Both the position numbers and the translations under genes were made by a program. Source: Geminisphaera colitermitum TAV2 (GTDB taxonomy: Bacteria; Verrucomicrobiota; Verrucomicrobiia; Opitutales; Opitutaceae). Taken from it: a stretch of DNA of 64,000 nt. The stretch covers positions 1-64,000 of the forward strand of contig NZ_ABEA03000084.1 in NCBI RefSeq assembly GCF_000171235.2, given 5' to 3'. The first letter of the stretch is position 1; every line of letters starts with the position of its first letter. The notes under the pieces were generated by a model that ran no database searches, was not told where the DNA came from, and saw only the letters and a program-made list of their open reading frames with translations. Shown piece by piece: positions 1-64,000 of this stretch.

Positions 1-2
1 CC

Positions 3-1727
3 GACGCCCCACCCTCGCCCACCCGCTTCGAAAGCACCTGGACCACCAACCTCTACGACACCGGCACCCACCGCTTTTATTACAGCATACTCACCCCGCT
101 GACCGTGGTCGAGACCGGCACAGGTCGTATCGATGCCAGCACTACAGGCTTCATTCCCGGTCGCCGTGACCATGACGCCGCCTCCCGCCCCTCCCGCTGG
201 TTCACCCTCCGTTCCGATGACGGCCAACTCCTCTTCGTCGCCAACCGCGACATCACAGGCAACCAATTCACATCCGGTCGCCTCGTCCTCGAATTCGCAC
301 CCTCCGCCCGCTCCGCCCCCCCCGTCGCCCTCGGTTACGTCCGCCTCCCCCGCGAACCCGCCGCTCCCCTCGAAACCATTGCCCGCTTCTACCAAACACT
401 CCTCGCCTGCCAGCCCATCCAGTGCGCGCAAGTCCAGCGCGGCGACGAAGTCGAACTCACCTACGAGTACCGCCTCCGCCCAACCCACAACGCCGGTAAC
501 GCCGCCAACGCCGAGCCCTTCACCGACACCATCCAGCCGCCTGCCAACGCCGCACCGCTCGCCCCCCTCCCGCATCTCCTCCAGACCTGGCTCAAAACCG
601 CCGCCGGACGCGACGCCCTTGCCCCCGGCAAACTCCACCCCGCCGACCTCCAAACCTCGCCCGACGGCTGGCCCTGGCTCGCCTCGCGTCACACCCTCCG
701 GCACACCCTGCCAGCCACCCGCACCACCTCCGTCCGCCACGGCATCAACATCTGGCTCAACCGGGCAACGCGCGAAAACTACGCCGAACTCGCCGCGCAA
801 GGCTGCCAGCACATCCGGCTCGTTCTCCGCTCCGAATCGAAATGGGATTGGGCCAACGCCGACGAACTCAAGACCCTCGTGCAACGCAACCTTGCCTGGA
901 TACGCGAAACCGGCGCCGGCAAGATGCAGGCCTACCCTGCGCTCTTCGGCAGCTGGGCGCCCGACCTCCTGCACAAGGCCACCGGTTTCGGCGACACCCC
1001 CGATGCCCTCGCCGCCCAAGCCGAATGGCTCCGCCGCTGGCAAGCCATCATGGACTGGTGCCGCCCCTACGCCGACGTCATCGCCTGCTACGACCTCCTC
1101 AACGAACCCCGCATCTTTTCCGAACACCACGACGTCACCGCCTACTACGAATTTCTCCGCCGCAACCTCCCCGCCCTCCGCGCCGCAGCCGGTCCCGTTC
1201 CCCTCCTCATCGAAGTCGCCAACATGGCCAACCCCGTCGGCCTCAACCACTGGCGCACACCCGACCCTGCCGCCGACGACACCAACACCATCATCGGCTA
1301 CCACGACTACTGGCCCCACATGTTTACGCACCAGCAAGTCGTCGATCCCCAGCCCGTCGTATTTTATCCCTCCTTCATGCCCATGATCGAATGGAAAGCC
1401 CCCTCATGGCGCAACGACAGCAAACACTGGCACTATTGGGACCGCTGGAAATGCGACGCCGTCAACTACCCCGTGTTCAAACACCTCGTGGAAAACGTCC
1501 CCGCCAACACCCGCATGGATTGCGGCGAGTATGGAGTTGTTGGATACGCCGGCAAGGCCCCCCAATCCGGTTCCATCTGGCTGACCCACGCCCTCGAACG
1601 CTTCGACCGACTCGGTATCAACCACGCCGTTTGGGGCATCAACGGCGGCTACACATGGACCGTCCCCGCCTTCAAACAAACCATCCTCGACCACTGGAAG
1701 CGAAAATCTGATACATCCGACCAATAA
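3..1727 (+). CDS. Glycoside hydrolase family 5-like (cellulase superfamily), 5' truncated by window edge
   Basis: Frame open from base 3 with no stop; listed ORF starts at 105. Motifs YDLLNEP (acid/base), GYHDYWPHMFTHQ and DCGEYGVVGY fit the GH5/clan A fold. Confidence 0.82.
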   Translation, partial: DAPPSPTRFESTWTTNLYDTGTHRFYYSILTPLTVVETGTGRIDASTTGFIPGRRDHDAASRPSRWFTLRSDDGQLLFVANRDITGNQFTSGRLVLEFAPSARSAPPVALGYVRLPREPAAPLETIARFYQTLLACQPIQCAQVQRGDEVELTYEYRLRPTHNAGNAANAEPFTDTIQPPANAAPLAPLPHLLQTWLKTAAGRDALAPGKLHPADLQTSPDGWPWLASRHTLRHTLPATRTTSVRHGINIWLNRATRENYAELAAQGCQHIRLVLRSESKWDWANADELKTLVQRNLAWIRETGAGKMQAYPALFGSWAPDLLHKATGFGDTPDALAAQAEWLRRWQAIMDWCRPYADVIACYDLLNEPRIFSEHHDVTAYYEFLRRNLPALRAAAGPVPLLIEVANMANPVGLNHWRTPDPAADDTNTIIGYHDYWPHMFTHQQVVDPQPVVFYPSFMPMIEWKAPSWRNDSKHWHYWDRWKCDAVNYPVFKHLVENVPANTRMDCGEYGVVGYAGKAPQSGSIWLTHALERFDRLGINHAVWGINGGYTWTVPAFKQTILDHWKRKSDTSDQ

Positions 1728-1745
1728 TTAAAAATCGGATACCCT

Positions 1746-1767
1746 CCCCCCCCCCCCCCCCCCCCCC
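1746..1767 (+). repeat. Poly-C tract (about 22 nt), intergenic
   Basis: Uninterrupted C run read directly, about 64 nt upstream of the GH38 start codon. Confidence 0.95.
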
Positions 1768-1831
1768 GACGGCAGAACCGTCCCTGCAACCTCTAATTCC
1801 TAATCTCTAACTCTTAATTTCCACTCACCAC

Positions 1832-4417
1832 ATGCGATTTCACCTCATCGGCAACGCCCACCTTGATCTCGTCTGGCTCTGGGACTGGCGCGAAGGCCTC
1901 AACGAATCCCTCATCACCTGCCGCAGCCTCCTGCGCCTCATGGACGAGTTCCCTGAACTCACCCTCATTCGCGGTGAAAGCACTGTTTATCAATACATCC
2001 AGCAACACGACCCCGAAACCTTCGAACGTATCCGGGAACACATTACCACCGGACGCTGGGACGTCGTTGGCGGCACCCTCTGCCAACCCGACACCAACCT
2101 CCCCGCCACCGAAACCCTCAACCGCCACTTCACCCGCGGCCTCGACTACATGCACCGCGAACTTGGAGTCCGCCCCCGCGTCGCCTGGTCCGCTGACTCC
2201 TTTGGCCACAGCACCGGCTGGCCCCAAATCTACGCCGCCGCCGGCATGAAATACTTCGCCTGCACCCGCCCCTTCGCAGCCGACTGCCCCCTCCCCTCTC
2301 CCGCCTTCTGGTGGCAAGGACCCGGCGCGGAACGCATCCTCTCCTGGCGCATCCCCATCCGCGGCTACTGCACCGAACGCCGCGAAATCGCCGCCGTCCT
2401 CGACCAATACCGCGAACAAGCCCCCGCCTGGGGACTCGACAACATCGCCATCACCTACGGCCTCGGCAATCACGGCGGCGGCCCCACTGCCCGCCACATC
2501 CGCGACATCCTCGCCTGGCGCGACGCCAACCCCGACATCGACGTCGAATTCTCCACCTTTCACCGCTTCTTCGCCGCCCTCGCCGCCGAACCCAAAACTC
2601 ACCCCACCGTCCAACAAGAACTCAACTTCACCCTTCGCGGCTGCTACTCCAGCGCCCTCCGATTCAAAAAAAACTACCGTCGCACCGAGAACCTCCTCTC
2701 CCCCGCCGAACGCACCACCACCCTCGTCTCCGCCGCCCTTGACCGCCCCCCCCCCGATCTCGACGCCGCCTGGGATTCCCTCCTCTTCAACACCTTTCAC
2801 GACATCCTCCCCGGCACCGTCATCGAACGCGCCTACGACGACCAGAACGCCTGGCTTGGCGTCACCGCCCACGACGCCCGCCGCCACGAACTCGCCGCTC
2901 TCACCGCACTCGCCGCCCGCTGCGACACCCGCATCGCCGAGCCCGCGCCCGACATGCCCTCCGCTGTCCCCGTCCTCCTCTTCAACCCCCACCCCTATCC
3001 CCTCGACACCCTGGCTGAAGTCGAAACCTGCCTCGAATACCGACCCATCCGCGCCTACAAAAACCGCCCCGACCAACTCCCTGTCGAAGCCATCGGCCCC
3101 GACAACCAGCCAATCCCCTTCCAACTCGCGCCCGTCGAAAACCAATTCGCCACCGAAGACCCCTGGCGCAAACGCTTCCTCCTCCCCATCACCATCCCGC
3201 CCTGCGGATACCAAATCGTGCAAGTCGCCTGGAACGAAACCCCGCGCCACGCCCCCCCCCCCCCCCCCCATACACACGCCCGTTCCGAAAACGACACCAC
3301 CATCGCCAACGAACACCTCACCGTATCCGCAAACCCAGGACAAACCGGCATCGACATCCACCTCGACGGCCGCCCCCTTCTCGCGCCCGGCGGCCTCCAC
3401 GCCCTCACCCTCGACGACCCCTACGGCGCATGGGGCAACCACGACGGCGAACGCGAAGGCGACGACATCTCCACCGTCCTTGCCACCTGGACCATTGCCC
3501 AAACCCGCGTCCTCGAAACCGGTCCCCTCCGCGCCACCCTCTGGGTCATGCTCACCTCTGGCTCCTCGCGCCTCGAACTCAGCCTCTCCCTCGCCCACCG
3601 CGCCCGCCACATCCACGTCACCGCCCGCCTCCTCTGGAACGAACGCTCCGCCCGCCTCAAACTCGTATTCCCCGGCGCGGGCGACACCGCCACCTTTGAA
3701 ATCCCCGGCGGCGAAATCACCCGCTCCGCCCTCGGCGAAGTCCCCGGCGGACGCTGGGTGCGCACGCACGCCGCCCCGGCCACGACCACCACGACCGACC
3801 GCCGCCCCTTCATCCTCGCCAGCGACGCCTTCTACAATTTCGACCTCAAAAACGAAGCCCTGCGCGCCACCGTTGTGCGATCCACCCGCTACGCCCGCAA
3901 CTCACCCTCCCGCGCCGACGAAGACCCTTGGCGCCCGCATCAAGACCTCGGCGAACACTGTTTCCAATTTGCGCTCGGCTCCGGCGAACTCGACCCCTGG
4001 CGCCTCGCCGACCAACTCGAACAACCCGTCCTCACCCTTGCCGCCCCCCCGCACAACGGCCCCCTTGGCCGCACCGGTTCCCTTGCTGCACTCGAAGGTC
4101 AAGGCCTCCGCCTCCTCGCCCTCAAACCCGCGCTCGACGGCAACGGCTGGATTGTCCGTATCCAAAACCTCACCACAACGACGATCCCCCCGCTCCTCAC
4201 CTGGCTCGACAGCCGCCACAAACTCGACCCGCTTGTGCCCTTCGAAATTGCCTCCTGGCGATTGACCAGCACCGCAAACCGATGGATTGCCACCCGCGTA
4301 ACCACCGCCGAAGAACCCGTGCCATCCACATCCGCCCCTCCCGTCACCTCCCGCCACTCGGCATCAAGGCCGGATAAAATCAGACATCTATGCCCTGTTT
4401 TTTCAGACCAGCTTTGA
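1832..4417 (+). CDS. Glycoside hydrolase family 38-like alpha-mannosidase
   Basis: 861 aa; N-terminus IGNAHLDLVWLWDWREG, later AWSADSFGHSTGWPQI, typical of the GH38 catalytic domain. Confidence 0.87.
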   Translation: MRFHLIGNAHLDLVWLWDWREGLNESLITCRSLLRLMDEFPELTLIRGESTVYQYIQQHDPETFERIREHITTGRWDVVGGTLCQPDTNLPATETLNRHFTRGLDYMHRELGVRPRVAWSADSFGHSTGWPQIYAAAGMKYFACTRPFAADCPLPSPAFWWQGPGAERILSWRIPIRGYCTERREIAAVLDQYREQAPAWGLDNIAITYGLGNHGGGPTARHIRDILAWRDANPDIDVEFSTFHRFFAALAAEPKTHPTVQQELNFTLRGCYSSALRFKKNYRRTENLLSPAERTTTLVSAALDRPPPDLDAAWDSLLFNTFHDILPGTVIERAYDDQNAWLGVTAHDARRHELAALTALAARCDTRIAEPAPDMPSAVPVLLFNPHPYPLDTLAEVETCLEYRPIRAYKNRPDQLPVEAIGPDNQPIPFQLAPVENQFATEDPWRKRFLLPITIPPCGYQIVQVAWNETPRHAPPPPPHTHARSENDTTIANEHLTVSANPGQTGIDIHLDGRPLLAPGGLHALTLDDPYGAWGNHDGEREGDDISTVLATWTIAQTRVLETGPLRATLWVMLTSGSSRLELSLSLAHRARHIHVTARLLWNERSARLKLVFPGAGDTATFEIPGGEITRSALGEVPGGRWVRTHAAPATTTTTDRRPFILASDAFYNFDLKNEALRATVVRSTRYARNSPSRADEDPWRPHQDLGEHCFQFALGSGELDPWRLADQLEQPVLTLAAPPHNGPLGRTGSLAALEGQGLRLLALKPALDGNGWIVRIQNLTTTTIPPLLTWLDSRHKLDPLVPFEIASWRLTSTANRWIATRVTTAEEPVPSTSAPPVTSRHSASRPDKIRHLCPVFSDQL
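3252..3269 (+). repeat. Poly-C tract (about 18 nt) inside GH38 ORF
   Basis: Direct read; encodes a Pro run (APPPPPPHTHAR). Confidence 0.93.
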
Positions 4418-4988
4418 TCTCGTTCACGTTGGCCTCGAACTTTGGCAGCACCTCTTTTTCCATGCGCTCAACCAAGGCCGTCAGCAACTTGACCGCGTGA
4501 CCCGCGCTGTAGTCGTTGTTCGCCACGCGCTCCTGAATGTCCGCCACCTGACGATAAAACTGACGACTCTCCGCCAGCAAATCCGACGGCGTTTCCAACG
4601 TGGCATTGGAGAACTTCAAACTCTCCCACACAAACGTATCCAGACGGAACTGCGCCTTGCGATCTGCCAGGTTGCCCTTCTCGATCTTCTGCATGTATCC
4701 ACGAACCAATACAAGATTGTCGCTCATCTCGTTTTGCAGCGATTTGCGCAGATAGTAATTATTGCGTGCGCTCTGGATGTCGCCGTAGGCGAGCGCCTGT
4801 TTGAAACCCTGATTGGCTGCCAGATAAACACCCAGCACAGTGGCGATCAGAATAAAAAACTGGCTGATCCAAAAACTAAGTTTGGCTGCCTCGGAAGTGT
4901 CGATTTTCGACCGCTTTTGCTGATCGCCAGAGGACGACCCGGCAGGCACGGGAGGAGTCACAGAACTTGAGACGTCGGTAGGTTTCAT
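4380..4988 (-). CDS. Hypothetical protein with one predicted transmembrane helix
   Basis: 202 aa; hydrophobic segment LSFWISQFFILIATVLGVYLAA followed by a helical soluble domain; non-Pro-rich composition supports a real CDS. Confidence 0.7.
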   Translation of the reverse strand: MKPTDVSSSVTPPVPAGSSSGDQQKRSKIDTSEAAKLSFWISQFFILIATVLGVYLAANQGFKQALAYGDIQSARNNYYLRKSLQNEMSDNLVLVRGYMQKIEKGNLADRKAQFRLDTFVWESLKFSNATLETPSDLLAESRQFYRQVADIQERVANNDYSAGHAVKLLTALVERMEKEVLPKFEANVNEIKAGLKKQGIDV

Positions 4989-5079
4989 GGCACCGATGCT
5001 TTCTCAATTAATTTGCATCTATCAAGCCCGCAACAGGTGCAGACATGGCAAGATCCGGGGCGTTTTTAGAGTCCCACTG

Positions 5080-5147
5080 AAAAGTCAGGATACGGGAAAT
5101 AACTGTGCTACGAACAGGAAGACGCTTTGCGGTCATTCTGCGATGAT
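5080..5147 (+). promoter_or_regulatory. Conserved upstream element copy A
   Basis: AAAAGTCAGGATAC-N17-CGAACAGGAAGA-N13-TTCTGC matches 14385-14452 without gaps. Confidence 0.65.
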
Positions 5148-5200
5148 GCATCCCGTCGCTCGTTCTCAATCACTCCATCCTCTCTCCAACCGCGTATTGA

Positions 5201-6049
5201 TTGACCGCCTCAAACCTCATGCACAAACATCGCCCATTTCCGAGCCCCCTCCTGTTTCCTGACTATTTCTGTTTCCTGATCGCAACCTTGGTTTTGCTAA
5301 ACGCCGTCCCCTCTATTGCTGCGACTACGGCGGCCTCTGTCCAAGAATCATTGCCACTCTACCACCTCCCCATCACCAGCACTGATTTTCAGACCAACAC
5401 CGGCAGTCTCGGTGGGAAAGCCGACATCGAAACCATCGACAAACTCGCCCCAAAAATCACCACCGACCCCGCAACGCAAAAAACCCTTCTTGCTCTCCCC
5501 CTCAACGCCAACGCCATGCTCGGCCCACGGCTCGAACTCCCCGCCAGCGACACCCGGCTCCGCCTCGACCAACCCGGCCAAACCCTCACTTTTGCCTGCT
5601 TCGTCAAATGGACCGGTCCCAACAAACATCCCCACAAACGCCACACGCTTCTTTCCACCCTCTCCCGCGATCAGAAAACCGGATACAGCGTGGAAATCAC
5701 CGAAACCGGTGCCCTCCAGTTTTGCTTCGCCCGTCCCAACGGCATGAATCGACGCGTTTCCGGGGCCACTCTTACCGCCGGACAGCTTGCCCACATCGCC
5801 CTTGTCTGGACCACCGGCGAAAAAAACGCGCTCCATTTCTATATCAACGGCGTCGAAACCGAACCCACCGCCAACGGCAAACCCATGCGCCACACCGGTG
5901 ACACTCCGCTGGCCGCCAACACCATCCCCCTCTGTATTGGGGCAACAAATACAAATGCCTATCCACTCAACGGTGCCCTTGCCGACATTCGTCTTTACGA
6001 CCACGCCCTCTTGCCCGACGAAATCCGCGCACTGGCCAACCCCAACTGA
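5201..6049 (+). CDS. LamG/concanavalin A-like lectin domain protein, secreted
   Basis: 282 aa; N-terminal hydrophobic signal; LamG pattern TLTFACFVKWTG...LHFYINGVE...ALADIRLYDHALLPDEIRAL. Confidence 0.8.
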   Translation: MTASNLMHKHRPFPSPLLFPDYFCFLIATLVLLNAVPSIAATTAASVQESLPLYHLPITSTDFQTNTGSLGGKADIETIDKLAPKITTDPATQKTLLALPLNANAMLGPRLELPASDTRLRLDQPGQTLTFACFVKWTGPNKHPHKRHTLLSTLSRDQKTGYSVEITETGALQFCFARPNGMNRRVSGATLTAGQLAHIALVWTTGEKNALHFYINGVETEPTANGKPMRHTGDTPLAANTIPLCIGATNTNAYPLNGALADIRLYDHALLPDEIRALANPN

Positions 6050-6082
6050 CAAGTCTCTCTCTCTCCAATCCCCCCCCCCGCC

Positions 6083-6754
6083 ATGCCACAGGCAACCAAC
6101 ACCCGCTCCGCCCCCGGATTCACGCTTTTGGAACTCCTCGTTGTCATCGCCATCATTGGCATACTCAGCGGCATCGTAATCTCCGTCCTTGGCCCCGTCC
6201 GCCGTCGCGTTGAGCAAACCCAATGCACCGTTAGACTCCGCGAACTCTGGGTCGCGACCACCCTCTATCGCGACGAGACCAAAGGCTTCTACATGGGCTA
6301 CGGCTCCGCGAAACGCTGGTATCAATATCTCGAACCCTACCTTGGCGATATCACAAAATCCAAAACCCCGTTGCTGATCTGTCCCAGCGTATCCAAACGA
6401 TTCGCCGCCGACACCGGCAAAGATGCCCTCGCCCACTATTGGCCTAACTACAGCTACAATTTTTATTTCGGCGATTCCAGTAGCACCGGCATGGCTGGCG
6501 CCCCACCCGCCAACGAACTTCGCGTTATCTCTCCTTCGCAAAAAATGCTCTTCATGGACGGTGGATACAATACCAGCAGCCCTGCGGAGACCATCAACGG
6601 CACCGCCTACAAAGACTACCACAACGGCGGCAACAACATCCTCTTTGCCGACGGCCACATAAAACTCTGGAAAAACTCCAAAAACGTTGGCGAACAACCC
6701 TACCTCGCCGGCGGCGCCAAAGACATGTGGCGCCCCTATTACCCCGTTAACTAA
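6083..6754 (+). CDS. Type IV pilin/T2SS pseudopilin-like protein (prepilin N-terminal methylation domain, DG C-terminal motif)
   Basis: GFTLLELLVVIAIIGILSGIVIS N-terminus and ILFADGHIKLW C-terminal motif. Confidence 0.87.
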   Translation: MPQATNTRSAPGFTLLELLVVIAIIGILSGIVISVLGPVRRRVEQTQCTVRLRELWVATTLYRDETKGFYMGYGSAKRWYQYLEPYLGDITKSKTPLLICPSVSKRFAADTGKDALAHYWPNYSYNFYFGDSSSTGMAGAPPANELRVISPSQKMLFMDGGYNTSSPAETINGTAYKDYHNGGNNILFADGHIKLWKNSKNVGEQPYLAGGAKDMWRPYYPVN

Positions 6755-6835
6755 CCCCTGCCTCCCGCCTGCCTGCCTGCCTCCCCCCCCTTCCTCAACC
6801 TGTATCCATTATCAACAGACAATCATCCATCCACC

Positions 6836-8731
6836 ATGCTCCGATCTCCCTTCCAAATCTTGCTCCTCGCAACCCTCTTCCTCTCTCCATTCAGCCCATC
6901 TGCCTTCAGTCAAACAGCCGCCCCATCCTCCGCCGGTCCACTCCCGCCCGACATGGCTCGCTGGACCGCTGCCGACAAACAACAACAACGCGACGCCGCC
7001 GACGCCCTTCTCGCCACTATTGATGCCGCCGTCGCCCGTGGAGATGCGACCATTCTCATTCCCACCGGCCATTACCGCTTTACCAAAACCACCACAGAAC
7101 GTCTCCCCACCCACATCCGCTGGAGCAACCTCCGTGACATCACCCTCGATTTCCAAGGCTCCACGCTCTGGTTCGAAACACACTGCTCCGGCATCGTCCT
7201 CACCGGAGGCCGCAACATTGCCCTCAAAAACCTCACTCTCGACTGGGACCCGCTGCCCTTCACCCAAGGCACCATCACCGCGATGAACGCCGACGCCGCC
7301 ACCCTCGACGTCCGCCTCGACCCCGGATACGAACGCGAAAACGTCAGTGCCGGCCTCACCAGTTCCAGCAACTGGAGCGCAGTTGTATTCGATCCTCAAA
7401 CACGCGAACTTCGGACCGGCCAAGCTCGCTTCATGGTGACCGTTGATTGGGAAAAACGCCGCGCCAACGGAGACTACAAAATCGCATTTCGTGAATTCTT
7501 CGGCACCCCACTTGCAGCCAGCGGACTCCGCACCGGCGACAAAATTGTCCTCTTCGTCAACGGCTTGGGACGCGCCCTCCGCCTCGAAGGCACGCGCGAC
7601 ACTCTTCTCGAAAACCTCACCCTCCACGCCAGCCCCTTTGTCGCCATCGTGCAAAACGGCGGAGCCCGCACCACCATCCGCCGCTGCCAGATCGTGCGCC
7701 GCCCCGGCACCGACCGCCTCATCGCCAGCAACCGCGACGGCATCAACTGCGCCAACATGGACACCGGCCCCCTCATCGAAGACTGCCGCATGGAGTTCAT
7801 CGGCGACGACTTTATCAACATCCACGGCAGCCTCTCCCGCGTCCTCTGGCAACCTGCGCCCACCGAAGTCATAGCCAGCCGCCTGAACAACCGCGGCAAC
7901 ATCGACACCCCCCTCGAAGTCGCCTTCCACGACCGCGCCACCATGCGCCTCATCGGAAAACGTATTGCCAATAAAATGACAGTCGACACCTGGAAAGTCA
8001 CCCCCGAGCGCTGTCTTGCCGACCTCACTCACAAGTGGCACTCCGGCGAAGCCTCCCTCCTCGACTACGGAAAAACCGCCACCGTCCACCGCCTCGCCCT
8101 CGATCAACCCATCACCCTCACTCCCGACGCCATCGTCATCTGTGAATCCCTTGCCAGCCCCGGCACCATTATCCGCAACAACGACCTCCGCTCCAGCATC
8201 GCCCGGGGCATCCGCCTCCAAAGCCCGCGCGCGCTCATCGAAGGCAATCACATCTCCCGCACCGCACTCTCTGCCATCACACTCATGGGCCATGCCTCCT
8301 TCTGGGGCGAAGGCCCCTACGTCCATACCACCCGCGTCCTCAACAACACCATCGAAGACGCCTGCCTCTTCGAATTTCGCGGATCCGAACGCGCCGCTCT
8401 CGCCGTGCGCGAAGGCAACTATCGCGACAACCAACTCCCCTACGACATCACCATCAGCGGCAATCGAATCATCCGTCCCGGCGACACCGCCATCTCTGTG
8501 CGCGGCGTTCGCGGGGCAACCGTCACTGACAACACCATTTCCGCCCACGCGACCCTCGCCCGCTGGCCGGCCCGTGACGGACGCCCCGCCACCGATCCCG
8601 GCTCTGGTTACGCTATTGTCATAGAAGCCTCCACCGGCGTCGTCCTCGACGGCAACCGCATCACCGACCCCGGCTCCCTTTCCAGCGGCGACATTCTGCA
8701 GATCGAATCTCCATCCAGTCCCAAACCGTAA
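6836..8731 (+). CDS. Right-handed parallel beta-helix protein (pectate-lyase-like fold), secreted
   Basis: 631 aa with signal peptide; repeated beta-helix segments (LENLTLHASPFVAIVQNGG, IIRNNDLRSSIARGIRLQS, ITISGNRIIRPGDTAISV). Confidence 0.8.
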   Translation: MLRSPFQILLLATLFLSPFSPSAFSQTAAPSSAGPLPPDMARWTAADKQQQRDAADALLATIDAAVARGDATILIPTGHYRFTKTTTERLPTHIRWSNLRDITLDFQGSTLWFETHCSGIVLTGGRNIALKNLTLDWDPLPFTQGTITAMNADAATLDVRLDPGYERENVSAGLTSSSNWSAVVFDPQTRELRTGQARFMVTVDWEKRRANGDYKIAFREFFGTPLAASGLRTGDKIVLFVNGLGRALRLEGTRDTLLENLTLHASPFVAIVQNGGARTTIRRCQIVRRPGTDRLIASNRDGINCANMDTGPLIEDCRMEFIGDDFINIHGSLSRVLWQPAPTEVIASRLNNRGNIDTPLEVAFHDRATMRLIGKRIANKMTVDTWKVTPERCLADLTHKWHSGEASLLDYGKTATVHRLALDQPITLTPDAIVICESLASPGTIIRNNDLRSSIARGIRLQSPRALIEGNHISRTALSAITLMGHASFWGEGPYVHTTRVLNNTIEDACLFEFRGSERAALAVREGNYRDNQLPYDITISGNRIIRPGDTAISVRGVRGATVTDNTISAHATLARWPARDGRPATDPGSGYAIVIEASTGVVLDGNRITDPGSLSSGDILQIESPSSPKP

Positions 8732-8749
8732 ATACACCAAAAAGACGTC

Positions 8750-9631
8750 ATGAAAAACAAACTACAAACCATCCTCGCCCTCCTTGGTTGCGCTGCCCTG
8801 TCCACCGCTACCGTCCACGCGCAAACCCTGCTCGCCCACTACGCACTCAACGAAGGCACCGGCACCACAGCCCACGACTCTGTCGGCAACCTCGACCTCA
8901 CGCTTACCACCTCCAACAGCACCCTCAAGTGGTCTGCCGACGGCGACGGCCTCAACAACACCGGCTACGCCCTGCACAACGCCGCGACGACACGCGACAG
9001 CGGCAACAAAGCCATTAACACCGATACCGGCACCACGCTCGACAACCTCTCGGCGTTCACCGTCACCGGCTGGTTCAACGCAGGCACACAGCAAACAACG
9101 AATGGTGAACGCCTCATCTCCACCGACAGTGGCATGACGCTCTACTTCGATGGAAAACAAAGTAAATTTGTGCTCTCTGGAAGTGCTGCCAGCACCAACG
9201 TCACCTCCAATGCATCCACCACTCTGGCGACCACCGACGCGTGGGTTTTCTTCGCAGTCACGGTGGACACCACGGTCAGCGTTCCCGGCTCCGCATGGTC
9301 CAACGCCGTGAAATTCTATGTTGGCACCACGACACTCGAAACCGTTCGCATCACCAACGGCAACGCCTCCACTACCGGCGGACTTGCCGGGATGGGCACC
9401 GGCAACGTCAGCTCCCTTGCCCTTGGCAACCAAGCAAGCGGCTCACGTTCGCTGGTGAATGTTTTGTTGGCCGATTTCTCGATTTACAGTGGCGCGCTCA
9501 CCGCCGCTCAAATCGAAACCGTCCGCTTCAACGCCGTTGCCGTTCCTGAACCTGTCACCACCGCTCTCCTCGCGGCATCCGCGCTCCTCGTTGCCACCGC
9601 GCTCATTCGCAACCGGAAAAGATCCCGTTAA
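8750..9631 (+). CDS. LamG domain PEP-CTERM sorting domain protein
   Basis: Signal peptide, LamG pattern, C-terminus VPEPVTTALLAASALLVATALIRNRKRSR. Confidence 0.85.
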   Translation: MKNKLQTILALLGCAALSTATVHAQTLLAHYALNEGTGTTAHDSVGNLDLTLTTSNSTLKWSADGDGLNNTGYALHNAATTRDSGNKAINTDTGTTLDNLSAFTVTGWFNAGTQQTTNGERLISTDSGMTLYFDGKQSKFVLSGSAASTNVTSNASTTLATTDAWVFFAVTVDTTVSVPGSAWSNAVKFYVGTTTLETVRITNGNASTTGGLAGMGTGNVSSLALGNQASGSRSLVNVLLADFSIYSGALTAAQIETVRFNAVAVPEPVTTALLAASALLVATALIRNRKRSR

Positions 9632-9739
9632 TTCTGTCTAAAAAAAGAATTGGAGGTTGGCTCCGCTAACCTGCGGATTACCTAGTAGGGCAAGATCGTA
9701 CGTTTGTAATGCCGTCCGAACTACCCTCTTTAATCAAAA

Positions 9740-10909
9740 ATGAATGGTGATGCTGAATTAAAACAGGAGCAGCGAAGCGCCGTTGGCACTCTTTTCTTCA
9801 ATTGTGCCGCTGTTCTTTCAGAACACACATCCACGCTGGCTAATCTGGAGAGCCTCGCCAGCGAATGGTTGAGGGTTTCGGCATTCAGTGTTGTATCCAA
9901 AAAACAAGTTCCCCCCAGTGGAGATCCGCACGACTATGTCAGCATGGCTGCCTATTCGTGGCCTGATCCGCTCAAGCCCGATGGGTTGCCCTACGTAGGA
10001 CGGGATGGCGAGGTAAATCCAGAGTTTTACGAATACGATAGCTCCGCATTGGAGGGGTTGTGTTCGGCTGTGCCCCACTTGGTCCTCTATGCCTTGGCAG
10101 CGGACTCATCTCGCCACGCGGAGCAGGCGGGCAGGTTGTTGAGGAGTTGGTTTCTTGATCCTGCCACCCGCATGAATCCACATTTGAACTACGCGCAGTT
10201 CATCCCGGGTGTTACGACCGGACGCTTCATTGGCATCATCGATACCACTTCCTTTGTTTTCCTACTCGAAGCTATCAAGTGCCTGTCCTTCAACCCGGAG
10301 TGGACGCCTGAACATCTGGCCGCGCTCAAAAACTGGTTTTCGAGTTATTTGGACTGGCTCTTGGAGAGTTCATTCGGTCCTCAGGAACGGGACATGACGA
10401 ATAACCACGGCACTTGGTATGACGCCCAGGTTGCTTCCTGCGCTGTATTCTGCGGACGTCCGGGGATTGCGCGGCAACAAATCCAGACTTACACGATTCC
10501 ACGAATCTTGCGGCAGATTGAGCCAGACGGAACGCAGCCACGCGAGTTGGCGCGGACTCTTTCGCTGACATATACTACTTACAACCTGCTTGCATTAGCA
10601 AGTCTGGCGATGATTGCCCGGGATTTGAGAATCGATTTATGGGCTGAGGCTGGTCCGGCTCAGGGCCGGTTGCTGAAGGCTTTGGACTGGATGGAGCCTT
10701 ATTATGCCGGACGTCAGGAATGGGACAAAAAACAAATCCATCCGTTCAACATGTCGTCTGTCGCGCCGCTATTGTATCTGGCTTGGCTTGGCACCGGTGA
10801 CGCCCGGTTCATGAAGCTTTGCGCGCATGTTGAGACAAACCCCTGGCAGCGGTTTGTCTTCTCGAAATCCGCTTTGACTGGTCGGACCTACCCTTTGCGG
10901 AGCGTCTGA
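9740..10909 (+). CDS. Alginate lyase-like family protein (PF05426 type)
   Basis: 389 aa; PHDYVSMAAYSWPDPLKPDGLPYVGRDGEVNPEF, NNHGTWYDAQ, typical of the alginate lyase domain. Confidence 0.82.
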   Translation: MNGDAELKQEQRSAVGTLFFNCAAVLSEHTSTLANLESLASEWLRVSAFSVVSKKQVPPSGDPHDYVSMAAYSWPDPLKPDGLPYVGRDGEVNPEFYEYDSSALEGLCSAVPHLVLYALAADSSRHAEQAGRLLRSWFLDPATRMNPHLNYAQFIPGVTTGRFIGIIDTTSFVFLLEAIKCLSFNPEWTPEHLAALKNWFSSYLDWLLESSFGPQERDMTNNHGTWYDAQVASCAVFCGRPGIARQQIQTYTIPRILRQIEPDGTQPRELARTLSLTYTTYNLLALASLAMIARDLRIDLWAEAGPAQGRLLKALDWMEPYYAGRQEWDKKQIHPFNMSSVAPLLYLAWLGTGDARFMKLCAHVETNPWQRFVFSKSALTGRTYPLRSV

Positions 10910-11062
10910 TTAGAACATTTAAAATGGTTCTTCGACGTTTTCAGTGGGTAGGTCGTTATTTTGTTCTCCCTCCCCTCTCCCCCCCTCCCCAATCTCAATT
11001 TTCAAACCAAACCGTAAAAGGCCGCCAATAAACGCGAACAAAAACCACTTCAATTTCGCAAC

Positions 11063-13420
11063 ATGCACGATCAATCCCGGCTCCGCTCACTCCCCTTGCT
11101 CAGCCTCAATCCAGCCGAGATTGTTTTTGCCGCATTTCACGACGACCACCTGTCATCAAATTTACACTACAGGCTGACTCCGCAGTCCGCCTCTGGATGT
11201 CGCGTCGAAGACAGTTGGTGTGATCTGAAACTCATCTGGGACGGATCAACGCCGGGCAAAACCGCCGCCGAGTTTGTGCTCGAAGGCCATCTCCGGCGCG
11301 AGCACTTCGATCACCTCGTCTTCTGCCTTGTCGCCCCGCCAGACGTGGAAGTCCGCTTCTTCGCCCGCGTCCCTTCCGGCAACGACATTCCCCTGAGCGA
11401 CTGGACACCAGGCACAGGCTGCCGCATGGAAGTCAAAACCCCCTGGCCCCCCGCGCCATCGTCACCACCATCTGGATACGAATGCGAATTGCATGACATT
11501 CGCCTCCTTCTCCGTTCGTCCAACTCCAAGGGACAAACGATTTGCCTGTTGTGGTTTGGCCTCGAAGACAGCCGCGCCCTGCCCGTCGTCCTGCAAACAG
11601 TCCGCCCCTATGAAATCCGATGGGACGGGCTCATTGCCCTCCCCGAAGTCTGGCCCCAAACCACGCCCTTCGACGCATCCCTTCTCTTTTCCCCCGACGA
11701 ACTTCCCGCCCTCCGCCGGAAACTTGCCCGCCCGGAATGGTGTTCCTGTTTCCGACACATGGAAACCCGCGCCCGCGAGAGCCTCCGCATCGAACCGGAA
11801 CACTGGCTCGGCGACTTCATCCCGTGGAGTGACACCCGCTACACGCGGACTCGCGAGCACGGCGCGCCGGCCACGTTCAACGACGCGCTGGTCGCCGGTT
11901 TTTCCGCCCTCGTGCTTCGTGACCTCACGCTCGCCCGCCACGCACTGCGTCACCTCATGGTGATTGCGCACACCACACACTGGTATTCCTCGGCGATTCA
12001 CCGGCTCCAAGGTTCCACATGGGACGAACGTTGTTTTCTCCCCGAAATGACCACCACTGCCGTCGCCCTGCTGGCCGACTGGTTTGACTGGGCGCTCACG
12101 CCCGTCGCCCGCGCACTGATTCACCAATGCCTGTGGGACAAGGGCCTCGCTCCCATCGAACGCGACATGATGAAGTGGGACTACGTTTATCACATCAATC
12201 AGGGTCCTTGGTTTTGCCGCGCCCGCATTCTGGCCGGGCTTCTCCTCGAAAAACACTGGCCGCGCATGGGACGCTACGTGGACCGCGCACGCGACGACCT
12301 TCTCGAAGGACTCAACAACTACCTCATGCCCGATGGTGGCAGCGACGAGGGCGCGGCTTATTTTCTTGGTACCATGGAAACCACCCTGCCCGCGCTGCTC
12401 GCCCACGCCAAGGTCCGCGAGATTCCAATCCGTGAACAGCTTCCGACACGCCTGATTGAGTTGTCGGAAAACTACATCCGAACGCTTTCCGCCGTTCGCC
12501 CCGGTTGCTTTTTGACGGTTGGCGACGCCGCTGACGAGCGCGCTGCGAGCGATGCCATTTGCCTGCTGGCGGGCCTTTTTCCCAACGCCGCTTACACGGA
12601 CATCGCCCAAGCCAGCCTCGCGCCCTTGGAGCCCGGCAGTTACTATTCACAATACTGGAAAACCAGCGTTTACGCCTGCATCTTCGGCCCGGAAAAACTC
12701 CCGCCATCCCGCAGTATTGTCCCCGAGTTTTCCCTGCTTCCCAACACCGGCCTCCTCTCCAGCCTGCGACGCGCCAACGGCCACTCCCTGCGCTTGCTTT
12801 TCACCGGTGCCAAAGCCGGCGCCAGTCACAGCCACTTTGACAAAGGCAACTTCATCTTGGAGGTGGATGACATTCCCGTTTTCATAGATCGCGGCATCAC
12901 CCGCTACGACGACGCCCGCACACCGCTGCTCAAGCAAAGCGCGTTGCACAATGTGATCACACCGATGACCTCCACCGGCGTCTATCCTGACCAAGCCATC
13001 GCTACTGCCGACACGCTCCCGGATGGACGCGGCGACGCGTTCAGCCTGGACGCCCGCATATGTCTTGATGGTGTATGGAAAAACTGGATGCACACCTGCC
13101 ACCGCGAACTTCACTCGCCATCGCCAACCATGATTTGCCTCCGGGATCACGGTGCTCTTTTGCATGAACAACGCGTGGCATTCCATTTACAATCACCTGT
13201 CCCCTTTACGATCCGCGGACTTCAGGCCACCGTGCAACACCGAGATTTTGACGTCACCATTTCGGGCAACTGGGTGGCGGAAATTCAGCACAGCCAAGAA
13301 CTGGTGGATTGGAAATCACGCCCCGTATGGCGACTCACGCTCATCTCACATCCCCTTCGGACCTTTCAGATTGAAACGGAACTACGAGTGAAGTTCCCCC
13401 CCCTCCCCCCCACCGCCTGA
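11063..13420 (+). CDS. Heparinase II/III-like polysaccharide lyase
   Basis: 785 aa; GASHSHFDKGNFILEVDDIPVFIDRG and PDGGSDEGAAYF fit heparinase II/III family. Confidence 0.82.
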   Translation: MHDQSRLRSLPLLSLNPAEIVFAAFHDDHLSSNLHYRLTPQSASGCRVEDSWCDLKLIWDGSTPGKTAAEFVLEGHLRREHFDHLVFCLVAPPDVEVRFFARVPSGNDIPLSDWTPGTGCRMEVKTPWPPAPSSPPSGYECELHDIRLLLRSSNSKGQTICLLWFGLEDSRALPVVLQTVRPYEIRWDGLIALPEVWPQTTPFDASLLFSPDELPALRRKLARPEWCSCFRHMETRARESLRIEPEHWLGDFIPWSDTRYTRTREHGAPATFNDALVAGFSALVLRDLTLARHALRHLMVIAHTTHWYSSAIHRLQGSTWDERCFLPEMTTTAVALLADWFDWALTPVARALIHQCLWDKGLAPIERDMMKWDYVYHINQGPWFCRARILAGLLLEKHWPRMGRYVDRARDDLLEGLNNYLMPDGGSDEGAAYFLGTMETTLPALLAHAKVREIPIREQLPTRLIELSENYIRTLSAVRPGCFLTVGDAADERAASDAICLLAGLFPNAAYTDIAQASLAPLEPGSYYSQYWKTSVYACIFGPEKLPPSRSIVPEFSLLPNTGLLSSLRRANGHSLRLLFTGAKAGASHSHFDKGNFILEVDDIPVFIDRGITRYDDARTPLLKQSALHNVITPMTSTGVYPDQAIATADTLPDGRGDAFSLDARICLDGVWKNWMHTCHRELHSPSPTMICLRDHGALLHEQRVAFHLQSPVPFTIRGLQATVQHRDFDVTISGNWVAEIQHSQELVDWKSRPVWRLTLISHPLRTFQIETELRVKFPPLPPTA

Positions 13421-13427
13421 GCCAACA

Positions 13428-14354
13428 TCAATTCTTCTGTGACGGCTTGGCATGCCTCTTCCGATACGCGCCCGGACTGCACCCGCACTCCGCCTTGAAC
13501 GCCTCGTAAAACCGGCTCAACGACTGGAACCCGCACCCCAGCGCAATCTCGATCAACGGCGTGTCGCTCAACAACAACAGACGCCGCGCCTCCGACACCC
13601 GTTGACGCAACAAAAACTTCCACAACGTCATCCCCCACCGCTTTTGGAAAAGCCGCATCGCGTATTCAGGATTCAACTTCGCCGCCCCCGCGACCATTGC
13701 CACCGTGATCTCATCACGAAAATGCTCGTTGATGTAGCGTACCATCCGTTCCACATGGCGACACTGGTATCCATTTCCCCCTGACAACACGCCCGACAAC
13801 CGCAAGCCCGTCCCCAACGCCGCCTCGCCCGCTACTGCCGCCGCCAATTCCACGCCCGACGCCTTCGTCGCCCCCAGCGCCCACCTCCGGAAAAACGCCT
13901 CCAACTCCAACCGCACCACCACCTTCAACTCCTCTGCCTCCGAGGCAAAATCCCGCCCCCAACCTGCGAGCGAAAACACCGTCCCACCCGTTAACTCCGC
14001 CGGCATTCCCAACAAACCACCCTCCAGCAAGCGCCGCGTGAAAACTGCGGGCAACTCCCATCCAAGAAACCATGACAACGGCACCGACACCCAAGTAATC
14101 ACCGTGTCCGCCTCCACCGCCAGCACCTGGTGAGGCACCGCCGCCCAGTAAGCCACACCCTCGCCTGCATTCACCGAAACGGTTTCCACTCCGCGCCGAA
14201 AAACCATGGCCCCCCGCTCGATGAAATTCAGTTCAATCTCGTTATGTTGGTCCGCTGCCGCCATCGCCTCCAGTCGTCCCGTCCCTGCATAAAACCCAAA
14301 CGACACCGTGTTGACGCGCGGCGCGGCGACACCCGCGGCAGACCCGCGTTTCAT
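13428..14354 (-). CDS. AraC family transcriptional regulator
   Basis: C-terminal double HTH MVRYINEHFRDEITVAMVAGAAKLNPEYAMRLFQKRWGMTLWKFLLRQRVSEARRLLLLSDTPLIEIALGCGFQSLSRFYEAFK. Start chosen at internal Met (ORF extends to 14384). Confidence 0.9.
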   Translation of the reverse strand: MKRGSAAGVAAPRVNTVSFGFYAGTGRLEAMAAADQHNEIELNFIERGAMVFRRGVETVSVNAGEGVAYWAAVPHQVLAVEADTVITWVSVPLSWFLGWELPAVFTRRLLEGGLLGMPAELTGGTVFSLAGWGRDFASEAEELKVVVRLELEAFFRRWALGATKASGVELAAAVAGEAALGTGLRLSGVLSGGNGYQCRHVERMVRYINEHFRDEITVAMVAGAAKLNPEYAMRLFQKRWGMTLWKFLLRQRVSEARRLLLLSDTPLIEIALGCGFQSLSRFYEAFKAECGCSPGAYRKRHAKPSQKN

Positions 14355-14384
14355 GTTTCCTGTGCGATGCGAAGCCGGTTTCAC

Positions 14385-14452
14385 AAAAGTCAGGATACCG
14401 GAATACCCGCCTTGTCGAACAGGAAGATTCCCGCCCCCCGTTCTGCAATAAT
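14385..14452 (+). promoter_or_regulatory. Conserved upstream element copy B
   Basis: Same spaced blocks as 5080-5147; lies between divergent araC-type gene and D-lyxose isomerase gene. Confidence 0.65.
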
Positions 14453-14488
14453 CCTCACACCACCCGCGCCACCCGGCGCCCTCGTGCC

Positions 14489-15196
14489 ATGAAACGCTCT
14501 GAAATCAACACCCTCCTCCGCGACGCATTCGCTCTCCTCGCGCAACACCAAGTCCATCTCCCACCCTTCGCCCGCTGGACTCCGGACGATTGGGCTGCCC
14601 GAGGCGACGCCACCCGCGAAATCGTCGAGCAACAACTCGGCTGGGATATCACCGATTTCGGTTCTCGCGACTTTGCCCGCACCGGCCTCCTCCTTTTTAC
14701 CCTGCGCAACGGCACCTTTGCCGAACTGAAAAAACCGCTCGGCAAAATTTACGGCGAAAAACTCCTCATCGCCCAACCCGGCCAAGTCACCCCCACACAC
14801 TTCCACCACCAAAAAATGGAAGACATCATCAACCGCGGCGGAGGCCGGCTCCTCATCCGCCTCTGGAACTCCACGCCCGACAACCGCCTCGCCGACACCC
14901 CTGTCACTGTCAGTTGCGATGGTATCCAAAAAACCATTCCATCCGGCGCCACCCTGACCCTTTCTCCCGGCGAATCCATCTGCCTCCCCCAACGCCTCTA
15001 CCACACCTTTTGGGGTGCCCCCGACACCGGCCCCGTGCTCATTGGCGAAGTCAACCGCGTCAACGACGACCGCATTGACAACCACTTCCTCGACCCCGTC
15101 GGACGCTTCCCAGCCATTGAGGAAGACGCCCCGCCGCTTCATCTCCTCACCATCGACTACGCCACCCGTCTCAACCTTACCCACGCCACCGCATGA
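14489..15196 (+). CDS. D-lyxose/D-mannose isomerase family protein (cupin fold)
   Basis: 235 aa; GKIYGEKLLIAQPGQVTPTHFHHQKMEDIINRGGG and LPQRLYHTFWG are typical of D-lyxose ketol-isomerase. Confidence 0.85.
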   Translation: MKRSEINTLLRDAFALLAQHQVHLPPFARWTPDDWAARGDATREIVEQQLGWDITDFGSRDFARTGLLLFTLRNGTFAELKKPLGKIYGEKLLIAQPGQVTPTHFHHQKMEDIINRGGGRLLIRLWNSTPDNRLADTPVTVSCDGIQKTIPSGATLTLSPGESICLPQRLYHTFWGAPDTGPVLIGEVNRVNDDRIDNHFLDPVGRFPAIEEDAPPLHLLTIDYATRLNLTHATA

Positions 15197-16584
15197 GCAC
15201 CGCCGCCGCCCTCGCACCCAGTGACCACGCGCGCACCCAACCCCTGTGTCAGCCGTCCACCATTCCGCCCCCCGCCCCTCGCCCTCCGCAATCACACCCG
15301 CACCTCGATCCCCTTGCCCTCCGCTACCTTTCCGGACTCGCCGCCGCCGCCATCGAAACCGCCCGCGTTCGTCCCGGCCAACGCGTCACGCCCGATCTAC
15401 CCGCCAACACCACATCGCACACCCTGATCCGTCCCGGCGGACGCGATTGTTACCCCGCAGTCTGGACGCAAGACTTCGCCATGACACTCGCCACCGGTCA
15501 CGTTAGCCCCGACGAAATGTGGAACCACCTCGCCCTCATTGCCACCGTGCAGAACGGCCCCGCTCCACGCCGCCTCGCCCTCAGCGGCGCGCTCATCCCT
15601 CCCTACGCCATCCCCGACCATGTCCTCTTTGACGGCACCCCCGTTTATTTTCCCGGCGCCTATTCCGGCGGCGAAGACCAAGGGGGCGAACCCTGGGGAC
15701 TCCAGCCGCCCGCCAACAACCACTACGAATTCATCCTCATCGCCTGGCACCTCTGGCGCGCCACTCGCGACGCCAATTTTCTCCATCGACCCATTGCCGG
15801 ACTCCCCCTCATTGACCGACTCCGCCTCGCCTTCGACGTTCCCCGCACCGACCCTGAAACTGGACTCGTTTGCACCGACGCCGCCAGTCGCGCCGTAGGA
15901 TTCATCTATTGCGATTCCATTTACATGACCGGCCGCCTCCTCTTCGCCTCGCTCCTCCGCTGGCGGGCCGCCCATCAACTTGCAGAATTGGAAAACGCCT
16001 TGGGGCTCCCCCCCCCCCCCCCGCGCATTTCAAGCGCCCAAAAATTTGGAACCCACATCACATCCGTATTCGGTGGTCCACTACGCATCGGCGGTTGGCT
16101 CATGGCCGCCACGGAAACTGGATGCCAGCCCGACGTCTGGGGCACCATTTACGCACTCCACCTCGGACTCCTCACCGGAGCCTCTGCCCGCGCCACGCTC
16201 CGCGAAATCGTCAACGCACTCGACGCCGGCACCATCGCCCACCAAGGCGCGATCCGCCACGTCCCCACCAACCACGACGCCCGCCCCGACTCTGCCTGGG
16301 AACGCACCCACACGCCGCACAACCACTATCAAAACGGAGCCTACTGGCACATGCCCTCCGGCTGGCTCATCGACATTCTCGCTCGCGAACATCGCGACTG
16401 GTCCCGTCGCCTCTTCGATGACATGATTGCCCATTTCCGCGCCGAAGATTTCCGACAAGGCTCCGCTTATAATGCGCCTTGGGAATGTATCGGAAAAACC
16501 GACTCAACACATCCAGCCTCCGCCCATCGCAATCCCATCTTCCTCGGCTCGGTTGCCGTTCCCTGCGGAGTCCTGTGCTCCTGA
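15193..16584 (+). CDS. Six-hairpin-glycosidase-like hypothetical protein
   Basis: 463 aa; overlaps the upstream stop (ATGA); (alpha/alpha) barrel-like pattern; TQDFAMTLATG, TPHNHYQNGAYWHMPSGW. Confidence 0.6.
   Translation: MSTAAALAPSDHARTQPLCQPSTIPPPAPRPPQSHPHLDPLALRYLSGLAAAAIETARVRPGQRVTPDLPANTTSHTLIRPGGRDCYPAVWTQDFAMTLATGHVSPDEMWNHLALIATVQNGPAPRRLALSGALIPPYAIPDHVLFDGTPVYFPGAYSGGEDQGGEPWGLQPPANNHYEFILIAWHLWRATRDANFLHRPIAGLPLIDRLRLAFDVPRTDPETGLVCTDAASRAVGFIYCDSIYMTGRLLFASLLRWRAAHQLAELENALGLPPPPPRISSAQKFGTHITSVFGGPLRIGGWLMAATETGCQPDVWGTIYALHLGLLTGASARATLREIVNALDAGTIAHQGAIRHVPTNHDARPDSAWERTHTPHNHYQNGAYWHMPSGWLIDILAREHRDWSRRLFDDMIAHFRAEDFRQGSAYNAPWECIGKTDSTHPASAHRNPIFLGSVAVPCGVLCS
16008..16022 (+). 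repeat. Poly-C tract (about 15 nt) inside ORF
   Basis: Direct read; in-frame Pro run. Confidence 0.92.
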
Positions 16585-16657
16585 AACGGAACAACGCACG
16601 CTGCCCACCCCGTACCGCTGTGCTTAATTTTCCACTACAAAACCTCAAAACCACCAC

Positions 16658-17659
16658 ATGTCATCAATCCCCCCGCTGACCTCCGCCTACGACGTTGTTG
16701 TCCTCGGCATGAACGTCGTGGACATCCTCACCGAAGTCCCCGCCACCATCACGCCCGACGCCAAGCACGAGGTCGAAAAAATCCTCGTGCAAGGAGGCGG
16801 CCCCGCCTCGACCGCCTCCTGCCAGATCGCCTCACTCGGCTGGCGCACCGCCTTCGTCGGACGCCACGGACGCAACACCATCAGTGCCATTTCCGAAGCC
16901 GAGTTCGCCCGCTGCGGCGTGCTCCCCGACCTCTTTCTCCGCGACGATCCCGACGCCCAGCCTGCCGTCGCCATCGTCGAGGTAGATCGCGCGAAACAAC
17001 AGCGCACCGTCTTCTTTTCCACCACCGGCTGTCCCAAACTCACCGCCGCCGAGGTTCCTGTCGAAGCCATCCGCCGCGCCCGGGCCATCCTCGTTGACGG
17101 TTACGAAACAGTCGCTTCCCGCGCCGCGCTTTTTGCCGCCCACGCTACCGGCATCCCTTCCATTCTCGACATCGAAGCCGGTTCTCCCGACACGCTTCGC
17201 GAACTCCTCTCGCTCGGCACCCATGCCATTCTTCCCCTCGTCGCAGCCCGCAAACTCACCGGTGCTGCCACGCCCGCCGACTCCCTTCGCGCTCTCGCGC
17301 GCCACACCGCCGCGCAACTCCTCGTCACCGACGGGGCCAATGGTAGCTGGGCATTGGATACGGGTAAAAATCCAGATGGAGCGATCCACCACCAACCCGC
17401 CTTTCCGGTCAACGTCATCGACACCACGGGATGTGGCGACTGTTACCACGCCGCCTATCTCTCCGCGCTCCTCTCCGGCTGGTCGCTGCCGCTGCGCATG
17501 GAGTTTGCGAGTTGGGTGGCAGGCTACGTGGCCGAAGCCCTCGGCGGTCGCACGCACCTGCCCACACGCGCCGCTCTCCGTGCCCGCGACCAGTCGATGC
17601 TCTCGCCCGCGCTGCGCGAATGCCTTGCTAGTTTTCTGAAGATAACGCCGACCCGGTAG
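16658..17659 (+). CDS. PfkB family carbohydrate kinase
   Basis: VLGMNVVDILTEV, VQGGGPASTASCQIASLG, VIDTTGCGDCYHAAYLSALLSG. Confidence 0.9.
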   Translation: MSSIPPLTSAYDVVVLGMNVVDILTEVPATITPDAKHEVEKILVQGGGPASTASCQIASLGWRTAFVGRHGRNTISAISEAEFARCGVLPDLFLRDDPDAQPAVAIVEVDRAKQQRTVFFSTTGCPKLTAAEVPVEAIRRARAILVDGYETVASRAALFAAHATGIPSILDIEAGSPDTLRELLSLGTHAILPLVAARKLTGAATPADSLRALARHTAAQLLVTDGANGSWALDTGKNPDGAIHHQPAFPVNVIDTTGCGDCYHAAYLSALLSGWSLPLRMEFASWVAGYVAEALGGRTHLPTRAALRARDQSMLSPALRECLASFLKITPTR

Positions 17660-17757
17660 GGAGGCATCTCCGAGGCCTCCGCACTACGTTCCGCACGCCA
17701 ACGACATTCGCTCCATCTCACCACGCCCGGCGGAGGTCTCGGAGAGACCTCCCTACC
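17655..17757. repeat. Palindromic REP-like element
   Basis: GGTAGGGAGG...CCTCCCTACC inverted ends with internal imperfect arms CATCTCCGAGGCCTCCGC / GCGGAGGTCTCGGAGAGACC. Confidence 0.75.
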
Positions 17758-17786
17758 TTAGTCTTGCCATTCAGCCCTTTCCATCC

Positions 17787-18791
17787 ATGCGCCTCCTCAC
17801 CAACCGCTCCGACGTTCTTGACCGCTTCCGCCACGCGGGCGAACACCATTCACCCATCCTTTGCCCCAATGCCGAGACGCCCGACGAAATCGAAGGCATC
17901 CTCCTTGGCGCGCAACGCTACCTGCACCGTCAGTCTTCCCCCCCCCATCCCCCCCCCGCCACCACCTCGCCTGCACCGACGCGCATCACCATTGGCATAG
18001 GTTTTACCGCCAGTTACCCCGATCACCCGCAACTCGGACGCCTTGCACTTCCCGGACAATCCCTTGCCGACACCGCTCACATCTGGCTGACTTGGCTCTC
18101 CACTTACGCCAACCGCCCCGGCCTCTTTGACGACATCAACGTGATCCCCTTCCTCGATCACGGCTGGGCACCCCATGGCGCCGACCTCGCGCTCATGCAC
18201 GCAACATGGTTTCAAGACGCGCTCGGCATCCTGATGTTCGACGCCAGCGCGTTCGATCCCGAGGAAAACATCCGGCTCACCGCTGCCTTTGCCGCTCGCG
18301 CCCGTGAACGTGTCGTCATCGAAGCCTGCCCCGACAAAGTCTATGAACACGCCGAGCTTCTGCGCAAAAACCTCAACGAAGCCGACCTGCTTTCCGATCC
18401 TACCCTTGTTGAAAACTACGTCCGGCAGACCGGCATTGATCTCATCGTTCCCAACCTCGGCACCGAGCACCGCAGCACCAGTGCCGTCCCGCTCGAATAC
18501 CGCCGTGACCTCGCCTGCGACATCACCCGACGCCTTGGCCCGATCCAAGCATTGCACGGCACCAGCAGCCTCGGCGGCAGGCTTGGCTCAGTTGGCGCCG
18601 ACGGCATCGTAAAAATCAATTACTACACCGCCATGGCCCGCGCCGCCACCAACGCCTTGCAAGCCACACACTTTCCCTCTCCCCCCACGCAACCGCTCCC
18701 CATTGTCCAAGCCTGCGGCAGTCACAACCATCGCATTCGCCGCGAAGCCATCGCGCAAAACATCGCCTCCACCCTCGCCGCGCTCTTCTAA
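17787..18791 (+). CDS. Class II fructose-bisphosphate aldolase family protein
   Basis: INVIPFLDHGWAPHG, VVIEACPDKVYEHAE, LHGTSSLGGRLGSVGADGIVKINYYTAMARAATNAL. Confidence 0.8.
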   Translation: MRLLTNRSDVLDRFRHAGEHHSPILCPNAETPDEIEGILLGAQRYLHRQSSPPHPPPATTSPAPTRITIGIGFTASYPDHPQLGRLALPGQSLADTAHIWLTWLSTYANRPGLFDDINVIPFLDHGWAPHGADLALMHATWFQDALGILMFDASAFDPEENIRLTAAFAARARERVVIEACPDKVYEHAELLRKNLNEADLLSDPTLVENYVRQTGIDLIVPNLGTEHRSTSAVPLEYRRDLACDITRRLGPIQALHGTSSLGGRLGSVGADGIVKINYYTAMARAATNALQATHFPSPPTQPLPIVQACGSHNHRIRREAIAQNIASTLAALF

Positions 18792-18849
18792 ACATGGAGT
18801 GCGGCGATTCATCGCGACGCCAGTCCTCGCCAACACCACTGCCAGTCAC

Positions 18850-18883
18850 AAAAAAAGCGCGATGCCCAAAAAACGCATCGCGC
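18850..18883 (-). terminator. Rho-independent terminator for the minus-strand DUF3185 gene
   Basis: GCGCGATGC-CCAAAAAAC-GCATCGCGC stem; on the minus strand the hairpin is followed by a T run. Confidence 0.7.
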
Positions 18884-18935
18884 CCATTCGCACAATGCTC
18901 ACTCAGAACGCGCTCCGAGTTTGCACTGATTTCGC

Positions 18936-19163
18936 TTATTTTTTTGCGGGCATTGCGAGCGCGCCCAAACCGAGAACGGCCAACCCGCCGCCACCAACAT
19001 AATACCATGTGTGTTGGGCCACGCGTGCCTTACCATCAACGCTGCCTGCCATCTTGTTACCAAGAGATTCCATCGAACCACTCATGGACTCCTGCCTCTG
19101 GTAACCCGAATAAATCAACCAACCACCCGCCGCGATAAGAACGACTGCGATAATGAATTTCAT
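18936..19163 (-). CDS. DUF3185-like small membrane protein
   Basis: 75 aa, two TM segments: MKFIIAVVLIAAGGWLIYSGYQ...YYVGGGGLAVLGLGAL. Confidence 0.7.
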   Translation of the reverse strand: MKFIIAVVLIAAGGWLIYSGYQRQESMSGSMESLGNKMAGSVDGKARVAQHTWYYVGGGGLAVLGLGALAMPAKK

Positions 19164-19327
19164 AGACCATGAATCATTTTTTAGACCGCTACAATTTCAA
19201 GTTTATTGCATTTACTCCAACGCTTCCGCCAACATCCCCTCCCCCCCCCTGCCCTCCTCCACGCGCAACCCTCCGCCCTACTTCTCGCTGGCTTGCCAGA
19301 TAAACGAACTTTGCAATAAAACACATC

Positions 19328-22183
19328 ATGGACTCCCTCAACTGGTTAGTTCCCCTGCTGGTTATTGTCCCCGCCCTCTACATCATCCGCCGCATTCTTG
19401 TCATGCGCGCCCTCAGCGGACTCAAACACGGAAACCAGCGCATCGAACCGATCCCGGAAAACGCCATTCCTGTCTGGCTCACTGACATCACTCGCGCTCA
19501 AACCGACGCCCTTGCCGCCCACGGATTCACCTACCGCCGCTCCCTGCGCCTCACCAGCCCCAACGGGCCCGACTTCGATGTAATATATTCTGAATACACG
19601 CTGCCCGGCGAAGGCATCCGCGCCCTCGTCCAACCCTATGAAGCCGGCGTGCGACCCGGCGAATGCCACGCCACGCTCCGCAGCACACTCGCCGACGGCA
19701 CAGTGCTCGCCACCACCACACTCGACTATCAAGAAGCCCGTATCGCACCCGACTCACCCCGCCTCCGCACCGAACGCCACCCCGAAGCCGACACCGCGAC
19801 CCTGCTTCAATACCACCGCGCCCGCATCACCGCCGCCGCCACGGAACGTAGTGCCAACGCCATTACACACACATCCGCCGACGACGACCTCGCGCAAGAC
19901 CAAGCCCTGCTCGACGAACAAGACACCGCCCTCCGCGCCTCCGGCCTCGTGCGCACAGGCAACGACGGCACCCTCCGCCTACGACCCCGCGGCCTCCTCC
20001 GCTTTGCCAATCTCGCAATCTCCACTGCCGCCTACATCAAAAAACGCGAAAAACTCCGCCTCCAAAACCCCTCCCCCCCCCCCCTCCTTACACCCGAAAC
20101 CTGGTCCGCCATCGAATGGCGCCACTACCGCCAATTAGACACCCTCCAACGCCAACGCCTCACCTGGTTGCCCAAACTCCTCCTCATGCTCGTGTCGCTT
20201 GCCCTCTTCATGCTCGCGCTCCACTGGATCATGTCGCCAACGCTCGCGATCACCCTCGTCATCGCGCTCACCGTTCACGAATGCGGACACCTCCTCGGCA
20301 TGCGCCTCTTCGGACACCGAGACACACAACTCCTCTTCCTCCCCTTCTTTGGCGGCGCCGCCGTCGCGCACGACCCCCTCGTCCTCGCCCCCTGGAAACA
20401 CCTCGTCATCCTCTTTCTCGGACCCCTGCCCGGCATCTTCATTGGCATCGGCATGATGCTCTGGAGCACCGGCGACCCAACCCTCTCCTGGATATGGGAC
20501 GCCGGCCTCCTCACCCTCATCTTCAACGCCTTCAACCTCCTCCCGATCCTGCCCCTCGACGGCGGCCAAATTGCTGACGTTGCCCTCCTCTCGCGCGTCC
20601 CCCACTTCCGCGCCCTCTTCATGATCCTCAGCGCGCTTGGCCTCATTGCACTCGGCGCGCTAAGTGGCGGCGCCGCCATCATTCTCACCCTGCTCGGCCT
20701 CTTCATGCTCATCCGCACACCCGTCGAATGGAAACTCGCCGGACTCGTCAAACGCCTCCGCGCCGAACTCCCCCCCGGCACCGACGAAGAAACCGCCGTG
20801 CGCCGCCTCCTTGCCGACCTGCGCGGCCCCAACTGGAAACTCCTCAACAGCGCCCCCAACGCCCCCATTCAACGCCTCCAACACGCTCGTGCCCTCCAAG
20901 AACGCGTGCGCCGACCCAAATCCGGCTGGGGCGCGGTCGTGCTCGCCCTGCTCGGCTACACCAGCCTCTTCTGGCTCGGCCTGCCCATGATGGTCGTTAT
21001 CGGCAATCTCCGCGGCAACACCGAGATTCGCGCCGCCGAGTCCCGTGCCGACGCCGCCGGACTCCCTGTCACCAAGCCGCGCCCCACCTTTGCCCTCGTT
21101 GCCGATGCCGACAACGCCGCGCTCCCACTCCTGCGCACCCGCAACCTCGCCCCCCGCCTCTGGGCCGATGAAACCGGCACGCCCGAAGCCGAGACCGAGG
21201 CCAAACAGCAAGCCGACAACAAAAACACGATCGACCTCCTGCGTGAAGCCGCGCGCCTTCCCCGCTTTGCCCTCCCCCCCGCCGAACTCGACCACTCCTC
21301 TTATCCAATCACCGTCACGCTCCAGTTGCTCCAGACGAAAGTCGCCGACCTGCAACGCTACAACCAGCCCGACGACGCGCTCGCACTCGCCATTGACGGA
21401 CTCCGCGTGCTCCGCCACCTGCAAACCGCCCCTGGCTGGTGGAGTTGGTCGCAGCACACCGGCGCGTCCTCCCGGCTCTGGCGGCAAGTCGAGGACCTGC
21501 TTGCGCAAGGCGCCTCAGTATCAAAAGATCAACTACAACAACTTGCCACCTGCGCCAACGAGCAGGCGCTGATCGACTTCGCCGCGCAGGCGATCTTCGC
21601 GGAAAAAATCGCCCACATTGCCCTCTGGCGCGATAAAAGCACAAACGACGCGGACGACACCACCCCGACTCTTTCCGGGGGCGGCATCTGGCGAGTATTC
21701 GCGTGGATGTACGAGTTCAGTCCCACCAACAAACGCGAACGAGCCCGTTCCCTCGACGACGCCATCCGACTGCGTGGCACGCTCGCCGAAATCTCCGCCG
21801 GACGATGGACGCCAAAACCGCCCCAAACCACCGGTGACACCAACGACACTGAAGAATGGGACTCTCACACCTGGACGCTCGACAACCTCGCTGACACCGT
21901 TGCCCGGCAACGCCTTTATCGCGCCGCCCTCGCCGCCCACTGGACGATGAAAACCAAGGCCACGCCCAATCCCCCCGCGACACTGGACGACATCCGCGCA
22001 CCGTGGCTGCCATCCGGCACGACAGCGACGGCGATCACGCATCCGGTCACGGGCGCCCCGCTGCGCCTGGAGCAACGCGGCAAGTCCCCCGTGCTCGTGC
22101 TCGCGTCACTCCATCTCGACTACACGCTCCACAACTCCGACGCAAAACCCGAACTCGTCTGGCGCCTGCCCCCCGCCCGCTGA
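19328..22183 (+). CDS. Site-2-protease-like (peptidase M50) membrane protein
   Basis: 951 aa; HECGH zinc motif in TVHECGHLLGMRLFG and NLLPILPLDGGQ third ligand motif; several TM segments. Confidence 0.83.
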   Translation: MDSLNWLVPLLVIVPALYIIRRILVMRALSGLKHGNQRIEPIPENAIPVWLTDITRAQTDALAAHGFTYRRSLRLTSPNGPDFDVIYSEYTLPGEGIRALVQPYEAGVRPGECHATLRSTLADGTVLATTTLDYQEARIAPDSPRLRTERHPEADTATLLQYHRARITAAATERSANAITHTSADDDLAQDQALLDEQDTALRASGLVRTGNDGTLRLRPRGLLRFANLAISTAAYIKKREKLRLQNPSPPPLLTPETWSAIEWRHYRQLDTLQRQRLTWLPKLLLMLVSLALFMLALHWIMSPTLAITLVIALTVHECGHLLGMRLFGHRDTQLLFLPFFGGAAVAHDPLVLAPWKHLVILFLGPLPGIFIGIGMMLWSTGDPTLSWIWDAGLLTLIFNAFNLLPILPLDGGQIADVALLSRVPHFRALFMILSALGLIALGALSGGAAIILTLLGLFMLIRTPVEWKLAGLVKRLRAELPPGTDEETAVRRLLADLRGPNWKLLNSAPNAPIQRLQHARALQERVRRPKSGWGAVVLALLGYTSLFWLGLPMMVVIGNLRGNTEIRAAESRADAAGLPVTKPRPTFALVADADNAALPLLRTRNLAPRLWADETGTPEAETEAKQQADNKNTIDLLREAARLPRFALPPAELDHSSYPITVTLQLLQTKVADLQRYNQPDDALALAIDGLRVLRHLQTAPGWWSWSQHTGASSRLWRQVEDLLAQGASVSKDQLQQLATCANEQALIDFAAQAIFAEKIAHIALWRDKSTNDADDTTPTLSGGGIWRVFAWMYEFSPTNKRERARSLDDAIRLRGTLAEISAGRWTPKPPQTTGDTNDTEEWDSHTWTLDNLADTVARQRLYRAALAAHWTMKTKATPNPPATLDDIRAPWLPSGTTATAITHPVTGAPLRLEQRGKSPVLVLASLHLDYTLHNSDAKPELVWRLPPAR

Positions 22184-22309
22184 CGAATGCAGCGGGAACC
22201 GTTGGGGATTCCGAAGCCGACACCAAGGAGCGGCGGCATCCTGCCGCCGGACGACGCGGAGCGTCGCCAGTTTGACGTGGACGTGGCATTGGAGTGATGC
22301 GGAGCCCCT

Positions 22310-22323
22310 CCCCCCCCCCCCCC
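22310..22323 (+). repeat. Poly-C tract (about 14 nt)
   Basis: Direct read, just 3' of the GH10 stop. Confidence 0.92.
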
Positions 22324-22333
22324 GCGAGCCACT

Positions 22334-23668
22334 TCAAACCTGCAACACATGCACGCCCGCGTCGTTTGATGTCCTGACCTCATGCGTGCTCATCTCTCCG
22401 CCGTGCGACACCGTCACGCGATACGTGCCCGCGAAACCCCGGAAGCCATGCCGCCCGTCCGCATCCGTTGCCCCGCCCGATTCTGTTCGCCATTCATTGT
22501 GTAACAGATTTTTCAATACATCATAGGCGGGCTTCGGTGTCAGATCGCGGTTGAGCAAGCCGGAGAACACACGATCCTCGCCCGGCGCGGCGCCACCGTC
22601 CGGGACATTCCACCACGTGATGCTGTCCACCGAAGGATGACTGAACCAAAGTCGGTAAAAATTGCGCGCCACCTCCGCCTGCGCCGCCTGTCCCGAAGCG
22701 TCATTGCCGGGCGCGGTCAACGTGATCTCGCTCACATGCAACGGCAGGCCAAACGGAGCCAGCGTGTCGAGCGCGTGCAGGAGTTGCCGCGGAGTGAAAC
22801 GCCCGCCGGCGACGATCTCATAAAAATCCTCGTCGTTGAAATGGTGAAACTGCAGCCCGATGCCCCCGATCGGTGTCCCCTCGTTGAGAAGCTGGCGGAT
22901 CTGCGCCTGATATTTGTTCAACCCGACATTGCCCTCCGGCATCCACACGCCGGTGACCTCATTGATGTCCAGCCGCGTCCCCGGTGAAAACACATCCGCC
23001 GCCCACTCGAACGCCATGCGCTCGTAGTTGACCGGCATTACGCAACTCCCGCCCGTGGCGACGCGTCCCGTTGGCCCCATTGAGCAGAGCGATTCGTTCA
23101 GACCGTCCCAGCGTTTGATGCGTCCATTGTAACGCGCCCCGATCTCCCGCACGCGCTCCCGCCAGAGCCGCGCATTGTCGCCGGCCCGCGCCGGATCACG
23201 CGACAACCAGTCGGGTGCGGACCACTTGAAAAAGTCCCATACCAACGGATGCCCGTGCATCCGCAAACCATGCTGTTCGCAAAACGCCACCACACGATCC
23301 GGCGGCGGACGACGCGACACCGGCACACTGTCCGCCGCGTAACGCGGATGCCCGCGCTCGACCTCCAACCCGCGCCAGTAAAACGGCACCGTCGCCGCGT
23401 TGAACAACCCAAGAAACGCCTCCTCATAGCGCGCGTTAAGCTCCGGTGTCGGGTAGCCGTCCAACATAAAAATGTTGGCTCCGAAATGAAGCGCCGACGC
23501 CGTCTGCACGCACTCCACGCGCGCCCCCGGCACAGGCTTTCCAGAGGCGTCGGTCACGCGCAACGTGACGTTGGTTTTTCGATTCCGCTCAATGTCGGAA
23601 TCGATGCGGGCGTTGAGTTCGGGATCGGTCCAGAGAGCGCGATAGGCGTCGGAGATTTGAGTGGGCAT
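22334..23668 (-). CDS. Glycoside hydrolase family 10 endo-beta-1,4-xylanase-like, no obvious signal peptide
   Basis: MHGHPLVWDF, RWDGLNES, PLHVSEITLTAPG, FSHPSVDSITWWNVPDG. Start chosen at MPTQ; listed ORF extends to 23791 over the divergent promoter. Confidence 0.85.
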   Translation of the reverse strand: MPTQISDAYRALWTDPELNARIDSDIERNRKTNVTLRVTDASGKPVPGARVECVQTASALHFGANIFMLDGYPTPELNARYEEAFLGLFNAATVPFYWRGLEVERGHPRYAADSVPVSRRPPPDRVVAFCEQHGLRMHGHPLVWDFFKWSAPDWLSRDPARAGDNARLWRERVREIGARYNGRIKRWDGLNESLCSMGPTGRVATGGSCVMPVNYERMAFEWAADVFSPGTRLDINEVTGVWMPEGNVGLNKYQAQIRQLLNEGTPIGGIGLQFHHFNDEDFYEIVAGGRFTPRQLLHALDTLAPFGLPLHVSEITLTAPGNDASGQAAQAEVARNFYRLWFSHPSVDSITWWNVPDGGAAPGEDRVFSGLLNRDLTPKPAYDVLKNLLHNEWRTESGGATDADGRHGFRGFAGTYRVTVSHGGEMSTHEVRTSNDAGVHVLQV

Positions 23669-23743
23669 GATGGCAATGGGTTCAGTGTGCGATTGCAGAG
23701 CGATGTCATGGAACCGTGCGCTTGCGAAGGAAACAGCGTTGCG

Positions 23744-23759
23744 ATTGAACCTGTTCAAT
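23744..23759. promoter_or_regulatory. Candidate operator palindrome ATTGAAC-CT-GTTCAAT
   Basis: Perfect 7+2+7 inverted repeat between divergent GH10 and LacI-type genes. Confidence 0.6.
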
Positions 23760-23773
23760 TTCATGCCCGAAAC

Positions 23774-24853
23774 ATGGCCCAAACCCAACACGCCGTCACC
23801 CTGACCGACGTCGCCGCCCGCGCCGGATTAAGCCGCGCCACCGCGAGCATGGCCTTGCGTGACGACGCCCGCATCGCGCCCGCCACCCGCGAGCGTGTGC
23901 GCCAGGCCGCCGCCGCCCTCCACTACCAGCCCGACCCCGTCCTTGCCGCCCTCAGTTCGCGCCGCTGGCACCGGCGCGCCTCCGCCAATCTCGCCGTGCT
24001 GATCGACGAACGCTGGGAGCCCGCCGCCAGCACCTCCCCCCCCGCCTCCTCCTGGCTGACCGCGTGCCTCGACGGAATGCGAACTGCGTCATTACGATTC
24101 GGATACGTTTTGAGCGAACTCCGCCTCATCCGAGACCTTGCCGCGTGGCGACACCCCGACCGCGTGCTCGCCGGACGCGGCATGCGCGGCCTGATCGTGC
24201 TGCCGTTCCACGACGAAGCCCCGCCCGGCATGCCCGATCTCGACTGGTCGCGTTACTCGGTGGTGGCCGTGGGCAATCCCCTCCCCGGCCAAGGCTGGCA
24301 TCGCGTGGGCACCGACGCCTTTGCCGCCATGGGCCTCGTGTGCGACCGCCTCCGCGAGCGCGGCATCCGGCGTATTGGCCTTGTGCAGAATATCGGCACG
24401 GAACGCCGCCTGCGTTACGAATGGCTCGGCGCGCTGGCCAAGGAGTGGCACCTGCCCCCCTCCCCCCCCCTCCCCGGCAACCGTGCCCGTGTCCCCCGCC
24501 TGCAAATCATCCCGCCGCACTTGCCGGCAACGCTGGACGAACGCCGTTTCCTCGCATGGTTCCGCCGCGAGCGCCCCGAGGTCGTCGTGACCAACGACTC
24601 ATGCGTCATCACCTGGCTGCGCAAAGCCGGGGTGCGCGTGCCGGAAGACGCCGGCGTGGTATTGTTAAGTCGCGATTTTTCCCCGCAAACCAACGCCGCC
24701 GGCATCTCCCAACACCTCGACGAAGTCGGTCACGCCGCCATCGAACTGATGCACGGCCTCATTCTCCGCGGGGAACGCGGCACCCCCGCCGTGCGCCGCG
24801 AAATGCTGGTGCATCCGCACTGGACGGAGGGCGCCACACTGCGCCGCCCGTAG
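23774..24853 (+). CDS. LacI family transcriptional regulator
   Basis: VTLTDVAARAGLSRATASMALRDDARIAPATRERVRQAAAALHYQPDPVLAAL HTH; periplasmic-binding-like sensor domain. Start taken at MAQTQ. Confidence 0.9.
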   Translation: MAQTQHAVTLTDVAARAGLSRATASMALRDDARIAPATRERVRQAAAALHYQPDPVLAALSSRRWHRRASANLAVLIDERWEPAASTSPPASSWLTACLDGMRTASLRFGYVLSELRLIRDLAAWRHPDRVLAGRGMRGLIVLPFHDEAPPGMPDLDWSRYSVVAVGNPLPGQGWHRVGTDAFAAMGLVCDRLRERGIRRIGLVQNIGTERRLRYEWLGALAKEWHLPPSPPLPGNRARVPRLQIIPPHLPATLDERRFLAWFRRERPEVVVTNDSCVITWLRKAGVRVPEDAGVVLLSRDFSPQTNAAGISQHLDEVGHAAIELMHGLILRGERGTPAVRREMLVHPHWTEGATLRRP

Positions 24854-24970
24854 TGGAGACAAACACCGAATTCATTCTGCATTCCGGTTTCGCTTCACCT
24901 CGAGTTTACTGGTACGAAATGGGAGGAGCGACACCGCCATCCTTTTGGAGCAAATCTGATCCACCCATGT

Positions 24971-25798
24971 TCACCCATGCCCGCTCGAAGGTTGCGGCAC
25001 CACCCCGCCAAAGCCCCCCGCGCTGCTGCGGCGCAGTCCAAGGGCCACCAGCCAGCGTTGCCACAAACTGCGGTAGGCGCGGGGACGCGCCACGCGCAAT
25101 ATCGCCGGCAGACGCGGGGACGCGATATCCGGAGCCGGAGGAGGGGAGGCAAATGTCTGCACAGACAACATGTCGTCGATGTGTTCGTAGAGCGCGAGGC
25201 CCGCGTCCTGCCAGCGCACGAGCACATGGTCGAGCCCGCTGCGCGGAGCACCCGGTTTGTCGCTCCAGAGAAGCACGGCGGTGATGCCGTTGCGTTTCAG
25301 AAAATCCGCCGACGGGAAATCCTGCGGAAACACCACCCAGCGATTGTCGTAGTCGCCGGGCGATGGCGCGCGCGACGGGTTGCGGTTGGCGTCGAGCATG
25401 AAGACTGGCGGCGCATCAGGCGGGAACGGCTGCGGAAGCGATGTGAGCACCGGTCCCGCGTCCACCAGCCGGCGCACGAGATCGGCCACGGGCACGCAGG
25501 CGTTGACACCATTGGTCGTGTTGAACAGCGGCACGGGACGAAACCCGCGCGCGGCAAACTGCAACGCCCGCTCCACCGTCTGCACGCCGGGCAGGTCGAG
25601 CACCACCGCCGTTCGACCGCTCCGCGCCGCCGCCAGCCACGCCAGCACGCCCGGATCGGGCGGCGGCAGCGCGACCGCAAACGGCTGCCCGCTCGAGGGA
25701 GGATTCGCACTCATGTCGGCAAAAAGAACGGGCTTGGCCCACGGACTCCACACCGAGTCGGCGGGCGCCCAGATTCGAAAGAGTTCACGATTGGTCAT
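24971..25798 (-). CDS. Hypothetical protein
   Basis: 275 aa; immediately downstream of and co-oriented with the ATP-grasp-like gene; no family recognised. Confidence 0.6.
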   Translation of the reverse strand: MTNRELFRIWAPADSVWSPWAKPVLFADMSANPPSSGQPFAVALPPPDPGVLAWLAAARSGRTAVVLDLPGVQTVERALQFAARGFRPVPLFNTTNGVNACVPVADLVRRLVDAGPVLTSLPQPFPPDAPPVFMLDANRNPSRAPSPGDYDNRWVVFPQDFPSADFLKRNGITAVLLWSDKPGAPRSGLDHVLVRWQDAGLALYEHIDDMLSVQTFASPPPAPDIASPRLPAILRVARPRAYRSLWQRWLVALGLRRSSAGGFGGVVPQPSSGHG

Positions 25799-25811
25799 GA
25801 TGGTTGATTAG

Positions 25812-27155
25812 TTAAATTTCGGATACATTTTTAGATTGAAACCCTGGCGCGACCAACACGGCGACATCGTGCGCGTGCGCCTCAATGAGCGGACGTGACG
25901 AGGCGCGACCGTAGGCGCCAGCCACCCGACCATCGATCACATAAACGCCCACGCATGGATACAACACACCGACCGCTGTTCCAGTCTCCCACGGCGTCGG
26001 TTCAAAACGCCGCTGCGCCACCCAATGCCGCGGATGCCGCCGTGCGTCGCGCAGATGCTTGCGACGCTCGGCCTCGGGCGTCACTCCGGCCAGCAGCACC
26101 GCGTCGCCCACGCGGCCCAGCGCGGGCTTCACGACCCATTGCGGCGCATCGAGCGCACTCCCGGCGGCGGTGACGCCGTCGCGCGGATCAAACGTCTCCG
26201 GCAAAAACCGCGCCCACAACGGCGCCTCCACACCGAGCCTCGGCCACAGAAGCGGAAATCGTTTCGATTGCGAAACCAACGCCCACGCCGGATTGACCGA
26301 CGGACAAGCGTCCGTGAAAAACCGCCGCCACGCACTCCGCCAGCCCAGGTTGGGCAGCCACTCGCCGGGAAAAAACCGAAACATCGCATCCAGCCGCCGC
26401 CAGCCACGCCCGTCGTATGCCTCGCATTCGCCGCCTCCGAATGCATCCAATTTTCCACTACCTCCAAAACGCACATCCGCCGGGCTGACCAGCAACGACG
26501 CCAGCCCCGCCTCCGACAGCCGTCCCGCCAGGCAGCGCATCACCTGCCGGTCGTCGGTGTAGGCCGTGGCATGCACGAGTCCCACGCACGCCCCCGGTGC
26601 CAGCCTGCATGCAAACGCCTCCGCAATCGCCTTTGCCGGATCACCCGCAGGCACGCCAGCACGCGCGCCCGCATGTGTCGCAATGAGCGCCGCCACGCCC
26701 GACGCCTCGACAAAACCTCCCGGCACATCGCTGTTCACCTCGGAAATCCGCCAGCCCTCGCGTGTGTGGTGAAAATCAAACCGCATCACCCGAAACGCCG
26801 TCGCCGCCCCCGGTCCCGCCCCATCCGCACACGCCCGCCGCAGCACGCGCACGACGCGCCCCGGCAGCCCCAATTCACCCAACGCCCGATCGCGCACGCG
26901 CACCGGCGCACGCCACAACGCCTCCTCCGCCGCCAGCAATTCTGTCGCCAGCCCCTCGGCGGCCTCCGCCAGAAACCCCCACTCGTCACGTGGCAGCACC
27001 AGCGGTTGCATCAAAATCACGTCCGTGTCGCCCACGCGCGGGTCCCACTTGTGACACCCGAACACCGCCTCCTCGCGCACCTGAGCCCACACCTCCTGCG
27101 GGAGAGGTTGCGACTCCAGCCACGGCGACGGACAACATTGACCGGGCGCACTCAT
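25812..27155 (-). CDS. Glutathionylspermidine-synthase-like/ATP-grasp protein
   Basis: RFDFHHTREGWRISEVNSDVPGGFVEASGV and C-terminal WVVKPALGRVGDAVLL; start at MSAPG overlaps the upstream stop (ATGA). Confidence 0.65.
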   Translation of the reverse strand: MSAPGQCCPSPWLESQPLPQEVWAQVREEAVFGCHKWDPRVGDTDVILMQPLVLPRDEWGFLAEAAEGLATELLAAEEALWRAPVRVRDRALGELGLPGRVVRVLRRACADGAGPGAATAFRVMRFDFHHTREGWRISEVNSDVPGGFVEASGVAALIATHAGARAGVPAGDPAKAIAEAFACRLAPGACVGLVHATAYTDDRQVMRCLAGRLSEAGLASLLVSPADVRFGGSGKLDAFGGGECEAYDGRGWRRLDAMFRFFPGEWLPNLGWRSAWRRFFTDACPSVNPAWALVSQSKRFPLLWPRLGVEAPLWARFLPETFDPRDGVTAAGSALDAPQWVVKPALGRVGDAVLLAGVTPEAERRKHLRDARRHPRHWVAQRRFEPTPWETGTAVGVLYPCVGVYVIDGRVAGAYGRASSRPLIEAHAHDVAVLVAPGFQSKNVSEI

Positions 27156-28015
27156 CACCAGCGTCCGAAAAAAGCCAGGAACAACCACGCCAGTCCAAAC
27201 TGTATCAACGCCGGCACTACGCCTCGCGCGAACAACGACGGCCTCGCCATCCGCGCCGCTTCCACCGAAGCCATGCGAAGCCGCCCCCCTCCGGTCGCCG
27301 CGCCGCCGCTCCCGCCCAGCACCGCCTCAAACAACAACGCCACCACCAGCAGCGACCACGCGCCCCACGCGATGTGCCAGAAATCATTCCATGCCCCCGC
27401 CATGCCCAGCCAGTTGCCCGCCGCCGCACGCCCCAGAATCACGCCCGACGCCACGAACCACGCCCCCGTTCGCAACCCCGCCGCCTCATCGCGCTCCACC
27501 GTGATCCGCTCCGCCACGCGACAGATTTTCGCCAGCACGCACCACGCAGCCAGCAACGACCCAAACGCCAGACCCGAGCACACGAGCACCACCCACCACC
27601 CCGGCCCGTCGCCGATATTGGACCCCGCGTAAGCCGCCGAAAACCCCACAACCGCTCCGGCCAGCGCGAGGCGCGCGGCGGGATTGCGCCGCTCGATCAC
27701 ATCGTCTCGCAAACTCAGGCCCAGCCACCCCAGTAATCCGATCCCCATCGGCACCACCGCCGCACCGATCAGCAGATAAAAAATCATGTAAACCAAACTA
27801 TCGCGCACATCGTAACTCGCCCAAAACGCCAGCACGCAAAACAACCCCGCCAGACTCAACGTGCATGCCGCCGGCACCACTCCGCGCCAGCGAGTCCGCG
27901 CCCCCGGAGCCAGATCAACCCCCGCCAGCGCCCTTGCCGTGTAAATCCACCTGCCCCACGCCACCAGCGAGAAGATAATCGAAAAAATGAAGGGAAACGC
28001 TTCGTCGGGGGACAT
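27155..28015 (-). CDS. Hypothetical multi-pass membrane protein
   Basis: 286 aa with about 7-8 hydrophobic segments. Confidence 0.65.
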   Translation of the reverse strand: MSPDEAFPFIFSIIFSLVAWGRWIYTARALAGVDLAPGARTRWRGVVPAACTLSLAGLFCVLAFWASYDVRDSLVYMIFYLLIGAAVVPMGIGLLGWLGLSLRDDVIERRNPAARLALAGAVVGFSAAYAGSNIGDGPGWWVVLVCSGLAFGSLLAAWCVLAKICRVAERITVERDEAAGLRTGAWFVASGVILGRAAAGNWLGMAGAWNDFWHIAWGAWSLLVVALLFEAVLGGSGGAATGGGRLRMASVEAARMARPSLFARGVVPALIQFGLAWLFLAFFGRW

Positions 28016-28168
28016 GATGCCCCGGAGTGAACCCTCCCCCCCCCTCCGTCCGCAAATGCAAAACTCTTCACATCAATCCCTCTCCCCCCCCCCCCCCCGC
28101 CCCTCCATTTTGCCTCATTCATTTTTCCGCTTTGCCCCCAAGCCCCTGCGTCTCTGACACTGGAAAAC

Positions 28169-29245
28169 ATGTCGAAAAACTACGAGGTTCCCGCGTTTCT
28201 CTCCGAACTGCTCGCCGCCCGCTCGCCCTCCGGCGACGAAGGCCCGGCCCAAGCCGTCTTTGACCGCCACGTCAAAACCGCCGCCGACTCCTACGCCAAG
28301 GACGCCCTCGGCAACCGCATCGCCACCCTCAACCCAACCGGTGATCCCATTGTCATGTTCGCCGGTCACATGGACGAACTCGGCCTCATCATCACCTACG
28401 TCAACAAAGAGGGCTTTGTTTACTTCGACACCATCGGCGGCCACGACCGCATCATGATCCCCGGTCGCCGCGTTGTTATCCGATCCGCCAACGGCCCCGT
28501 TTTCGGCGTCACCGGCAAACGCGCCATCCACCTCATGAGCCCCGACGACCGCAAAAAAGTCCCGGAAATCCATGAAATGTGGATCGACATCGGCGCCCGC
28601 TCCAAAAAGGAAGCCCTCGAACGTATCGCCATCGGCGATACCGCCACCTACGCGCAAGGCTTCGAACTCATCCACGGCAGCGTCGGCACGGCCCGCGCCT
28701 TCGACAACAAAGTCGGCGCCTACATCGTCGGCGAAACCCTCCGCCGCCTTGCCGAAAATAAACACCGCAAAAAACTCGCCGCCCGCATCGTCTCTGTCGC
28801 CACCGCGCAGGAGGAGATCGGTACCCGCGGAGCCACTACCGCCGCCTACGCCGTCAACCCGCACCTCGCCGTCGCCGTCGATGTCGGCCACGCCACCGAC
28901 CACCCCGATTGCGACAACCGCAAATACGGCGAAACCAAGCTTGGCGGCGGCCCCATCATCTGCCGCGGCCCCAACATCAATCCCCTCATTTACCAGCGCC
29001 TCGTCAAAGCCGCGAAGAAACTCGACATCCCGCACCAATTCGAAGCCGACCCACGCCCCACCGGCACCGACGCCCGCGCCATCCAGATGGGACGCGGCGG
29101 CGTTGCCACCGGCCTCATCAGCGTCCCCCTCCGCTACATGCACACCCCCAGCGAAGTCGTTGACCTCATGGACGTGGAACGCTGCGTGCAACTCCTCGTC
29201 CAATTCTCCCTCGAACTAAAAAAGAACGACCACCTCCACTGGTAA
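28169..29245 (+). CDS. M42 family metallopeptidase
   Basis: MFAGHMDELGLIITYV, ARAFDNKVGAYIVGE, ATAQEEIGTRGATTAAYAVNPHLAVAVDVGHATDHP. Confidence 0.92.
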   Translation: MSKNYEVPAFLSELLAARSPSGDEGPAQAVFDRHVKTAADSYAKDALGNRIATLNPTGDPIVMFAGHMDELGLIITYVNKEGFVYFDTIGGHDRIMIPGRRVVIRSANGPVFGVTGKRAIHLMSPDDRKKVPEIHEMWIDIGARSKKEALERIAIGDTATYAQGFELIHGSVGTARAFDNKVGAYIVGETLRRLAENKHRKKLAARIVSVATAQEEIGTRGATTAAYAVNPHLAVAVDVGHATDHPDCDNRKYGETKLGGGPIICRGPNINPLIYQRLVKAAKKLDIPHQFEADPRPTGTDARAIQMGRGGVATGLISVPLRYMHTPSEVVDLMDVERCVQLLVQFSLELKKNDHLHW

Positions 29246-29260
29246 ACGAACAGCACGAAC

Positions 29261-29343
29261 TCACGCAGAGGCGCAAAGACGGAGATTTTTTTTCTCTGCC
29301 ACTCCTCCCCCCCCCCCCCCCGCGTCTCCGCGCCTCCGCGTGA
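29261..29343. repeat. Short-period inverted repeat with C15 tract in the loop
   Basis: TCACGCAGAGGCGCAAAGACGGAG pairs with GCGTCTCCGCGCCTCCGCGTGA; poly-C at 29307-29321. Confidence 0.75.
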
Positions 29344-29403
29344 AAACACCAACGTTCAAAACCACATTTCACATTTAACACCCGACCATCGCAATCCACC
29401 GCC

Positions 29404-31239
29404 GTGCCCGAACTCCTTCAGACCCTCCACACCACCTTCGGTTACGACAGCTTCCGCCCCCTCCAGCGCGAGATCATCGAAACCTCGCTCGACGGCCGCG
29501 ACGTCTTTGCCCTGCTCCCCACCGGCGGCGGCAAATCCATGTGCTTCCAACTCCCCGCCATGCACCGCGTCGGCCTCACTATAGTTGTGTCGCCGCTCAT
29601 CGCGCTGATGAAGGACCAAGTTGACCAACTCCAGGCCGCCGGCGTAGCCGCCACCTACCTCAACTCCTCGCTCACCTCCACCGAATCCCGCTCCCGCCTC
29701 GCCGGCCTCCACCGCGGCGAATGGAAACTCCTCTACGTCGCGCCCGAGCGCCTCATGCTCGACAACTGGGCCGAAAACCTCCGCGCCTGGAACGTCGCCG
29801 CCTTTGCCATCGACGAAGCCCACTGCATCTCCGAATGGGGACACGATTTCCGCCCCGAGTACCGCCAGCTCGCCCGCATGCGCGAACTCTTGCCCGAAGC
29901 TCCCATGATGGCGCTCACCGCCACCGCCACCGAACGCGTGCGCGCCGACATCATCAAACACCTCAACCTCCGCGACCCCGCCGTATTCGTCGCTTCCTTC
30001 AACCGCGCCAACCTCTCCTACCGCGTCCTCCCCAAGGACGAACCGCTCAAGCAAATCATCGACTTCGTCAAAAAGCGCGAAGACGAAAGCGGCATCGTTT
30101 ACTGCGCCTCGCGCGCCACTGCCCAACGCACCGCCGAATCCCTTGCCTCGCGCGGCTACTCCGCCCGCCCCTACCACGCCGGCCTCACCGCCGACGAACG
30201 CTCCACCAACCAGGAAATGTTCCTGCGCGACGACGTTAAAATCATCTGCGCCACCATCGCCTTTGGCATGGGCATCAACAAGCCCAACGTCCGCTGGATC
30301 ATCCACTACGACCTGCCCAAAAACATCGAAGGCTACTACCAGGAAACCGGACGTGCCGGACGCGACGGACTCCCCGGCGATTGTTTGCTCCTCTTCAGCG
30401 GCGGCGACATCGCCAAACAGACGCACTTTCTCGATGAAATCACCGACCCGCACGAGCAACAGGTTGCCCGCCACCAACTCCGCCTCATGGCCCACTACGC
30501 CGAGAGCCCCGGCTGCCGCCGCCGCGAACTCCTCGACTACTTCGGCGAACAATTCCCCCTCGACAACTGCGGCGCCTGCGACAACTGCCTCGAACCCCGC
30601 GAGACCTACGACGGCACCGTGCACGCGCAAAAATTCCTCTCGTGCGTCTATCGTTGCCGCCTGGCCAGCCGTTTCGGTGTCGGCATGAACCACATCGCCG
30701 AAGTCCTCACCGGCGCCGCCACCGAAAAAATCGAACGCTGGGGTCACGACCGCCTTTCCACCTACGGTATCGGAAAAGAGCTTACACGCCCGCAATGGAT
30801 GGGCGTCGGGCGTGAACTCATGCGCCTCGGCTACATTGTTGCCGGCGGCGGCGAGTACCCCACGCTCGAACTCAGCCCCGCCGGGGCGGACGTGCTGCGT
30901 AGTCGCCAGCCTATTACACTCACCCGCCAGCCTGACATCACCCGCCGCGCCAAGAAAGTCGTCCGCCGCCAGGGCGACATTGCGTGTGATGAAATCCTCT
31001 TCGCCCGCCTGCGCGACCTGCGCAAGAAACTCGCCGACGAGCGCAAGGTGCCCGCCTACATCATTTTTGGCGACGCCACCCTTCGCCAGATGGCGCGCGA
31101 GTATCCGACCGCCCTCACCTCCATGGAAAACATCTTCGGCATGGGAGAGAAGAAGCGTGCCGAATTTGGCGAAACCTTCGCCGCCGCCATTGCCGAGTTC
31201 CTCAAGACCAACCCCCGCATGAAGTTCGACGACAAGTAA
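29404..31239 (+). CDS. recQ: ATP-dependent DNA helicase RecQ
   Basis: LLPTGGGKSMCFQLPA, AIDEAHCISEWGHDFRPEYRQL, IHYDLPKNIEGYYQETGRAGRDGLP, zinc-binding CGACDNC, HRDC-like C-terminus; GTG start. Confidence 0.95.
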   Translation: MPELLQTLHTTFGYDSFRPLQREIIETSLDGRDVFALLPTGGGKSMCFQLPAMHRVGLTIVVSPLIALMKDQVDQLQAAGVAATYLNSSLTSTESRSRLAGLHRGEWKLLYVAPERLMLDNWAENLRAWNVAAFAIDEAHCISEWGHDFRPEYRQLARMRELLPEAPMMALTATATERVRADIIKHLNLRDPAVFVASFNRANLSYRVLPKDEPLKQIIDFVKKREDESGIVYCASRATAQRTAESLASRGYSARPYHAGLTADERSTNQEMFLRDDVKIICATIAFGMGINKPNVRWIIHYDLPKNIEGYYQETGRAGRDGLPGDCLLLFSGGDIAKQTHFLDEITDPHEQQVARHQLRLMAHYAESPGCRRRELLDYFGEQFPLDNCGACDNCLEPRETYDGTVHAQKFLSCVYRCRLASRFGVGMNHIAEVLTGAATEKIERWGHDRLSTYGIGKELTRPQWMGVGRELMRLGYIVAGGGEYPTLELSPAGADVLRSRQPITLTRQPDITRRAKKVVRRQGDIACDEILFARLRDLRKKLADERKVPAYIIFGDATLRQMAREYPTALTSMENIFGMGEKKRAEFGETFAAAIAEFLKTNPRMKFDDK

Positions 31240-31289
31240 CGCAACTGATGTTACGTAGAGAGCAGTGGTGCGGGCGTCTCGCCCGCAGT

Positions 31290-31392
31290 AGGGGCGTCGC
31301 TTGCGACGCCCGCGCACGCCATTTGAGGCCACGTCCTGCATACGCGGGCTTCGCAAGCGAAGCCCCTACATGTGGCGCGGGCGTCCCGCCCG
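31290..31392 (+). repeat. 103-bp REP-like element, left copy flanking IS110
   Basis: Nearly identical (about 4 mismatches by eye) to 32729-32831; contains perfect hairpins GGGCGTCGC-TT-GCGACGCCC and GGGCTTCGC-AA-GCGAAGCCC. Confidence 0.85.
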
Positions 31393-31510
31393 TTGTAGCA
31401 ACTATCTTGGAGAGTGATTTTTTATGAGCTTGAGAAGTATGAGGGAGAGGCAAAGCAGTGGCATCGGAGGAAGGGGAGTCCACCGAGAGAGAAGAGCCTT
31501 GAACCGTCAA

Positions 31511-32461
31511 TCAGGACGGGAGGGCAGCGGCGTAGGCCGGACGCAGCAGAGAGTTAAGGAAGATGAGGAGTTTTCTGGCGATGGCGACATAGGCTACGGT
31601 GGGAGGTTTGCCGCGAGCGCGCAGTTGTTGGTAGTGGAGACGGGAAGGCTCATGCCAGCGAGCGGCGACCATGGCGCACTGGTAGAGGACGCGGCGAGCG
31701 GGAGCGCGGCCACCTTGGATGATGCGAAGACCCTTGAGTTTGCCGGAGTCCCAGGGAAGGGGGGCAAGGTCGGCGAGCTTGGCGATCTGTCTGCGGTTCA
31801 GGGAGCCGAGTTCGGGCAGGTAGGCGATAAGGGAAAGGGCGCTGAGGATGCCCACACCCGGAGCGAAGCACAGGGTGTGGATACGCTCGAGCCAAGGCGC
31901 CGCCTGTTCGCTGTAGAGCCAAGCCTGCAGATCAAGTTCGAGAGCGAGGCGGTGGGAGCGCAGGGCGCGCACAACGCGCTTGAGTTGAAGAGCGCTCCGA
32001 GCACTGAGCAGGTTGTTGCGCATGTCGAAGGCGCTGATCTGTTCGACGATGGCATGGCGAGCCATGAGCAGGTCGCCCAGACGCCGCAGGGCGTCCGAGG
32101 GCACGGGCGAGGGCGCGGGGTGACCTTCGATGCCCAAACGCAAGAGAACACGAGCATCGATCGGATCGGTTTTTTCGAGTGTGCCGAGCGACTTGGCGAA
32201 GGCGCGGACTTGTGCCGGGTTCAGGCAGGTCAGGGCAATGGCGTTGAGGGCGCAGCGTTGTTGCAACAAACGGTGATGACGTCCGGTGGCCTCGCAGAGC
32301 AAATGGACGCCGGCTGGCAGGCCGGCCAGCCAGGAGTCCATCGCTTGCGGGCAATTGGGGACGTTGACGACTTTGGCAGCAAGAGTGCTGCAGACCGCGA
32401 GCGAGTCTTTGGCGACATCGACACCGACGTAATCAGTTGCGGGCAGAGGATACATGCTCAT
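31511..32461 (-). CDS. IS110 family (DEDD) transposase
   Basis: YVGVDVAKDSLAVC, LLCEATGRHHR, KTDPIDARVLLRLG N-terminal DEDD motifs; C-terminal FAPGVGILSALSLIAYLPELGSLNRRQIAKLADLAP. ORF extends to 32506. Confidence 0.93.
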   Translation of the reverse strand: MSMYPLPATDYVGVDVAKDSLAVCSTLAAKVVNVPNCPQAMDSWLAGLPAGVHLLCEATGRHHRLLQQRCALNAIALTCLNPAQVRAFAKSLGTLEKTDPIDARVLLRLGIEGHPAPSPVPSDALRRLGDLLMARHAIVEQISAFDMRNNLLSARSALQLKRVVRALRSHRLALELDLQAWLYSEQAAPWLERIHTLCFAPGVGILSALSLIAYLPELGSLNRRQIAKLADLAPLPWDSGKLKGLRIIQGGRAPARRVLYQCAMVAARWHEPSRLHYQQLRARGKPPTVAYVAIARKLLIFLNSLLRPAYAAALPS

Positions 32462-32609
32462 CCTTGTTTTGTCGGACTCGCCGGAGCAATTGCTTCGGTG
32501 GTCCATTCAACGGTTCGAGCGATTAACCAAAAGGTCGCCTGCGGTTCATGCTACCAGCGCTCTGATCCGAACGGATCAAGCAGGGGCGTCGACGAACTCG
32601 CAGGCGGCC

Positions 32610-32641
32610 GAGCCGTGAGGGCCTGCAGGCCCTCACGGCTC
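32610..32641. repeat. 32-bp perfect palindrome
   Basis: GAGCCGTGAGGGCCTGCAGGCCCTCACGGCTC equals its reverse complement. Confidence 0.9.
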
Positions 32642-32728
32642 ATCCGCCCGAGGCCTCCCCCCGTCGAACCAACTTGCGGGGGCAGTCCTCGACTGAACTC
32701 CCTCATCTTACCACATCTCCAAACAACA

Positions 32729-32831
32729 AGGGGCGTCGCTTGCGACGCCCGCGCACGCCATTCGAGGCCACGTCCTGCATACGCGGGCTTCGCAAGCGAA
32801 GCCCCTACGCGTGACGCGGGCGTCCCGCCCG
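32729..32831 (+). repeat. 103-bp REP-like element, right copy flanking IS110
   Basis: See 31290-31392. Confidence 0.85.
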
Positions 32832-32879
32832 CAATGTAGCACGGGCTGCCTCCCGTGATTCGCAGAATCAGGGCAGGCT

Positions 32880-32919
32880 GTCCCGGTTTGGAGAATTTTT
32901 GGCGCGTAATGCCAAAGAC
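32880..32919 (+). promoter_or_regulatory. Conserved motif TCCCG-N14-TGGC-N7-GCCAAAGAC, copy 3
   Basis: Ungapped match to reverse complements at 46306-46345 and 47577-47616; same orientation relative to the downstream gene. Confidence 0.65.
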
Positions 32920-32953
32920 ATTACCCCGGACGACCGGATAAGCTTGGAACGCC

Positions 32954-33781
32954 GTGAATCCTCCCGAATTTTCCGTCTTCGTAAGATCCTGGGGCGCAAT
33001 GCCCTTGCCCCAGCTTGCCGAAAAAATCAAAGGACTCGGCTTTGACGGCATCGAACTCCCGGTCCGCCCCGGTTTCCCTGTGACCCCCGACAACGTGCAA
33101 ACCGCCCTGCCGGAAGCCGTCCGCATTTTCGCCAGCCAAGGACTCAAAATCCACAGCATCGCCTCCGACCTGACAGAACCGATTTTCCAAGCCGCCGCCG
33201 CTGCGGGCGTTCCCCTCGTTCGCATCTGCGTTCCCATCCCCTCAGGGAAAACCTATCTGGAGGCGGAAGCGGACGTGAAACGGAACTTCGCCGCACTCGT
33301 CCCCCTGCTCACAAAATATGGCGTGACGATCGGCGTGCAAAATCACTGTGACCGCTGGGTCTCCCATTCGATGGGACTCCTGCGCCTGATCGAAGATTTT
33401 TCCCCGAAACACTTCGCGGCGGTATGGGATGCCGCGCACAATGCCCTCAATGGCGAAGACCCGGACCTCGGCCTGGACATCGTCTGGTCACGCCTGCGGA
33501 TGGTGAACCTGAAAAACGCCTTCCGGAAACGCACCACGCCCCCCGAAGCCGAAGTGGCGACATGGAAAATTTACTGGACCTCCGGCCGGCAAGGGCAGGT
33601 CTCCTGGCCGCAAGTCGCCCGCGAACTGGCTCAACGCGGATACCAAGGCCCCGTGTGCCTGACTGCCGAATACAGCGACCAAAGCTCGGTGGACCGACTC
33701 ATCGCCGAGGACATCCGTTTCGCAAAAGAAATTTTTTCCAAGGAATACGCCGCCCGCTTCGCAGCGGAAATTAAGAATTAG
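32954..33781 (+). CDS. Sugar phosphate isomerase/epimerase (xylose isomerase-like TIM barrel)
   Basis: QLAEKIKGLGFDGIELPV, YGVTIGVQNHCDRW, FAAVWDAAHN. Confidence 0.82.
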   Translation: MNPPEFSVFVRSWGAMPLPQLAEKIKGLGFDGIELPVRPGFPVTPDNVQTALPEAVRIFASQGLKIHSIASDLTEPIFQAAAAAGVPLVRICVPIPSGKTYLEAEADVKRNFAALVPLLTKYGVTIGVQNHCDRWVSHSMGLLRLIEDFSPKHFAAVWDAAHNALNGEDPDLGLDIVWSRLRMVNLKNAFRKRTTPPEAEVATWKIYWTSGRQGQVSWPQVARELAQRGYQGPVCLTAEYSDQSSVDRLIAEDIRFAKEIFSKEYAARFAAEIKN

Positions 33782-33901
33782 AATTTAGAAATTAAGACGT
33801 CCAAGCCACCCAAACCGCACCGCAACCGCAGTCCGTTTTCCTAATTCCTAATTTCTACTTCCTAATTTTCCGTCCCCCCCCCCCCTGCCGAAACAGTCAT
33901 C

Positions 33902-34894
33902 ATGAAATCGCAATCTTCCGTATCCGAAAAACCACTTCGCATCGCCATGATCGGTGCCGGGCAACTGGCGACGGCCATGCACTATCCCTCGCTTACCTCG
34001 ATGCCCGACGTCGAAATCGCTGCGATGTGCGACATGAACCCCGAACGCCTCAACCTCATCGGTGACAAATTCGGCGTAATCAAACGCTACACCAACTACC
34101 GCACCATGCTGGAGGAGACCGCGCCCGACGCCGTTTACGCAATCGGTCCATCCCACCACATGTATGACATCTGGATCGACTGCCTCAAACGCGGACTGAA
34201 TCTCTTCATCGAAAAACCGATGGGCCTGACGCTTCATCAAGCCGAAACCCTGGCATGGCTGGCGGACAAACACGACTGCATCACGCAAGTCGGCTTCCAA
34301 CGACGGAGCGCCCCGCTTGCGGTGAAACTTTACAACGAATGCCGCAAACGCGGTCCCATTACCCACGCCCTCTGCCGCTTCTACAAATGTGCCCCCAGCC
34401 CGCTGCACGGCGCCGCCGATCACATGATGGAAGACGGCGTTCATTCGATCGACACACTGCGCTGGCTCTGCGGCGGCGAAATCGTCCGCATCCAAAGCGT
34501 CACCCGGCGGGTCGGCACGCCCGACATCAATTTCATCAGCGCCCTGATCGAATTCGACACCGGCGCCACCGGCCTGCTCATCAACAGTTGGAGCAGCGGA
34601 CGGCGCATCTTTGACATCGAAATCCACGCCCCCGGCATCTGCGCCGAACTGGAGCACGAGGGCAAAGGATACCTCCACGCCGATGGCGACACGACCGGCA
34701 CCGAGTTCGACACGCGCGAAGTCAGCGGCTCGGACCAAATCCATGTCTATGGCGGTTTCCATGCCAAGAGCCGGGAATTCCTCGACGCCATGCGCAACGG
34801 AACGCGCCCCTCGTCCCATTTCGGCGATGCCGTAAAAACAATGGCCGCCGCAGTCGAAATCCTTTCGCAAACCCGCTCCGAGAAACGACCATGA
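33902..34894 (+). CDS. Gfo/Idh/MocA family oxidoreductase
   Basis: RIAMIGAGQLATAMHYPSL Rossmann motif; GLNLFIEKPMGLT. Confidence 0.92.
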   Translation: MKSQSSVSEKPLRIAMIGAGQLATAMHYPSLTSMPDVEIAAMCDMNPERLNLIGDKFGVIKRYTNYRTMLEETAPDAVYAIGPSHHMYDIWIDCLKRGLNLFIEKPMGLTLHQAETLAWLADKHDCITQVGFQRRSAPLAVKLYNECRKRGPITHALCRFYKCAPSPLHGAADHMMEDGVHSIDTLRWLCGGEIVRIQSVTRRVGTPDINFISALIEFDTGATGLLINSWSSGRRIFDIEIHAPGICAELEHEGKGYLHADGDTTGTEFDTREVSGSDQIHVYGGFHAKSREFLDAMRNGTRPSSHFGDAVKTMAAAVEILSQTRSEKRP

Positions 34895-36402
34895 ACCTTC
34901 CAAAAATAAAAATCCGCGAAGCCCGCGCCTGTATCCAACCCGTGGAGACGCGAATGCCGTTCCGTTTCGGCATCGCCGAGATGCGCCGGATGCCGCACCT
35001 CTTTCTCCGCGTCACGCTGGAACAAGGCGGCGCGCGGGCCACCGGTCTGGCCGCCGATCATCTCGTGCCCAAGTGGTTCACCAAAAACCCCCGCACCACC
35101 TGCGACGAGGACATCCGCGAAATGCGCGAAGTGGTGCTCGAAGCGTGCCGGGTCGCGGAAGACGCCGCGGGCGAATCCACACCGTTCGCCTTGTGGTGGG
35201 AGATTTATCACGAACAGCAACGACGCGCAAAAGTGCGCGGATGGCCTCCCTTGCTGGCCTCGTTTGGCGCATCTCTCATCGAACGCGCCCTGCTCGACGC
35301 CTTCTGCCGACTGGGAGCAGGGGGGGGGGGGGGGGGAGGATCGGGATCGGGAGCGGGATCGGCACCAAAACCGTTTTCCGCCGTGCTGCGCGAGAACAGC
35401 GCGGGCATCGACCTGGGACGGATTTACCCGGAACTGTCGGGCATTGCTCCTGCCGACATTCTTCCATCCCGGCCATCCGAGCGCGTGTTCGCGCGTCACA
35501 CGATTGGGCTGAGCGATCCGCTGACCGACGACGACCTGCGCAATGGAGAATGGCCCGTGGACGGCCTGCCGGTTTCCCTGCGTGCCTGCATCCGCCACTA
35601 CGGTCTCGTCCGGTTCAAAATCAAAATTTCCGACGACACCGAAAAAAACATCGACCGCCTCACGGTCATCGCCTCGCTGCTGGAACGCGACGCGCCACCC
35701 GACTACCAATGCACGCTCGACGGAAACGAATCGTATCGGAGTATTGAATACTTCCTGGATTTCTGGAATCGCCTGATTCGGACAAAGGCGCTTGAGCCGT
35801 GGCTCGACCATCTCTTGTTCGTGGAACAACCGTTGCACCGCGACGTCGCGCTTGGCACGGACATGCGAAAGGTGTTTGCCGATTGTCCGCGCGTTCCCCG
35901 GATGCTTATCGACGAGTCCGACGCCACCATCGACACGCTTCCCCAGGCGCTCGCCTGCGGTTATGAGGGGACAACGCACAAGAACTGCAAAGGTGTTTTC
36001 AAAAGCGTGGCCAATCTCGGTCTGCTGAAACATCGCGCCAAGGCGGGAGGGGCGGGCGGAGCCGCGTTTCTATTTAGCGGCGAGGATCTGTCCAACATTG
36101 GCCCCGTGGCCTTGTTGCAGGATTTGTGTGTCGCGCAAAACCTGGGGCTCACCGATCTGGAGCGCAACGGACACCATTACTTCCGTGGCCTGTCGAATTT
36201 CCCACGAGAGATATGGACGTCGTTGTTGAAAGAGCATTCCGATTTGTATCAGGAACTCCATGACGGATGTCCTGCCGTGCGTATCGTGAACGGTGAAATT
36301 TCCTGCGCCTCGGTGCATCGGCACGGACTCGGAACCTCGTTCGATTTGGACACCGCACTGTTCACGCCGCTGGAAGCGTGGAGCGGCAAATTGCAAGCGT
36401 AA
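34891..36402 (+). CDS. Enolase superfamily (mandelate racemase/muconate lactonizing-like) protein
   Basis: 503 aa; RFKIKIS (KxK), CTLDGNES, LLFVEQPL, RMLIDESDAT, THKNCKG in the expected order. ATGA overlap with upstream gene. Confidence 0.75.
   Translation: MNLPKIKIREARACIQPVETRMPFRFGIAEMRRMPHLFLRVTLEQGGARATGLAADHLVPKWFTKNPRTTCDEDIREMREVVLEACRVAEDAAGESTPFALWWEIYHEQQRRAKVRGWPPLLASFGASLIERALLDAFCRLGAGGGGGGGSGSGAGSAPKPFSAVLRENSAGIDLGRIYPELSGIAPADILPSRPSERVFARHTIGLSDPLTDDDLRNGEWPVDGLPVSLRACIRHYGLVRFKIKISDDTEKNIDRLTVIASLLERDAPPDYQCTLDGNESYRSIEYFLDFWNRLIRTKALEPWLDHLLFVEQPLHRDVALGTDMRKVFADCPRVPRMLIDESDATIDTLPQALACGYEGTTHKNCKGVFKSVANLGLLKHRAKAGGAGGAAFLFSGEDLSNIGPVALLQDLCVAQNLGLTDLERNGHHYFRGLSNFPREIWTSLLKEHSDLYQELHDGCPAVRIVNGEISCASVHRHGLGTSFDLDTALFTPLEAWSGKLQA
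35320..35336 (+). repeat. Poly-G tract (about 17 nt) inside enolase-superfamily ORF
   Basis: Direct read; encodes a Gly run. Confidence 0.93.
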
Positions 36403-36417
36403 CGGATCATCCCCTCT

Positions 36418-36434
36418 CCCCCCCCCCCCCCCCC
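36418..36434 (+). repeat. Poly-C tract (about 17 nt), intergenic
   Basis: Direct read, about 60 nt 5' of the likely SSS symporter start (36496). Confidence 0.93.
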
Positions 36435-36462
36435 TCCACACACACACATACCCACGACGCGT

Positions 36463-38511
36463 TTGCCGTTTTGGTTTCCGCCATTTTCGCATCTCATGCA
36501 CATCATCGACTGGTTGGTTATCACGGTGCCCTTGGCCATTGTCCTGACCGTTGGTGTCATCACGCATCGCTACATGAAAAGTGTTGCCCACTTCGTATCC
36601 GGAGGTCGTGTTGGCGGACGTTATTTGCTGGCTGTTGCCAAGGGGGAAATGACGGCGGGGGCGGTCGTGTTCGTGGCGGCGTGGGAGGTGTTTGCTCAGT
36701 CGGGATTCATTCCGACTTGGTGGGGTTGGATCACGGGGCCGGTGGCCATTGTCGTGGCGATTTTCGGGTTCGTCATTTATCGGTTTCGTGAGACGCGGGC
36801 CATGACGCTGGCCCAGTTTTTCGAGATGCGTTACAGCCGCAATTTTCGTTTGTTCGCCGGTGTGCTTGGGTTTGTGGCCGGTGTGATTAACTTCGGCATC
36901 ATCCCGGCGATTGGGGCGCGGTTCATGGTGTATTTTCTGCAACTGCCAACAGAGATGACGGTTCTTTCGTATTCATTTCCTACTTACATTGCGTTGATGG
37001 GAGTGTTTCTTTCCATCAGCCTGACGCTCACGATCTCGGGTGGTTTGATCACGTTGATGGTGACGGACTGCATCGAAGGGATTTTTGCGCAGTTGATGTA
37101 CATCGTCATCATTGTGGGCGTGCTTTGCATGGTGGATTGGAGCGAGATGTCGGCCTTCATCGGCACGCGTCCGCCGAATCATTCGATGGTCAATCCGTTC
37201 GATGCGTGGGCGGTGCAGGATTTCAATTTGTGGTTTGTGTTGATGGGCGTGTTTGTCGGGACGTACGGCACGATGGCGTGGCAAAATTCCAGCGCCTACA
37301 ACACGGCAGGGGCGACGCCGCACGAGGCGCGCATGGGTGGTTTGCTTGGGCGCTGGCGCGAGCAGGGAAAGAGCGCCGTGGTGGTGTTGCTGGCGCTGGC
37401 CGCGCTGACCTACCTGGGACATCCTGATTTCGTCTCGGCGTCCGAGGTGGCGCGCGAGTCGATTGAGGGCATCGAGCAGGCTCAGATCAGAAAACAAATG
37501 ACGATCCCGGTGGCCTTGTCCCACATGTTGCCGATTGGTGTGAAGGGTGCGCTTTGCGCAGTGTTGTTGCTGGGGATTTTTGGCGGAGATTCGACGCACT
37601 TGCATTCGTGGGGAGGCATTTTGGCGCAGGATGTGATTCTGCCTCGTTTGAAGCGTACGCCTGCGCCGGCGGGGCACATTCGTTTGTTGCGAGCGTGCAT
37701 TATCGGGGTGGCGGTTTTCGCGTTTTTGTTCGGGGCATTTTTCCGGCACACGGAATACATCATCATGTGGTGGCAGGTGACGACTGCGGTTTATGTGGGT
37801 GGAGCGGGCGCGGCGATTGTCGGCGGGCTTTACTGGAAGCGGGGAACGTCGGCGGGGGCGTGGTCGGCGATGGTGGCGGGGGCGATTTTGTCGGGCGGGG
37901 GCATCTTGGTTTATAAGTTGTTTGGTGACGCCTTTCTGTCGCGCGCGTTGCAGGCGCTGGGTCTTCCGGTGGGGGATTTTACGGTCAATGGAATGCAGAT
38001 TTCGTTTTTTTCCACGTTGGTTGCGATCACGCTTTACGTGGTTGTTTCGCTCGCCACCTGCCGTCGGGATTACCCGCTCAACAAGATGCTGCATCGTGAC
38101 GAATTGCCGCTCGACGCCAATGGGCGTCCGATTGTGGCGAAGCGTCCGCGGACGCTGGCGCGGATCGTTGGCATCGACGAGCGTTTCACGACGGGTGACA
38201 AGTGGATCACGGGGAGTTTGTTTTGCTGGGCGTTTCTGTGGTTCGGCGTGATGCTTGTTGGCACGGTGTGGAATTTGATTGGCCAGTGGGGTTGGTTGCA
38301 TTGGGCGGGGATCAAACCGTGGTCGAACGAGAATTGGCTTGGTTTCTGGCACGTAACGGCGATCGGTTTGCCGTGTATCATAACTGTGGTGACAGGTTTG
38401 TGGTTCACTTGGGGTGGTGTTCGTGACATCCGGCGGCTGTTCGCTTCGTTGCGTGGTTACAAGATCGACGACTCCGACAATGGCACCGTCGAACAGCACA
38501 AACCGTGGTGA
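36463..38511 (+). CDS. Sodium:solute symporter family transporter
   Basis: 682 aa, many TM segments; SSS-type pattern including AQFFEMRYSRNFRLFAGVLGF. True start may be MHIIDW at 36496. Confidence 0.87.
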   Translation: MPFWFPPFSHLMHIIDWLVITVPLAIVLTVGVITHRYMKSVAHFVSGGRVGGRYLLAVAKGEMTAGAVVFVAAWEVFAQSGFIPTWWGWITGPVAIVVAIFGFVIYRFRETRAMTLAQFFEMRYSRNFRLFAGVLGFVAGVINFGIIPAIGARFMVYFLQLPTEMTVLSYSFPTYIALMGVFLSISLTLTISGGLITLMVTDCIEGIFAQLMYIVIIVGVLCMVDWSEMSAFIGTRPPNHSMVNPFDAWAVQDFNLWFVLMGVFVGTYGTMAWQNSSAYNTAGATPHEARMGGLLGRWREQGKSAVVVLLALAALTYLGHPDFVSASEVARESIEGIEQAQIRKQMTIPVALSHMLPIGVKGALCAVLLLGIFGGDSTHLHSWGGILAQDVILPRLKRTPAPAGHIRLLRACIIGVAVFAFLFGAFFRHTEYIIMWWQVTTAVYVGGAGAAIVGGLYWKRGTSAGAWSAMVAGAILSGGGILVYKLFGDAFLSRALQALGLPVGDFTVNGMQISFFSTLVAITLYVVVSLATCRRDYPLNKMLHRDELPLDANGRPIVAKRPRTLARIVGIDERFTTGDKWITGSLFCWAFLWFGVMLVGTVWNLIGQWGWLHWAGIKPWSNENWLGFWHVTAIGLPCIITVVTGLWFTWGGVRDIRRLFASLRGYKIDDSDNGTVEQHKPW

Positions 38512-38574
38512 GTTGCCGGTCTCCAAACTCCGAGTCATCGACTGAAGCTGTTTTGGTTTTGAGAGTGTTCATTT

Positions 38575-38700
38575 TGGAGTGCGGTGATTCATCACCGCTT
38601 TTGACGGCGCGATTTATCGCGTCGCCCCGCCCAGTGGAGCGACGAAGAGAGCGGGGCGTTAAAACGCCCCGTCAAAGCGGCGATAAATCGCCGCACTCCA
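38575..38700. repeat. Palindromic REP-like element with multiple hairpins
   Basis: Ends TGGAGTGCGG...CCGCACTCCA; internal hairpins GCGGTGAT-TC-ATCACCGC, GGGGCGTT-AA-AACGCCCC, GCGGCGAT-AA-ATCGCCGC. Confidence 0.85.
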
Positions 38701-38783
38701 TAGGGAGGCGGAAGGCGGGAGGCGGGATGCTTGCGTTCCGGGTTGTTCTGCAATTTATCCGCAGCAAATAATCCCCACCGCGC

Positions 38784-39680
38784 ATGTCCTCCCAAACGAG
38801 TTTTATGAGAGACGAGAAAGGCTTTGAAGAAACACGCGAGCGCGCCCTGCTGGCATTGGGAGTGCGCATCTTTCAAAACCCCAGGCTTTTGGTCCAAGCC
38901 TACTGGCATCGGATGAAAGATAAAATTCTGGTCCCCCCACATGACCATTCCGACATGTTGCAACTGGACCTGAATATCGGAATGTCCGGAGTAATCACCA
39001 TTGAGGAAGAGACGATTCCCATTCAGGGAGTGACGGCGGCGGCGTTTTATCCCGGCCAGAGACATTCCATCGAATTGGAACCCGCAGCACCCCAGGCTTG
39101 GATCTTCAGCATCAAGATTCGTGTTTCCCCACAATGGGAAGCGGTGCGTGAACGGATTTTCCATCCCTACCTCAAACTGCTTTTCGCCGACCACCACTTG
39201 GTGAAAATGTTGCGTCAACTGAACAGGGTCGGGACAGTGGAAAGTTCGCGGCAAACGCTGATGTGCGTAACGCTGGCCGACGTGCTTTGTCACTGGCCGG
39301 GCGCATCCTCCGGCACCACGTCGCACACGCTTCAGACCGGACCAGACGGGGAAATCGGGACGGGAATGCAAAACGCGCTCCACCTCATCGACGAAAATCT
39401 TTCGAATCCGCCTTCGCAGCAGCAACTGGCGGCCTCTTCGCATATGTCTACCCGCAATTTCACGCGACATTTCCGGCAACTGTTCGGTTGCGCGCCCCAT
39501 GCCTACATCACGGCGCGACGTCTGGCCTGCGCCCGGGAGTTGCTCGCGCACAAGGCCCGCAACATCACCGAAATCGCGGACGAACTCGGTTTCCCGTCGA
39601 TCCACGCCTTTTCAAGATGGTTCCAGCGGATCGAGGGAACCAGTCCGAGCGTGTATCGGGAAAAGCATTTCCTGCTATGA
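38784..39680 (+). CDS. AraC family transcriptional regulator
   Basis: Cupin-like N-terminal sensor; C-terminal HTH PSQQQLAASSHMSTRNFTRHFRQLFGCAPHAYITARRLACARELL...ITEIADELGFPSIHAFSRWFQRIEGTSPSVYREK. Confidence 0.92.
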   Translation: MSSQTSFMRDEKGFEETRERALLALGVRIFQNPRLLVQAYWHRMKDKILVPPHDHSDMLQLDLNIGMSGVITIEEETIPIQGVTAAAFYPGQRHSIELEPAAPQAWIFSIKIRVSPQWEAVRERIFHPYLKLLFADHHLVKMLRQLNRVGTVESSRQTLMCVTLADVLCHWPGASSGTTSHTLQTGPDGEIGTGMQNALHLIDENLSNPPSQQQLAASSHMSTRNFTRHFRQLFGCAPHAYITARRLACARELLAHKARNITEIADELGFPSIHAFSRWFQRIEGTSPSVYREKHFLL

Positions 39681-39798
39681 ACCCGGTTTGACGTGTTCGC
39701 AGATCGCGAATCGACGCGAATTAAAAGGCAGGGGGGGGGGGGAGGGAGGACGTTCAACCAAGCCGGGGGTTTCTTTGCGGGGGCTGAAAAACGTCAAT

Positions 39799-41583
39799 TT
39801 ATGGTTCCACGGTTATGGCGGAAATTTGGCTGAAAAAAAGATCGGCGCCTGCAGGGGTGATGATTCGGAGTTTGGCGGTTTTCTCGCTCAACATTGGCGG
39901 TTTCGCATGAGGTCCGGGACGAAAATCCGACCAGTGAATCCGAACTTCTTTCCAGTCCTGACCGGGGGGGGGCTGATTGACTTCCCAAACATGATAGACC
40001 GCGTCCGTCTCCTCGTTCACGAGTTGCACAGTAAAACCAGTGCCACCAGGCGAGCGTGCCCAAAAGGAAAGACCGGCGCTTCGGTCGCGCGCCAAGGAAA
40101 GTCCTCTCAGACCAAAGCAGTCCAACGCGTATTGACCGGTGATTTCGATTGCCGGCTGACCATTAAAGGCACCGCGATGAAAACGATGACGTCCGCCGCG
40201 GTAGCCTCCATCGTAGGGCGGATGCCATAGGCGGGAGTCAAAGTCCGGGGCGTGGACGGAAGCCGTCCAAAGAACGGTCCGGCGGTCCGCATCAGTGAAG
40301 CCGAGTGCAGGCGGATCGACCCGTAGCAAAGAAGTGGATACGGATATTTTGCGATCATCTGTTGCCAGCCCAAACCAGTCGAGCGGCTGGTCCGGCTCCT
40401 CCACGGGAAGCGTGGCATAATAACTCCCTGCGGTGCTGGCGCGGCATTCCAGCTTTTTCCAATGGCGGGTTCTCCACGGAGTTTCTCCGTAAGAATACCA
40501 GACTGTTGCTGCGGTCACCGGAACGGGACTTGTGACTTGAAACGTCACCCGGATGCCAGCGCCATCACGTATCGGTTTTTCAGCTACAAAGCAGATTGGA
40601 AACGGTTTCCCTTCTCCCTTGAGGTGATGATCCATCCAGGCGATTTCCTGCATGGCGCGGTGCGCGCGGGAATCGACCGGGGTGGGGCCGGTATTTCCGC
40701 CGGGAAAGGCAAGGGCGTGAGAGGTGTTGGGCGAAAAAACGAGATTTTTCGGGGAATGGATTTTGTCCAACGTGGCCTGCACCGAGGGCGGCCAGAAAAA
40801 CCAGTCGCAAGCAGCAGCGGCAAAAAAATAGCTGGCTGTGATGTCTCCGGCGAAGTTCCCGGCATCAAAGTGTTTCAGCCAGAGAGCACGATTCTCCGTT
40901 CCCCGCCGCGCCAAGGCGTCTTGGAAGACGGTGCCGTGGTCGTAGAAGCCGCCGCCATAAACCGCAAAGGCCGCCTTGACACGGTCACGTTTCAAACCGC
41001 TGACCATCGTAGTCATGTAACCGCCCCAAGAACCGCCGGTCACACCGATTCGGTCGGGGTCAACATCGGGTTGGGCGCGCAGCAGATTGAATCCGTTGAG
41101 GGCTGCGAGAATGCCGTCATAGAGCTGGTTGCGAGTTGGGTCGGGCTTGCATCGCCAGGGATTTCGGTCCTGTCCCCAATATCCTGTTGACCGCATTTTT
41201 TTGGAATCGGCGATGCCGGGTTCGTCCTGACAAAAGGCGACATATCCCAAGCTGGCCCAATGTTTCACCGCCGGCTCGACGTGGTCTGCCGTAGCGCCTC
41301 CTCCATGACAGACCAGAATGGCTGGGCGGCGTGCTGATTTTTCGGCAGGGCGGGCCAGAATGCCGTAAATGCTCACGATCGAGTTGTCGGGAAGCGTCCG
41401 GTTGAGAAAACGCAGGCGGGTGATTTCGATGGAATCTTCGTTTTTGGTCTCAATAATTTCGAGGATTTGTGGCGGCGCATCTCCCAAGTAAGGAGCGAAT
41501 AGGGAGTGTTCGCCGGCACGTAATCCAAGGACAAGGAGGCCGATAATAAAACAGACAGGGAAAAAGGTGATGAGGCGTCTCAT
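39799..41583 (-). CDS. Acetylxylan-esterase/dienelactone-hydrolase-like alpha/beta hydrolase, secreted
   Basis: 594 aa; signal peptide; ILVCHGGGATADHVEPAVKHWASLGYVAFCQDEPG, GVTGGSWGGYMTT nucleophile elbow. Confidence 0.78.
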   Translation of the reverse strand: MRRLITFFPVCFIIGLLVLGLRAGEHSLFAPYLGDAPPQILEIIETKNEDSIEITRLRFLNRTLPDNSIVSIYGILARPAEKSARRPAILVCHGGGATADHVEPAVKHWASLGYVAFCQDEPGIADSKKMRSTGYWGQDRNPWRCKPDPTRNQLYDGILAALNGFNLLRAQPDVDPDRIGVTGGSWGGYMTTMVSGLKRDRVKAAFAVYGGGFYDHGTVFQDALARRGTENRALWLKHFDAGNFAGDITASYFFAAAACDWFFWPPSVQATLDKIHSPKNLVFSPNTSHALAFPGGNTGPTPVDSRAHRAMQEIAWMDHHLKGEGKPFPICFVAEKPIRDGAGIRVTFQVTSPVPVTAATVWYSYGETPWRTRHWKKLECRASTAGSYYATLPVEEPDQPLDWFGLATDDRKISVSTSLLRVDPPALGFTDADRRTVLWTASVHAPDFDSRLWHPPYDGGYRGGRHRFHRGAFNGQPAIEITGQYALDCFGLRGLSLARDRSAGLSFWARSPGGTGFTVQLVNEETDAVYHVWEVNQPPPGQDWKEVRIHWSDFRPGPHAKPPMLSEKTAKLRIITPAGADLFFSQISAITVEP

Positions 41584-41639
41584 GGGCGTTGTTTTTTACT
41601 TTCTTAAGGGAGTTTCTAAAAAACTTTTTTGACAGAACA

Positions 41640-41706
41640 ACAGACCAAGGAGCGGCGGTCTCCAAGCCGCCGTCGGACGAGGTGCATCGCGCCTCGCCTG
41701 ATGCTG
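41640..41706. repeat. Short palindromic element (ACCAAGGAGCGGCGG type)
   Basis: ACCAAGGAGCGGCGG-TCTCCAAG-CCGCCG shared with 22221-22275. Confidence 0.6.
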
Positions 41707-41768
41707 TGCGGCATTTAATCAGGCGACACTTCGCGTAACATCCGTGTGTGTTTTCATTGGGTTCGTGG

Positions 41769-42482
41769 CTATTTGCGGATGTTATTTAAGAGTGTTTCGA
41801 GCGTGGGCGGGGAGCCGTCAGTCATCGTGGTTTTGCCGAGTGTGCGCACGCTGCCATCGGCAAAAGTAGCGTTCATTGTCTCGCTCTTGTGACGCCAGTC
41901 GAATTCGTCGCGCGTGATTGAGCCGATGTTGACGTAAACAAAGCTGTCCTCCTTGGTGCCGTTTTGCCGGGCTTCGACAATGAGGAGGGATTGCGAAGGG
42001 GCGCCGATTTGTGAAAAGGTTATGGGCACGGTGCTGCCTCCCGTGAAATTAAGCGCGTAGGTGCGGAGGGGGGGGACGCTGAATGTGGCTGCGGAGTCGG
42101 GACAGAGAAAGAGATTGTCGTGAGCACCAGCACCTGGATAGCGCATGGCGAGGTGTTTTTGGATGACGCGCCACCAGCTTTGCACGGGGGAGGTTTCACC
42201 TGAACCGGGATAATCGGGATTCGGGTTCTGGTCGGCGATGGGTGAGCGTCCGCGATTTTCGTCGGCATACCGAAGGAGGGCGAGGCCGAGTTGGCGCATG
42301 TTGGACTTGCACTGGACGGCGCGGGCCGAGCGGCGGACGGTGCCAACGGTGGGGATGATGATCGCGGCTAGCATCCCAATTATCGCTACAACCGTGAGGA
42401 GTTCGATAAGCGTGAAACCTGAATGTGGGGTGTAGCGGAGAGTCCGGCACAGGATCGGAGGATGACGGGCATTGGTGTGCAT
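41769..42482 (-). CDS. Pseudopilin-like protein (prepilin N-terminal methylation domain)
   Basis: SGFTLIELLTVVAIIGMLAAIIIPTVG and ATFADGSVRTL; start set at MHTNARHPP to avoid overlap (ORF extends to 42566). Confidence 0.85.
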   Translation of the reverse strand: MHTNARHPPILCRTLRYTPHSGFTLIELLTVVAIIGMLAAIIIPTVGTVRRSARAVQCKSNMRQLGLALLRYADENRGRSPIADQNPNPDYPGSGETSPVQSWWRVIQKHLAMRYPGAGAHDNLFLCPDSAATFSVPPLRTYALNFTGGSTVPITFSQIGAPSQSLLIVEARQNGTKEDSFVYVNIGSITRDEFDWRHKSETMNATFADGSVRTLGKTTMTDGSPPTLETLLNNIRK

Positions 42483-42525
42483 GGAGAGCAGAGGTGGCGG
42501 GGAAATGTCGATGACTGGAAAAGGA

Positions 42526-43572
42526 TCAGGGAGCGGTGTCCCAAGGCGCGGATATTGGTTGTTCAATGAGACCGGAGAGCGCGCCGGGCTGGCGGATTTC
42601 GCGTCCGAGCGTCGCGGGGGCGGCGGCCCATTTGGCGGATTCCATGTAGGTGCGCCAGAGGCGGGTGGTGTGCGGGTTGCGATGGACGATGAGATTGCTC
42701 ACGCGAATGACTCCGGATTTCTCGGTGGCGAGCTGTACCATGCCGTTGCCCCAGATGCGGACGTTTTCGCCTTCGAGCGTGGCTTCACGCTGGCAGAGAC
42801 CGATGCCGAGGTTGTCCCAGATGAGGAGGTCGCGGACGCGGGTGCGAGAGCGCTGGATGTTATAAATGCCGTTGTCGTTGCCGAAAAAACGGCCTTCGCG
42901 GATTTCGCTTTCGATGTCGTCGTGCGCGGAAAATCCTTCGTCGAGGTTGTGGCAGGCGGTGATGTTTTCGAAAAGGAGTCCGGTGCCGCGTCCGTGGAGG
43001 TTGAAGCCGTCATTGCGCGAGCCACTGGCGGTGAGGTTGCGGTAGCGGTGGTGCGAGACGTTGTGGATGCGAGCAGCGAAGCGGCGCGTGGAAATTTCCC
43101 AGCCGTCGGGCGTGACGTCGGGCCCAAGTGTGAGCGTTTTGCCTGCGGGGTCGTAGGTGATGGCGGAGGCGGACGAGGCGGGTGTGAATTGTCCCGTCAG
43201 CGCATCCTCGGGGATGCGTACGCCGTGGTGGCGGAGGACAAAGGGATAATCGGTCGTGACGTTCGCGATACGTTCAGGAGAGAAGGCAACAATATCGAAG
43301 CCGGTGATTTCGTTGCCGTTGCCTTCAATGGTGATGGGGGCGTCGGGCGTGCCGGAGCGCGGGATGAAGAGTTCTTCGCGGTAGGGGCCGCTGCCGGGGG
43401 CGAGCCAGAGGGTGTCGCCGGGGCGGGCTTGCGCGGAGGCGGCGGCAAGCGTGGGGAGGGCGGCGGGGTCGCGGGGATCGATATGGAGCCAGCGTGCGTC
43501 GGGCGGCGCGGACTGGAGGGCGAGGGCGGTGGCAAGGAAGGCAATGGAGCGGGCGGGGAGAGGATGGGGCAT
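42526..43572 (-). CDS. Right-handed parallel beta-helix protein
   Basis: 348 aa; HYRNLTASGSRNDGFNLHGRGTGLLFENITACHNLDEGFSAHDDI repeats. Confidence 0.78.
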   Translation of the reverse strand: MPHPLPARSIAFLATALALQSAPPDARWLHIDPRDPAALPTLAAASAQARPGDTLWLAPGSGPYREELFIPRSGTPDAPITIEGNGNEITGFDIVAFSPERIANVTTDYPFVLRHHGVRIPEDALTGQFTPASSASAITYDPAGKTLTLGPDVTPDGWEISTRRFAARIHNVSHHRYRNLTASGSRNDGFNLHGRGTGLLFENITACHNLDEGFSAHDDIESEIREGRFFGNDNGIYNIQRSRTRVRDLLIWDNLGIGLCQREATLEGENVRIWGNGMVQLATEKSGVIRVSNLIVHRNPHTTRLWRTYMESAKWAAAPATLGREIRQPGALSGLIEQPISAPWDTAP

Positions 43573-43599
43573 GGCGGACTTCCGGGATTGAGTTTGTAT

Positions 43600-45429
43600 T
43601 CAGGGGTCAATGACGACGTGTTCGGAATTGTTTGCTTCGATGGGTCTGGCGGTGGTGAGGCCGAAGGGGTTTTTGTGCGAATCGGTGATGGTCGCCGCGT
43701 TCTGGTTGGCGCGGGTAATGGGGTTGTTTTTGACGAGGATGTTGGCGGCTTGGTTGATGTGGATGGCGGGGCCACCGACGTTTTCAATGGTGTTATGTTC
43801 GATGCGGATGTCGCGGTTGCGAGCGGCTAGGGGGGGGGGGGTATCGGGGGTTTCGCCACGATGCACGATGGAAATGGCCCCGGGGGTCCAAGCGGCTTTG
43901 CCCAAAAGTCCGGGATCAAAAGCGGAGTTTTTGATCGTGTTGCGGCGAAGGGTAATGTCGCTCACCCAACCGGCTTCACGAAAAGCGACAAATTCGTGTC
44001 CGAGTGTGATGGCGGATTGTTTGATGCCGTCGATGAAGTTGTCTTCAATGAGTCCGTGGCTGGCGAGGATGCGGAGGGCGCGTCCTCGGTGTTGGGTGAA
44101 CCGATTGTTGCGGATGATGTAGCCGGGCGCAGCAGTGGCGGGGATTTCAATGAGGTCGCCTGCTGAGGGAGTGAGCGGGGCGTCGAGTTTGAGGCGATAG
44201 AGGGTGAATTTTTCAAGGCGGGCGGCATCGGCTTGGTTGGAGCGGGGATAGAGGCGGCGGGCGAGATCGTGAAAGCGCGGGCCGGGCGCGGGATCAATGT
44301 CAATGTCGACAACGCGGGCAACGCCAGTGAGGTCGAAGTTGTCGCGTGCGAGCGTGCGCACTTCGTCGCCGGGACGGATGATCGTGGGGAAACTTTCGCG
44401 GCCATGCGGGCGAATGAGGTTGATGATGTTGTTCGCCGGATCGGCTTCGGCGACGACGAAGGCAATGCCGTGGAGGTTGACGGAGTCGTCGCCCATGCGC
44501 GAGAAATCGCAATTTTCAAGGATGGGGCCGGTGCGGGCGTAGGCGTAGTTGAAGCCGTCCGCCGAGCTGGAAAACAGGCGTGGAAGGGTTGCGCCGGAGG
44601 GGGGGGGGCCGGGGGTGATGGTAAGGTTTTTGAAGGTGTTTTGTCCGTCCATGAAGCGGAGCAGGATGGCGACGCCGGGGGCGCTGTGGACGGTGATGTG
44701 GTCGAGGGTGAGGTTGCGGCTGCGTTCGATGCGGAAGGCACCGCGTTCGCTCCTGATGTTCTGCACGAGGTGGTCGCCGGGGACGAGGTACGCGAGTTGC
44801 CAGCGTCGGTCGGCGGCAAAGGTGAGTTGTCCGCGGCGCGGAGTGAGAGCGCGGGCGGCGGTGGCGTAGATGTCGGGCGCGTCACGTTTCCATTCGTGGG
44901 TGTCGGGGGCGAAAATATGGGCGCGGTTGACAACGCGGTCGGACGTGAGGTCGGGATAGCCGTCGTGCACGGTCCAGACAAGGATGCCGGTGGCGGGGTC
45001 GATGGCGTCGATGGTGCCTTGCGTGAAAGGCAGCGGATCGAAGTCCACGGTAAAACCGCGCAAGGTGAGGTTTTCGCATTCGGTTATGGAGAAACCACCG
45101 TCCTTGAGGTTGGTGAAAACGAGCGTCGCTCCGTCGCCCTCAATGGTGAGGCCGGAGAGTTTGCGCAGGCGAAGGGCGGAGGCGAGCCGGTGTTCGCCAG
45201 CGGGGATTATGACACGGGCAACCCCACGCGCCACCGCGCCATCAATCAGCGTCTGAATGTTGGCGGCAGGGGAGAAGAAGGGGACGGACGGAGGCTCTTG
45301 CTGTGTGTTGTTTTCGGATACAACAGAGGCGGCAACGACAAGCGGCAGCGTGACTGTTACAAGCGCGATGAGTGGGCGGATCATGAGCGGGAGCGGCAGG
45401 TGACGCGGCGGAGGCGAAGAAACCGGCAA
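43600..45429 (-). CDS. Right-handed parallel beta-helix protein, paralog of 6836-8731
   Basis: 609 aa; shares FDPLPFTQGTI, TGPILENC..MGDDSVNLHG, IIRNNRFTQHRGRALRI with the other protein. Confidence 0.8.
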   Translation of the reverse strand: MPVSSPPPRHLPLPLMIRPLIALVTVTLPLVVAASVVSENNTQQEPPSVPFFSPAANIQTLIDGAVARGVARVIIPAGEHRLASALRLRKLSGLTIEGDGATLVFTNLKDGGFSITECENLTLRGFTVDFDPLPFTQGTIDAIDPATGILVWTVHDGYPDLTSDRVVNRAHIFAPDTHEWKRDAPDIYATAARALTPRRGQLTFAADRRWQLAYLVPGDHLVQNIRSERGAFRIERSRNLTLDHITVHSAPGVAILLRFMDGQNTFKNLTITPGPPPSGATLPRLFSSSADGFNYAYARTGPILENCDFSRMGDDSVNLHGIAFVVAEADPANNIINLIRPHGRESFPTIIRPGDEVRTLARDNFDLTGVARVVDIDIDPAPGPRFHDLARRLYPRSNQADAARLEKFTLYRLKLDAPLTPSAGDLIEIPATAAPGYIIRNNRFTQHRGRALRILASHGLIEDNFIDGIKQSAITLGHEFVAFREAGWVSDITLRRNTIKNSAFDPGLLGKAAWTPGAISIVHRGETPDTPPPLAARNRDIRIEHNTIENVGGPAIHINQAANILVKNNPITRANQNAATITDSHKNPFGLTTARPIEANNSEHVVIDP

Positions 45430-46268
45430 GCACCACCGAGGGCAAGCACGGTGGCGCCGAGAAGCGACGCGACGGTGGCCGGCTCCGGAACGGGGGTGCC
45501 TTGGACGTAGAACTCGAATGCCCTGTTGGCGGTGGCCGTCACTAATGTTCCAAGTGCTCCAGTTCCTGTGTTGTTGAGGCGTTCGAGGGCAAGCCCGCCA
45601 GCATAGGCGGTGGTGCCGGTGGCGCCGATCTGGAATCCGAGGGTGATGCTGCGGCTGGCAGCCATCTCGTCGAAATGGAGCAACACGCCGTAAACGTTGC
45701 CCGCCTTCAGCCGTATGTTTGCTTCGGATACATCAAAGACGAGGTAATCGTTTTTGGCGATGGCGATGGCGGGTGTTTCGCCTGAAAGCGTTTTGAGCAC
45801 GGTGGCGGAAGAGGCGGAGAGGTCGGACGCGAAACTGTAAATGGTGAGCGTGAAGGGAGTTTCTTTGCAGGCGTTCGCCGTGGTCGTATTAAGCCCCGAC
45901 GAGACGAAAAACGCGATCGAATCAAAGGTGGCGTCATGCGTGGCGGTAAAGGACTGTCCAACGTCGCGCCAGCCGTCGCTTGAGGCGCTTGTATCGGCGC
46001 GCCAACCTCGTCCATCGGTGCCTGTTGGCGTGAAGGAGGCGACGAGATTGTTGGCGGGTTTGAGCGTCGTGGCGCTAAGTGTGGCTTCGGGATTGGCAGC
46101 GCGGGCGGATGTCGTCCCAAGGATAAATAAAAGCACGGCGGCGAAGACGAAAGCTGGGCCTGTATGTGCGAAACGGAGTGATGTTTGGATGGTTTTCATG
46201 GCGGAAGAGATGGGATGATTTTTGGGGAAAGATGCGGGTGTGGGGTGGCCGATATGGCCGGAAATCAT
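45381..46268 (-). CDS. PEP-CTERM sorting domain protein
   Basis: Signal peptide; beta-sandwich-like body; C-terminus VPEPATVASLLGATVLALGGACRFLRLRR. Confidence 0.83.
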   Translation of the reverse strand: MISGHIGHPTPASFPKNHPISSAMKTIQTSLRFAHTGPAFVFAAVLLFILGTTSARAANPEATLSATTLKPANNLVASFTPTGTDGRGWRADTSASSDGWRDVGQSFTATHDATFDSIAFFVSSGLNTTTANACKETPFTLTIYSFASDLSASSATVLKTLSGETPAIAIAKNDYLVFDVSEANIRLKAGNVYGVLLHFDEMAASRSITLGFQIGATGTTAYAGGLALERLNNTGTGALGTLVTATANRAFEFYVQGTPVPEPATVASLLGATVLALGGACRFLRLRRVTCRSRS

Positions 46269-46305
46269 GCGACGGTTTTCATTTTACCGGTTTTGCGGAG
46301 ATCCT

Positions 46306-46345
46306 GTCTTTGGCAAAATGGGCCATAATTTTATCCTTTCGGGAA
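46306..46345 (-). promoter_or_regulatory. Conserved motif TCCCG-N14-TGGC-N7-GCCAAAGAC, copy 1
   Basis: Upstream of PEP-CTERM gene at 46268; see 32880-32919. Confidence 0.65.
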
Positions 46346-46360
46346 GGGGGGGGGGGGGGG
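46346..46360 (+). repeat. Poly-G tract (about 15 nt), intergenic
   Basis: Direct read, about 78 nt 5' of the minus-strand PEP-CTERM gene. Confidence 0.92.
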
Positions 46361-46373
46361 ACAGGAGAGGTGT

Positions 46374-47510
46374 TCAGCCCACCTTGACGGGTTGGCCGAT
46401 TTCGCGGCTACGCAAAGCGGCCTGGGTGATCTCAACGGCGCGCAGGCCGTCCACCGCCGTGGCGGAAATCTGTTCCGCACCCGATCGGATGCACTCCGCG
46501 AAATTGTCAATCGCCGCCTGCCAACCCTTGTCCACCGAGTAGTTGATGAGCGGCAGACGCGTGTCCTTCTGCCGCGAATAATCAGGGTCCAATGGCGACA
46601 GGCGTGACAGCCGCTCGGTTTGTTCGAAGATTTCTTTACGAAGTTCAGTCAAGGCCGGATAACCGCGACGCTCCAGTTCGGCGACATGCGCTTGCTCGCG
46701 AAATGGATGAAAATGTCCCGCGAAACACTTCACATCGGGATCGTCGGCGGAGAGGCCGAAATTTCGCACTTCCACAAACTCCTCAACCACGAGCATCCCC
46801 TGCGCCGCCACCGCCTCGAAGTGCTCTTTGGGCGTTTGCCACGAAGCATAGCCGCTGCTCAGCAAGGTCGCAGTGGCACCCGACGCAAAAACCAGCAACA
46901 GGCTCTCGTCATCCTGTCGTCCGCTCCGGCAATAGACCTCCGTCACCTCACTCCCCGCAAAGAAGCGCAGGATGTCGAAAATATGGCACAACTCGTGAAT
47001 CATCCGCTTGCCGCCGCCGAACCTAATGCCCCAATTGAGCGAATAGGTGTCGGCGATCCGGTAAAACATGTTTTGGGCGCCGCCGTTTTTGAGTAACATT
47101 TCGCGTGCATAGCGATACGCCGGAGCGCAACGGCGGTTCATGCCGACGGCCACGCGCAACGCGCTTTCGCGCTGCGCCCGGAGCACCTGCTCGCAAGCCT
47201 CCGTGGTCTCGGCCAACGGTTTTTCCACATACACGTGTTTGCCCGCGGCCAGTGCCTCAAGCGTGAGCGGCACGTGCGAGTCCTCCCGCGTGGCAATGAC
47301 GACGCCTTCGATGTCCGCCGAGGCCAGGATTTTTTTATAATCGGTTTCCAGCCGCTTCACGGAGTAGCATTCGCCAAGTTCCTTGAGAACGTCACCGCGC
47401 AGGTCGCACAAAGCGGTCAGTTCCGCGACGTCCGATTTGTAGATGTTGGGAATATGCTGGTTTTGCGCCAGCCCGCCCGTGCCGATAACCGCCAGTTTTG
47501 TCTTGTTCAT
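46374..47510 (-). CDS. Gfo/Idh/MocA family oxidoreductase
   Basis: MNKTKLAVIGTGGLAQNQHIPNI, GKHVYVEKPLAETTEACEQVL. Start set at MNKTK (ORF extends to 47618). Confidence 0.92.
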   Translation of the reverse strand: MNKTKLAVIGTGGLAQNQHIPNIYKSDVAELTALCDLRGDVLKELGECYSVKRLETDYKKILASADIEGVVIATREDSHVPLTLEALAAGKHVYVEKPLAETTEACEQVLRAQRESALRVAVGMNRRCAPAYRYAREMLLKNGGAQNMFYRIADTYSLNWGIRFGGGKRMIHELCHIFDILRFFAGSEVTEVYCRSGRQDDESLLLVFASGATATLLSSGYASWQTPKEHFEAVAAQGMLVVEEFVEVRNFGLSADDPDVKCFAGHFHPFREQAHVAELERRGYPALTELRKEIFEQTERLSRLSPLDPDYSRQKDTRLPLINYSVDKGWQAAIDNFAECIRSGAEQISATAVDGLRAVEITQAALRSREIGQPVKVG

Positions 47511-47576
47511 AATTTTGCAATGGGGATCCCCATTTTTCGATGGGACCCCCAGAGTGTATTCAGTTTCCTGCACCGC

Positions 47577-47616
47577 GTCTTTGGCAAAACAGGCCACAGT
47601 TTTGCTTTTTCGGGAC
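47577..47616 (-). promoter_or_regulatory. Conserved motif TCCCG-N14-TGGC-N7-GCCAAAGAC, copy 2
   Basis: Upstream of the Gfo/Idh gene start (47510). Confidence 0.65.
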
Positions 47617-47675
47617 AACTCCCCCCTCCGCCGCCCTCCATCGTTCCTCTCCTCCTAACGCCAACCTCACGTTTC

Positions 47676-47719
47676 TTAGAATAATTCCAATTCTCGCTTG
47701 CGATTTAGAACCATTCTAA
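47676..47719. promoter_or_regulatory. Two tandem 7-1-7 Fur/PerR-like boxes
   Basis: TTAGAAT-A-ATTCCAA (47676-47690) and TTAGAAC-C-ATTCTAA (47705-47719) upstream of a Fur-family gene. Confidence 0.65.
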
Positions 47720-47760
47720 TTTCTTGCGCCATTCACCGATACGACCACCGCCCGACTCGC

Positions 47761-48204
47761 ATGGTTTCCACCGCACATCACGACCACAACGACACCGCTC
47801 TCGCGCCTCCCGCTCAACGCCTGGCGCACAGCGGACTGCGCAGCACCCCGCAGCGCGAACTCGTTTACAATGTGCTCCTTACCCAACGCGACCACCCCAC
47901 CGCCGACGAAGTCTTCGCCCGCGTAAAAACCGAACTCCCAGGCATCTCCCTCGCCACCGTTTACAACTGCCTCGAAGCCCTTGTCGCCCACGACCTCGTC
48001 CGCGCCGTCCACTTCGAGCGCGCCCCCACCCGTTACTGCCCCCACCTCCAGCCCCACGCCCATTTTCACGATGAGGACACGGGCAACATTCAGGACATCG
48101 ACCTCCCCCCCCCCCTCCTCGCCCAACTCAAATCCCTCCTCCCCCCCGGCTACTCCGCCGATGCCATCGACATCACCTTTCGCGGCCACGCCACCAAAAC
48201 CTGA
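47761..48204 (+). CDS. Fur family transcriptional regulator
   Basis: GLRSTPQRELVYNVLLTQRDHPTADEVFARVKTELPGISLATVYNCLEALVAHDLV. Start at MVSTAHH (ORF extends to 47698). Confidence 0.9.
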   Translation: MVSTAHHDHNDTALAPPAQRLAHSGLRSTPQRELVYNVLLTQRDHPTADEVFARVKTELPGISLATVYNCLEALVAHDLVRAVHFERAPTRYCPHLQPHAHFHDEDTGNIQDIDLPPPLLAQLKSLLPPGYSADAIDITFRGHATKT

Positions 48205-48278
48205 CCGCCTCCCACGCACCGCGCTCCGCCGCCATCCTCCATTCTTAATTCTTAACTTTTAATTCTTACTTTTCACTC

Positions 48279-49058
48279 ATGCACACGCTTGAAATCCGCG
48301 ACCTGTACGTAGCGCTCACCGAGAGCCCCGACAAAAACATCGTCAAGGGAGTCACCCTCACGATCAAGACCGGCGAAGTTCACGCCATCATGGGCCCCAA
48401 CGGCACCGGCAAGTCCACCCTCTCCAAAGCCATTGCCGGCCATCCCGACTACGCGATCACCAGCGGCGACGTCCTCCTTGACGGCAAATCCATCCTCGAA
48501 ATGGAACCCGACGAACGCGCCCGCGCCGGCATCTTTCTCGCCTTCCAATACCCGAGCGAAATCCCCGGCGTCTCCATCGCCAATTTCCTCCGTGCCGCCC
48601 TCCAAGCCCGCCTCGGCGAAGGCGAAGACATCGACGCCACCGCGTATTACAAAAAACTCTACGGCAAGATGGACCTCCTCAAAATCGACCGCAAATTCAC
48701 CTCGCGGTCCGTGAATGAAGGCTTTTCCGGCGGCGAGAAAAAACGCTGCGAAATCCTCCAGATGGCCATGCTCGAACCCGCCTTCGGCCTCATGGACGAA
48801 ACCGACTCCGGCCTCGACATCGACGCCCTCAAAATCGTTGCCGAAGGCGTCAACACCCTGCGCACCGCCGCCACCCCGCCCGGCGTCCTTCTCATCACTC
48901 ACTACCAGCGCCTCCTCAACCACATCATCCCCGACCACGTGCACGTCATGTATGACGGCCGCATCGTGAAGAGCGGCGACAAAGACCTCGCCCTCGAACT
49001 CGAAGCCAAGGGTTACGACTGGGTCAAAGACCTCGTCCTCGAACCCGCCACCGCCTGA
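48279..49058 (+). CDS. sufC: Fe-S cluster assembly ATPase SufC
   Basis: ABC ATPase; [58 protein letters not shown]. Confidence 0.96.
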
Positions 49059-49066
49059 CCCGCGAC

Positions 49067-49111
49067 CGCCGCCACCACACCACCACCACCACCGCCGCCG
49101 CCGCCGCTGTC
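49067..49111. repeat. CCA/CCG trinucleotide microsatellite
   Basis: CCGCCACCACACCACCACCACCACCGCCGCCGCCGCCGCT in the sufC-sufB spacer. Confidence 0.8.
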
Positions 49112-49149
49112 ACTAAAAATTCACTACACTCATTGGCCCCATCGGGCGC

Positions 49150-50646
49150 ATGAGTCACCATAAGGCCCAACCCGCCATGTCCGACACCGCCACACTCACC
49201 ACCGACGCCGCAGCCACCGCTGACGACGACGCCCCCGCCACCATCGAAAACCCCACCGTCGGCATCGACCAGACCGTCGGCGACTTCACCTACGACGTCG
49301 CCTACGAATTCGACGCCGGCTCCGGCCTCTCCGAAAACACCGTCCGCTACATCAGCGCCGTCAAAAAAGAGGCACCGTGGATACTCGAATTCCGCCTCAA
49401 CGCCCTCAAGACCTTCCTCGACAAACCCATGCCCACGCACTGGGCCACGAAGGATCTGGAGAACATCGACTTCGCCAAAATCCGCTACTACCTCGCCCAA
49501 GGCCAGAAGCCCAAACGCACCTGGGACGAAGTCCCCGACGACATCAAAAAAACCTTTGAACGCCTCGGCATCCCCGAACAAGAGCGCAAGTTTCTCGCCG
49601 GCGTCGAAGCCCAGTTCGACAGCGAAGCCGCGTATTCAAACGTCAAGGACATCGTCGCCAAGCAAGGCGTCATCTTCATGAACTCCACCGAAGCCCTGCG
49701 CGAACACCCCGAGTTGTTTCGCAAATGGTTCGGCAAAGTCATCCCCACCGCCGACAACAAATTCTCCGCCCTCAACAGCGCCGTCTTCAGCGGCGGCTCG
49801 TTCATCTACGTCCCCCCCGGCGTCAAAGTCGCCCAACCTCTGCAAGCCTACTTCCGCATCAACGCCGAAAACTTCGGCCAGTTTGAGCGCACCCTCATCA
49901 TCGCCGACGAAGGCGCCGAAGTCACCTACATGGAAGGCTGCACCGCGCCCAAGTTCAGCACCTCCACCCTCCACTCCGCCGTTGTCGAACTCGTCGCCCT
50001 CAAAGGCGCGAAAATCCAATACATCACCGTCCAGAACTGGGCCCCCAACGTTTACAACCTCGTCACCAAGCGCGGCCTCGCCCACGAAAACGCCGAAATC
50101 AAGTGGATCGACTGCAACATCGGCAGCCGCCTCACCATGAAGTATCCCGGCGTCGTCCTCAAAGGCCGCAAAGCCCGCGGCGAAGTGATCTCCATTGCCC
50201 TCGCCAACGACGGCCAGCACCAGGACACCGGTGCCAAGATGATCCACGCCGCCGACGAGACCACCTCCACCATTGTATCCAAATCCATCAGCGTCGGTCA
50301 GGGCCGCGCCACCTACCGCGGCCAGGTGCACATCCCCAAGCACCTCAAAGGATGCAAGAACAACACCGAATGCGACGCCCTCCTCATCAACACCAACAGC
50401 CGCACTGACACCTATCCCGCCATCACCGTGCGCGGCGACACCCACGCCGTGCAGCACGAGGCCAGCGTGTCGAAAGTCAGCGAAGAACAGATCTTCTACA
50501 TGCAACAACGCGGCCTCACCGAAGCCCAGGCCATGAGCCTCGCCGTCAACGGATTCGTCAACGACCTCGTCCGCCAGTTCCCCATGGAATACAGCGTCGA
50601 GCTCAAACGCCTCATCGACCTCGAAATGGAAGGCTCCGTCGGCTGA
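49150..50646 (+). CDS. sufB: Fe-S cluster assembly protein SufB
   Basis: [56 protein letters not shown]; start may be MSDTATL (49177). Confidence 0.96.
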
Positions 50647-50656
50647 TGCCGACGTG

Positions 50657-50778
50657 AAAAAGCTGAACGCTGAAAAGCTGAAAGCTGAAATTCCAAATCA
50701 CCCACCCACCGCCACCACCAACCTACTCTGTCGAACTGCTGATTTTCAGTTTTCAGCTTTTCAGTTTTCAGCTTTTTC
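50657..50778. repeat. GCTGAAA-type short-period inverted repeat
   Basis: AAAAAGCTGAACGCTGAAAAGCTGAAAGCTGAAA opposed to TTTTCAGTTTTCAGCTTTTCAGTTTTCAGCTTTTT in the sufB-sufD spacer. Confidence 0.8.
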
Positions 50779-50782
50779 AAAA

Positions 50783-52126
50783 ATGTCCGCCACAGCCACC
50801 GTTCCCTCTTCCGCACCCGCGCCTGCCGCCAGTCCCGTCGGCGACGCACTCTCCGCCGAACGATTCGCGCAACACCTGGCCCAGCGCAGCTACCTGCCCG
50901 CCTGGTGGCTCGACGCCAAACGCGCCGCCTACGAACAATTCCAACAAACGCCCTTCCCCGGCCGCACCGCCGAGACCTGGCGCTTCAGCAGCACGCTCAA
51001 CGACGCCGCGCTCACCGGCTTCGACCTCCCCGAAGACCCGGCCATCAACATCCCCAACTACTCCACCATCAAGCACGCCGCCGAGATCATCTACTCCAAC
51101 CGCCAGCTCGTCGCCCGCAGCCCCCTGCCCGCCGACCTCGCCGCCAAAGGCGTCATCTACGCCCCGCTCGACGAAGCCCTGCGCAACCACTCCGACCTCG
51201 TCCAAAAATATTTCCAAAAACTCCCCGCCAACCTCGGCAGCGAAAAATTCGTCGCCCTCAACACCGCCTTCACCGCCGCCGGCGCCCTCCTCTACGTTCC
51301 CAAAGGCGTTGAGATCGCCGCCCCCTTCGTGCTCCAGCACACCCTCAGCGGCGACAACAAGGCCGTGTTCCCGCACACCCTCGTCATCCTCGAAGACCAG
51401 GCCAGGGCCACGCTCGTCGAATTCTTTGTCAGCGCCGAGGCCGGCGCCCGCCACCTCGCCAGCGGCGTCAATGACCTCCACGCCGGTCCCGGCGCGCATC
51501 TCACCTACGTCGGCGCGCAAGCCTGGTCGCAACACACCCTCGCCTTCCAAAGCAACAGCATCGTCGCCGAACGCGACGCCCGCGTCCTCTCGCTCAACGT
51601 CCACCTCGGCGGCAAGCGCGCCCGCCACGAATCCCACAGCCGCCTCCTCGGCCCCGGCGCACACTCCGAGATGCTCGCCCTCACCATCGCCAGCGGCGCG
51701 CAGGAGTTTGACCAGCGCACCCTCCAGACGCACGCCGCCCCGCACACCTCGTCCAACCTCCTCTACAAGAACGCGCTCCTCGACACCGCCAAAACCATCT
51801 TCTCCGGCCTCATCATCGTTGAACCCGACGCGCAGAAAACCGACGCCTACCAAAGCAACCGCAACCTCATGCTCAGCGACACCGCCGAGGCCAACAGTCT
51901 GCCCGGCCTGGAGATCGAGGCCAACGACGTGCGCTGTACCCACGGATCAACTACCAGCCGCATTGAACCCGAGCAGCAGTTTTATCTGCAAGCCCGCGGC
52001 ATCGACCCGAAGAACGCCCACGAACTCCTCGTCTTCGGTTTCTTCGAGGAAGTCCTCGGCAAACTCGACAACCCCGACCTCCACGACGCCCTCGTCACGC
52101 TGATCCGCACCAAATTCAAAAAATAA
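50783..52126 (+). CDS. sufD: Fe-S cluster assembly protein SufD
   Basis: ALLYVPKGVEIAAPFVLQHTLSGDNKAVFPHTLVILEDQARATLVEFF; C-terminal FYLQARGIDPKNAHELLVFGFFEEVL. ORF extends to 50654 through a repeat. Confidence 0.93.
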   Translation: MSATATVPSSAPAPAASPVGDALSAERFAQHLAQRSYLPAWWLDAKRAAYEQFQQTPFPGRTAETWRFSSTLNDAALTGFDLPEDPAINIPNYSTIKHAAEIIYSNRQLVARSPLPADLAAKGVIYAPLDEALRNHSDLVQKYFQKLPANLGSEKFVALNTAFTAAGALLYVPKGVEIAAPFVLQHTLSGDNKAVFPHTLVILEDQARATLVEFFVSAEAGARHLASGVNDLHAGPGAHLTYVGAQAWSQHTLAFQSNSIVAERDARVLSLNVHLGGKRARHESHSRLLGPGAHSEMLALTIASGAQEFDQRTLQTHAAPHTSSNLLYKNALLDTAKTIFSGLIIVEPDAQKTDAYQSNRNLMLSDTAEANSLPGLEIEANDVRCTHGSTTSRIEPEQQFYLQARGIDPKNAHELLVFGFFEEVLGKLDNPDLHDALVTLIRTKFKK

Positions 52127-52137
52127 AACCAGAAAAA

Positions 52138-52325
52138 TTACACAGAGGACACAGAGGAGGCACAGAGATTGAGGAGGCCATCAAGAGATCACATCAGAAA
52201 GTTATGCAAGAACGGTAGGAAGGCCTCTCCCCTCCCCTCCCCCCCCCCCCCCTTCGCAAACAAACCAATCAATCAGCCGGACAGCCCTCCCTAAACTCTG
52301 TGCCTCCTCTGTGTCCTCTGTGTAA
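52138..52325. repeat. 30-bp perfect inverted repeat pair with a C14 tract in the loop
   Basis: TTACACAGAGGACACAGAGGAGGCACAGAG (52138-52167) is reverse-complemented at 52296-52325; poly-C at 52239-52252. Confidence 0.9.
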
Positions 52326-52356
52326 CTCTGTATAACTAATAAAAACTCATTTTCTC

Positions 52357-52917
52357 ATGAGCAAAGACCGCAACCTCACCCGCGAAGTCGTCGCCACGCA
52401 AATCCCCAGCGGCGAGAAGCAACTCCTTGCCACCGGCACCCGCATCTACCTGCACCAGACCCTTGGCGGCAGCTTCACCGTGCAGACCGATTTCGGCCTC
52501 TATCGCATCGACGGCAAAGACGGCGACGCCCTCGGCGAGAAGATTCTCGATGACAAAGTCCACACCACCACGCTGGCCGACGGCGCACCCGATCCTGACG
52601 CCATCTGGGCCCAACTCAAAAAAGTGTATGACCCCGAGATCCCCGTGGACATCGTTGACCTCGGCCTCGTGTATTCGATGGACATTGCCAAAGTGGAGCC
52701 CATCACCCCCGACGCCACGCCCACCTACAAAGTCAACGTTGCCATGACCCTCACCGCCCCCGGTTGCGGCATGGGCCCGGCGATTGCGGAGGACGCCAAA
52801 AGCAAAATCCTTCTCGTCCCCGGCGTGAACGATGCCGAAGTAACGATCACTTGGGAACCACCCTGGAACCAGTCCATGATCAGCGAAGAAGGCAAAATGA
52901 AGCTCGGCCTCATCTGA
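52357..52917 (+). CDS. sufT: Putative Fe-S assembly protein SufT (DUF59/MIP18 family)
   Basis: LKKVYDPEIPVDIVDLGLVYSMDI, MTLTAPGCGMGPAIAEDAKSKI, VTITWEPPWNQSMISEEGK. Confidence 0.9.
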   Translation: MSKDRNLTREVVATQIPSGEKQLLATGTRIYLHQTLGGSFTVQTDFGLYRIDGKDGDALGEKILDDKVHTTTLADGAPDPDAIWAQLKKVYDPEIPVDIVDLGLVYSMDIAKVEPITPDATPTYKVNVAMTLTAPGCGMGPAIAEDAKSKILLVPGVNDAEVTITWEPPWNQSMISEEGKMKLGLI

Positions 52918-52932
52918 TACTATTTCCCGATC

Positions 52933-53010
52933 AAAACTCACGCGGAGACGCGAAGGACGCAGAGTTTTGTTATGCACTTCTCCGCGTGCTCCGCGCCTCC
53001 GCGTGAGTTT
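52933..53010. repeat. ACGCGGAG-type short-period inverted repeat
   Basis: ACTCACGCGGAGACGCGAAGGACGCAGAG opposed to CTCCGCGTGCTCCGCGCCTCCGCGTGAGT, about 25/29 pairing, short loop. Confidence 0.8.
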
Positions 53011-53079
53011 TTTTGTGCTTCGTTTCCCCGTATCCTCGTACCACTGTGATTCGATTTTCATCACCAACGCCATCGCACA

Positions 53080-55521
53080 GTGTCCGCGCAATCCTCCTCC
53101 ACACCCAGCAAACTCGCACTCCCCGTCGAAACCGCGCGCAGGCGCATCGACATCGGCCCGCCCCCCGAATGGAGCCAGTTGCAACCCTTCTCCGCCGCCG
53201 ACCCCCTCCCCCCCCCCCCCCCCGCGCGTCCTGCCGATCACCTCACCTGGCTGCTCATCGACCGCCAAATCCATGCCGCCAGTTCGCAAACCCTGTCGCA
53301 CACCATCGTACGCCTCGAAACCATGCAGGCCGTGCAACACCGCTCCCAGTGGCGCCTGCAATTTGAACCCCACACCCAACGCATCACCCTGCACAAACTA
53401 GTCGTCCACCGCGGCGCCCAAACCTTCGACCACACCAACCTCGCCAAAATCCATCTCCTCCAACGCGAGGAAGGACTCGAAAGCTTCGTCCTCCACGGCT
53501 GTTTCACCCTCCTTGTTGTCCTCGATGACATCCGCCCCGGCGACATCATTGAATCCGCCCACACCCTCGAACACCGCCCCCACATCCTGCCCGACAACTG
53601 CTTCGACTTTTTCAACCTCCCCTCCGCCTCCCTCATCCACCGCCACCGATTCACCGTCACCTTCCCCGCCGCCCGCCCCCTCCGCTGGAAAACCTCCGCG
53701 CCCGACCTCGCCCCTGCCATCACCCACACCGACCCCACCGCATCCGACGCCTCCACCTGCTGGACCTGGACCGGCGAAAACACCACCACGCCCGAAATCG
53801 AACCCGGCACCCCCGCCTGGATGTTCCCCGCCCCCTGGATACAAATCTCCGACGTCAACGACTGGTCCGCCATTGCCCGCGCCGCCCACGACGCCTGGCC
53901 CGTCACCCCTGACGCCGGCAATCCCGGCCCCGCCAGCGATCCCGTCACCCCGACCGCCTTTGCACAACTGCTCGCCGAAATCAACGCCCCCCGACCCGAC
54001 GCCCACGACGCCAGCGATCCCGCGCCCGACCTCGCCACCCGCGTCGAACGCGCCCTCCGCCTCGTGCAAGACGAGCACCGTTACCTGAGCATCAACACCG
54101 AACTCGGCGGCTACATCCCCGCCCCGCCCAACACCGTGGCGCAACGCCGCTTTGGCGATTGCAAAGACCTCACCCTCCTCCTCGTCAGCCTGCTCCGTCA
54201 CCTCGGCCTCGCCGCCCGCCCCATCCTCGTCAGCACCGAACTCGGCAACGCCCTGCCCGACCTCCTTCCCTCACCCGGTTTTTTCAACCACGTCATCGCC
54301 GAATTCACCCTCGACGGCGTCACCCGCTGGGTGGATTCCACCCTCTCCCTCCAAGGAGGCGGCCCCCTGCACCGCCCCGTCCCCCCCTTCATCACCGGCC
54401 TCCCCGTCTGCCCCGACAGCCCCGGCCTCATCCCCCCTCCGGCGCCGCACACCACCCCCGCCGTCCCCGAAGAAATCTACGACCAGCACGAGACATTCCT
54501 CATCGATACCGCAGGACGCCCCTCCTTCATTGAAAACATAATACGCGCCACCGGCGTCCATGCCGAGCGCCTGCGCAACCAACTCAAACACGCCGGCGAA
54601 GAAGCCCTCGCCAAAGACCACCTCAACACCGCCACCACCCGCTATGGCAACGTCACACGCCTGACGCCCCTTGCCATCCGCGACACGCGCGAGACCAACG
54701 AATTTGTCATTGCCGAGACCTTTGCCGCCCCCGGCCTCGTGACCCTCCTGCCCGGCACCCGTCTGTGCCGGTTCGTCCTCCCCCCCCCCCTCCTCTGCAC
54801 CGCCCTCCTCATGCCCGAGACCGACCGGCGCGGCCCCCTCCAACTCCCCTGCCCCCTCACGCTCAAACACACCCAGGAACTGCGCACACCCGTCGCCCCA
54901 CCCCAAGGCCACGACATCAAAGAACGCCAAACCACCGCGCTCTATTTTCACGCCGAACGCCGTGGCTCGCGAGGCGGCTGGGAAATCACCAGCACCCTCT
55001 CCACGCGCGCCGGCCACGTCCCGGCGGCGGACCTCCCGGCGCACCGCGAATTGCTCGACTACATGTTCAAGGAATCCAACTGGACCTTCACCCTTCAGGC
55101 CGGTCATCCCCGTCCGCACCGCCCCCTCAATTTCGGACAACTCCCACGATCATCTGCCGATACCGCCCGCACCATTGAGACCACACGTTCCCCCTTCGCC
55201 GCTACCACGGCCACCACCGCCCCCTTCGCCACCGCCAGTCCGTTTGGTGGCGGGATGCGTTCCGCTGACGATTTCAAACGCCCCCGCAGACAAAGACACG
55301 GCGCAAGCGGCGGAGGCGGAGCTTCTGTATCCGCATCTAAATTACAAACAGCGTCCACATCCTCCTCTGCACTCACGCCCGCGACCGCTCCCGACGAATC
55401 CCGCCGGCGCGGTTATCGTCATGGTCATCATCGTCCGTCCAAGTGGCCCATCGCACTCCTGTTGGTGCTCACCGTGGGCGCGCTGCTGGGCCTGGTGTGG
55501 TTCTGGCGGAGCATCGTCTGA
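53080..55521 (+). CDS. Transglutaminase-like (DUF3857-type) protein with C-terminal TM helix
   Basis: 813 aa; RRFGDCKDLTLLLVSLLRHLG, FNHVIAEF, WVDSTLS (Cys-His-Asp core); C-terminal WPIALLLVLTVGALLGLVWFW. GTG start. Confidence 0.78.
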   Translation: MSAQSSSTPSKLALPVETARRRIDIGPPPEWSQLQPFSAADPLPPPPPARPADHLTWLLIDRQIHAASSQTLSHTIVRLETMQAVQHRSQWRLQFEPHTQRITLHKLVVHRGAQTFDHTNLAKIHLLQREEGLESFVLHGCFTLLVVLDDIRPGDIIESAHTLEHRPHILPDNCFDFFNLPSASLIHRHRFTVTFPAARPLRWKTSAPDLAPAITHTDPTASDASTCWTWTGENTTTPEIEPGTPAWMFPAPWIQISDVNDWSAIARAAHDAWPVTPDAGNPGPASDPVTPTAFAQLLAEINAPRPDAHDASDPAPDLATRVERALRLVQDEHRYLSINTELGGYIPAPPNTVAQRRFGDCKDLTLLLVSLLRHLGLAARPILVSTELGNALPDLLPSPGFFNHVIAEFTLDGVTRWVDSTLSLQGGGPLHRPVPPFITGLPVCPDSPGLIPPPAPHTTPAVPEEIYDQHETFLIDTAGRPSFIENIIRATGVHAERLRNQLKHAGEEALAKDHLNTATTRYGNVTRLTPLAIRDTRETNEFVIAETFAAPGLVTLLPGTRLCRFVLPPPLLCTALLMPETDRRGPLQLPCPLTLKHTQELRTPVAPPQGHDIKERQTTALYFHAERRGSRGGWEITSTLSTRAGHVPAADLPAHRELLDYMFKESNWTFTLQAGHPRPHRPLNFGQLPRSSADTARTIETTRSPFAATTATTAPFATASPFGGGMRSADDFKRPRRQRHGASGGGGASVSASKLQTASTSSSALTPATAPDESRRRGYRHGHHRPSKWPIALLLVLTVGALLGLVWFWRSIV
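53208..53223 (+). repeat. Poly-C tract (about 16 nt) inside transglutaminase-like ORF
   Basis: Direct read; in-frame DPLPPPPPARP. Confidence 0.93.
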
Positions 55522-55587
55522 CGCCGGCCGAGTCCATCCGAAACCCTTGCCCGTCCTCATTTCAGGCGCTTTTTGAAGTGAAGTCAG

Positions 55588-55697
55588 GCACTGGAGGGCG
55601 GGTCTCCTGACCCGCCGACGGCGTGCAATGCCGCTCTTCCGATTCCAGATGGGCGCGGCTACGCCGCGTCTGGCGGGTCGGGAGACCCGCCCTCCAC
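55588..55697. repeat. Palindromic REP-like element
   Basis: GGAGGGCGGGTCTCCTGACCCGCC ... GGCGGGTCGGGAGACCCGCCCTCC. Confidence 0.8.
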
Positions 55698-55730
55698 CTT
55701 TGCGTAACATTCGTTATTTTCGCCGCATAG

Positions 55731-56903
55731 CTACACATCCCCGGTCCAGACGGGCAGAGCGTTGAAGGCAGCGGCATCCTGCGGCAGCGGCGCGGTGTAA
55801 ATGTTGCCGTAACCACCACGATCCGACGTGAAAATCACGTAACGGCCATCGGACGAAATGCGCGGGTGAACGTGGAGTTGCTGGATTTTAAAGGAACAAT
55901 CGTGGCGGCAAAGCACACGCGGGCCACGGATCTCACCGTCGATGCGCATCCAGATTTTCATGACACCATCATGATAGGCGTCACCAACAACGAGATTGTC
56001 GTCGAGTGAGTAAATGTGGCCGGTGACGGTCTGTTGTGGCGCATGCCAATGGCCGGGAGTCCCCTCGACAACACTTGCGCCGCCAATCACGGTTTCCGAT
56101 CCACCCGTGATGCCGTGGTAACCAATCCGCAGACCGTCGGCATACCAGTATTCGTGTCCGATGTGGAAACGGCGCTGCGGAGCTTCGATCTTCCAACGGC
56201 GTCCACTGCGAGTATCCATTACCCAGATACGACAATCCACCTCCTCCCACGGTCCCTCGTGACAATAGGTGATGAGGTGCGCTTGCGTGGGTGATGTGTT
56301 GATGTGACCAAGCAAGGCGCGCTCCTCAAAAATGGTTTCAAGCGATCCGACGCTGCCATCGGGAGCGATGGGAAGACGCACGATGCGGCTGAGAGGTTTT
56401 GCGAGCCAGCGGGCACGAATGCCGAGGTTGTTTTGACGACTGTTGCTGTAGTCCTCGGAGATGACGACTTGCTCAAGGCCGAAGTAGAGATGCGCACCAT
56501 CGCAGGAAGAGGCCGTCATACTGGGTTTCCAAGCAGGGTCCACGTCGAGGAGGTCGCGGATTGTTTTGGTGGAGAGATCCACCACGCGGAGGGTGTGATC
56601 GTGCCAGAAGTAAACCTCGTCGCGACGACCATTCTTGCAGGCAGTAACGAAGTCGAACCGTGCGCCGGGGGGGGGGGGAGGGAGGTCGGTGAATTGTTCG
56701 ATTTCGCCAGAAGCAAGGTCCACGCCGAAGAGGTTGGTGCGGTTGCTCCGATCGGAGCTGAAAAGGAAACGCGAGCCGCCTGCATACCAACCGGGATTGG
56801 TGAAATAGAAATGGTGGCTGTGTCCGCGATAGTGGGTGAGTTGCGTCACTGGAACGCCAGTCAGCGGATCAGCATAGGTGCGTTTTTCGGAAGGGAATGT
56901 CAT
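55731..56903 (-). CDS. Oligogalacturonate lyase-like protein (PL22-type beta-propeller)
   Basis: TYADPLTGVPVTQLTHYRGHSHHFYFTNPGWYAGGSRFLFSSDR and RRFHIGHEYWYADGLRIGYHG. Confidence 0.83.
   Translation of the reverse strand: MTFPSEKRTYADPLTGVPVTQLTHYRGHSHHFYFTNPGWYAGGSRFLFSSDRSNRTNLFGVDLASGEIEQFTDLPPPPPGARFDFVTACKNGRRDEVYFWHDHTLRVVDLSTKTIRDLLDVDPAWKPSMTASSCDGAHLYFGLEQVVISEDYSNSRQNNLGIRARWLAKPLSRIVRLPIAPDGSVGSLETIFEERALLGHINTSPTQAHLITYCHEGPWEEVDCRIWVMDTRSGRRWKIEAPQRRFHIGHEYWYADGLRIGYHGITGGSETVIGGASVVEGTPGHWHAPQQTVTGHIYSLDDNLVVGDAYHDGVMKIWMRIDGEIRGPRVLCRHDCSFKIQQLHVHPRISSDGRYVIFTSDRGGYGNIYTAPLPQDAAAFNALPVWTGDV
56685..56903 (-). repeat. 219-bp direct repeat, copy within intact PL22-like gene
   Basis: Ungapped match, roughly 90 percent by eye, to 58822-59040. 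Confidence 0.9.
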
Positions 56904-56930
56904 GGGAAAGGGATGAATGAAACGAGAGAG

Positions 56931-57995
56931 CTACGGGTCGTTTTCGGGGCTCGCGTCGGATGCGTCACCAGCCAGTTCGTGTTCGATTTGTTCGATGGAG
57001 GGCAGGCTGGTCTGCAACTCGGCGGGCAGGGATTCCACCAATTGGTATTCGGATACGCCGATAGGGTTGGTGTTGCCGCGCAGCGCGTATTCGGCGACGA
57101 CTTTATTTTTGCTTTTGCAGAGCAGCAGTCCGATGGTGGGGGCGTCTTGCGAATGTTTGATCCGGGCATCCACCGCCGTGAGATAAAAACTTAACTGTCC
57201 GAGGTGTTCGGGTTTGAATTTACCGGCCTTGATTTCAATCACCACGTAACAGCGCAATTTCAGGTGGTAAAACAGCAGGTCGATAAAAAATTCGTCGCCT
57301 TCCACATCAAGTAGCACCTGTCGTCCGACGAAGGCGAAGCCCGCGCCCAGTTCCAACAAAAAGTCGGTGACGTGTTTGAGCAAGGCGGTTTCGATTTCGC
57401 GTTCCTGGGCTTTTTCGGTCAGTCCAAGGAAATCGAAACGATAGGGGTCTTTGATTGATTCGCGTGCCAGGTCGGATTGTGGCTTGGGCAGGGTGAGGGC
57501 AAAGTTGGTGACAGCCGTGCCGCTGCGCTCCTGCAGGCGAGACTCGATTTGCATCACCAACACATTGCGAGACCAGTTGTTTTCAATGGCTTTGGTGACA
57601 TACCAACGGCGATCCTCCGCAGTGTCTAACTTGTCCAATAGGGCCAGCTGGTGATACCACGGCAATTGTGCAAGCACCCCTTGCACAAATTCGGTATCCG
57701 GCCACGCCTCTGCAAAGGCGCGCATGTATTTGAGATTGCGCGGGGAAAACCCCTTCATCTCCGGGAACGCGCCACGCAAGTCTTGCGCCAGTCGTTCGAT
57801 GACTTTTGCTCCCCACCCTTGGCGGGATTGCCGGGCTAAAATGTCGCGACCGATTTGCCAATATAACAGCACCAGCTCGCGGTTGACCGCCAGGGTGGCG
57901 CGTTGTTGCGCGGCGTGGATACGGTCTTTGAGATCGCCCAGCCATTCGGTGTAACCTTCAGGGGGTGGTATCAAGCTGGCGGAGGAATCTTGCAT
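56931..57995 (-). CDS. PDDEXK nuclease domain protein (DUF1016/YhcG family)
   Basis: LVLLYWQIGRDILARQSRQGWGAKVIERLAQDLRGAFPEMKGFSPRNLKYMRAFAEAWPD; FIDLLFYHLKLRCYVVIEIKAGKFKPEHLGQLSFYL. Confidence 0.93.
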   Translation of the reverse strand: MQDSSASLIPPPEGYTEWLGDLKDRIHAAQQRATLAVNRELVLLYWQIGRDILARQSRQGWGAKVIERLAQDLRGAFPEMKGFSPRNLKYMRAFAEAWPDTEFVQGVLAQLPWYHQLALLDKLDTAEDRRWYVTKAIENNWSRNVLVMQIESRLQERSGTAVTNFALTLPKPQSDLARESIKDPYRFDFLGLTEKAQEREIETALLKHVTDFLLELGAGFAFVGRQVLLDVEGDEFFIDLLFYHLKLRCYVVIEIKAGKFKPEHLGQLSFYLTAVDARIKHSQDAPTIGLLLCKSKNKVVAEYALRGNTNPIGVSEYQLVESLPAELQTSLPSIEQIEHELAGDASDASPENDP

Positions 57996-58149
57996 CTGAA
58001 AACTTCAACATGACTCGACATTTTCGTCAGCCAGAAAGTGTCCGCGTAGCTCCACCGGAGAGCGAAGAAGAGGGGGGGCATGTTTTGTTTGCCATGAGAA
58101 AGGGGGCGGGAGACTTGACCGGAATTTTGGGGGGTGTAATACGTTTTTC

Positions 58150-58413
58150 ATGCCTGCCACGATTCTCGAAAGCGTCCGGGTGCCGGTTTCCCTGCATCGA
58201 AAACTCAAAGCCCGTGCCAGGGCGCGGGGGCGTCCTTTTTCCGAGGCCGTCATTGAGGCGATGGAACGGGGGCTCGCAGCCGGAGAGGGCATGGACGGCG
58301 AAGAGGGCATCGACATGAGCACGGCCTTGGCCGGATTTGTCGGGCAGGGCGAGGGGTCGGGCCGGACGCAACGCGAACGAATGAAGGCCTATGGACGCGC
58401 GAAGCATCGTTGA
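58150..58413 (+). CDS. Putative ribbon-helix-helix antitoxin
   Basis: 87 aa; SVRVPVSLHRKLKARARARGRPFSEAVIEAME; overlaps PIN gene. Confidence 0.7.
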   Translation: MPATILESVRVPVSLHRKLKARARARGRPFSEAVIEAMERGLAAGEGMDGEEGIDMSTALAGFVGQGEGSGRTQRERMKAYGRAKHR

Positions 58414-58810
58414 CAGCGGTTTTCTCGCCGCGCTTCCCGTCCGCAACGACGAATACCATGCGTGGGCCGTGTCGGTTCTGCCCAAGGCGCGTGGGCCGTG
58501 GCTGACGTGCGAGGCGTGCATTTCCGAGGCAGCGTTTCTTATCGGTGAGGAATTGGGCATGCGGGGCGTCATGGCTCTCTATCGAAGTGTTTCGGACGGT
58601 TTGATTCAGGTGCGGTCCATGTTGCCCGGACGGGTGGCTGACATCATGCGGGAGACGGAGCGTTATCGGGGACGGTTGATGGATTTTGCCGATGCGGGAA
58701 TTGTTTTGCTGAGCGACGAGCATCCTGCCCTGCCGATATTCACCGTGGATAGGCGTGATTTCGCGGTTTACATGCGCGGGCGAGCTTCTCGGATGCTTGT
58801 CATGCCGTGA
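58391..58810 (+). CDS. PIN domain (VapC-like) toxin
   Basis: 139 aa; SIVDSGFLAALPVRNDEYHAWA, FADAGIVLLSDEH, IFTVDRRDFAVY acidic residues. Confidence 0.8.
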   Translation: MDARSIVDSGFLAALPVRNDEYHAWAVSVLPKARGPWLTCEACISEAAFLIGEELGMRGVMALYRSVSDGLIQVRSMLPGRVADIMRETERYRGRLMDFADAGIVLLSDEHPALPIFTVDRRDFAVYMRGRASRMLVMP

Positions 58811-59040
58811 GGCGGCGTGATGTCGGTGAATTGCTCGATTTCGCCAGAGGCAAGGTCCACGCCGAAGAGCTTGGTGCGATTGGCGAGATCGGAACGGAAA
58901 AGGAAACGCGAGCCGTCCGCATACCAGCCGGGATTGGTGAAATAAAAATGGTGGCTGTGTCCGCGATAGTGGGTGAGTTGCGTCACTGGAACGCCAGTCA
59001 GCGGATCAGCATAGGTGCGTTTTCCAGAGGAAAGGCTCAT
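58768..59040 (-). pseudogene. Truncated 5' fragment of oligogalacturonate lyase-like gene
   Basis: 90-aa ORF whose first about 73 aa match the N-terminus of 55731-56903, then diverges abruptly. Confidence 0.85.
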
Positions 59041-62000
59041 GTGGACGGTATTTCAAATAGCAGGACAGTGTAAGGTTTGAGAGTCAGCGGAGCATTCGCT
59101 GCAACTGGCACGCGCGCTGAGCTTTGTTCCCATATTTCCGCAGCGTTGCGAGGCAAGGGCCATACCGTGCCAGTGATGGGATCATGCAGTTGGATGGAAC
59201 GGGACTCAGCCGTGCGATTAAGGACGTAAAGGTAGCCTGACTTCCCGTTGCTGAGAGAGGCGGGCACGTAACGGCATTCAACATCGCGAATGAAAGGCGT
59301 TCCCGTGTATGTATCAATCGGATACGGACCGGTCATGAATTTTTCATAGCCAGTCCAAGAGGGATCAACCACGACACGGCCTTTGCCAAGTGTGTGTTCC
59401 CCGGATGTTGCAGCGGCGGCGGTGAGATCGGCAAAAGCCGCAGCAGTTGGCGAATCACTGTGCGGCGTTCCCCATGGATCGAGCGCAAGACAAGCGGGCG
59501 CTGTGAGCCAGAGCGTGCCGCCGTCACGCGCCACCCAATCGCGGAGATGGCGCATGGTGGCGGCATCAAGAGCATTGGCGGTGCCAGCGGCGATCAGCCG
59601 ACGGGCCGCGAAATCGGCAGCGGTGGCACGCCCGGCGTGCAGGATGCGGACGCCGTCACTGTTGCGGTTGAGACGCCAGTAGAGGCTCTCGATTCCGGTA
59701 TGCTCGTCGTGCTGATACGTCCTTTCTCCCTGAGCGAGGTGGCTGTTTTTGTCAAAAAGGAGGGCAACTGGACCATCACCGAGCGTAGCCAAGCGGTCAA
59801 AGACCGGAGCGAGTTGCTGGAGGCGGAGGGAGGCGCGTCCGAGGGCTTCGGTTGCGAGCGGGTAACGCGGATAGGTGTGGGAGTCGCCCGCGTTGCGCCA
59901 GTCGCGACGCGACCACTTCCAGACGATGCCGTAGGAAAGGCCGCGAGCGTAGTTTTCAAACATGAGAAGCGGGCCAGCAGCGGGGTTGGCGGTGTCAAGG
60001 GTGTCAGGGGTGTGGCCGGGGACGAGTTTCCATTCGGTGCATCCGAGAGGTGCGTCGCGGTCAATACCGCGCGCGTAGTCGCAGTAAAAGGGGTTGTTGA
60101 TGCTGCTCCAGTTGTGCGAGGTGGCACCGGCATCGTAGAGCGCCTCGGGATCAATCTGATCGTATCCGAGTCGGTGATACTTTTTCACCCAGACCATCGC
60201 ATCAGGGAGCCTTTGGTGGACGTTGTCGCGCATGAAACGGAAGTGGCTGGCCAAGATTTCCGTGCGGAAGAGTTCCCAGTCGAGGCGGGTGGCGGGGTTG
60301 CCAGGGCGGGCGGCAAAGGTGGTATCGGTGCGAGCTGAGGGGGGAAGAGGAGCGTTTTTGGCAGAGAGGAGTTGGGGGAGCGTAACGGCGTCGATGGAGG
60401 GGAAGGCGGTGTGCCAGCGGGCGTTGGCGCGAGCAATGTTGCCGCCGTCTCGCACGGCGAGCCATTGGCGGAAGGCGGTCTGGTAGTTGGCGGCTTGTTG
60501 TCCGATAGTGTAGCCGGGTTCGTTGGCGGTGCCAACGCTGACGAGGTTGGAAAATTGCGCGAGAGGCGGAAGGACGTCCTCGTAAGCGCTGGCGAGGAGG
60601 GGGCGGGTGCGCGGGTCAAGGATGTCGTAGGGGAGCATGACGTGTCCGGCGTGTGCACTCGTCGGAAGGCTTTTCATGTAATGGGTGCTGAAGAGGAGGT
60701 GGACAGCGAGGCGGTTGCGTTCGGCGGTGCGCAGGCAGTCCGCCAGAAGGGTGTTTTTTTTGTAGGCGCTGGCCGGGATTTCGATGAGGACGCTGTTGAA
60801 GCCAAGGCGGGGGAGGAGGGCGTTGTCGGCAAACTGGCTTGGCTCCATTTGCGAGCCGAAGAGAAGGATGGAGTTCCCGTTCTGCCGGAGGCGTCCGTTG
60901 GGGGCTGTTTTTATCGGGGCGTCGGGGTCGTAGGGATTGGGGATAATTTTTTCCACGACAAGACGAGAGGCGCGCTCATCAAGTTCGCGAGCGGCTTTGT
61001 CGAGGAGGGTTTCGGTCTGGCGGAGAAGGGTATACGCGATGGATCGCTCTTTTTGGCGATTCCAGTCGTCGGGGATGAAGCGGTGCAGGAAGAGGTCGGC
61101 GGTTTCGAGGGTAACGTTGGGTTCGGCGACGGCGATGGCTTGCGCAGCAAGGGCATCGGCGCGGGCGCGAAGCTTTTCTGCGCGAGTGCGGGCGGCGGCG
61201 AGTTTCTCCAAAAAGTCGGCTGGGGCGTAAGCGGTGAACGTCAGGGGGCGCGTCGTGAGAAGCAGGGGGGGGGGGAGGGGCACCGTTCCATCCTGGTGAG
61301 CGGCGAGGACGATTTGGAATGCATGTGGACCGGGAGCAAAAGGAGCAGTTGCGGGCGGCGCGTGACGGAACGCAATGCGCGTGACGGGCGGGCGCAATTC
61401 CACGGACGCCGACGCGAGAACGGGCGGGGGTGTGGCGGGTGCGGCGGGTGCGGCGGGTGCGGCGGGTGCGAGTTGCAGGACGACTTGGACAGGGCGCACA
61501 ACAGCAATGTCGAGTGTGGCGGAAACGGCATCGGTGGTGAGGAGTTCGGAGGGAGAGGTTTGTTGTATCCAGGCTGCCAACACGGGGTCGGAAACCGCGG
61601 CTGGAACGGAGGGCGGTTGCGTGATGAGCGCACCGCCTTCAAGGGGGCGCAGGTTGCGGACGAGAAAGCGCACTTCTTGTTTTTGTGGGACGTCAGGGCG
61701 GCTGATGTCGAGGAGGATGCGAATGCCGGACGGGTATGGATGGCGGTTGGAACCGGCGCGGGTTTCGATCCGGTTCCAACGTCCGGGGACGAGTTGGCCG
61801 AATGTGGTTTGGTAGGCGGGGCCGATGTCCTTGACGGCAAGGGGGAGGCCGACTTGGAGGCGGAGGGAGGGGGGGAGCGGGGTGAGGGGAAACACTTCAA
61901 AGCTGATGCCGCCGAGGGCGGCGCGGTCGAGGGGGGCGGGGAAATTTTTCTGCCAGTGAAGCCAACGTTTTTTCAGGTTGCGGGCGTCGAAAAAAAACTC

Positions 62001-62255
62001 GGTGAGCGGTGCGCCGGTTTCAGGGTCGGTGGCGGGGCGGACTCCGATGCGGTTGCCGTCCGCATGTCCGTTTGGCTTCCATTCCGCAGGTTGGTCGAAG
62101 GTCAGGGCGGTTTGCGGAAAAACGGTTTTTTCCCGGATGTAAGGCGTGGTCGCAGGGTAGGTAATCGCGGTGTCGAGGGCGCCCGTCGCCGCCGCAGCGG
62201 CGATCGGGGACAGGTTAATGGCGGCGAAGAGGAGGGCGGCAAGGCAGCGATGCAT
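59037..62255 (-). CDS. Large secreted glycoside-hydrolase-like protein (GH42/GH5-like TIM barrel)
   Basis: 1072 aa, signal peptide; NGNSILLFGSQMEPSQFADNALLPRLGFNSVLIEI, VSVGTANEPGYT, YARGIDRDAPLGCTEWKLV. Confidence 0.65.
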   Translation of the reverse strand: MHRCLAALLFAAINLSPIAAAAATGALDTAITYPATTPYIREKTVFPQTALTFDQPAEWKPNGHADGNRIGVRPATDPETGAPLTEFFFDARNLKKRWLHWQKNFPAPLDRAALGGISFEVFPLTPLPPSLRLQVGLPLAVKDIGPAYQTTFGQLVPGRWNRIETRAGSNRHPYPSGIRILLDISRPDVPQKQEVRFLVRNLRPLEGGALITQPPSVPAAVSDPVLAAWIQQTSPSELLTTDAVSATLDIAVVRPVQVVLQLAPAAPAAPAAPATPPPVLASASVELRPPVTRIAFRHAPPATAPFAPGPHAFQIVLAAHQDGTVPLPPPLLLTTRPLTFTAYAPADFLEKLAAARTRAEKLRARADALAAQAIAVAEPNVTLETADLFLHRFIPDDWNRQKERSIAYTLLRQTETLLDKAARELDERASRLVVEKIIPNPYDPDAPIKTAPNGRLRQNGNSILLFGSQMEPSQFADNALLPRLGFNSVLIEIPASAYKKNTLLADCLRTAERNRLAVHLLFSTHYMKSLPTSAHAGHVMLPYDILDPRTRPLLASAYEDVLPPLAQFSNLVSVGTANEPGYTIGQQAANYQTAFRQWLAVRDGGNIARANARWHTAFPSIDAVTLPQLLSAKNAPLPPSARTDTTFAARPGNPATRLDWELFRTEILASHFRFMRDNVHQRLPDAMVWVKKYHRLGYDQIDPEALYDAGATSHNWSSINNPFYCDYARGIDRDAPLGCTEWKLVPGHTPDTLDTANPAAGPLLMFENYARGLSYGIVWKWSRRDWRNAGDSHTYPRYPLATEALGRASLRLQQLAPVFDRLATLGDGPVALLFDKNSHLAQGERTYQHDEHTGIESLYWRLNRNSDGVRILHAGRATAADFAARRLIAAGTANALDAATMRHLRDWVARDGGTLWLTAPACLALDPWGTPHSDSPTAAAFADLTAAAATSGEHTLGKGRVVVDPSWTGYEKFMTGPYPIDTYTGTPFIRDVECRYVPASLSNGKSGYLYVLNRTAESRSIQLHDPITGTVWPLPRNAAEIWEQSSARVPVAANAPLTLKPYTVLLFEIPST
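61435..61470. repeat. 9-bp tandem repeat (about 4 units) inside ORF
   Basis: GCGGGTGCG repeated; encodes the PAAPAAPAA segment on the minus strand. Confidence 0.85.
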
Positions 62256-62308
62256 GGTGGGAGAAAAAGGTGATATGTTGCATGGGCAGGAGGAGAGGGG
62301 GGAGGCGG

Positions 62309-63226
62309 CTATGGTGAGTTGCGGGTTTTCAGGACGCGCTCGATAAACTGCGGGATGATAATATTCCCGCCGATCTGGGCGCCGCCGTGGTCAAGACCGC
62401 CCATTTCGTAAAATTCAACGAATGGGTGTCCGCAACTGCGGAGGGCGCTGGCAAAGAGGGCGTTCTCCTCGACGCGGTTGGGTTGTTCTCTCTTCCGGTC
62501 TCCAACAATGAGGCAGAATGGCGGAAGGTTTTTTTCCGCCACCCAATAGAGTGGCGCCCATTCATCAATGATGGGGCGGTATCGGGAAATCGTGTCACCG
62601 AGGGCTTTTTTGACGGTGGCGTGCTTGGCAACCTGACCGCTGACGGGAATGACGCCGGCGAGATTCCCCGGCGCGAATTTGTAGGGGGCGAGCCAGCGCG
62701 GGTCCGTGCCGAGCATCGCCACGATGTAACCGCCAGCGGAACCACCAGCGATAAAGACCTTCTTTGGGTCGCCGCCTCTTGCTGCGATGTTTTGAAGCGT
62801 CCATGCGACAGCGGCGGCGGCATCTTCCAACCATGCGGGGTTTTCCGCCTTGGGCGACAGGCGGTAGCCAACGTCCACGCGGGCAATTTTACCGTTCCCG
62901 ATTTTCTCGAAACTGCGTTTGCCGCCCGTGAGTCCGCCTCCGTAAAACCAGACAAGCGTGGCATAATCGGCGACGTTTTCCGGGTAACGAATATCAAGAA
63001 GGCACTGGGTGTCGCGGTAGCTGTCGGGTTTGGCGGCGGCAATGTCAGCCGGATAATACGGGATGTCCTTTTCGGTGCGCGTAATTACGGGCCGCGCCTG
63101 TTTGGCGTTGACGGAAGCTGCCGTGGAGACGGCGACGGTTTGCGCGGAGATGTTTGTCGCCGCCGTCAGGAAAACGGCAAGCGCGATGGCGAACGGGAAC
63201 CGGAATTTTTCAGGCATGTTTTTCAT
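62309..63226 (-). CDS. Alpha/beta hydrolase (esterase/lipase-like), secreted
   Basis: LVWFYGGGLTGGKRSF oxyanion hole and VFIAGGSAGGYIVAML nucleophile elbow. Confidence 0.82.
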   Translation of the reverse strand: MKNMPEKFRFPFAIALAVFLTAATNISAQTVAVSTAASVNAKQARPVITRTEKDIPYYPADIAAAKPDSYRDTQCLLDIRYPENVADYATLVWFYGGGLTGGKRSFEKIGNGKIARVDVGYRLSPKAENPAWLEDAAAAVAWTLQNIAARGGDPKKVFIAGGSAGGYIVAMLGTDPRWLAPYKFAPGNLAGVIPVSGQVAKHATVKKALGDTISRYRPIIDEWAPLYWVAEKNLPPFCLIVGDRKREQPNRVEENALFASALRSCGHPFVEFYEMGGLDHGGAQIGGNIIIPQFIERVLKTRNSP

Positions 63227-63329
63227 TTTTCAACAGGGAGCGTGCGTGTGAGGGGGAAGGGGGAGGGGGGGGGAGGGCTGCGATTTAACGGCGATCTCAG
63301 CACAAACAAAATAAGCGTCCGTCCCCCCG

Positions 63330-64000
63330 TTACTTATCGTATTCGGCAGTGGTGATGAAGCTGGTTTCGTAGGAGGCGGACCAAGAGGGCGTGCCACGCG
63401 TGAAGTCGGCGCGCGTGAGCGTGCTCACAAGGGCGGCGCGAACGTGTCCATCGAGCCAGCCGGTGCTGACTTTTCCGCGATGGGGGCGCGGCGTGGCCTG
63501 ACGAAGATCATTGGGAAGGCTGGTGAGGGTTTCGGGGCGGATGGCCCCGGAACCAGTGGTGTCAATGATGTAGAGGAGGCGCGAAGGTTCGGGGATGCTG
63601 GAGAGTTGGATGTAGGTGGCGGGGGTGAGGTCGGTGCGGGAAGAGGCCATGCGGGAGAAGCCATAACGCCAGCCGGCACCACTGGTGGTTTTCACGATGC
63701 CGGTGCATTCCTTTTTGTGCGCCCAATTGTAGAGGTCATAGGCGTTGGTCAGCCCGGCGGGCGGGGAAAAGTAAGGGGCGAGATGGTAGGCAACTTCGCC
63801 GTTAGTGGCACCGTGATAGCAGGGAGGCATCCGGCCTTTGTTGTCATCGGCATACATGGGAACGGCGAGGAGGAACTGGCGCATGTTGGAGAGGCATTGC
63901 GCCTGCCGCGCCGAATCGCGAACTCGCCCAGTCACCGGAATGATGATCGCCGCCAAAATGCCGATGATGGCAATGACGGTGAGTAACTCAATGAGGGTGA
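63330..64000 (-). CDS. Pseudopilin-like protein, 5' end beyond window
   Basis: Minus-strand frame open to the window edge: TLIELLTVIAIIGILAAIIIPVTGRVRDSARQAQCLSNMRQF. Confidence 0.85.
   Translation of the reverse strand, partial: TLIELLTVIAIIGILAAIIIPVTGRVRDSARQAQCLSNMRQFLLAVPMYADDNKGRMPPCYHGATNGEVAYHLAPYFSPPAGLTNAYDLYNWAHKKECTGIVKTTSGAGWRYGFSRMASSRTDLTPATYIQLSSIPEPSRLLYIIDTTGSGAIRPETLTSLPNDLRQATPRPHRGKVSTGWLDGHVRAALVSTLTRADFTRGTPSWSASYETSFITTAEYDK

Follow-up and report, generated by a model that had tools for sequence, protein, structure and literature searches.

A putative operator shared by three transcription units in a carbohydrate-use locus of Geminisphaera colitermitum TAV2

AraC of araBAD, RhaS of rhaBAD and XylR of xylAB are AraC-family activators whose genes lie inside catabolic loci, and which govern few target operons through operators of about 40 bp that abut or overlap a weak -35 box. 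A carbohydrate-use locus of Geminisphaera colitermitum TAV2 (Opitutaceae, Verrucomicrobiota) resembles these systems on each count: an AraC-family gene lies within it, and a putative operator of ~40 bp recurs next to the predicted weak -35 box of a few operons. Unlike the operators of the araBAD, rhaBAD and xylAB activators, the element described here has no clear pair of direct-repeat half-sites, and its sequence is not known to resemble any described site. The locus also has traits in common with those governed by the LacI/GalR repressors of polysaccharide loci. Regulators of this type have their operators at promoters and are common in this genome, and the gene for one of them lies beside the TIM-barrel gene of the sister genome, which is taken as that of Opitutaceae bacterium TAV5 and is the only other member of the genus examined. 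In contrast to LacI/GalR operators, however, the element is without significant dyad symmetry. The sigma-54-dependent regulation of PEP-CTERM genes (PrsK/PrsR) offers a third comparison, as a PEP-CTERM gene lies downstream of one copy and a GG...GC-like motif can be seen by eye. The -24/-12 elements of sigma-54 promoters follow the rule GG-N10-GC, whereas the element has GG-N8-GC and a sigma-70-like -10 box downstream. A sigma-54 promoter was rejected, by inspection, because of this wrong spacing. The motif was not found described in the titles and abstracts of the literature searched, and the operator sequence appears to be undescribed; a local AraC-type (or LacI-type) regulon of a sugar locus is in itself a well-known arrangement.

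Three rows of genes

The window, i.e. the whole stretch of 64,000 nucleotides that was analysed, carries the locus as three rows of genes. The first, on the plus strand, begins with an operon whose first gene encodes a xylose-isomerase-like TIM-barrel protein (32954..33781; PF01261, E 8.6e-21; 82% identical in TAV5). It is followed by the genes for Gfo/Idh/MocA oxidoreductase A (33902..34894; PF01408; 84% identical in TAV5), a 503-aa protein (34891..36402) and a sodium/solute symporter (36463..38511; TIGR00813 with an E value of 3.7e-16, under the curated cut-off), the last of which has no match at the TAV5 cluster. The gene for an AraC-family regulator, our candidate for the operator-binding activator (38784..39680, plus strand; PF12833, E 3.1e-23; 77% identical in TAV5), probably belongs to this row as well.

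The 503-aa protein has no match in Pfam, NCBIfam or PDB. By eye it is similar to the enolase superfamily, and relatives with 40-49% identity occur in many Verrucomicrobiota, Planctomycetota, Latescibacterota and Chloroflexota; it looks like an uncatalogued branch of that superfamily. Relatives are encoded in at least 137 candidate stretches from many phyla. A G17 tract within the gene (35320-35336) encodes a glycine run (LGAGGGGGGGSGSGAGSAP). The TAV5 counterpart is 19 residues shorter and not conserved at the glycine run, an in-frame case of the tract insertions described below.

The other two rows lie on the minus strand. The second consists of the gene for Gfo/Idh/MocA oxidoreductase B (46374..47510; PF01408). 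The third begins with a gene for a secreted protein with a PEP-CTERM-like tail, VPEPATVASLLGATVLALGGACRFLRLRR, recognised by eye in the translation of 45381..46268, which has no Pfam or NCBIfam match. ATG 46199 is its likelier start, because this codon precedes the signal-peptide-like sequence MKTIQTSLRFAHTG. Next come a beta-helix protein (43600..45429; PF13229, E 5.2e-14), for which ATG 45384 is a likelier start than TTG 45429, a second beta-helix protein (42526..43572; PF13229 with an E value of 4e-5, just under the gathering score; 80% identical in TAV5) and, at the end of the row, a pseudopilin-like DUF1559 protein (41769..42566; PF07596 and PF07963).

The window also contains 29 tracts of 9-22 C or G (e.g. 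1746-1767, 28084-28098, 36418-36434 and 46346-46360). Runs of at least 14 C number 812 in the 5.67-Mb genome, whereas TAV5 has 1 and four further members of the family have 0-2 each. Over ~264 kb sampled, runs of 12-17 outnumber runs of 10, with no expansion of A/T runs. Of 46 tracts inside genes, 37 have their C in the coding strand; of 41 tracts between genes, 25 are flanked by two genes of the same direction, again with C in the coding strand; and many poly-C tracts are found 16-160 nt before start codons. A MutS_V domain (PF00488) is present in this genome. A sequencing artefact is a possible origin of the tracts. Upstream of the first row, an IS110/IS116-type transposase (31511-32506) lies where TAV5 has a LacI-type regulator, and its flanks (~31270-31400 and 32730-32850) are near-identical copies with small inverted repeats (GGGGCGTCGCTTGCGACGCCC... 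and CGCGGGCTTCGCAAGCGAAGCCC...). Another gene for a LacI-type regulator lies at 23249-24853; its helix-turn-helix starts only at residue 184 of the listed open reading frame, so translation probably begins farther downstream, unless the N-terminus is unusual.

Copies of the element and their conservation

An earlier note on this DNA had reported the motif TCCCG-N14-TGGC-N7-GCCAAAGAC upstream of three genes. Indeed, the window holds three exact matches (32881-32919 on the plus strand, 46306-46344 and 47577-47615 on the minus strand), and a scan of the whole 5.67-Mb genome with the gapped motif returns exactly the same three. Copy 1 (32880..32919, plus strand) lies upstream of the TIM-barrel isomerase operon, copy 2 (46306..46345, minus strand) upstream of the PEP-CTERM/beta-helix operon and copy 3 (47577..47616, minus strand) upstream of the second Gfo/Idh gene. 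Every copy reads toward its downstream gene, as had been claimed, and exact matches lying elsewhere than upstream of genes, which would have spoken against a regulatory element, were not encountered. The distance to the start codon, put earlier at 34-66 nt for all three, holds at the PEP-CTERM gene if translation begins at ATG 46268 (37 nt), and not if it begins at the likelier ATG 46199 (~106 nt).

With up to three mismatches allowed, the window yields the same three sites and no more (chance expectation 0.11); the genome adds a single match at two mismatches, probably by chance. In an ungapped alignment of the three copies, 23 of 39 columns are identical throughout. The invariant positions beyond the first pattern include AA at 14-15, T at 18 and T at 27, and a T at position 30 extends the last block to TGCCAAAGAC. 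About 1e-6 triples this good are expected in 120-nt upstream regions, and in 100 Markov-randomised upstream sets the best triple per set had 16-19 identical columns. The pattern had been picked after inspection of the sequence; since the randomisation scans all triples, this post-hoc choice is allowed for. As many as 25 columns were reached in one set of real upstream regions, where the match is poly-C of low complexity.

All copies are confined to one 15-kb sugar-use locus. At one mismatch, the shorter pattern TGGC-N7-GCCAAAGAC has 31 matches in the whole genome versus 20 for a reversed control, with no clear excess beyond the three sites, and a genome-wide regulon was discarded on this count. 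A position-weight scan of the window and the sister region gave scores of 54-56 to the true sites and only 7-8 to the next best, which means that no weaker copies precede the AraC gene, the esterase gene or other genes of the cluster. Among 200 genomes of the family, those of TAV2 and TAV5 aside, only two have a single match at one mismatch, with no protein of the window cluster at either. Allowing up to three mismatches, the motif is also missing from all of the ~80 loci that surround distant homologues of the 503-aa protein.

In TAV5, the copy before the TIM-barrel gene (L008:16158-16196, minus strand) keeps 38 of the 39 positions. The TIM-barrel gene itself has 78.7% nucleotide identity between the two genomes, with 72 of 120 fourfold sites conserved (60%), and in the flanks of the element, aligned without gaps, 19 of 60 and 9 of 35 positions agree. 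In a gapped alignment, the element is followed by ~15 unrelated bases and then by a conserved -10-like box, the ribosome-binding region and the start codon. This pattern sets the limits of the footprint where the earlier note had put them, perhaps with one more base on the left.

Only transitions, at 8 of 39 positions, separate copy 2 from copy 3, and a recent duplication is possible. One could thus imagine that a small mobile or duplicated segment with no regulatory role left the copies behind, but similarity does not extend beyond 40 bp, the genome has no further copies, the orientation toward genes is constant and conservation in TAV5 is strong, and we regard such an origin as extremely improbable.

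TAV5 has the row TIM-barrel protein, Gfo/Idh protein, 503-aa protein and AraC protein, with 77-84% amino-acid identity. Its PEP-CTERM/beta-helix row is present and lacks the element, and Gfo/Idh B has no counterpart in the TAV5 genome; the regulon therefore differs between the two species. Judging from this comparison, the element at the first row is common to both, and the second and third rows would either have joined the regulon here or have left it in TAV5.

Promoter layout, symmetry and RNA folding

Each copy is followed by a -10-like hexamer: the predicted TAAGCT (32939..32944, plus strand) stands 19 nt after copy 1, with the best -10 score downstream of the motif, TAAAAT (46281..46286, minus strand) 19 nt after copy 2, and the predicted TACACT (47553..47558, minus strand) 18 nt after copy 3. 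The corresponding box in TAV5 is TATTCT, so that a TAnnnT hexamer lies 18-19 nt past the AAAGAC end in all four copies. These boxes are the best downstream -10 hexamers, that of copy 3 being a close second, and a shuffle test for a shared offset, at any offset, gave 0 of 5,000 (p below 2e-4). A separate promoter scan found AAGACA (46305-46310)-18-TAAAAT as the only promoter-like site on the minus strand of 46150-47750. Given the -10-like box at constant spacing, the AAGAC(A/G/C) end is best read as a poor -35 box, corresponding to the GAC of TTGACA. We infer that the three predicted promoters are active. With its remainder just upstream of the -35, the element looks like an activator site that overlaps the -35; as far as sequence goes, the operator abuts or overlaps the -35 of each target promoter, which is a feature of class II activators. 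Copy 1 poses a difficulty for the promoter model: its transcript would have a leader of just 2-3 nt if translation starts at GTG 32954, and conservation with TAV5 supports this start codon.

TGGC-N7-GCCA had been taken for an inverted repeat and hence for a plausible site of a dimeric regulator. This found little support: inverted symmetry over the three copies is non-significant (p 0.21), and the dyad is broken in TAV5 (TGGC...GGCA) though 38 of 39 bases are kept there. The half-sites of AraC at araI1-I2 are spaced by 21 bp. In the element, the best direct-repeat period is also 21 bp, a weak signal with a p value of 0.026 if this period is preset and of 0.17 over all periods.

The same bases might instead pair in the RNA, as a hairpin (TGGC/GCCA or AAAAY/RTTTT) in a 5' leader that acts after the start of transcription. 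A stem common to copies 2 and 3 is indeed possible, its closing pair (positions 17/26) exchanged from C-G to T-A, and in copy 1 TTTGGC/GCCAAA can pair over 6 bp. However, the three copies give three different folds, none of which beats shuffled sequences (z -0.6 to -1.4, and +0.9 for the TAV5 copy), the sole change in TAV5 disrupts the stem, and the fixed spacing to the -10-like box puts the element upstream of the transcription start. An Rfam search gave no match, and with different weak folds in each copy a riboswitch or other cis-acting RNA was dropped as a candidate. We consider a role in the leader very unlikely.

The candidate regulator and the proposed regulon

There is good support for the local regulon proposed earlier, which joins the isomerase/dehydrogenase operon with the second Gfo/Idh gene and the PEP-CTERM operon: the element is exclusive to the locus, has a constant orientation and a phylogenetic footprint, and is followed at constant spacing by a -10-like box. 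A single local regulator most likely docks on this 39-bp element. In the explanation that we find best overall, and that we think probable, this stretch of 39-40 bp would bind the regulator, its downstream end overlapping the -35 of three sigma-70-type promoters, and one local transcription factor, most likely an AraC-family activator, would govern the three transcription units of the locus. The AraC-family protein (38784-39680) would occupy the 40-bp stretch beside the poor -35 box (AAGACA/AAGACG) and, in the presence of a sugar-derived inducer, bring in RNA polymerase; activation, as opposed to repression, and the identity of the regulator are what we infer.

The AraC gene had been named before as one candidate regulator, and it has proved a good one: it is present in one copy per genome, within the same gene row in both members of the genus, and at E 1e-15 neither genome encodes another match to the protein. 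An AraC-type helix-turn-helix regulator encoded at the locus is itself a feature of class II regulons. In a class-wide search of 384 genomes, from which TAV5 is apparently absent, with the best six candidates per genome scored, the AraC protein was found in its own genome only; a separate scan of genome contigs with this protein gave no match. Several points stand against the AraC model. TAV5 keeps AraC, yet its PEP-CTERM operon lacks the motif; no copy of the element precedes the AraC gene itself; the direct-repeat symmetry is weak; and ~90 LacI-type or ~90 AraC-type candidates elsewhere could serve the locus. On balance, the AraC protein is fairly likely to be the regulator that binds the putative operator.

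The site could also be the operator of another transcription factor encoded elsewhere, e.g. a LacI-type repressor, with AraC as a bystander or an additional input. Both genomes are very rich in LacI-type regulators (94 and 139 matches), in TAV5 the motif and the TIM-barrel gene directly follow a LacI gene, in whose place the IS110-type transposase is found here, and a repressor site overlapping the -35 is equally compatible with the layout. But the TAV5 LacI protein has no full-length close match here (the best full-length match is 48% identical, and a 79% match covers residues 230-341 only) although the site is kept; thus, LacI does not track the motif. In addition, a LacI operator would have the inverted symmetry that the element lacks, and a site found at a single locus points to a regulator encoded there. 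We hold a regulator encoded elsewhere to be rather unlikely.

Returning to the AraC-family activator, we put forward as a tentative possibility that its site is an undescribed type of AraC-family operator, with no recognisable direct or inverted repeats, which would couple intracellular catabolism of a sugar acid or polyol to PEP-CTERM/beta-helix surface display in termite-gut Opitutaceae. Once TAV5 had split off, the regulon may have gained the operon for surface proteins and the second dehydrogenase, or else TAV5 may have lost them from it. For a carbohydrate-use locus of a poorly studied phylum, a precise putative operator and a candidate regulator are now available, both of which are testable, and one of the two species, unlike the other, has the control sequence of its catabolic genes also before an operon for surface proteins.
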